IMG/VR virus record: IMGVR_UViG_3300003690_000042
Span: 1 to 29,424 of that record
Strand: one strand, 5' to 3'
Length of the DNA: 29,424 nt
DNA from: a virus
Shown piece after piece: positions 1 to 29,424 of the stretch. Position 1 is the stretch's first letter. Each line of letters starts with the position of its first letter. A program made the translations under genes and the position numbers. The notes under the pieces were generated by a model. That model did no database searches. It was given only the letters and a program-made list of their open reading frames with translations, and was not told the DNA's origin.

Positions 1-575
1 CAGGTGAGCGTGAGTGTAAAAGAAAACCCTTCACCAGCCGCAAAACCTGAACCATCTGTACCAATACGAATATCGTAATCTCCTGCACTATTAGCATTAG
101 ATTGATAAGAACCAGAAGTAGGGTCAACATCAGAAACGTGATACGAATAATCACTTGAACCACTATCAATACCACCCGAATCGCCTACACGAAGTTGTAT
201 TGGTTGGCCGTCACTGGCAGGATGTAAATCTGAACCGATTAACAAGAAGGAATCGTAAACAGTTTCATCAAGTCCTGTGATAGTAATATCACCGTCATCA
301 GTGGCTTCAGTACTTCCTATAAGCGTTAGACTTCCACCACCAGCAGCAGGCATAGCGTGTTTATGGTCACTACGTGCAGCGTCAAGAGCCGACCCTATAG
401 CGGCTGAGTCACTATGTGCCTGTGTAGATGGAGTACCATTAGCTCCAAATAATAAATCATCGTGTGTAATCTTTCTTGTTACTGGTGTTACTCCAGTATC
501 ATCTACTATAGGTACTACGTCAGCAGCAGCAGGTAGAGTAATAGCAACAAGAGAGTTTATCTTTGTGTCTGGCAT
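1..575 (-). CDS. Tail-fibre-like virion protein, C-terminus cut by window edge
   Basis: The frame is open from the ATG at 575 to the window edge (191 complete codons). The N-terminus (MPDTKINSLVAITLPAAADV) is followed by a segment containing AARSDHKH at about residues 67-74. That matches the ARSDHTHG/ADHVHG motif common in phage tail fibres and tail-associated proteins. The rest is rich in Gly, Ser, Asp and Thr with alternating hydrophobic residues, as in beta-structured fibre domains. The ATG has AAAGGA about 9 nt upstream and overlaps the stop of the preceding small gene by one base (TAATG), so translation is probably coupled. It lies at the distal end of the structural operon, as expected for fibre genes. 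The exact role (fibre, receptor binding or another tail protein) cannot be settled from a partial sequence. Confidence 0.7.
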   Translation of the reverse strand, partial: MPDTKINSLVAITLPAAADVVPIVDDTGVTPVTRKITHDDLLFGANGTPSTQAHSDSAAIGSALDAARSDHKHAMPAAGGGSLTLIGSTEATDDGDITITGLDETVYDSFLLIGSDLHPASDGQPIQLRVGDSGGIDSGSSDYSYHVSDVDPTSGSYQSNANSAGDYDIRIGTDGSGFAAGEGFSFTLTLT

Positions 576-736
576 TAGTCAGCATCCTTTCTGATTACTT
601 TAACAGATAGATTGCCAGTAGCAGATGGTTGTGTATGTGGAATAGGGCCATCATAAAGCTCTTGTTCATCTATATCTAGTACTTCTACTTCGTGTCCAAG
701 AGCTTCAGATATTTGTTTTATTATATCCTCTTGCAT
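575..736 (-). CDS. Small acidic protein, 53 aa, between two virion genes
   Basis: This short frame starts MQEDIIKQISEALGHEVEVL and ends VIRKDAD. It begins 5 nt after the stop of the 289-aa virion gene, and its TAA shares one base with the ATG of the tail-fibre-like gene, so it fills the gap exactly. No strong Shine-Dalgarno is visible, and reinitiation after the upstream stop is likely. The first 20 residues form an acidic amphipathic helix, and the rest has no recognisable motif. Function is unknown. Its place suggests a small tail accessory protein, which is inference. Confidence 0.65.
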   Translation of the reverse strand: MQEDIIKQISEALGHEVEVLDIDEQELYDGPIPHTQPSATGNLSVKVIRKDAD

Positions 737-741
737 AGAGC

Positions 742-1611
742 CTATGACTCGGGATTTACAGTTAATGTATATGTATACTGTACTTGGTCAGAGGATGCTA
801 CTGATTGTCCACCAGTAAGTGACCTATCTAGTAGACTATCAGTACTAGTACTAAACACACCATGTTCTTCCCAAGTCTCAGTAGCATCAGCAGTAATAGT
901 AGCTACAGTAGTCATAGTCGGAGGGTCGCCACCATTGTCTACCTGTGTTCCGGCTGCTAAAGCAATACCACTAGTGGCTCCTAGTGCAGTATTATTATTA
1001 GATTCTGCTGTACTGTTAGTACCAACTTCATGCTCATTAAAATCATTAAACTCAGCAGCTTGTCCAGAGCCGCCAGAATCTACCAATGCTCCAACTTCTA
1101 CGTTGACAAATACATCAGTAACTTTACTTCCAGACAACCACCCACAGTTCTCAAGGAATCCAAGTCCACTAACCTTACTAGAGTCTAATGGTTCCTGGCA
1201 ATCTTCGGGATTAAATGGATTAGTCCATTGATAGTGCCAATGTTTAGCATAAAGATTACCCCAAGTAGATACATGTAGGTCATGGCCTAGTACAGTTTGA
1301 TACCACAGATGGGGAATATTTTCATTGACATTATCTCTAAGCCAATCTAGTAGTCTACGTTGCCATTTCGTACCGGGAGCAGTGAACCGAACTCCAGGCC
1401 GTGTAATACCTTGTGAAGTTTGAACCCACAAGCTTTGACCTTTCCATACTTTAGGATTCTTCATACTATCAACAGGAATAGCAAGACGCTCTCCACGTTG
1501 AGTAGTATAGAATCCCCTATATATCTGGTACTCGTAGTCTTGTTCATCCAAGAATACCCTACGGCCAGTTACTTTAGGATGCCTAGTTGGTAGTTCAAGT
1601 ATATTTTGCAT
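742..1611 (-). CDS. Virion structural protein with tail/neck-type C-terminal domain, 289 aa
   Basis: The N-terminal half (to about residue 160) is rich in Trp, Tyr and charged residues and has no fold I can name. The C-terminal half (about 160-289) has the pattern seen in many phage and prophage structural proteins: a TALGATSGIALAAGTQVDNG segment, then ATITADATETWEEHGVFS, LLDRS and a final QYTYTLTVNP strand. In those families the domain occurs in tail or adsorption-related virion proteins, although a biochemical role is not known. AGGAGA lies 9 nt before the ATG. A terminator-like hairpin lies just upstream, between this gene and the small genes that follow the capsid block. Virion membership is fairly safe, but the specific role is not. 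Confidence 0.65.
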   Translation of the reverse strand: MQNILELPTRHPKVTGRRVFLDEQDYEYQIYRGFYTTQRGERLAIPVDSMKNPKVWKGQSLWVQTSQGITRPGVRFTAPGTKWQRRLLDWLRDNVNENIPHLWYQTVLGHDLHVSTWGNLYAKHWHYQWTNPFNPEDCQEPLDSSKVSGLGFLENCGWLSGSKVTDVFVNVEVGALVDSGGSGQAAEFNDFNEHEVGTNSTAESNNNTALGATSGIALAAGTQVDNGGDPPTMTTVATITADATETWEEHGVFSTSTDSLLDRSLTGGQSVASSDQVQYTYTLTVNPES

Positions 1612-1622
1612 GTGCTTGATTC

Positions 1623-1666
1623 TCCTAAAATTAAAGGGTGCAAGGATGATATATCCCTACACCCTT
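1623..1666 (-). terminator. Terminator-like hairpin, minus strand
   Basis: The arms AAGGGTG (1666-1660) and CACCCTT (1640-1634) pair perfectly over 7 bp. The inner bases can extend the stem with one bulge (AGGGAT against ATCCT). On the minus strand the hairpin is followed by TTAATTTTAGG, a short interrupted U-rich tail. It lies between the small genes after the capsid block and the 289-aa gene, so it may cut or attenuate late transcription before the tail genes. The tail is weak, and partial read-through is expected. Confidence 0.45.
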
Positions 1667-1670
1667 AGAC

Positions 1671-1718
1671 TTAGAGTTTAGTTCGTTTCTTTTTTTTCTT
1701 TTTATATGCTTTATACAT
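1671..1718 (-). CDS. Possible 15-aa lysine-rich peptide
   Basis: The frame reads MYKAYKKKKKKRTKL, with 8 Lys and 1 Arg in 15 residues. Its ATG directly follows the TAA of an 8-residue frame (MARKSTGN, 1745-1719) that starts just after the 43-aa gene. GGGAA lies 5 nt before the ATG. Very short Lys-rich peptides do occur near phage capsid genes, where they may bind DNA or RNA. However, a frame this short over an A-rich stretch can arise by chance, so this is a candidate only. Confidence 0.2.
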   Translation of the reverse strand: MYKAYKKKKKKRTKL

Positions 1719-1751
1719 TTAGTTTCCCGTAGACTTACGGGCCATTGAGTG

Positions 1752-1883
1752 TCAAATTGCACTAGCCTGGTCATTTTGTATATCAGGCCGCTCACGCTTT
1801 AACTGTGCAATACAACTACTAACAGCCGCTTGTACTGTTTTAGGATTTGAACGTACTGTTAATCTTTCAGCATCCGTGGGCAT
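1752..1883 (-). CDS. Small protein, 43 aa, between capsid and tail genes
   Basis: The frame runs MPTDAERLTVRSNPKTVQAA to QNDQASAI and stops with TGA. AAAAGG lies about 9 nt upstream of the ATG. The codon use resembles the neighbours, and the frame lies in the only sizeable gap of the structural operon. The composition (polar N-terminus, a helix around VQAAVSSCIAQLKRERP) suggests a small helical protein. I do not recognise a family. Confidence 0.55.
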   Translation of the reverse strand: MPTDAERLTVRSNPKTVQAAVSSCIAQLKRERPDIQNDQASAI

Positions 1884-1907
1884 AATATTTTACCTTTTAG
1901 CAAGCGA

Positions 1908-1929
1908 CCCTAGTGCACTACTACTAGGG
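1908..1929. other. Hairpin CCCTAGT/ACTAGGG between structural genes
   Basis: A perfect 7-bp inverted repeat with an 8-nt loop lies between the 266-aa gene stop and the 43-aa gene start. There is no U tract on either strand, so it is not a standard intrinsic terminator. It could be an mRNA processing or stability element. Confidence 0.3.
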
Positions 1930-1969
1930 CCACCCACTAGCCTAACCACCCAACCCGCAGGAGAATTTC

Positions 1970-2770
1970 TTAGGGATTCAACATCAGATAGACTAATGTA
2001 TGTTCCCCATCTGCATTGGGATGCATAGAAATACCTACTAATGGTTCATTTCTATTAGATTCATCCCAGTTTACCAGAGCTATTGCACCATCATCATCTT
2101 CTGATGCACGTACCGGAGAACCTTGTGCTACTGCTGTAGACGAACTATCTTCCAACATTACACACGGCCCCCAAGTCTGCGCCCAGAAGTAGTAATCCGC
2201 AGTAATAGCTATTGGTGCTACACCAGTCAACAATGCCGTAGCTGGTGATGGATGTACTATAGTATTAGCCCACACACTATGAGTTAGAGATACTGTAGCA
2301 CTAGCACCTAGTGTAGTCTTTACTCGGTCATAGAGATATATAGTACCACTAGCACTGGTAGACATAGCATCATTAGTACGAATCTGATAGGCAAAGCCTT
2401 CACCAGTATCATCATTAACATGCAACCAGCCACCAGCAAACTCTCCAACAGTAATCGCAGTATTGCCACCATTAGTGACTTCCATTTGTCGAACACCGGC
2501 TGCTGGAGTATCTACTGCCATGTCTGTTACATCGCCATTAGATTCTATTACTGGCATCTGGCAGAGCCTAGCTGCTACTAGAGCTGTACTACCATTTTCG
2601 GTATAGCGATAAACTCGCTCTCCGATTTGTAGTCTAGTACCAAGTGCCCAAACTGCTGACGAGTTTTCCTCATATACGTCAATCCAATCGTCGTCAAGTC
2701 CAATTTGGACTCTATCTATAATCCCCATATTGGGATTATGAACATCCATTCTTCCGCCTTGAGTTACCAT
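1970..2770 (-). CDS. Probable capsid-associated (decoration or minor head) protein, 266 aa
   Basis: This gene lies directly downstream of the major capsid gene, the usual place for head decoration or stabilisation proteins. The sequence is predicted to be mostly beta: repeated stretches of alternating hydrophobic residues, many Gly, Ala, Thr and Val, no membrane segment and no signal peptide. The N-terminus (MVTQGGRMDVHNPNMGIIDR) is followed by a segment ending GERVYRYTENGSTALVAARL, a style common in phage head-associated proteins. AGGAG lies 10 nt before the chosen ATG. No catalytic motif is seen. The decoration role is inferred from position and composition; a head-tail joining role is the main alternative. 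Confidence 0.5.
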   Translation of the reverse strand: MVTQGGRMDVHNPNMGIIDRVQIGLDDDWIDVYEENSSAVWALGTRLQIGERVYRYTENGSTALVAARLCQMPVIESNGDVTDMAVDTPAAGVRQMEVTNGGNTAITVGEFAGGWLHVNDDTGEGFAYQIRTNDAMSTSASGTIYLYDRVKTTLGASATVSLTHSVWANTIVHPSPATALLTGVAPIAITADYYFWAQTWGPCVMLEDSSSTAVAQGSPVRASEDDDGAIALVNWDESNRNEPLVGISMHPNADGEHTLVYLMLNP

Positions 2771-2822
2771 GTTTGTTAATCTCCTAATTTAGAATAGTCT
2801 TAGGAACCACCAGCACTAAGTC

Positions 2823-3854
2823 TTATTCTGTTATAGCAGCATCAGTGATGCCATATATACGTCCTACACTAAAGGTACTACCAGCCAACATACCAATGTA
2901 AGAAGTAAGACGTAACCCAGAAGCATCATAATCTTCCAGTGCAGGGAAGAATGTAGTACGGAAGATTTCACCACCTTGATGCGTATCACCACCAAAGCCT
3001 AGTGTCATTCCCCCTTCGCCTTCCATCACTTGGCCCAACTTAACCATGAAGATACTATACTCTTGAGTACCACTAGTATACTTAGCCATAGCATCTGACC
3101 CTTCGCCAGTACCAGCTTGTTCGGCTACCATATAGTCTGACCGTACAATCTCAATACCATTCCAGAAGGGTACTCGTTTACCAATAGCATTAGTGTCCCA
3201 CAAGAAGGAACCTATAGCACTACGATTAGATACAGTAGACCCTACCTCTTGATAGAAAGCATCTATTCTACGAGCTATAGTATAAGGCATAAGAATGAAG
3301 TCAGTACCGAGCTTCATTTCATCTTCCAGCAAACGAAGATTGGCTAGTGACAATGGGCCAGCTTCATCAATATCCATGTTAGAGCTACCCTTTACTCCAT
3401 TGTCATAAGCCCATGCATGTAGTCCATCAAATTGCAAAGACCCAGTACTGAAACTAGTATCACCATAGATGATTCTATCTTCTGCTCGACGCCACATACC
3501 TTTCTTCATACCACGTAGCATAGTAGCTTCGTAGTTATTAAAAGTACCATATACGGAAGCGACGAATTTATCTAGTGGAGTCTGGTCATAGATAATTTTT
3601 AGTTCAGTACTAATCTGTGTGTAGGTTATATCATTAGACCATTTGAGTTGGGCACCAACACCTACTTCCTTACCTTCACGTTCTGCGTTCTCACGATTCC
3701 AAGTAATGCTAGTACCAGTAGGTTGGGCTAGTGGGAACCTATCAAGTATACCACCACGCCTAACATTTTCCTCTACAATACCAGGAACTAGATGTGTCTG
3801 TGACAACTTCTGAGCTTCTGCCAGATTAAGCCAGTATCCACCAGACTCCGCCAT
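2823..3854 (-). CDS. HK97-fold major capsid protein
   Basis: The protein (343 aa from the chosen start) forms the icosahedral shell. The C-terminal part has features seen in HK97-type capsid proteins of this group: GGMTLGFGGDTHQGGEIFRT near residue 285, followed by a conserved LEDYDASGLRL segment and a final IGMLAGSTFSVGRI strand. The middle contains WRRAEDRIIYGD and RSAIGSF, typical of the A and P domains. A longer frame has an ATG at 3860, but AGGAG lies only 1 nt before it, while the ATG at 3854 has AGGAG at 7 nt, so I place the start at 3854 (MAESGGYW). A coiled-coil scaffold candidate lies 15 nt upstream in the same operon. No cysteine is present and no protease gene is visible nearby. 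Confidence 0.92.
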   Translation of the reverse strand: MAESGGYWLNLAEAQKLSQTHLVPGIVEENVRRGGILDRFPLAQPTGTSITWNRENAEREGKEVGVGAQLKWSNDITYTQISTELKIIYDQTPLDKFVASVYGTFNNYEATMLRGMKKGMWRRAEDRIIYGDTSFSTGSLQFDGLHAWAYDNGVKGSSNMDIDEAGPLSLANLRLLEDEMKLGTDFILMPYTIARRIDAFYQEVGSTVSNRSAIGSFLWDTNAIGKRVPFWNGIEIVRSDYMVAEQAGTGEGSDAMAKYTSGTQEYSIFMVKLGQVMEGEGGMTLGFGGDTHQGGEIFRTTFFPALEDYDASGLRLTSYIGMLAGSTFSVGRIYGITDAAITE

Positions 3855-3869
3855 AATCATTCTCCTTTA

Positions 3870-4439
3870 CTAACCGTTTATGCCAGCCCGTTTCTTAGCT
3901 GCTGTTATTTCACCTATCTCTGTTTCTAATCCCGCTGGTGTTGCCGGTACGTTTTGGTCCCCAGTACTTGTAAGTCCATTACTACTAGGATTTTGTTGCG
4001 TACCTTGAGGAATAGATTTAGGTAATGCTGCTACTGTAGATTCCATTATAGATAGTTCAGTAGTAGACTTACCTTCTATTAGTTCATCCCCTATACCAGC
4101 CAATTTAAGTCTCTCTCTAATAGATACTAAATTAGCTTCTACTAATGTACCATGCTCAGTCTTTAGAGTTTCATACGCTGTCATAGCTTCTACATGAATA
4201 GCTATGGTAGTATCTCTTTCTCCGATTTGCTTTTGTAAATCTTCGAGACTTTTAGTACTAGACTTATTAACGTCACTAGCAGTTTTAAGCTCTGATTGAA
4301 TAGTAGAAAGATTTGCTTTACTTGTTTCATGTTCTGTTGTCAGTGATGTATGTGCTGTAGTAAGTGCTGAATGTGCAGCTTTAGCAGCATTAAGTTCCTG
4401 GGTCAACTGAGCCATCTGCGCTTGTTCTGATTCGTCCAT
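3870..4439 (-). CDS. Probable capsid scaffolding protein, coiled coil, 189 aa
   Basis: Residues 1 to about 120 form a long charged helix with heptad-like Leu spacing and many Ala, Glu, Lys, Thr and Gln, so a coiled coil is expected. From about 130 the sequence becomes Pro, Gly and Ser rich (around PKSIPQGTQQNPSSNGLT), and it ends in a short basic helix (AAKKRAGING). An acidic coiled coil with a basic C-terminal tail, encoded just before the major capsid gene, is the usual layout of a phage scaffolding protein that binds the capsid subunit through its C-terminus. AAGGAAGG lies 8 to 13 nt before the ATG. No prohead protease is visible, so how the scaffold would leave is unclear. The role is inferred from position and architecture. 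Confidence 0.7.
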   Translation of the reverse strand: MDESEQAQMAQLTQELNAAKAAHSALTTAHTSLTTEHETSKANLSTIQSELKTASDVNKSSTKSLEDLQKQIGERDTTIAIHVEAMTAYETLKTEHGTLVEANLVSIRERLKLAGIGDELIEGKSTTELSIMESTVAALPKSIPQGTQQNPSSNGLTSTGDQNVPATPAGLETEIGEITAAKKRAGING

Positions 4440-4502
4440 GAGTTAGTACCTTCCTTATTAATAGTATGCGTTTGGGTAGGGTTACGTCAAGTTCATGTGA
4501 GC

Positions 4503-7500
4503 CTACGAAATGCCAAGTTCTATTTGTATTTGCCTAAATCGTTCTTCTGCGATTGGTGTTTCAAATCCTCGTACCTTCCTAAATATATTTAACCACGCAT
4601 CTAGTTCAGGATTTATAGTACGTAGATTACTATGTGACTGCCTTAGTCGTTCAGTGAATAGAGATATGATTTGTCTATCTCCTTCACCTTCTACATTAGT
4701 TTGTATCTCTGCAATACGTTGTTTCTCTATAGTATCTTCATCACGATGTTTAAGTATAAGTTTCTGTTCGTCTACTGGGAAGCCCTCTAATACTATATCA
4801 AACAAGGCATTGTAAGACCGGAAAAGAGTCTTATTTATTTCATAGTGAGTTTTCTCCATTGAAGTACTATCCTGTTGATTGAGGCTAATTAGTTCAGATA
4901 GCATATCATCGGGTAGCGACATTTCTACTGCATTACGAAACGCAAAGAAACTATCCCAATCTGGTTCTATCTGTCCAGTATTATAATTGAAGGCTTCCTT
5001 TAGAGGTTCACTAAAATATAGTTCTCTAATTTCTTCCATTGGATGTAGTACTGGTACAGGCATATGATTTTCCTGGGCAAATTTTACTCTAGCTTCTATA
5101 CTAAATGGTATATCACGATAACGGTCACGACGCTTTTGACTCTCTATATAATTGATTAGTCGCTCTACATTTTCAGTACGTTTTTGTAGCCAATCCTGCA
5201 TAGACCGTTCTCCACGACGTAGTTGGGCTTCAAATACAAGCATATCATCCCTAATTATATTACGTTCTGATTCTACAGTCTGCCAGAATTCTCGTTGAAT
5301 TAATACTTGCTGCCCTAGTTGTGAAGGTATCAGTCCTACTGAACCACCAGTATAGCGTCTAAAGCCATCTACCTCAAATACAGCCTTCTGTATATCTGGT
5401 GGTAGTGCTTCAAATACATCTTCAAAACGTAACTGGTTACGGTCTAAATCATTAATTACTTCTAGAGGAACACCGGTTAGTTCAGACAATAATTCATTAG
5501 CAGCCTCACGTACTTCAATCATTTCCTGTGGTTTGAATCTAAGTAAACTAGTCTGCTCTGCCATCATCGTAAAGAATCCAATTCCACGACTAGCAGCATC
5601 CCACTGCATTTGTTCTTCGTCTGTTAGTGATTCATTCCTTAGACGTTTCTCTAGTATACGTACACCATTACCTCCATTAGCAGAGACTTGGCGTTGCGTC
5701 ATAAAATCTCTATAGCGGTCGGGGAATATATGCTTAGTAAAATTATCTGCTGCACTACCCGGAGCTATAGCTGCTAAACCACCAGTCATAGTACGCATCC
5801 ACGCAGGAGTTACTTCGCCAAATTGTGTAATACCTGTACCAGCTCCAAAGGTAGCAAAGGCCAATCCTATTGGTGCCCCAGGATAGTATCCATATCTACT
5901 AACTTGGTCGAAGGCTTCAGCTACTGCACCAAACTGGTCATAGAACTCAGGGTAGTCACGGTTCTGTAGCCTTCGCATACCACCCATATATATACCACCT
6001 CGTAGTGGATTAACATCTAGTGATGTGCCAGGTATATGTATGTAGCCTTGGTCAGTATTATCCTTGTATCGTCCGAAGGCTGTATATGTACCAGGGTGGC
6101 GTGCAAATTCTCTAGGTAGCCACCAAGCCCAACGATGTGCTTCATATGTAAAGAATGGGAATATGCTTTTCATCAAAGCTGTAAATGCTGTAGAGTTCTC
6201 GTAGTCAGGGAAGTCTTGACCGTACCTTTGACCTACTTCTTCTAGTACACCTTCTCTAGTAGATTGCCATTCTGGTTGTGGATTACCGTCAGAGTCCATG
6301 ATACGTGAGAGGGTTTGTACATTAGAATTATCTGGGTTCTCTCGGAGGTACACAGATAGTTTAGATTCTTGTGCAGGTTGCAGGCTACGTGTAGGTATTT
6401 CTATTGGATTATCTAGTCTATCTATTAGAGTCTTAACTGGTATAATTAACTCTGACTCATCTACCGAACCTACTGCAACTACATCTTCTACTCGTATAAC
6501 AATATCTTGTACCTCTAGTGGTATATCCGTTCTAATGTCGCCAGCAGCAAACAATAAATCATCTTTATCAAAACTTAACGGCTTGTCTCCCATTCCATGA
6601 GCTGCACTAAAACCTTCTGCGGTTGTTCTATCAGAAGTTACATTAATATATACACGCCCTTCTACTCCACTAGGAGTATCTGGTCTAGTACTAGCCTTTC
6701 CACGGTATATTTTTATAAATCCAGTAGGATATTGTTCACGTAGTACAGCATGTATCTTAGCACGATACAGCATATTAGCAGTACCTTGGTATCCAAGACG
6801 CTGCAAGTCTTGATTACGTACAGTCTCAAACCAACGCTCTATTGTTAGTCTTATTCCAGGGTCAGCTTCATTAGCAATATCTATAAATTGTTGTTTTAAT
6901 CGTTCTGTCGTATTTAGCTGTCTTTCTAGTCCCATACCCCTATTTAATCCAGTTTCTTCCTCTGCATATCTATAGTCAAATGGGTCAGCCAGTTCATCAC
7001 CAACTTTGGCTGTACGAGGGTCGCCCCTAACTTGCATAGTTTCTGCTATAATGTCAGCTTCGCTTAGTGGTTCGCCAGTCCTAGGATTTCTAAGTGATAC
7101 AGGCATATTATACCTAGGACTACCTGTTGCACGATATTGAGTTTGCTGTACAAATGCCTCTTCTACTACGCTTAATCTCCTAGCTACCTCGGTATCAAAA
7201 TTAATAATCAGTTGGTCTATATCAGCTTGGGTAGCGTAAAGGGTATCCATCCTCTTGTCATCAAATCCCACACTCTCGCTAACCTCTGCTCTACCTACAA
7301 ATATATCATCTAAATATTGTGTAGTATCATCAGAAGCTAGTACATGTCTATTCTGTAATGTCCTAATTAATTCATGCCGCAAGTTTTCTAATTGATTCAA
7401 TGCAGGCTCTATACCAGCTAATACATTAGGGTCAGTCTTAATTTCACGTACTAGCAAATCATAGATACGTTCTACTTCTATTATACTATAACCTAAGTCA

Positions 7501-10500
7501 TCAGCAGACTTACCAGCCTCTCTCCCTGCAAGATTAGCTCTATCCTGTACTAATTTTACAAAGGATTTCTTACCACGCAATGCTAGTAATTCAGGCAAGT
7601 ACATGTTACGAGCTAGTTCTGATGGAGCTACACCAAATAGGTCTGCTACATCCTTGGGGATTAGTGGACGAAGTGGTCTACCAGTTAATCTCTGTGGAGA
7701 AACTAAACCTTCTATCTGTGCGCTCAGTTCATAGACTTGTGAACGTGTTTGAAGGAACTTATCCTCTACATTAACCCAAGGTCGTGACCGTTCAAAATAG
7801 AAATTATCCCATGTTTGATTACTCCACCCTCTAGTACTACCACCATTCTGGGATATAAATAGGTTCTCTAAATCTCTTTGGGCATTACGAGCATTTTTAG
7901 TAAAGGCTAATACTTCTAATTGATGGTGGAGTAGTTGGTCATACTGCTGTATTTGTATAGGAGTCATATCCCTTGTGTTAGCACTATCTTGCAACTTACT
8001 ACGCATGTCGTCTACTAATCTTCTAATATCATCCGCAGATTGGTTGACATGTGGAGTAAGTCGATTAGCCCAGAAGTTATCATAGAAGGTTTGCTTACCT
8101 ACTGGATTAACTATAGTCTCTCCATATATACGAGCTACATTAACAGCAGATGATATAGTATCTCCATATACCTCTATTACTTGAGCTACCGTATTCATTT
8201 TGAAATTTAGTTCAGCAGGTGTAGTAGGATTCCAATCAATTATCCCATCTACAAACGTAGCAAACCTTTCCCTAAACAATGCAGGAGATTCTAAATACCT
8301 CTGCATTATCTGTTCATGTAATACATTATCCACAAGGTCATTAATACCATGCGGGCCAGCAGACCATAATTCACCTGTATCTACTCTACGCATTATAATA
8401 TCAGCTACATCACCATAGATTTCAGTTAGTGGTTCCAGTAATTTACTAACTTCTGCTGCACGTACAGTGTTAGGAGAGAAGTCACGTACTAAATCTTGTA
8501 CGTGTTTAATATCACCAGTAAGTAATCTAGCTACTGCTTCATCCTTATATGCTGATACATGTTTATTATCTATTACTAATCCAGCATCAATCATAAGTTC
8601 TTCTATTAAATCGGTAGTAGCTGCAATAGCAGCAGGGTCAGCTTCTACTAGTAACTTCTTATACATACGTGACCAGTAGTTAGCTTTTTGTACACCACCA
8701 AATACAGTACCATAATCATAACCAGTAATAGTAGATAAAGGTTTACCACCGGGTAGTGCCTCTAACCACTTACCAGTCATTACTTTAGTAACCCAATTAC
8801 TTACATCTGCCTCTGCTGCATTACGTTCTTGGGATGTCATAAGTCTAGCATTACTAGGAGATAGACGCCGTAGTTGTTCTTCAGGAAAGTCTGCCTGTAT
8901 TAATACTCTAGCAGGCTCTAATGCATCCAACGGTACGTGCCCTCGTAGTCCATGTATCTGAGTATTAAGCCTTTTATATAGAAGGCGTTTACTACTCCAC
9001 ATAGGATTATTACCAGATAGCATAGTCTTAAGACCTGTCTCTAGAATATTAAAGAAGGCGTAAGCACCAAACAATAGATAGGCTCTAGCAAATGGAGTAC
9101 TAATAAATTTATCTATTAAACCTTGGAATACTACTCTAGTTACCCGGTCTAAGCCATCTAGACTGTGAGCAATAAACCCTTGCTGGAATCTTTTATTAGC
9201 TACTATACTATGTTGAGCCGCAAGGAAATCTCGTTTAGTACCATCCATAATAGACCGTAATATCTGAATAGTATCTTCACCAGCTAATTTTCTAATTGCA
9301 CGATTAGCTAATCCTTCTCTTATTCTAGTTATAAATGCAACAGAATTAGTTATATTTTCTGGTGTAGGAAATATATCTAGAGCACTTCTTAATAAAGCTG
9401 CTGATTCATTTATCTCTAAAAATCGTGTGGAACCAAAACCTTTAGTCAATGCCGCAATTCCATTAGCAGCATCTATGGCTTCTATAGTAACTTCTCGATT
9501 AATATTTAGAGTAATATAAAAGTTTGATAGGTCGTCAGCACTAATCTCTCGGTCACCAAGTAGAAATAGACCAGCACGATAGTCTGGATTTTGAGGGTCA
9601 TTCAATGCATTAGTAATAACGTCTGTTAGTATCATTCTAGTATCAGTAGGCTCAATACGTCGCAAAGTCTTTCCAGTAATATTCTCCAAGTATGCTCTAG
9701 TAGTATCAAACGCAGACATACTAAGAGTAAGTGCCCGTTGCTGTAATGTTCTAGGCATAGTAGTAATCCATACCTCTTTAGCCATTACAAACGGCATTTC
9801 CATAGCCAAAGTAAAACCACGTTCTACTGCACCAATAGCATTATAGGAAGATTTTCCTATTATTGGTAATGCCCTAAATGGTTTAGCATACCATCCAAAC
9901 CCCACATAAGTCAGAGGGTCAATAGCAGTATCTAGAAGAAATTTTTGTAGCCCATTAGTGTCCCAGTTTTCTCTAACATATCGTAGTGCTTCCCAATTAC
10001 TTAGTCCTTGCTCTCTAGCAGTTCCAAAAGATTCTCTTAGTGCCCGGTCTGAATCAGATTCACGCCCTGTATAACTTGAGACATAAGAGTTACCAATTAG
10101 TAGACCACCAGCCAAAGGATATATTAGTTTATTATTCCAGTACAGAAATGGTGCCATAGCAGCTACCATTGGTCGTGATGCCGCCTGTGCCCATAATGCG
10201 GCATCTATCATAGAATCTAATTCACCATTACCTAACTTGCTACCTTCGGCACGTATTATTGCCATACGTGCTTGTCTTACTCTAAATGTATCTATCTGTA
10301 CTTGTATATCTGGAGCTACATCTGACATCCTTGCATCTATTTCTACTTGGTCTAGTCCCTCCTCAGCTAGTAGTTCCATTAATTCCGCTTCTGTAACTCC
10401 AGGCGGTAGAATAAATTGGCTATTAATTCTAATACTATTCAGTATTTCATCAGTAGTCATTTGTTGTATATTAATACTATGGACTACTCTACCAGTAGGA

Positions 10501-11213
10501 CGTCTTTGTAGTGCTGCAAAGATAGCCTCATTATCTAATGGGTCTGATACTTCTATCTCTCTCCCAGTACTATCTCTACCAGTATCACGAACTAACCTAA
10601 CATCTGATACTCTAAGTTGTAAATTATTAAGTAACTGACTAGCCCATTCTCTATCCTCGGAAGATGGACTAAAATCTTCAGCCGGAATAATATTCATTAC
10701 ATCTTCTAGAGTATCAATAGGAAACGTATTAGATGTAAGAGCTGCTGGTAATATTTGCATGAGCTGAATACGCCAGTCACTATGCTGTACTATCTCTAAT
10801 TGTAGTGATATTTCTCGTCCAAGTTGACTCACTTCTTCTCTAGTAGCTTCGACCTTTGCTAATTCAGCTATTTCTTTTTTAGTATTCTGTCTCGTAAGTT
10901 GTATATCACCGCCCATTCCCGAGAACATCTGAGTACTAACTAATCTATCTCCAGTTAGTGATTGCTCAGTAATAGGAGCGTTCATTACTTTAGCTAGTAA
11001 ATCTGTATGCTGTAGTTGTAGTCTCTCCGCAGTCGTACCAGCAATCTGAAATCTAGTAGATTCTTGTGTAAATATTTCTCGAAAACCAGGAAACAATTCT
11101 GGAATATCGGCTGAACTTACACTAGTCATAGCCCCACGACCGGCAGCCGCACTTGGGCCTGGACGCCGTGCTAATTCTCTTACCCTTGGTTCATCAAACG
11201 GGGCTTGCGCCAT
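4503..11213 (-). CDS. Giant cysteine-free virion candidate with ADP-ribosyltransferase-like segment, about 2236 aa
   Basis: This gene fills almost a quarter of the window, between portal and scaffold. I start it at the ATG at 11213 (MAQAPFDEPRV), which has GGAGG 5 nt upstream and overlaps the portal gene by 20 nt; a GTG at 11231 would add six residues. Reading the whole protein I find no cysteine. It is mostly helical, with hydrophobic stretches near 345-385 (PFLYWNNKLIYPLAGGLLIG), 700-730 and 1770-1815. Residues about 1430-1605 look like an ADP-ribosyltransferase fold in R-S-E order: IYRG (Arg1504), NVTSDRTTAEGF (Thr1526-Ser1527), ESELIIP (Glu1586, Glu1588). A segment near 1680-1720 (SIFPFFTYEAHRWAWWLPRE) resembles parts of other very large phage proteins. 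Place and size suggest an internal virion protein ejected with the DNA, which is inference. A polyvalent non-virion effector is the alternative. Confidence 0.6.
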   Translation of the reverse strand: MAQAPFDEPRVRELARRPGPSAAAGRGAMTSVSSADIPELFPGFREIFTQESTRFQIAGTTAERLQLQHTDLLAKVMNAPITEQSLTGDRLVSTQMFSGMGGDIQLTRQNTKKEIAELAKVEATREEVSQLGREISLQLEIVQHSDWRIQLMQILPAALTSNTFPIDTLEDVMNIIPAEDFSPSSEDREWASQLLNNLQLRVSDVRLVRDTGRDSTGREIEVSDPLDNEAIFAALQRRPTGRVVHSINIQQMTTDEILNSIRINSQFILPPGVTEAELMELLAEEGLDQVEIDARMSDVAPDIQVQIDTFRVRQARMAIIRAEGSKLGNGELDSMIDAALWAQAASRPMVAAMAPFLYWNNKLIYPLAGGLLIGNSYVSSYTGRESDSDRALRESFGTAREQGLSNWEALRYVRENWDTNGLQKFLLDTAIDPLTYVGFGWYAKPFRALPIIGKSSYNAIGAVERGFTLAMEMPFVMAKEVWITTMPRTLQQRALTLSMSAFDTTRAYLENITGKTLRRIEPTDTRMILTDVITNALNDPQNPDYRAGLFLLGDREISADDLSNFYITLNINREVTIEAIDAANGIAALTKGFGSTRFLEINESAALLRSALDIFPTPENITNSVAFITRIREGLANRAIRKLAGEDTIQILRSIMDGTKRDFLAAQHSIVANKRFQQGFIAHSLDGLDRVTRVVFQGLIDKFISTPFARAYLLFGAYAFFNILETGLKTMLSGNNPMWSSKRLLYKRLNTQIHGLRGHVPLDALEPARVLIQADFPEEQLRRLSPSNARLMTSQERNAAEADVSNWVTKVMTGKWLEALPGGKPLSTITGYDYGTVFGGVQKANYWSRMYKKLLVEADPAAIAATTDLIEELMIDAGLVIDNKHVSAYKDEAVARLLTGDIKHVQDLVRDFSPNTVRAAEVSKLLEPLTEIYGDVADIIMRRVDTGELWSAGPHGINDLVDNVLHEQIMQRYLESPALFRERFATFVDGIIDWNPTTPAELNFKMNTVAQVIEVYGDTISSAVNVARIYGETIVNPVGKQTFYDNFWANRLTPHVNQSADDIRRLVDDMRSKLQDSANTRDMTPIQIQQYDQLLHHQLEVLAFTKNARNAQRDLENLFISQNGGSTRGWSNQTWDNFYFERSRPWVNVEDKFLQTRSQVYELSAQIEGLVSPQRLTGRPLRPLIPKDVADLFGVAPSELARNMYLPELLALRGKKSFVKLVQDRANLAGREAGKSADDLGYSIIEVERIYDLLVREIKTDPNVLAGIEPALNQLENLRHELIRTLQNRHVLASDDTTQYLDDIFVGRAEVSESVGFDDKRMDTLYATQADIDQLIINFDTEVARRLSVVEEAFVQQTQYRATGSPRYNMPVSLRNPRTGEPLSEADIIAETMQVRGDPRTAKVGDELADPFDYRYAEEETGLNRGMGLERQLNTTERLKQQFIDIANEADPGIRLTIERWFETVRNQDLQRLGYQGTANMLYRAKIHAVLREQYPTGFIKIYRGKASTRPDTPSGVEGRVYINVTSDRTTAEGFSAAHGMGDKPLSFDKDDLLFAAGDIRTDIPLEVQDIVIRVEDVVAVGSVDESELIIPVKTLIDRLDNPIEIPTRSLQPAQESKLSVYLRENPDNSNVQTLSRIMDSDGNPQPEWQSTREGVLEEVGQRYGQDFPDYENSTAFTALMKSIFPFFTYEAHRWAWWLPREFARHPGTYTAFGRYKDNTDQGYIHIPGTSLDVNPLRGGIYMGGMRRLQNRDYPEFYDQFGAVAEAFDQVSRYGYYPGAPIGLAFATFGAGTGITQFGEVTPAWMRTMTGGLAAIAPGSAADNFTKHIFPDRYRDFMTQRQVSANGGNGVRILEKRLRNESLTDEEQMQWDAASRGIGFFTMMAEQTSLLRFKPQEMIEVREAANELLSELTGVPLEVINDLDRNQLRFEDVFEALPPDIQKAVFEVDGFRRYTGGSVGLIPSQLGQQVLIQREFWQTVESERNIIRDDMLVFEAQLRRGERSMQDWLQKRTENVERLINYIESQKRRDRYRDIPFSIEARVKFAQENHMPVPVLHPMEEIRELYFSEPLKEAFNYNTGQIEPDWDSFFAFRNAVEMSLPDDMLSELISLNQQDSTSMEKTHYEINKTLFRSYNALFDIVLEGFPVDEQKLILKHRDEDTIEKQRIAEIQTNVEGEGDRQIISLFTERLRQSHSNLRTINPELDAWLNIFRKVRGFETPIAEERFRQIQIELGIS

Positions 11214-12963
11214 TACGTCCTCCACCAACACCTAATCTAGCTTCTGCCATAGACTGTGACGGTATTACATCAGGAGCTTCTGCTCCATTAGAATTAGTCC
11301 CTAATCTATCTGCTACCGTAGGTTGTCCAGTAATTGATTTAGTAAGTTGTTGTGCCAAACTTTCAAATAGTCCTGCCTGGTCTACATTATCCGCTGCTCG
11401 GGCTTGTTGAGCTGCGGCTTCAAAGGCTTGAATTAATTGTACTGTACTATAACTAGGATGTAATTTAGCCTTCTCTGCATCTAGTAAAGCTAGAGCTTCA
11501 TTAACATTAGTAACTTCTGGTAGTAGTAAGTCCATTATCATTGATGTGGGAAGTTCAAACCTACTATTCAACTGCTTAGACATTGCAATACGACTAGACA
11601 AATCTCCTGGTATTTTAATAGCATACGAAGCATAGATACAAGTGTCTTTTAGTATTTCTATTACTTCATCTGGTATCTCTCCCCATGCTTCAGGACGTAG
11701 ATTAGGATTATTCAAATACGTATGATACCAACTATCAGTAACCTCTGATGCTACGTGCTGTGCTGCATTGTGAAATGGACTAATTAATTGTATTGCAGCT
11801 TCTGCTGCTTGTGTGATTATTGTACTACTAATCTCACCTAAGACACTACCAAATGTAACATCACTAAATCCACCACGTTGTTCTTGATTACGTAATGTAA
11901 ATAAAGCCTGTGATAGTTCTACTGGAATACCAGGCATCTGTATCATTTCAATAGAATCTTGTGGAGAGCCTCTAAACATTGCCCCACGTTTATACCATTC
12001 TTGTGGGCCAGAAATTATTGGTTGTCCAACTGACCTCTCAAATACACGAGGATTAGCAGTGTCTCTAATTAGTTGGAAATTAAATGACTGTAGCTTATTA
12101 AACGCACGATATATTGGTTCATTAGTAGCTAGTACACTCTGTCCCATAGTACTTGATAAATCTCTATCCTTATCATCAAATGATGGTATCCCTGCTACTG
12201 ACCCTGCAAGTATTGGAATAGTATCTATACCTTCTATTATAGTAGGCATTTTAATAATCATATTATCCATAACTACTGCATGAGCAATACCAGTTGGAAG
12301 TCGTTTCCACAAATGACCTTCTACTACTTTACCTGACAGCCTTCTTCCCGCAGGCAGTTCCCACCCAGGATTCTTAGAAATACTTTCCATTGCTTGAGCA
12401 GAAGATACTGACCTCTTACGGGCTAATCGTAGTAGACCTTCCGATGGATTGGAACTCCACTCTGGAAATATATGAGCCGGATTCCAATAATCTACACTAA
12501 CTACACCATTAGTATCCATTGCATAAGGTACACAATACCATCCAGTAGATACTAAAAATCCAATGAAGTTCCAGAACCAAGTTTCTTTACCACGCTTCTG
12601 ATTGTCATTATTAATCTTATCCCATAATGTATTAAAGTACTGCTGGATTAAATCCACATATGGACGTACTTCATTAGGAGTTACTGTACCCGTATTCATT
12701 GTTATCTTAATATTCAATGGTTTAGGTTGCAGTAGAAATACGGCCATGTTCCATGTAGTACGTGGGTCATTACCTACAAACGATTCCATGTTCTCTTGTT
12801 TTAATTCATCTACCATAGATAGTAGACTATACCAACGATTAAATGATTCCTGTCTACCACGATACATTCCCTGTAGGTCATTAATTTCAGTAATGATTTC
12901 ATTAGCAGGGCCAGATGTACCAGTAACAAATCCAGTAAGTCTATTAAGTCCTTGTTGTAACAT
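11194..12963 (-). CDS. Portal protein
   Basis: The dodecameric portal forms the DNA channel at one capsid vertex and docks the terminase. The position right after TerL (with one small gene between) and the length (589 aa) fit. The N-terminal half has WNMAVFLLQPKPLNIKI and ETWFWNFIGFLVSTGWYCVP, and the middle has YRAFNKLQSFNFQLIRDTAN followed by a mixed strand and helix region, as in portal wing and stem domains. A long C-terminal helical part contains AFEAAAQQARAADNVDQAGL. The longer frame starts at 12984 with no Shine-Dalgarno, whereas the ATG at 12963 (MLQQGLNRL) has GGAG 9 nt upstream, so I use 12963. It overlaps both the preceding small gene and the following giant gene by 20 nt, which points to tight translational coupling. 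Confidence 0.82.
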   Translation of the reverse strand: MLQQGLNRLTGFVTGTSGPANEIITEINDLQGMYRGRQESFNRWYSLLSMVDELKQENMESFVGNDPRTTWNMAVFLLQPKPLNIKITMNTGTVTPNEVRPYVDLIQQYFNTLWDKINNDNQKRGKETWFWNFIGFLVSTGWYCVPYAMDTNGVVSVDYWNPAHIFPEWSSNPSEGLLRLARKRSVSSAQAMESISKNPGWELPAGRRLSGKVVEGHLWKRLPTGIAHAVVMDNMIIKMPTIIEGIDTIPILAGSVAGIPSFDDKDRDLSSTMGQSVLATNEPIYRAFNKLQSFNFQLIRDTANPRVFERSVGQPIISGPQEWYKRGAMFRGSPQDSIEMIQMPGIPVELSQALFTLRNQEQRGGFSDVTFGSVLGEISSTIITQAAEAAIQLISPFHNAAQHVASEVTDSWYHTYLNNPNLRPEAWGEIPDEVIEILKDTCIYASYAIKIPGDLSSRIAMSKQLNSRFELPTSMIMDLLLPEVTNVNEALALLDAEKAKLHPSYSTVQLIQAFEAAAQQARAADNVDQAGLFESLAQQLTKSITGQPTVADRLGTNSNGAEAPDVIPSQSMAEARLGVGGGRNGASPV

Positions 12964-13201
12964 TATGTGATACTCCCACGGCATGTCGTCTACGTTTTGC
13001 TGTTGCTATACTAATACCAAATAATATCATCATCTGCATATTTGTAGTATCAGGATAATTTCTAAGATACTGTTCTTGATATATCGCAATACACTCAGTA
13101 GAATGATTATGAAGAAGTAATTTATTCTGCCAATCTAATATTGCTACTTGATTAGGTTCTAGAGATTTACCACACACATGACAATCTCCTAGTAAATCCA
13201 T
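12944..13201 (-). CDS. Small Cys/His protein, possible zinc ribbon, 85 aa
   Basis: Near the N-terminus it carries CHVCGK and, about 20 residues later, HNHSTEC, so a metal site built from CxxC plus His and Cys is likely. The C-terminus is basic (ATAKRRRHAV). The frame can be extended to an ATG at 13285 inside the terminase gene, but that extension has no good ribosome site, and the ATG at 13201 (MDLLGDCHVC) gives a compact zinc-ribbon-like protein, so I prefer it. It lies between TerL and portal and overlaps the portal gene. Small zinc proteins and HNH-like proteins occur at this place in several phages and can help packaging. No HNH catalytic triad is evident, so no activity is assigned. Confidence 0.55.
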   Translation of the reverse strand: MDLLGDCHVCGKSLEPNQVAILDWQNKLLLHNHSTECIAIYQEQYLRNYPDTTNMQMMILFGISIATAKRRRHAVGVSHNVTTRT

Positions 13202-13250
13202 TACATCATCCGTCACAAAGATGGAGATTAAACAGCTTACTAGAAATCCT

Positions 13251-14816
13251 TTAGAAGTTATGTCCTGCGTGTCCGATAAGACCACGATGTTGATTTCCTG
13301 TATGTGAACTTCTTGTAGCTGCCATAATCATAGCAGCATCATGGTTATCATCATTACCAAGAAATACTATATTACCACCAGAATATCGTACCTGTTTAAG
13401 TTCTTTTATTAGATTAATATCATGAGTTTCTATTATATCTAGTAGACTTTGTAATTCAGTAATGGCATACATCTTAGTACCAGTAGCCCCTATACGAGTA
13501 CTTCCAGTAGTCATCCAGCCAATCTGTTTACTAACTAGTCCACTTACATTATCTGTTCTCCAGTATAAATTATCGTAATCTGTAATACGTCCACAGAACC
13601 CTACACCATGTCCATTAGCTTCTGCCACTATCTTAGCATGATAGTAGTACTCACCTAGTTGTTTAACTAGTGGAGCAAAGGCTAGATAATCATACATACC
13701 TGATAGTGTAGCTTCGTGTCGTATACGAGTAAAGTTATCTAAGTCCATTCTCCATACTTGTGCTACTGACCTAGTAGCTTTACCTTGTCCTGGGTCTACA
13801 CTAATTATATATACTGGATTAGGGTCATCTGCCAAATCTGCCGGGGGAAACCAAACTTGTGCATGTCCCGCACTGTATGGAGCTTCATAGCATAATTCTA
13901 GTAGATGGTCTGTTACTTCCATAGGATAGAATGGTTCAGCAGTAGCAAGGAAACAACTTACTATATCTTCAAAGAACTCTTGCCAGAACGCAGATTTAAT
14001 AGATAGTATCTTGTGTCTCCGCCATCTAATACGTTCATCAGCTTCAAAATCATTCCATTTAGTTTTACGTATTAAATTAATCTCTGCTTCTGTGTAGTCT
14101 TTAACAGGCCCACGTAGAAACTCTCTAATATATGAAGCACCTATTGGTATTCGGTATTCTGGTTCTAACCACCAAGGTAGTGTAATTAAATTCCATATAC
14201 TATTACCATTTAGAGCGTCTTGTACCATTTGATAGAATACATTAGGCTCCCGTTCTGACCCTTCACCATTAGGCGTAGATTCTAATATCATTTCGCCAGT
14301 CAATGGTACACGTTGTTCAGTGGGAATTAAAATTCTATTTGGGTCAGGCCAGAAAGCTAGTTCACTACCAAGGAAGAAATGTATTGGTTCACCCCTTCCG
14401 AATACTTTAGCACCAGCAGTACCTATATAGAAGGTACTACGTAACTGGGGAAAATACATTTCATAAGTAGAGTTGTGGGATAGTCGTGGTTTCTTGTTAT
14501 TTGGAATAGGCATACGGTCATAGATGTGCCTTACTTTAGCTAATAATCTTTGAGTTAAGAATTCTTCATGGGCCACTACTACGGCTGTAGTATTAGGTTC
14601 AGTTATTATTTTCTTGAACCCTCTTGCTAGATGAATGGTTGTACTACCTAGTTGACTCGCTTTAACGTATAAATCCCTCCCAGTTAATCTTCCCATTATA
14701 ATCTCTTGGGCGGGGTTTAGTACAAACGCTATGTCATTCTTGTTACGGTCCTCTATTATAATTAACCGTTCAAGAAATAGTTGGTCATTATCTATTAAGT
14801 CTGCAAAAGTAGTCAA
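13251..14816 (-). CDS. terL: Terminase large subunit (packaging ATPase and nuclease)
   Basis: The 521-aa protein is the motor that pumps DNA into the prohead and cuts the concatemer. Visible elements: a deviant ATP-binding loop SQLGSTT (residues 54-60, without the usual GK), a Walker B-like strand with catalytic Glu in FFLGSELAFW (147-156), and the RNase H-like nuclease with IISVDPGQG (Asp341), AEANGHG (Glu399) and a late DDNHDAAM segment. The length and domain order are normal for TerL. The reading frame is closed by a TAG two codons before the first possible start, a TTG at 14816 with only GGA about 7 nt upstream, so initiation looks weak. The TerS candidate, a 91-aa gene and an AT-rich 101-nt gap precede it. 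Confidence 0.9.
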   Translation of the reverse strand: MTTFADLIDNDQLFLERLIIIEDRNKNDIAFVLNPAQEIIMGRLTGRDLYVKASQLGSTTIHLARGFKKIITEPNTTAVVVAHEEFLTQRLLAKVRHIYDRMPIPNNKKPRLSHNSTYEMYFPQLRSTFYIGTAGAKVFGRGEPIHFFLGSELAFWPDPNRILIPTEQRVPLTGEMILESTPNGEGSEREPNVFYQMVQDALNGNSIWNLITLPWWLEPEYRIPIGASYIREFLRGPVKDYTEAEINLIRKTKWNDFEADERIRWRRHKILSIKSAFWQEFFEDIVSCFLATAEPFYPMEVTDHLLELCYEAPYSAGHAQVWFPPADLADDPNPVYIISVDPGQGKATRSVAQVWRMDLDNFTRIRHEATLSGMYDYLAFAPLVKQLGEYYYHAKIVAEANGHGVGFCGRITDYDNLYWRTDNVSGLVSKQIGWMTTGSTRIGATGTKMYAITELQSLLDIIETHDINLIKELKQVRYSGGNIVFLGNDDNHDAAMIMAATRSSHTGNQHRGLIGHAGHNF

Positions 14817-14917
14817 TAACTAATCCAATACTTATATAATATAAATTTTATTAATCTAATATAGAATCGTTTAGGATACTTAACTCTACTATCAAAAGAG
14901 CCTGACACTCTAGTATA

Positions 14918-15193
14918 CTATCTACCTTCATGTAGTCTCATTGCACTACGAACATTCTCGCCATTAGCTCCACCAACAGACATACGGGCTACTATGTTAG
15001 ACCATTGAGAACTAGATAGTAGTCCAATAGGAGAACCTGATTTAGTATATAATCCGACAACTCCATCAGGACATTTAATAAATTCTACGGCATCATCTGA
15101 TGGAGAAGGATTTTCTGCTACTTGATTAGCTAGTGCTAATTGCTGTTCTAGATGCTGTACTTGAATAATTAAATCTGCTTTAGTAGGTGCCAT
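14918..15193 (-). CDS. Small protein between TerS-like and TerL genes, 91 aa
   Basis: The N-terminus (KADLIIQVQHLEQQLALANQ) has Leu and Ile at heptad spacing, so a short coiled coil and oligomer are likely. The rest contains CPDGVVGLYTKSGSPIGLLS and SVGGANGENVRSAMRLHEGR. I do not recognise the family. AAAAGGA lies about 10 nt before the ATG. Between TerS-like and TerL genes phages often carry small packaging or structural helpers. A five-codon frame (MAKRT) lies just upstream and is probably chance. Function unknown. Confidence 0.6.
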   Translation of the reverse strand: MAPTKADLIIQVQHLEQQLALANQVAENPSPSDDAVEFIKCPDGVVGLYTKSGSPIGLLSSSQWSNIVARMSVGGANGENVRSAMRLHEGR

Positions 15194-15238
15194 TATATCT
15201 ATGTCCTTTTAGCCATAGTTCTTTTTTGTGGCCGCCCT

Positions 15239-15829
15239 CTAGTGGTCAATCGTGTAAGGTGCGCTTTGTTCAGATTCCGTAATGCCGCTGTACGTCGAGT
15301 CTGTGCTCCCTTGGTTTTGCGTGCCATGCTTCCTCGCTACTAAAATCATTTCATCCCATCCAACGTCCGTATTAAACTCCTTAAACAAAGATTGCAATGC
15401 TGCGAATTGTTGTGGTGTATACAGTGGACGGATTTTAACCAAGTAACTACGCTCCTCTCTATTAAGGAAGTAGACTGGATTAACTGGGTCTTGTTCTCCA
15501 AGCTGCACTTTTTTAAGTAGTCTGTAGTCATAATCTAAAGCTAATTTGAAATTCCTAGTAAAGTCTAGTGTAATTACTTCCTTACTAAATTGCTTCTGTA
15601 GTTCTAGTAGATTAGTCTTTTCTATTTCAGCAAACGCAGTATCATTAGCCATCCATCTATATATTGTACTACGATTAATATTACCAGCTAGTTCACAGGC
15701 TTCGTCACGACCAAAGCCACAAAGTCTATAACTTAGATAATTACGTTTTTTATCATCATCCCAATCAAATCTCGGTAGTACAGAATCGGCTTGTGCTAAC
15801 GTATCAGTCGGAGTTATTTGTTGTGTCAT
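15239..15829 (-). CDS. Probable terminase small subunit with HTH domain, 196 aa
   Basis: Residues about 28-72 form a helix-turn-helix of the kind found in small terminases: YLSYRLCGFGRDEACELAG, then NRSTIYRWMANDTAFAEIE. The central part is helical and could drive ring formation. The C-terminal tail is Ser, Thr and Gly rich. As first gene of the late operon, three genes before the portal, it would recognise the packaging site and hand DNA to TerL. The ATG has no Shine-Dalgarno, and a near-consensus promoter sits so close that the transcript would begin at or next to the ATG. The next in-frame ATG lies in the HTH and would break it, so the start is well fixed. An alternative is a late transcription regulator. 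Confidence 0.7.
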   Translation of the reverse strand: MTQQITPTDTLAQADSVLPRFDWDDDKKRNYLSYRLCGFGRDEACELAGNINRSTIYRWMANDTAFAEIEKTNLLELQKQFSKEVITLDFTRNFKLALDYDYRLLKKVQLGEQDPVNPVYFLNREERSYLVKIRPLYTPQQFAALQSLFKEFNTDVGWDEMILVARKHGTQNQGSTDSTYSGITESEQSAPYTIDH

Positions 15830-15835
15830 ATCTTG

Positions 15836-15864
15836 ATTGTATACCTAGATAGATACAATGTCAA
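15836..15864 (-). promoter_or_regulatory. Leftward late promoter, predicted leaderless
   Basis: On the minus strand TTGACA (15864-15859), a 17-bp spacer and TACAAT (15841-15836) form a near-consensus sigma-70 promoter, with one mismatch in the -10 box. The -10 box ends 6 bp before the ATG of the TerS-like gene, so the +1 position falls on the A at 15829. Confidence 0.75.
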
Positions 15865-15871
15865 TCACGCC

Positions 15872-15887
15872 TTCCTATTAATAGGAA
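15872..15887. promoter_or_regulatory. Perfect 16-bp palindrome TTCCTATTAATAGGAA, operator candidate
   Basis: The palindrome is exact and lies between the -35 boxes of the two divergent promoters, 7 bp from the leftward one and 24 bp from the rightward one. This fits binding by a dimeric regulator acting on one or both promoters. A candidate binder in this window is the 95-aa HTH protein at 22629, or the TerS-like protein itself. The binding is inferred. Confidence 0.5.
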
Positions 15888-15911
15888 ATATTTTATAGTG
15901 GGCCTTTATGG

Positions 15912-15940
15912 TTGACATTCTCCATAACATGTTATATAAT
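15912..15940 (+). promoter_or_regulatory. Rightward consensus sigma-70 promoter
   Basis: TTGACA (15912-15917), a 17-bp spacer and TATAAT (15935-15940) match the consensus exactly. Transcription would start near 15947, giving a leader of about 118 nt before the 258-aa gene. That leader contains an imperfect inverted repeat (GTAATGTAAGTGTAATC near 15951 against GATTACATTAC near 16004), so it may fold. Confidence 0.85.
15924..15935. promoter_or_regulatory. Palindrome ATAACATGTTAT inside the rightward promoter
   Basis: An exact 12-bp palindrome lies in the spacer and touches the first base of the -10 box. A protein bound here would block RNA polymerase. Its sequence differs from the 16-bp palindrome at 15872, so a different regulator is likely if it is an operator at all. 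Confidence 0.35.
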
Positions 15941-16064
15941 ATATAATATTGTAATGTAAGTGTAATCCATACGATACATATACATATATATATTGTGTTG
16001 TTATGATTACATTACATATAACAATATCCATATCGTTAGGCATGAAGCAAAATGGAGGTACACT

Positions 16065-16841
16065 ATGACTACTGAATCTAGCGAAGAATACCTAGAGGAC
16101 TTAGAAGATAGCGATGTATCTGGTGAATTTAGTACTACTACGTTGGTAGACAAGTATTTTAACTTTGATGTATTTGTAGGTGCTGTTCCTAGTCTTACTA
16201 GAATAGTTCCACCACCTTTTGACGACTTAGTACATGTACCAATTAATATGAGAATAGAACCAGAGAAGAAGGATAAGTACTTTTATTACCGGAGTGACCC
16301 TAGTAAATCTATACTACTCCCACATAGAATAGAATACTACTATTGTGGATGTATACCTTATGGCTCGTTACCCAATTCATGTACAACTAAACCAATAGCA
16401 TTGGGGGAACAGATTTATACTATTGCTATCTATGTTAGTAAACGAATGGGCAGAACTACATCACAACGCTGGCGTAGAGAATGTTGGGAACTACTAGCTC
16501 CTAATCTAAGAATATCATGGGATACCCATAGAGCAGTAATAGACCAACAAGCCGCAGAAGATTACTTCAATGAACATAGTACTATTAATGAATTTGGTGA
16601 GAGAGTAGCTAATGGGCCAGCCAAGCCAGGACGTAAGATTAGTCAAGCTGTATTAGACTTATCAGACGAGGATGTATCCAAACGTACTAAACTAACTACT
16701 AAGTATGCAGTATACAAACATCGCCGCAATAAGAAAGTCTATACTAAAGAAGATACTAGTAAGTTAGACCGCAAACTAAATGAAATCTATAATGAAGTAT
16801 TAGAGTTAGGTGGTGTACCAACTGGATGGAATTTATTTTAA
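16065..16841 (+). CDS. Unknown protein, 258 aa, first gene of the rightward hub promoter
   Basis: The start at 16065 has GGAGG 6 nt upstream; a longer frame from 15993 lies in the promoter leader and lacks a ribosome site. The N-terminus is strongly acidic (Glu and Asp rich over about 20 residues). The centre has an aromatic- and Cys-rich stretch (HRIEYYYCGCIPYG) with a later Cys in LPNSC. The segment around SKRMGRTTSQRWRRECWELL is basic, and the C-terminus is a charged helix ending GVPTGWNLF. No family is recognised. The gene is preceded by the best promoter in the window and is the only plus-strand gene in the hub, so it is probably transcribed early and strongly. An acidic protein with these features could be a host-interaction or DNA-mimic-like factor, which is speculation. 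Confidence 0.75.
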   Translation: MTTESSEEYLEDLEDSDVSGEFSTTTLVDKYFNFDVFVGAVPSLTRIVPPPFDDLVHVPINMRIEPEKKDKYFYYRSDPSKSILLPHRIEYYYCGCIPYGSLPNSCTTKPIALGEQIYTIAIYVSKRMGRTTSQRWRRECWELLAPNLRISWDTHRAVIDQQAAEDYFNEHSTINEFGERVANGPAKPGRKISQAVLDLSDEDVSKRTKLTTKYAVYKHRRNKKVYTKEDTSKLDRKLNEIYNEVLELGGVPTGWNLF

Positions 16842-16970
16842 TTTATATTCTAGTAGCTATTTTTTTATAAATTTTTGAAATTTGCGCCGATATGGTAATA
16901 ACGATTAGTACTATTGTAATTGCCACTATGCATAGTATAGTAACTATCCTTTAGTTAGCTTGAAAGGTCT

Positions 16971-17026
16971 TTAGACTAGCCTGGCTCTAGAGACTATGCA
17001 GGCGTTCTGCTGGCTGGCTAATCTAA
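16971..17026 (+). ncRNA. Possible structured RNA segment
   Basis: TTAGACTAGCC (16971-16981) and GGCTAATCTAA (17016-17026) pair over 10 of 11 positions. They enclose a second hairpin, GCAG (16998-17001) with CTGC (17007-17010) and a 5-nt loop, plus a CTCTAGAG palindrome. Expression is not shown. The segment lies about 1 kb downstream of the rightward hub promoter with no clear terminator between. Confidence 0.25.
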
Positions 17027-17387
17027 CTATGGCGAAAAAATAAACTAGCCGTAAAAGGCTTTAGGTGGTCAGCATAGGCCATACGCTTTTGTTTTAGCCG
17101 CTACGTAATTCGTAGATAGACTAGTCACTAGCACAACGAATAGCGTAGCTTAGTGTAGAGGCCAGGCGTAGACTTGTGACGCAATTCGTAATCTAGTATC
17201 CAGTTACTGTAAAGCCCGTACACGAGTAAAAGTATCTAGCCGTCTGTAGTAGCTTGATTAGATTAGAGGCTGTGTGTGTGGCTGTGCGTGGCTTGTAGGC
17301 CATACAGTAGCAGACCACTACTAGCCAGCCACTAGCCTATACTACTTTTAGTTAGTCGCTATACTTTAGTAAGTAGGGGACACCCAA

Positions 17388-17418
17388 CTACTATCCTTTA
17401 GTAAGCTACTATCCTTTA
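17388..17418. repeat. Tandem 18-bp repeat containing CTACTATCCTTTA
   Basis: Two copies of CTACTATCCTTTA begin 18 bp apart (17388 and 17406), and a third partial copy (ACTATCCTTTAG) is at 16943. A related CTTTAGTAAG follows at 17363 and 17395. The copies are short and not palindromic, so they could be binding sites or slippage products. Confidence 0.4.
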
Positions 17419-17462
17419 ACTACTAACTCACTAAAAGTAAGTCTGAGCCCTTATTCCTGGAC

Positions 17463-17495
17463 AAAAAAATACCCGGGCTTGCTAGACCCGGGCAG
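17463..17495 (-). terminator. Strong intrinsic terminator of the 202-aa gene
   Basis: On the minus strand CCCGGG, a 9-nt loop and CCCGGG form a GC-rich stem that outer pairs extend to about 8 bp. A run of seven T follows (TATTTTTTTG). It lies 22 nt after the stop of the 202-aa gene. On the plus strand no T run follows, so it acts in one direction. Confidence 0.85.
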
Positions 17496-17516
17496 TGTAC
17501 TAGAATCCCTTATCGA

Positions 17517-18125
17517 CTAGTCAGCCACTACTTTACCTGCAGCCTTGAATCCATCCAGTGCAGCGGCTCTTGTCTTACTATCCTTACCGCCTACTTGTTG
17601 TGTAGGCTGGGGCACACTTCCCATTACTTCTTTCCATGCCTGGCTAACGGTATCAAACTGTTTTCCATCGACTGTGATTTTGTGGTTACGTGGGCCAGAC
17701 CTACCAGTCCCATTACCATTCGAGCCAAGCTTTTGCAGACCACCTAACGTAGTAGTGACCACAAACTTGCCGTCTGCTTTGCTCAGTCTGCAAACTAAAT
17801 CGCCAGCAGTTTGTAGATTCATGAATCCCGCTTCAACGGCTTTGGCGACGTGTTCACTGAATAGGTCACTAGCGTGGGTTTCCAGTGCAGTCCTACCGGC
17901 TGCTTCTTTCTTAGCCAGTTCGTCAGCAGCGGATTTTTCAGTGTCTACTCTGGTTTTAGCCTTACCTGCTATTTCAGATTGGATTTTATTAATGGCCTCT
18001 ACCATCAGCAGACCGCCTAACGCAACAGCATCTCCAAACTGTTTCTCGTACGTCAACCGGATTTCATCTGAGATTACTTCCAATCTAGTCTGCTTGATAG
18101 TGGTCTCGATTGCGGGCTGTGCCAT
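17517..18125 (-). CDS. Unknown helical protein, 202 aa, self-contained transcription unit
   Basis: Residues 1 to about 110 are helical and rich in Ala, Glu and Lys, with a likely coiled coil around IAGKAKTRVDTEKSAADELA. A Gly/Asn/Ser linker (about 135-145) follows, and then a small C-terminal domain beginning NHKITVDGKQFDTVSQAWKE, which looks like a compact strand-helix fold. I do not recognise the family. The ATG has GGTGAT 5 nt upstream, matching the 3' part of the Shine-Dalgarno consensus. The gene has its own near-consensus promoter and its own terminator, opposes its neighbours, and by eye is GC-richer, with fewer CTA, AGT and GTA codons than the rest of the phage. These are features of a moron gene or a recent acquisition. 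An antisense frame of similar length is judged a shadow. Confidence 0.7.
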   Translation of the reverse strand: MAQPAIETTIKQTRLEVISDEIRLTYEKQFGDAVALGGLLMVEAINKIQSEIAGKAKTRVDTEKSAADELAKKEAAGRTALETHASDLFSEHVAKAVEAGFMNLQTAGDLVCRLSKADGKFVVTTTLGGLQKLGSNGNGTGRSGPRNHKITVDGKQFDTVSQAWKEVMGSVPQPTQQVGGKDSKTRAAALDGFKAAGKVVAD

Positions 18126-18182
18126 GGTGTATCACCATTCCTTGTAGTGCTACCGGCTCCCCTTGGAGTCCGATGCACCGTA

Positions 18183-18212
18183 AGTATAACAAAGTGGATT
18201 CTAGTATGTCAA
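18183..18212 (-). promoter_or_regulatory. Promoter of the 202-aa gene
   Basis: On the minus strand TTGACA (18212-18207), an 18-bp spacer and TATACT (18188-18183) form a good sigma-70 promoter. The start point would be near 18176, giving a leader of about 50 nt that contains a CTCC/GGAG hairpin before the Shine-Dalgarno. Confidence 0.75.
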
Positions 18213-18252
18213 GCATATAAACATTCTAATACATATAAAGGAAAGGCGGTAC

Positions 18253-18378
18253 ATGATGCCAGGCACAAGTCAGGCGTGCAAATTAGTGTTTCTGTTGCAA
18301 GGCATCAGCCAGGCACAAAATCTAGTAGTTAGAACAGATGTTCTAAACGTAGTATCCATAGGCACAAGCCAGGTATAA
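18253..18378 (+). CDS. Possible 41-aa protein over the repeat region
   Basis: The frame starts MMPGTSQACKLVFLLQGISQ and ends VVSIGTSQV. AAAGGCGG lies about 4 nt before the ATG. No clear plus-strand promoter is upstream, and the underlying DNA repeats fall in different frames (GTSQ, QAQ, GTSQ), so the repeats are probably kept at DNA level and the frame may be chance. Confidence 0.25.
   Translation: MMPGTSQACKLVFLLQGISQAQNLVVRTDVLNVVSIGTSQV
18259..18374. repeat. Three AGGCACAA repeats spaced about 50 bp
   Basis: AGGCACAA occurs at 18261, 18311 and 18360. The first and third copies extend to AGGCACAAGYCAGG and the second begins CCAGGCACAAAA. The spacing (50 and 49 bp) is close to five helical turns, which would place the copies on one face of the DNA. 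Iterons or an array of regulator sites are possible. The set is too short and too few for a CRISPR array. Confidence 0.45.
18329..18346. promoter_or_regulatory. Inverted repeat TTAGAACA-GA-TGTTCTAA, operator candidate
   Basis: Two perfect 8-bp arms are separated by 2 bp, a size typical of sites for dimeric HTH regulators. It lies between the promoter of the 202-aa gene and the rightward promoter at 18455. Confidence 0.45.
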
Positions 18379-18390
18379 ACGTCTGGACAT

Positions 18391-18402
18391 AGCACCGGTG
18401 CT
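18391..18402. promoter_or_regulatory. Palindrome AGCACCGGTGCT
   Basis: An exact 12-bp palindrome lies 52 bp upstream of the -35 box of the rightward promoter. It may be an operator; no binding protein is assigned. Confidence 0.3.
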
Positions 18403-18454
18403 TTCACATGAGCCACTAGAACTAGTACGGGTTTTCTAGTCACGGTATATGGAC

Positions 18455-18484
18455 TTGACAATCATGTATTCCATAGTATATAAT
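18455..18484 (+). promoter_or_regulatory. Main promoter of the right-arm operon
   Basis: TTGACA (18455-18460), an 18-bp spacer and TATAAT (18479-18484) match the consensus boxes exactly. Transcription would begin near 18491, about 54 nt before the first micro-gene, and no strong terminator is seen before the end of the window. Confidence 0.8.
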
Positions 18485-18544
18485 TGAGACTGGCACCTCT
18501 CAACATGGGAGCGAGGCCACTAGACTAAAAAGGGGTGAATAGTA

Positions 18545-18694
18545 ATGTCTGCTACGTGTCAAGGTTGTGGAGTCACTAGTACCATCGGGCCAATAGCATT
18601 AGCAACGGGACGCACATCATTCTACTGTGTTACTGTTGGTGCATACAGTGAAGTAGAGATAGTAGAGGAACCGCCTGAATTACACATGCGGTAG
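18545..18694 (+). CDS. Micro-protein with N-terminal CxxC, 49 aa
   Basis: It is the first gene of the right-arm operon. The sequence begins MSATCQGCGVTSTIGPIALA, and a third Cys lies in SFYCVTVG; the C-terminus is acidic (VEIVEEPPELHMR). AGGGGT with spacer GAATAGTA precedes the ATG, and the same leader, with one change, precedes the 124-aa gene. The CxxC knuckle suggests a metal site. Small early proteins of this kind often act on host targets, but no function can be assigned. Confidence 0.65.
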   Translation: MSATCQGCGVTSTIGPIALATGRTSFYCVTVGAYSEVEIVEEPPELHMR

Positions 18695-18746
18695 TGAGTA
18701 CCGCTGTCAGTATCTACTACGGGGTATCAATAAGAGGGATGATAGT

Positions 18747-18842
18747 ATGTTCAATAAAAAATGTTGGAAGTGTTATCGTAGTGTACTTAGAAGCTGGCTA
18801 ATTAAACACACACTATGGAAACCAGTAGGATGGTACGAATAA
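18747..18842 (+). CDS. Basic Trp-rich micro-protein, 31 aa
   Basis: The frame begins MFNKKCWKCYRSVLRSWLIK and ends PVGWYE, with CWKC (a CxxC pair), four Trp and many basic residues. AGAGGGATG lies about 5 nt before the ATG. A frame this short can be chance, but the ribosome site and the tight fit between two other genes support it. An amphipathic basic helix is likely in the middle. Function unknown. Confidence 0.5.
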   Translation: MFNKKCWKCYRSVLRSWLIKHTLWKPVGWYE

Positions 18843-18883
18843 CCCGACCCGTACGGGGTATCTAATTATAGGGGTAAATAGTA

Positions 18884-19258
18884 ATGGTACTAGCAACAGA
18901 GACAAGGAACGAAATAAAGAATTCAGTAGTAGCTATCTTTGATTCACTAGAACTAGAGGACTTGCAAGACATACAGATTATACTACGCAAAGTAATGAGT
19001 ATTAAGGGACAGCAACAAGGCTTGCATATAAAAATTGGTAGTCAAGTACACTGGCAACAGAACCGTAATAAAGTAATGACGGGTGTTGTTACTAAGGTCA
19101 ACAAGACTAGTGTAAATGTAGATACTACTCAAGGCCCATGGCGAGTACATCTATCGGCTATTAATAGTGGGGTATTAAATTCTATAGCTAAACCTGATTG
19201 GCGTAAGCAAAGGGATAATGATACACTAGAAGATTGGAATAAAGTAATCAATCGTTAG
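18884..19258 (+). CDS. Protein with SH3/KOW-like C-terminal domain, 124 aa
   Basis: Residues 1 to about 45 are helical (LEDLQDIQIILRKVM). Residues about 50-100 have the pattern of a small SH3-like barrel: KIGSQVHWQQNRNK, then GVVTKVNKTSVNVDT and GPWRVHLSAI. This order (a GD.V strand, a turn with a basic residue, GTV.KVNK..V.V, then a W.V strand) recurs in small nucleic-acid-associated domains. The ATG has AGGGGTAAATAGTA upstream. Its place just before the AAA+/VWA pair suggests shared expression and perhaps a partner or adaptor role, which is inference. No catalytic residues are apparent. Confidence 0.65.
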   Translation: MVLATETRNEIKNSVVAIFDSLELEDLQDIQIILRKVMSIKGQQQGLHIKIGSQVHWQQNRNKVMTGVVTKVNKTSVNVDTTQGPWRVHLSAINSGVLNSIAKPDWRKQRDNDTLEDWNKVINR

Positions 19259-19268
19259 ACTATCCCAC

Positions 19269-19297
19269 CACCGTATCTACTACCACTAGGTACGGTG
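19269..19297. other. Hairpin CACCGTA/TACGGTG before the AAA+ gene
   Basis: A perfect 7-bp stem with a 15-nt loop is followed by two copies of GGACTAGT (near 19301 and 19314). There is no U tract. It may act as an attenuator, processing site or mRNA stabiliser between the 124-aa gene and the AAA+ gene. Confidence 0.35.
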
Positions 19298-19357
19298 CTT
19301 GGACTAGTTTAGCTGGACTAGTGGCATACTAATATACAGCAGAGGGGTAAGTATACA

Positions 19358-20464
19358 ATGTCTAAAGAACGTCTACTAGCAATGGAAGCCGAACTAAATA
19401 CCCGGTACCTAGACCGTAGTGATGTATGTCGTGGACTATTACTAGCGGTACTATCTAGTAACCACATAGAACTACTAGGTGCTCCCGGTACGGCCAAGTC
19501 TGCACTAACCTACGATTTCATGGACTATCTAATAGATGATGCTGGTAGTGACAAGAAGTTTAGTTGGTTGTTCACTAAGTTTACTACAGTGGATGAGGTA
19601 ATGGGGCCGGTTTCTATTCAAGGTATGAAGGACGATAGATACACTAGGATAGTAACTAACAAGCTTCCGGAAGCACGCTTCGCATACTTGGATGAAATAT
19701 ACAAGGCCAATAGTCCTCTACTTAATAGTCTACTCTCCATACTACAAGAGGGTATCTTTTATAATAACGGTGGTGCTACTCACTGCCCACTACAAATGTG
19801 TATTGGTAGTAGTAATGAATTACCTGACGAGGATGAAGGACTATCCGCACTAAGGGACAGGTATCTACTACGGTATCAAGTCCAGTATCTACAAGATGCT
19901 ACCACATTTAGTCAACTACTCACACTAGACCATCCTGTTAAGGTAGTATCTAAACTAAGCATGGTTGATTTGGATGCTGATATAGAGGCAGTCAAGGCTC
20001 TAAAGATTACTGATGATACAGTGCGTAGTATTACACTAGTGTGGGAACGGCTACGGGAAATGGGAATATTTCCTAGTGACCGTAGATTCAAGGCTATGAT
20101 TAAAGTAATGGCCGCTGAATCATGGCTAATGGGTGCTACTGAGATAGTACCTGATAGTATCATAGTGGGTGAACACATACTATGGGACAAGCCCGAGCAG
20201 TTTAGAACTGTAAAGCAAATCATTAGAGCATCAGTAAACCCGTCACTATCAGAGGCGCAGGAATTCTTAACAGCCGCACAAGAAGGACTAGCTACTGTTA
20301 AAGATGGCTCTAATAGTGAGGAAATAACTCAAGTGGCTAAGTCTATTAGAGTAATGCTACAAGAGTGTGAACATCTTAGTCAGAGTACAGAAGTAACTAA
20401 GATAACAGCATCTATTAAGATTATTGAGAATCAAGTAGTTAATATGATGCTAGGTAGTTCATAG
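19358..20464 (+). CDS. MoxR-family AAA+ ATPase, RavA-like
   Basis: The 368-aa protein has a full AAA+ core: Walker A GAPGTAKS (41-48), Walker B RFAYLDEIYKAN (107-118), sensor 1 Asn in GSSNELP (151-157), Arg finger candidates in ALRDRYLLRY (164-173), and a sensor 2-region SDRRFKAMIKVMAAES in the helical lid. The LDEI.KANSPLLNSLLSILQE segment and the SDRR motif are typical of MoxR proteins, and of RavA in particular. MoxR ATPases work as hexameric remodelling or maturation factors with a VWA-domain partner, and the next gene encodes such a partner. AGGGGTAAGTATACA precedes the ATG. E. coli RavA is longer because of an extra C-terminal LARA domain, which is absent here. The target in the infected cell is unknown. 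Confidence 0.88.
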   Translation: MSKERLLAMEAELNTRYLDRSDVCRGLLLAVLSSNHIELLGAPGTAKSALTYDFMDYLIDDAGSDKKFSWLFTKFTTVDEVMGPVSIQGMKDDRYTRIVTNKLPEARFAYLDEIYKANSPLLNSLLSILQEGIFYNNGGATHCPLQMCIGSSNELPDEDEGLSALRDRYLLRYQVQYLQDATTFSQLLTLDHPVKVVSKLSMVDLDADIEAVKALKITDDTVRSITLVWERLREMGIFPSDRRFKAMIKVMAAESWLMGATEIVPDSIIVGEHILWDKPEQFRTVKQIIRASVNPSLSEAQEFLTAAQEGLATVKDGSNSEEITQVAKSIRVMLQECEHLSQSTEVTKITASIKIIENQVVNMMLGSS

Positions 20465-20503
20465 TAGGCAATATAAATCCTATCTAATTTGAAAGGATGT
20501 AGT

Positions 20504-21973
20504 ATGCGAACAATAATTAAACCGGATGAACTAGTACATCAAACCACTAAGCTAGACACCATGTTCTATGGTAGTGTAGTAAACAACAGCAAGAATATAC
20601 AAGAGGTACTAGCTAGACGAGTAGACAAGATAACAGGTGCCGATATATTCCAGGCTTTGTATCAGTGGGAACCCCATCTTAAAGATAGTAGTCCAGATAC
20701 CGCCTTGAGTAGTTGGCTAGACAAGACTATTAAAACGCAGAGTTTCAAGGAACTACGTGCTACTACAGTAGGGGATAGGAATCTAGCGGCAGGTGCTTCT
20801 ATTACTCTATTCCGAGAGTTAATGCGTAGTAAAGAATCAATATTCAAGGCAGTACTACAAACTAGACATAGTAAAGACCAACTAGAAGCCATGCCACTAG
20901 ATGAAACCACGCTTAGTAACTTAGAGGCTAAGATTAGTGAGGCCCAACAAAAGTTAGCCGATATGATAGATGGTGATAGTACTACAGCAGAGAATCCGCA
21001 ATCACCTGATAAAATGGGTGGTCTATCACCAGATTCAAGTGCTATAACTACTGCTATTAGTCAGACCAATGCTACTATGACTATGGCCTCTGAACTAGCA
21101 GCCTTTGATGCCGCCACTGGCGGTGGTAGTACACTATCCAATGATGGTAGTGATAAGGTACTGGATACACTAGACTCTGGACTAATGGAGAAAATAACAG
21201 CACAAGATACGCTACGTAAAGTGTTCCAAATAGCAGGTAGAATGAGGGTTATACTACAGCAGGCTAAGTCACGTAAACCACAACGTGCCCCAACTCCAGT
21301 CAGTATAACAGTAGGCAGTGACTTATCTAATGTAATTAGTAGTGAACTTGGTACACTATCTGATGTAGTAACAGAGGATAAATTCTACGCTAAGTATCTA
21401 GATAAATCGTTACTGATGTACGACCACAAGAGTAAGGTTAATGAGGGACTAGGCCCGTTCATATGTCTAATGGATGTATCAGGCTCTATGAGTGGTGTTC
21501 CACTACAGACAGCCCAAGCCTTGTATGTTGCGCTTAGTCGTATGGCAGTAGAGAAGCAACGTAAGGTATGTTTCATACCATTTGCATCTAATCCAGGTAA
21601 GAGCCAAGAGATTAGTAACAGTAAAGAATTAGTGGGTAGTATTACTAGTAACTATCGTGGTGTGGGTAGTGGTACTAATTTCAAGTCAGCACTAGAACAA
21701 GGACTAGACTATCTCGCTACTCAAGCGAAATTCAAGTTAGCCGATATTATACTAATCACTGATGGTGATGCTTATCTAGATGATAGATGGATAACATGGT
21801 TCACTGAACAGAAGCTTAAGTATGGATTTAGATTAGTGGGATTAAATGTAGGTAGTGGTCGTAGACATTGGCAAGAGTCCCAATTAAAGATGTTTGATGC
21901 TACTGCATACATGGAACGAGGACAACTAAGTAAATTAGATTGGATGCACAACCTTGCAGATAGTTTAGTATAG
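20504..21973 (+). CDS. VWA-domain protein, ViaA-like partner of the MoxR ATPase
   Basis: The start at 20504 (MRTIIKPDEL) has AAAGGA 6 nt upstream; a TTG start 15 nt earlier is less likely. The 489-aa protein has a helical N-terminal region, a low-complexity Asp/Ser/Thr linker (about 155-225), then the ViaA-type signature GSDLSNVISSELGTL (271-285), a YLDKSLLMYD segment, and a C-terminal VWA domain. The metal-ion site is complete: DVSGS (Asp324, Ser326, Ser328), Thr391 in GSGTNF and Asp420 in ITDGD. ViaA-type proteins bind RavA-type ATPases and modulate them. The order ATPase then VWA and the 39-nt gap match the cellular operon. A CobT-like reading was considered, but the SEL.TL signature favours ViaA. 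Confidence 0.85.
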   Translation: MRTIIKPDELVHQTTKLDTMFYGSVVNNSKNIQEVLARRVDKITGADIFQALYQWEPHLKDSSPDTALSSWLDKTIKTQSFKELRATTVGDRNLAAGASITLFRELMRSKESIFKAVLQTRHSKDQLEAMPLDETTLSNLEAKISEAQQKLADMIDGDSTTAENPQSPDKMGGLSPDSSAITTAISQTNATMTMASELAAFDAATGGGSTLSNDGSDKVLDTLDSGLMEKITAQDTLRKVFQIAGRMRVILQQAKSRKPQRAPTPVSITVGSDLSNVISSELGTLSDVVTEDKFYAKYLDKSLLMYDHKSKVNEGLGPFICLMDVSGSMSGVPLQTAQALYVALSRMAVEKQRKVCFIPFASNPGKSQEISNSKELVGSITSNYRGVGSGTNFKSALEQGLDYLATQAKFKLADIILITDGDAYLDDRWITWFTEQKLKYGFRLVGLNVGSGRRHWQESQLKMFDATAYMERGQLSKLDWMHNLADSLV

Positions 21974-21987
21974 AAGGAGATTAGATT

Positions 21988-22326
21988 ATGGTAAACAAAA
22001 ATAGGATTAAACCGTATCCTGAAACACATCAGCAAGGGACTATTACTATAGAGAAAGCACTACCTATGGGTGTAACAGTAGGGGATTTTGGTATTCAAAT
22101 TGCTAGTGATGGTAGAGTTTGGATTTGTGTAGATGGTGAGGCTATTATTAGATTCAAGTCTGGTAGTAGTTGGGGCAACCGTACTGTACCTAGTGAGACA
22201 GTAGAAGAATCAGTAGAAAACTGGTACTTAAATACCATCAGCCAAAAGTCAGATAGGACTAAAGCAGACATGGAATTGTTGTGGCCTTACACCAAATGGA
22301 CAGTTAAGGACAAGAGTGGTAGCTAA
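21988..22326 (+). CDS. Unknown protein, 112 aa, downstream of the ATPase/VWA pair
   Basis: AAGGAG with an 8-nt spacer precedes the ATG. The sequence is basic at the N-terminus (MVNKNRIKPYPETHQ), then shows strand-like segments (TVGDFGIQIASDGRVWICVD, EAIIRF) and a helical C-terminus ending WTVKDKSGS. It has one Cys, no membrane segment and no motif I recognise. It lies 14 nt after the VWA gene, so it may be co-translated and functionally linked to that pair; this is inference from spacing alone. Confidence 0.65.
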   Translation: MVNKNRIKPYPETHQQGTITIEKALPMGVTVGDFGIQIASDGRVWICVDGEAIIRFKSGSSWGNRTVPSETVEESVENWYLNTISQKSDRTKADMELLWPYTKWTVKDKSGS

Positions 22327-22345
22327 TTAAAGGTAGGTAAATAAT

Positions 22346-22603
22346 ATGGTACAAAATACATCAACTACTGGAGACTCTACAGTAACTATACTAGTTAAAC
22401 CTGGCGTAGTTAATACTATTAACAAGTATATCAATGCACAATCTACACAAGTTTGGGATAGTGGAGGTAATCACTACTACCGACTACCAGTAATATCACT
22501 ACATTCATGCAGTAAGTTTGTTACTTTTGACTGCCCTTGTACACTATGTGGATTCCCACAAGATTCCTCACTACATAAGATGGTACTAGTATCACACGTA
22601 TAA
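22346..22603 (+). CDS. Unknown protein, 85 aa, with C-terminal CxCxxC
   Basis: AGGTAGGTAA lies upstream of the ATG. The N-terminal part has a strand and helix (VTILVKPGVVNTINKYINAQ) and an aromatic HYYRLPVISLHSCSKF stretch. Near the C-terminus CPCTLCG gives a tight cluster of cysteines, and with Cys in LHSCSK and two His (LHKM, SHV) it could bind zinc. No family is recognised. Confidence 0.6.
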   Translation: MVQNTSTTGDSTVTILVKPGVVNTINKYINAQSTQVWDSGGNHYYRLPVISLHSCSKFVTFDCPCTLCGFPQDSSLHKMVLVSHV

Positions 22604-22628
22604 ACTGCCATAAGTAGAGAGTATAAGC

Positions 22629-22916
22629 ATGACTACTAAAAAGTTTAGCATGGCGGAGATACGGCGTAGAGTACAGCATGAGTCAGCAGAATCTAGTGAT
22701 GATGTAGTGAAAACTGCGGCAATGTATAGAATAGAACGTAAGTATAAAAAAGATATACGTTGGCTATTAAATCCTGACCGTGGTAGTGGTAGAACACTAG
22801 CTAAGAAATACGCCGTAACAGAGAGTGCTATTAGTATATGGCGTAAGAAGTTAGGGATAGTAGTAGAGAATAGTAGTCACTATGAGAAGGGACACTATCC
22901 TACTAGGTGGTTATGA
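22629..22916 (+). CDS. HTH DNA-binding protein, 95 aa
   Basis: Residues about 55-78 (GRTLAKKYAVTESAISIWRK) form a helix-turn-helix: a LAKKYAVT first helix and turn, then ESAISIWRKKLG as recognition helix. The N-terminus is a charged helix (AEIRRRVQHE). The protein is basic overall. Its TGA overlaps the next ATG (ATGA), so translation of the RepA-like ATPase is coupled to it. It is the only clear small transcription-regulator-like protein in the window besides the TerS candidate, and so is the best guess for binding one of the palindromes at 15872, 15924 or 18329. An origin-binding role is the alternative given its neighbour. Confidence 0.7.
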   Translation: MTTKKFSMAEIRRRVQHESAESSDDVVKTAAMYRIERKYKKDIRWLLNPDRGSGRTLAKKYAVTESAISIWRKKLGIVVENSSHYEKGHYPTRWL

Positions 22917-23749
22917 AGCCTGAATCACTAGAAGAATTTTTAGCATGGCAAGCACCACACAGACCAGAACTAATACAAGGTAGACTACTAGTACCTGGCA
23001 GTGTAATGTTTTTATATGGTGAGTATAGTACGTGGAAGTCCTGGTTAGCTATGTCATTAGCACATGCACTAGCGGATGGTAGTCGGTGGCTACATCTAAA
23101 GACTACACCTACCAAAGTACTACTCATTAATGCAGAACTACCTAAAGCAGAGTATCAATCTAGATGGAAGGCTTACCTTGCAAAGCATACTATTAAACAT
23201 CCAGAGAATTTAGTAGTAGACAACGACACTGAAATGGCACTGGATAGTTATGTTGGTATTAACAACTACATCCAGTGGCTACAGTTTCTAGCAGTAGAGG
23301 GGGTGATAATAGATAATCTATATGCGGCCATGGCAGGAGACTTAACTAAGAATACTGATGCTAATGTACTAATACGTAACATGAATAGACTACGAGCTAT
23401 AGGTATATTCGTTGCAATGGTGCATCATTCTAGACAGGAGCAGTATAGTACGACTGGAAAAGTAAACCAACGAGCATACGAAATGTTTGGTAGTTCCTTT
23501 CTTACTAACTGGGCTGATACTATACTAGAAACAAGGGGAATATATGAATCAGGTTATTCCGACGCAATCACGCTCACCGCCCAAAAGCACAGGCTTAGTC
23601 CACTAAAGCCAATGACCACCAGTTACAACTTCAATAGAAATAAATTAGAATTTGAATTAATAGTGAGGACAATAGACCATGACTCAGCAACAAGCAATAC
23701 CAATCGACCCCGCAGTAGCAGCAACCATGCTGCAAGGTATGACGCATGA
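22913..23749 (+). CDS. RepA/DnaB-type RecA-fold ATPase, probable helicase, 278 aa
   Basis: Walker A is GEYSTWKS (36-43) and Walker B is GVIIDNLYAAM (130-140). The order LINAE (about 71-75) and FVAMVHHSR (about 168-176) matches the H1a, H2 and H3 motifs of RepA-type hexameric helicases (AAA_25-like). The start is the ATG at 22913, which overlaps the preceding stop as ATGA; a GTG 6 nt earlier is possible. The 3' end overlaps the next gene by 71 nt, and the last 20 or so residues are a Ser/Asn/Arg-rich tail likely to be disordered. With the polymerase, nucleases and RecA-fold ATPase downstream it would supply the unwinding step in replication. Lack of a primase domain means a separate primase is needed. 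Confidence 0.8.
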   Translation: MKPESLEEFLAWQAPHRPELIQGRLLVPGSVMFLYGEYSTWKSWLAMSLAHALADGSRWLHLKTTPTKVLLINAELPKAEYQSRWKAYLAKHTIKHPENLVVDNDTEMALDSYVGINNYIQWLQFLAVEGVIIDNLYAAMAGDLTKNTDANVLIRNMNRLRAIGIFVAMVHHSRQEQYSTTGKVNQRAYEMFGSSFLTNWADTILETRGIYESGYSDAITLTAQKHRLSPLKPMTTSYNFNRNKLEFELIVRTIDHDSATSNTNRPRSSSNHAARYDA

Positions 23750-24509
23750 GACTAGTGAAGGTGGTAGTCCACTACGTCATTACTTTGGTAAGTTAGAAGC
23801 TATACCTATGTTCCAGGGTACACCACAAAGTAACAGGGATGGTAGCGTAAGAAATTCAATGGAATTACACTATCAGTTTAGTGAACTAAAAGTTATGGCA
23901 TCGGTAGTACCTTACGAGCATCCTACTTATGTACATAAAATATACTTAGGTGACATGAGCCGACCTCCAGGCCAGCGTACTCTTACTGGTATATGGTTCC
24001 ATAGTATAGGAGCTATACTAGGGGAGCAGAGCAAGCCGTTAGATGCAGTAGGTAAAGTACTAGAAATTATGTGGACATCAGGCCATGAAAGGACTAGACT
24101 AAACGAGACTAGTGGACAGTGGGAGCAGTACGAATCGGAGGCGTTTGAAGTTATTAGTATAGATGGAGTCAAGGCTCCCAATGCTAATGCTGTACCACCT
24201 GTTCCTACTATACCACCCGTACCACCTATGTTGCCTGTTGCTGGTGCATCTGCACCGTCACCTATTGAACCATCAGTGTATGTTAATACTCCTGTAGTGG
24301 ATATTATGACTAGACTAGCGCAAGTAGCTGATGGTTGTAATCATCCTGCATGGATGCAACAAGTAGTAGCTCTCCCTGAAATGAAGGAAGTTGCTAACGA
24401 ACCGTTGTATACATCTATGATGAGTGATAATGGAGCGGCTGTTATACAAGCTCTAATGGCTGCTGGACATGTAGTTATCGAAACAGATGGTACATATCAT
24501 ACTGCGTAA
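23679..24509 (+). CDS. Possible ssDNA-binding or replication accessory protein, 276 aa
   Basis: Residues about 30-165 have many alternating strands (MELHYQFSELKVMASVVPYE, YVHKIYLGDM), a Gly-Ile-Trp-Phe turn and a segment ending EAFEVISIDG, which would fit an OB-like fold. A Pro-rich linker follows (about 172-200: repeated PPVP), then a small helical C-terminal domain (TRLAQVADGCNHPAWMQQVV), perhaps winged-helix-like. GAGGA lies 9 nt before the ATG, which is inside the preceding gene. Its position next to the RepA-like ATPase is where several phages carry an ssDNA-binding protein. I cannot show sequence homology to a known SSB, and the usual acidic C-terminal tip is absent. Confidence 0.5.
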   Translation: MTQQQAIPIDPAVAATMLQGMTHETSEGGSPLRHYFGKLEAIPMFQGTPQSNRDGSVRNSMELHYQFSELKVMASVVPYEHPTYVHKIYLGDMSRPPGQRTLTGIWFHSIGAILGEQSKPLDAVGKVLEIMWTSGHERTRLNETSGQWEQYESEAFEVISIDGVKAPNANAVPPVPTIPPVPPMLPVAGASAPSPIEPSVYVNTPVVDIMTRLAQVADGCNHPAWMQQVVALPEMKEVANEPLYTSMMSDNGAAVIQALMAAGHVVIETDGTYHTA

Positions 24510-24518
24510 GTAGTATAG

Positions 24519-24540
24519 GCTAGGTAGTTATATACCTAGC
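24519..24540. other. Hairpin GCTAGGTA/TACCTAGC
   Basis: A perfect 8-bp stem with a 6-nt loop starts 10 nt after the stop of the 276-aa gene, in a 128-nt gap. The following TTGCTGGAGTTTAG has only a weak T run, so it is at best a partial terminator. A second small hairpin (GGGT-TT-ACCC) lies about 25 nt further on. Confidence 0.35.
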
Positions 24541-24637
24541 TTGCTGGAGTTTAGTTTAGTGGGTTTACCCCTGCTCATTAGATTAAACTTTGGCAAGGTG
24601 GGTATATAAAATACTCATACATTATAGAGGGGTAATT

Positions 24638-25456
24638 ATGAAACAAGTAACTAAACATACAGGGAAAGGCGGTAGTAGATTCTATCTAATAGAAGGTAGT
24701 GAAGTACGGCATCCTAATGTCACAAGTATTACTAATACATTAGACAAGCCCGCATTAATAGGATGGGCAGAAGGTATGGGTATTATAGAGACTGCTAATC
24801 AGCTTACTAAAGAATACCATGAACAAGGTAGTGAATCCTTTAGTGAGTTGATGCATAATTTACATTCTTGGATTAACAATACAAAGCAAAAACCTACTAC
24901 TAAAAATGCTCCACCATTTATAAGTGAGATAGTAGGTATATCACATCGTAAGAAAGAAGCGGCGGCTGATATAGGTACTCAAACACATGAGATAATAGAA
25001 CGTATACTCAAGGGTGAGATAGGGATAGTAGTACCCGACTACTTAAAGAGTACTATTGATTCCTTTGCCGCTTGGTATAGTCAGGCTGGGATTGATTCAG
25101 TACTACACAGTGAACTACCTGTAGTGTCAGAGAAGTATGGATACGGTGGTACTATTGATATAGTATTCAAGATGCAAGATGGTACTACATTAATCTGTGA
25201 CTGGAAAACTAGTAATGGTTTGTACAAAGAGACTTCACTACAGATAGCGGCATATCGACAGGCTTACATTGAAATGGTAGACCATAAACCATCTGATAGT
25301 ATTATCAATGCTGGTGCTGTTAGACTAGGTAAGGATTACCCTGCCTTTGAGTACCGTGCAGTGACACAGCTAGATGAATGTCTTACTGGATTCTTGTCTT
25401 GCATGGGTATACGTAGATGGATAGCAGATATGAAGGGGACACAATGGAACAGATAG
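24638..25456 (+). CDS. PD-(D/E)XK nuclease, RecB/Cas4-like, 272 aa
   Basis: Conserved elements are visible in order: an early His in DIGTQTHEIIER (His117), the GTIDIV strand with Asp174, the catalytic ICDWKTS (Asp188, Lys190), and the QxxxY motif in SLQIAAYRQAY (Gln202, Tyr206). This is the layout of RecB-type exonucleases, including phage and Cas4-like forms. No Cys cluster for an iron-sulphur site is seen, so it is not a typical Cas4. The start at 24638 has AGGGGTAATT upstream; a TTG at 24590 would add 16 residues. Placed between an ATPase and recombination proteins, it would process DNA ends for recombination or degrade host DNA. Confidence 0.85.
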   Translation: MKQVTKHTGKGGSRFYLIEGSEVRHPNVTSITNTLDKPALIGWAEGMGIIETANQLTKEYHEQGSESFSELMHNLHSWINNTKQKPTTKNAPPFISEIVGISHRKKEAAADIGTQTHEIIERILKGEIGIVVPDYLKSTIDSFAAWYSQAGIDSVLHSELPVVSEKYGYGGTIDIVFKMQDGTTLICDWKTSNGLYKETSLQIAAYRQAYIEMVDHKPSDSIINAGAVRLGKDYPAFEYRAVTQLDECLTGFLSCMGIRRWIADMKGTQWNR

Positions 25457-25617
25457 ACCGTGATGCAATACAAATTAGTATAGCTAAGAGTCTAGTAAGT
25501 ATAGCTGAGTCGCTAGATAAACTTTTACAAGGACAGTTTAGACTAGTAATACCCAATCAACAACAGTCTACTACAGAGACTGAACGACTCTTGCCTAAAG
25601 ACCAACGGACAGCATGA
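25444..25617 (+). CDS. Small helical protein, 57 aa
   Basis: AAGGGG lies upstream of the ATG at 25444, which overlaps the nuclease gene by 13 nt; its TGA overlaps the next ATG. The first 30 residues form an amphipathic helix with regular Ile and Leu spacing (AIQISIAKSLVSIAESLDKL), and the C-terminus is polar and basic. It may be a small partner of the nuclease. Function unknown. Confidence 0.55.
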   Translation: MEQIDRDAIQISIAKSLVSIAESLDKLLQGQFRLVIPNQQQSTTETERLLPKDQRTA

Positions 25618-25781
25618 GTACTAAATACAGAAATCGCAATGACACATACGTAGAGCGTTGTATACTATGTACTAGACGTTCCATTGGATGTTGTTTATAT
25701 TGTTCTAAACCTCTATGTGATAAGCACATGAAAAGTTTAGGCACAACCCATGTTTGTTTTAAGAATAAGTATAAAGATTAG
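25614..25781 (+). CDS. AN1/B-box-like zinc-finger micro-protein, 55 aa
   Basis: The ATG overlaps the preceding stop (ATGA), and the stop lies 10 nt before the next ATG, so the gene fits the operon exactly. After a basic N-terminus (MSTKYRNRND) it carries CILC, then CCLYC, then CDKH and finally HVC. In spacing terms this is CxxC-x7-CxxC-x4-CxxH-x7-HxC. It closely follows the AN1-type zinc-finger plan (CxxC, CxxC-like, x4, CxxH, H-x-C), differing in some loop lengths. Two zinc ions would stabilise nearly the whole protein. AN1-like fingers are best known from eukaryotic ubiquitin-linked proteins but exist in prokaryotes. The function here is unknown; a protein-binding or nucleic-acid-binding adaptor is a reasonable guess. 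Confidence 0.7.
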   Translation: MSTKYRNRNDTYVERCILCTRRSIGCCLYCSKPLCDKHMKSLGTTHVCFKNKYKD

Positions 25782-25791
25782 GGGTAAGGAA

Positions 25792-26640
25792 ATGATTTAC
25801 TTAATATGGGGTGACGTATACACTAGAAAATCTACTATTGCACTATCTGTACCTGGCCGTAAATTTGTATTCGATTTTGAAATGGGAGTACATAGAGCGG
25901 AAGTACAGTATCCTGGCATAGAGAATGAGAAGTGGAATATTAAACCAGACTTAAATTCTCTAACACATTTTAAGGGCGACCGTGTACTAGGTAAGAAAGA
26001 AAACTGGCATGAACTTACAGCTAAGTACATAGAAGTAATACAACGGGATGATATAGATGTAATCATCTTCGATACGGCTAAGGTACTGTGGGCTACATGT
26101 CATGGTAGTGTACTGCAAGAGAAACAAGACGCTCAAGTAGATGCAGTACTAGCCAAGGCTCCTAATGCAGTACTTGATGTAGTAGAAGCTAACATAGATT
26201 GGCGTAAACAACTAACCGAAATAGAATATACTCTACCTAATGAGCGCATGGAGAATCTGATTAACTTAGCCAATAACTTTAACAAGGATTTAGTACTAAT
26301 CAATCATCAACGTCCAATGTATGGGCCTCAGTTAATGAATGGTAAGATAGAGAGTGCACCAATAGCAGGTAAGTTTGAATTAGATGGCTGGAGACACACA
26401 TCTAAATTATCTGACTGGATATTTAATACTAGTAAAGAGAATATAGCTATAGAAAACGACCCTGGTAATACTAGTATTAAGTTTAGTGCTATGGTAGAGA
26501 AGTGCCCATTGGGAGCTACTGTAGTAGGACAGACCATGACTAATTTAACATTGCCAATGGTACTAAATCTAGCCAAGGCTATGACAGCAGTATTGCCCAT
26601 TCCAGAATTACTACCTACTACAGCAGATATAGATAATTAA
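25792..26640 (+). CDS. Sak4-like RecA-fold ATPase, probable recombinase, 282 aa
   Basis: The protein begins directly with a nucleotide-binding strand: Walker A GDVYTRKST (7-15, with Arg in place of the usual second Gly), and Walker B DVIIFDTAKVLW (89-100). A later LVLINHQRPMYG segment (about 170-181) resembles the H3/Q region of RecA-fold proteins. Short RecA-core ATPases of this type, often called Sak4 or AAA_24, promote single-strand annealing or strand exchange in phages and often sit near SSB and exonuclease genes, as here. AGGGGTAAGGAA precedes the ATG; a longer frame from 25750 would overlap the zinc-finger gene and lacks a ribosome site. Confidence 0.78.
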   Translation: MIYLIWGDVYTRKSTIALSVPGRKFVFDFEMGVHRAEVQYPGIENEKWNIKPDLNSLTHFKGDRVLGKKENWHELTAKYIEVIQRDDIDVIIFDTAKVLWATCHGSVLQEKQDAQVDAVLAKAPNAVLDVVEANIDWRKQLTEIEYTLPNERMENLINLANNFNKDLVLINHQRPMYGPQLMNGKIESAPIAGKFELDGWRHTSKLSDWIFNTSKENIAIENDPGNTSIKFSAMVEKCPLGATVVGQTMTNLTLPMVLNLAKAMTAVLPIPELLPTTADIDN

Positions 26641-26657
26641 TAAGTGTAGTTGATATT

Positions 26658-27359
26658 ATGTTAATAGATGAGTATGAGCCTCTTAATATTGAGGCACTAA
26701 TAACACAGGCTAGTCCATATACGTCAAGAGGACAACTAAACAAGACAGGATTCTCTGATTATCTATGGTATACTCCTGATAACAAACCCGAACAAGCAGA
26801 GCGTAAGCAGGTTAGTGAGATACTAGGTTCTATTGAGAGAGTGGAGTATCAGATAGGAGCAGAGATAGAGAAAGTACCTGACTTGTATAATCAATACCTC
26901 ATAGTAGAAGGACTAGCTGAATCGGTTATGGGTGGTATACAAACATGGATACTAAGTCCCAATGGTAAGTTCTGGAAGAAATCTAAATTCTTTAAGACAC
27001 CAATGAATAGATATGAATCATGGTTAGTAGCTATGTACCGAGCAGGTGTGATAATATGGCGTACTACATCATGGCAACATACCGCACACGCACTAGTGTA
27101 TCTTGAGAAGTCTGCATTAGTACCTAGTACTGCACTACAAAGACACTTAAAAGTACACGACTTCCAACCTAATCCTTATATTAGACAGCTAATGGGTGTG
27201 CCTGATGTTGGAGTTAAATTAGCAGAACAGTTGTTAGAAATGTTTCGCACTCCGTATAGAATTAGTAATCAATCACCAGAGGCATTAGCTGAACTGCCAG
27301 GTATTGGACTACCTAGAGCTAGAGCTATACTAATTGGTATGGGACGAGAGGATATATAA
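26658..27359 (+). CDS. ERCC4 (XPF/Mus81-type) nuclease with helix-hairpin-helix repeats, 233 aa
   Basis: The N-terminal part carries the ERCC4 signature: SDYLW (33-37, the GDY site), AERKQVSEIL (47-56, the ERKxxxD site with Glu in place of the last Asp) and YLIVEG (80-85). The C-terminal third has two helix-hairpin-helix elements: LMGVPDVGVKLAEQLLEMF (178-196) and LAELPGIGLPRARAIL (210-225), which bind DNA without sequence preference. XPF/Mus81 family enzymes cut branched DNA such as flaps and Holliday junction intermediates. In this operon it would resolve replication or recombination structures. No Shine-Dalgarno is evident, and coupling to the upstream gene 17 nt away is likely. Its stop overlaps the next start (TAATG). 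Confidence 0.85.
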   Translation: MLIDEYEPLNIEALITQASPYTSRGQLNKTGFSDYLWYTPDNKPEQAERKQVSEILGSIERVEYQIGAEIEKVPDLYNQYLIVEGLAESVMGGIQTWILSPNGKFWKKSKFFKTPMNRYESWLVAMYRAGVIIWRTTSWQHTAHALVYLEKSALVPSTALQRHLKVHDFQPNPYIRQLMGVPDVGVKLAEQLLEMFRTPYRISNQSPEALAELPGIGLPRARAILIGMGREDI

Positions 27360-27643
27360 TGACACAAATTAAATACGTTAATAAGACACTACTAATGCAA
27401 ATCAATACCCAAGCTATACGTGAGGGTGCCAATCGTACAATACAAACTATGACAGTAGAACTACTTGATAGTGATACATTTTTCAACGTATCTCAAACTA
27501 TGTTACACAATGATGGACTAGAAGTACGATGTAAAATTATCTTGGATTGTAAGGGTAGCTTTGGATGGATAGATATGCCACTAGAAACATTTAATTCACT
27601 GCCAGTACTTGAGATAGATGATACTCCGGACACGACTACATGA
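27359..27643 (+). CDS. Unknown protein, 94 aa, between ERCC4 nuclease and polymerase
   Basis: It overlaps the upstream stop as TAATG and the polymerase start as ATGA, so all three are probably translated together. Alternating strands (TIQTMTVELLDSDTFFNVSQ, LEVRCKIILDCKGSFGWIDM) suggest a small beta-rich fold, with an acidic C-terminus. I see no catalytic motif. A polymerase or nuclease accessory role is possible from position only. Confidence 0.6.
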   Translation: MTQIKYVNKTLLMQINTQAIREGANRTIQTMTVELLDSDTFFNVSQTMLHNDGLEVRCKIILDCKGSFGWIDMPLETFNSLPVLEIDDTPDTTT

Positions 27644-29322
27644 GAGCCTACTGGGGTAGATTAACTAAAGGAAACTACGTAGATGAAACGGCTGAAACTA
27701 AGATAGCTATTGAACATGCTTACGATAATCTATTTACTAATCCTCCGCCATATGTAGCACTAGATACTGAAACACCAAGTCTAAAGAATCAACGAGTAAT
27801 GGGTATTGGTATTGCTACACCACAAGATGATAACTTTTACTTCGACTTCACAGAAGCCACCATACCTTGGCATCTAATTATGCCTAGTCCGGTACGTAAG
27901 ATATGGCACAATGCTACATTTGATTTAAGTAAGGAAGTACTAGGTAGATATAGTGTAGATATAGATAACATAGAAGATACAGCTATCATGACCCGTATGC
28001 TTAATATAGATGTAACACTAGAACTAGCCGCACTACATACCAATGCACGTACCCAATCTGTATCTAATCTACTTAAAGAATATAATGTACGCAGTATGGC
28101 TGACCTACCTTGGCTAGAGGTAGCACTAAAATGTATTAACGATGTACGTGTAACACTACAATTATATGAGAAGTATAGACATATAGTTAATCAAGAGAAC
28201 TATGAAGTAGAACGTAAGATAACATCTATGTTGCTACATATGTCACATCGTGGTATACAGTTAGATAAAGAACTAGTCAGTGCTATAGAATCTGAAATGG
28301 CTAGTGGAGCTTCACACTATAGTCGTGTACTACCATTTAATTATAATAGTCCAGTACAAGTAGCTAGGGCATTAGGAGAAGCTAAGATATTTCTTCCTCA
28401 AGTACGTGACCATAAAACTAAAATGATTAAGCACCCTACAGGTAGAGCAGTACTAGAAACTTTTGACCACATACTACCAATGACTATACTAGAGGCTCGT
28501 AAGTATACGAAGCTACATAGTGTAGTCAAAGGATTAGTAGGATTAGACCGTGCATACTCGCACTTCCATCTTGACTCTGCTACTAGACGCATCACATCTG
28601 AGAATATACAGATGCATAATCTACCTACTGCACATAGAGAGACAGACATACATCCTAAAGCAGGCCCAGTACGTAGGATACTAGTACCAGATAGTGGACT
28701 ATGGACACGTTTTGATTTATCACAACTAGAACTACGGGTATTAGATAGGTACTGTGGCGACCCTGTAATGCATAAGGCATTGATTACTCCCAAGGGTGCA
28801 GGGCCAGACATACATAGTACTACACAATTAGCACTGAATCTTGGTAGTCGTACTATAGCTAAGAACTTTAACTTTGGTAGCATCTATGGTGGTGATATAC
28901 CAATACTATCATCGTTCACTGGTATTAAGGATAGAGATTTACTACGTGGGTATCAACAACAGTATTTCTCTACATACCCAGTCATGAAAAACTGGATAGA
29001 TAATCAAAGGTATAGAGGACTACGTGATGGATTTGTTACTACACTATATGGACAGGAGTTATCACTAGACATAGCCATGCGTAGTGGTGAACGTCATGCT
29101 GGTAACTGTGCAATTAACTACCCAATTCAAGGTAGTGCAACAGAGATATTCAAAAGGATTATCATAGCCATACTAGAAACTGTACCAATGGATAAATTTG
29201 TATTACAAGTACACGATGAACAGTTACTAGAAGGCCCACATGCATTGAGAGCTGACCTATTAGCATGGATAGCAGGGTTCTGGACACCATTGGAGACTAG
29301 TATAATATCGAGGTGGCAATGA
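27640..29322 (+). CDS. polA: Family A DNA polymerase with 3'-5' exonuclease
   Basis: The 560-aa protein lacks the N-terminal 5' nuclease of bacterial Pol I, as usual for phages. Exonuclease motifs: ALDTETPS (Asp42, Glu44), HNATFDL (Asp95) and CINDVRVTLQLYEKY (Asp168), so proofreading is likely intact. Polymerase motif A is FDLSQLELRVL (Asp359), motif B is RTIAKNFNFGSIYG (Arg404, Lys408, Phe412, Tyr416), and motif C is QVHDEQ (His525, Asp526, Glu527). Phe412 aligns with E. coli residue 762. The thumb region between exonuclease and motif A is shorter than in E. coli. The start overlaps the 94-aa gene by 4 nt. It is the replicative polymerase of the phage. Confidence 0.95.
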   Translation: MRAYWGRLTKGNYVDETAETKIAIEHAYDNLFTNPPPYVALDTETPSLKNQRVMGIGIATPQDDNFYFDFTEATIPWHLIMPSPVRKIWHNATFDLSKEVLGRYSVDIDNIEDTAIMTRMLNIDVTLELAALHTNARTQSVSNLLKEYNVRSMADLPWLEVALKCINDVRVTLQLYEKYRHIVNQENYEVERKITSMLLHMSHRGIQLDKELVSAIESEMASGASHYSRVLPFNYNSPVQVARALGEAKIFLPQVRDHKTKMIKHPTGRAVLETFDHILPMTILEARKYTKLHSVVKGLVGLDRAYSHFHLDSATRRITSENIQMHNLPTAHRETDIHPKAGPVRRILVPDSGLWTRFDLSQLELRVLDRYCGDPVMHKALITPKGAGPDIHSTTQLALNLGSRTIAKNFNFGSIYGGDIPILSSFTGIKDRDLLRGYQQQYFSTYPVMKNWIDNQRYRGLRDGFVTTLYGQELSLDIAMRSGERHAGNCAINYPIQGSATEIFKRIIIAILETVPMDKFVLQVHDEQLLEGPHALRADLLAWIAGFWTPLETSIISRWQ

Positions 29323-29323
29323 C

Positions 29324-29424
29324 ATGAGTAGACCAAGACGTACACCAACCAAGACTAGAGCATACGCTAGACAAGTTGGCACTAAGTTAGAGATAGAAGC
29401 CCCGTATAGTAGCAAATTCGTGAC
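29324..29424 (+). CDS. Start of a further gene, cut by the window edge
   Basis: AGGTGG lies 7 nt before the ATG, which begins just after the polymerase stop. The 33 codons visible read a basic N-terminus (MSRPRRTPTKTRAYARQVGT), then LEIEAPYSSKFV. The IEAPY..KFV segment resembles the N-terminal HARP-like stretch of some SNF2-type helicases, but the match is too short to call. It is the next gene in the replication operon. Confidence 0.5.
   Translation, partial: MSRPRRTPTKTRAYARQVGTKLEIEAPYSSKFV

Follow-up and report, generated by a model that had tools for sequence, protein, structure and literature searches.

Pairs of a MoxR-type AAA+ ATPase and a VWA protein are widespread, and few of their clients have been established. 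The locus described here, at which a virus encodes such a pair, raises the question of which complex the two proteins would act upon. The window, that is, the whole 29,424-base stretch that was analysed, is virus record IMGVR_UViG_3300003690_000042, which is classed as linear and is probably a fragment of a larger genome; its source is a poorly known bacterial virus. Among the 54 mechanically called ORFs of this contig, those encoding the MoxR and VWA proteins are backed by strong family matches and are therefore taken as real genes rather than chance frames. A first-pass annotation, made from the sequence alone, had described them as a RavA-ViaA-like pair in an early phage operon. The reading favoured here, at a probability of roughly 0.5, is that they form an early, LARA-less MoxR-VWA remodeller that acts on an intracellular nucleic acid–processing or takeover complex of phage or host and not on the virion.

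The MoxR gene (19358-20464, + strand) begins with ATG and encodes a LARA-less protein of 368 aa that matches phrog_19600 (E = 3.1e-66) and the Pfam models bpMoxR (7.5e-42), AAA_5 (4.6e-18), and AAA_lid_8 (9.9e-10). As the first-pass annotation had stated, all of its nucleotide motifs are intact. These are Walker A (GAPGTAKS, residues 41-48, 19478-19501), the Walker B acidic pair D112-E113 (LDEI; 19691-19696), sensor-1 N153, arginine finger R168, and sensor-2 SDRR (residues 240-243, 20075-20086), all encoded on the + strand. Each is invariant or nearly so across the alignments; the Walker B pair is invariant there, as is sensor-2 in the phage-type alignment. The features by which the MoxR AAA+ family is recognised, namely a motif-complete core, a MoxR-type lid, and a linked VWA gene, all occur together at this locus. 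RavA is the sole solved structure matched by the MoxR sequence (E = 2e-40).

The VWA gene follows immediately on the same strand. It was called at 20489-21973 (+) from a TTG start (494 aa), and ATG 20504 is the more likely start (489 aa) because AAAGGA lies 6-7 nt upstream of it; the gap behind the MoxR gene is 24 bp, or 39 bp when counted from ATG 20504. The order MoxR then VWA, in adjacent genes on one strand, is that of ravA-viaA, as had been claimed. The encoded adaptor matches Pfam VWA_2 (3.6e-7) and carries a full MIDAS (residue numbers from the TTG start), with the DxSxS residues D329, S331, and S333 at 21473-21487, T396 at 21674, and D425 at 21761, all on the + strand. These residues are invariant or more than 90% conserved in 58 homologues, and E286 is invariant. 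The SEL.TL signature noted earlier together with the metal site proved to be a portion of a family-wide pre-VWA motif, G.DL.RLLP.EL..L, that is common to ViaA; the alignment to the ViaA profile covers profile columns 218-487 (E = 2.3e-32). In the AlphaFold model (mean pLDDT 81), a helical N-terminal region precedes a C-terminal VWA domain, and in the PDB the model resembles VWA domains, that of the NorQD MoxR complex's VWA subunit among them (E = 1.5e-4).

That the pair works like RavA-ViaA is well supported. By analogy with RavA-ViaA, CbbQO, and NorQD, the MoxR ring is likely to remodel a complex that the VWA protein presents through its MIDAS. Orthology to RavA-ViaA is a separate matter and is not supported as stated. 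RavA and ViaA are the nearest named cellular families for the two proteins, and the E. coli and Salmonella systems share with the contig pair the motif-complete AAA+ core, the gene order, the ViaA pre-VWA motif, and the MIDAS. However, identity amounts to approximately 30% with RavA and 19% with ViaA, and both proteins fall far below the NCBIfam equivalog cut-offs, at 158 bits versus 681 for RavA (23%) and 65.5 bits versus 500 for ViaA (13%). Moreover, neither LARA_dom nor ATPase_RavA_C was found on the contig at E ≤ 1, whereas the positive control, Salmonella RavA, yielded both (3.2e-39 and 2.8e-21, respectively). The earlier observation that LARA is missing is thereby confirmed, and it supports the accompanying suggestion that the pair probably has another client.

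The phylogeny bears on the same question. The first MoxR tree contained very long rows; it was rebuilt without them, and a concatenated MoxR+VWA tree was then made from 49 pairs, including five RavA-ViaA reference pairs. In the concatenated tree, the references split off with 100/99 support and the contig pair lies on the other side, within a branch of 41 phage-type and cellular pairs (98/97 support), where its companions are LARA-less pairs of phage, prophage, and bacterial origin. Closest by path are DUF6744-bearing phages (L008, L009, L059, and L183). The contig pair is a long branch (1.6-1.9) without a firm sister, and the AU test for a clade uniting it with RavA gave p = 0.10 on the concatenated data and p = 0.55 on MoxR alone, neither of which rejects such a clade. 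The AU values, the gene order, and the pre-VWA motif are compatible with a true RavA-ViaA homologue pair that lost LARA and targets lysine decarboxylase or enzymes of host respiration (fumarate reductase, NADH dehydrogenase I), but the low scores, the absent C-terminal domains, and the position in the free tree make that very unlikely. A RavA that lost LARA is also not the simplest story, since many LARA-less pairs exist in phages and bacteria. The RavA-ViaA-like label is therefore apt for the nearest named families, the gene order, and the pre-VWA motif; it does not extend to scores anywhere near the family cut-offs, and the free tree, with the caution that the AU values impose, speaks against membership of the RavA-ViaA clade.

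Viral relatives show how constant the pairing is. Scans of viral contigs seeded with the single MoxR, VWA, DNA polymerase, or AAA_25 sequence of the contig returned no relatives, and those of the MoxR and VWA proteins were found only with alignment-based searches. Profile-guided scans of IMG/VR yielded a sample of 56 non-redundant viral loci, in every one of which both genes lie on one strand, with VWA downstream in 55 and a MoxR-VWA gap of at most 300 bp in 44. Viral MoxR proteins are LARA-less in length throughout this set, mostly 365-480 aa. A chance pairing can be dismissed given recurrence in 56/56 loci. The distances of the two proteins also correlate (mirror r = 0.63; shuffled maximum 0.30, with 0/2000 permutations as high), and the contig pair's own row does so weakly (rho = 0.23, p = 0.11). 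The first-pass annotation had named partners occurring apart and without correlation as the pattern that would speak against a module; what the viral loci of this sample show is the opposite. By these sequence comparisons, MoxR-VWA is a widespread viral module with near-obligate pairing.

Taken alone, the contig pair adds a further, divergent member to a group whose viral representatives were already known. A closely linked MoxR-VWA pair was noted earlier in Bacillus phage 0305phi8-36 (orf66/63; PMC2147016), and an AAA ATPase adjoining a vWA-MIDAS protein was noted in haloarchaeal tailed viruses (PMC7911831). Among the latter, Hardycor1 differs from the contig in its archaeal host and longer vWA protein (711 aa); HVTV-1 likewise has an archaeal host, and no MoxR or VWA gene was recognised among those tested around its gene gp25. 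The pair of Moorella phage MTATph1 (CDS0115/0114) is adjacent on one strand, LARA-less, and of the same length as that of the contig; unlike the contig, it has DUF6744 just upstream, and its identity to the contig proteins is 33% and 23%. In Aphanizomenon phage CL131 (gp147/146), the genes are again adjacent on one strand, and they differ from those of the contig in being followed by DnaN.

The surprising part of this module lies in the relatives. Neighbourhoods of the viral MoxR-VWA loci are heterogeneous, and when neighbours were clustered, one family alone recurred in most loci: Pfam DUF6744 (PF20529). It occurs within the fetched locus in 39/56 viral loci, and another five carry it outside that locus on the same contig, so that approximately 80% of the 56 contigs encode it. 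With phages and bacterial genomes taken together, the linkage is seen at L009:10541-11494, L008:10650-11615, L168:6491-7642, and about 40 other loci. A search seeded with DUF6744, which is independent of the MoxR search, found a MoxR gene in 8/8 viral loci, three of them new; in one (L189), MoxR lies 7 kb off, at the locus edge. MoxR also stands beside DUF6744 in 6/6 Paenibacillaceae-family genomes with an above-cut-off match, whereas DUF6744 occurred in 0/14 control genomes. The bacterial DUF6744-MoxR-VWA loci are probably prophages. In addition, gp25 of HVTV-1 is a DUF6744 homologue. The link between DUF6744 and viral MoxR-VWA pairs is new here, with no mention of the family found in a limited paper collection, and it provides function by association for an unannotated Pfam family. 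The AlphaFold model of DUF6744 is confident (pLDDT 94); a fold search against the PDB gave nothing below E = 0.001, and good matches were only to uncharacterised viral proteins.

DUF6744 was not found on the 29.4 kb contig, a probable fragment, and profile comparison ruled out a hidden copy in its 276-, 282-, and 200-aa ORFs. Either DUF6744 sits off the contig or the contig pair works without it. A well-supported viral clade lacks the family (L025, L027, L030, L034, L037, L050, L051, and L055 in the concatenated tree, with L017 and L047 added in the rebuilt MoxR tree), so the third gene is usual rather than obligatory. PolA (9/43), PD-(D/E)XK (9/43), and AAA_24 (8/43) genes occur near modules with DUF6744 and near 0/18 of those without it, and the contig has all three. 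We tentatively propose, with somewhat less than even confidence, a three-part phage machine of MoxR, VWA, and DUF6744 that is early or replicative, in which DUF6744 would take the place of LARA, and of the third component in cellular ternary systems, as client specifier and of which the contig would carry a two-part or split version.

The DUF6744-less clade has companions of its own, all named by eye. In 10 loci, a reverse-transcriptase-like gene is found downstream; in 6, MoxR is preceded by a 190-aa gene; and portal-like and RNA-polymerase-like genes occupy the opposite strand.

The layout of the contig bears on where the client would be found. A leftward (− strand) block, running from approximately 15.8 kb to 0.7 kb, holds the virion genes, among them a small terminase match (15239-15829, −; phrog_4044), the major head protein (2823-3860, −; phrog_212), and between them a single 2242-aa ORF (4503-11231, −) with no PHROG match. 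The divergent rightward (+ strand) block starts at about 15.9 kb and reaches 29.3 kb; replication and recombination genes are found in it, as is the MoxR-VWA pair, with short intergenic gaps at either side. The remainder of this block (22907-29322, +) encodes an AAA_25 ATPase/helicase (starting at 22907), a 276-aa protein (23679), a PD-(D/E)XK exonuclease (24590; phrog_298, 3.7e-29), an AAA_24 ATPase (25750), an ERCC4/HHH protein (26658), and a PolA-type DNA polymerase (27640; phrog_17, 1.1e-60). Ahead of the pair's operon, approximately 400 bp 5ʹ of its first gene, is a perfect sigma-70 promoter consensus (TTGACA-N18-TATAAT, 12/12; 18455-18484, +). A second lies at 15912-15940 (+), and these two are the only perfect matches on the contig, against 0.01 expected from order-2 Markov simulations. 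The shared strand with the replication genes and the upstream consensus bear out the earlier description of a phage-encoded pair in an early-type operon, and the promoter consensus supports transcription of that operon by the host polymerase early in infection.

Sites matching sigma-70 at 11/12 positions face the opposite way (15864-15836 and 18212-18183, −), roughly back-to-back with the perfect + sites. The paired + and − promoters bracket 15.9-18.4 kb, between the virion and early blocks. Within this divergent region, downstream of the near-perfect − strand promoter, is a 202-aa ORF (17517-18125, −), which a less convincing 200-aa ORF overlaps on the + strand.

Because the pair sits with replication genes and is divergent from the virion block, an intracellular client is favoured over a virion client, although the heterogeneous neighbours in relatives limit this argument from position. 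A role as virion-assembly chaperone, in which the pair would remodel or mature tail or head proteins, is the reading with viral precedent. In the archaeal bicaudavirus ATV, the MoxR ATPase p618 is part of the virion; the VWA protein p892 binds and stimulates it, and the two act on the extracellular tail; this virion/tail factor is the only experimentally studied viral pair that was found (reviewed in PMC4124505). Virion assembly was also proposed for the MoxR-vWA pairs that group 2.2 jumbo phages encode (Iyer et al. 2021; PMC7824862), and the 2242-aa gene in the contig's virion block could need such help. Like the contig pair, the ATV and SMV1 systems combine a MoxR ATPase with a VWA partner, but their proteins are much longer and very distant in sequence, the SMV1-type ATPase lying on a branch of 4.9. 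Furthermore, the contig pair belongs to the early-type block with the replication genes, which diverges from that of the small terminase and head protein; its VWA protein has no fused N-terminal metallopeptidase; and most of the neighbouring genes sampled in relatives either are uncharacterised or serve DNA metabolism. A virion client is accordingly judged unlikely, if still worth weighing.

Early expression would also suit counter-defence, with a defence complex of the host as the target to be dismantled. Alternatively, the phage might carry the pair as a conflict system akin to the MoxR-vWA ternary systems (Kaur et al. 2020; PMC7159879). Those systems have a MoxR-vWA core, and the bpMoxR model matched by the contig protein takes its name from their MoxR-vWA-beta-propeller form. 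The name is undiagnostic, however, as the model matches RavA itself and every relative tested. In Pfam scans, no VMAP, iSTAND, FtsH, beta-propeller, or effector domain adjoins the contig pair, and PADLOC returned no match to it. The constancy of pairing and order across phages would, in addition, be unusual for a typical fast-turning gene of this kind. Defence-related functions are for these reasons considered improbable.

CbbQO and NorQD are MoxR-VWA systems that activate their enzymes, and the viral pair might mature a metalloenzyme in the same manner, for example, a phage ribonucleotide reductase. Ribonucleotide reductase genes lie near DUF6744 in MTATph1 and HVTV-1, and the authors of the 0305phi8-36 study named its pair a metalloprotein chaperonin (PMC2147016). 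Among all loci searched, the enzyme is near the module in just those two, on which ground this reading was set aside, and the contig encodes no ribonucleotide reductase; we regard it as extremely unlikely.

The favoured reading, an early remodeller with an intracellular client, can be set out as follows. The operon would be expressed early from the host sigma-70 promoter, alongside the replication and recombination genes. The MoxR protein would assemble into an ATP-driven AAA+ ring on which the VWA protein docks, with the MIDAS holding the client, and ATP hydrolysis would pull apart or activate a specific protein complex. That complex would most probably be a nucleic acid–processing or takeover complex of phage or host within the infected cell. 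In most relatives, DUF6744 is part of the module, presumably as client or client-adaptor. A virus with few genes and a recurrent third protein offers a tractable system for finding the client, and such viruses could show how VWA adaptors pass substrates to MoxR rings.

Several small genes, which the first-pass annotation had put forward as possible parts of the same module, flank the pair. The rightward operon's first gene (18884-19258, +) encodes a 124-aa protein whose C-terminal half is weakly SH3/KOW-like, with a weak, below-cut-off match to Pfam DUF2187 (E = 0.003); it has no relatives in the phage collection or in any fetched MoxR-VWA locus. Relatives of the three proteins encoded downstream, of 112 aa (21988-22326, +; 14 bp after the VWA gene), 85 aa (22346-22603, +), and 95 aa (22629-22916, +), are also absent from all fetched loci. 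The 95-aa protein is a possible helix-turn-helix protein (weak BrkDBD match, E = 0.037), and its gene has a weak PADLOC homing-endonuclease match (E = 0.008). In one gut phage contig (L003:2514-7704), DnaN-like, MoxR, SSB-like, and VWA genes stand in a row, with the SSB-like gene between the two partners.
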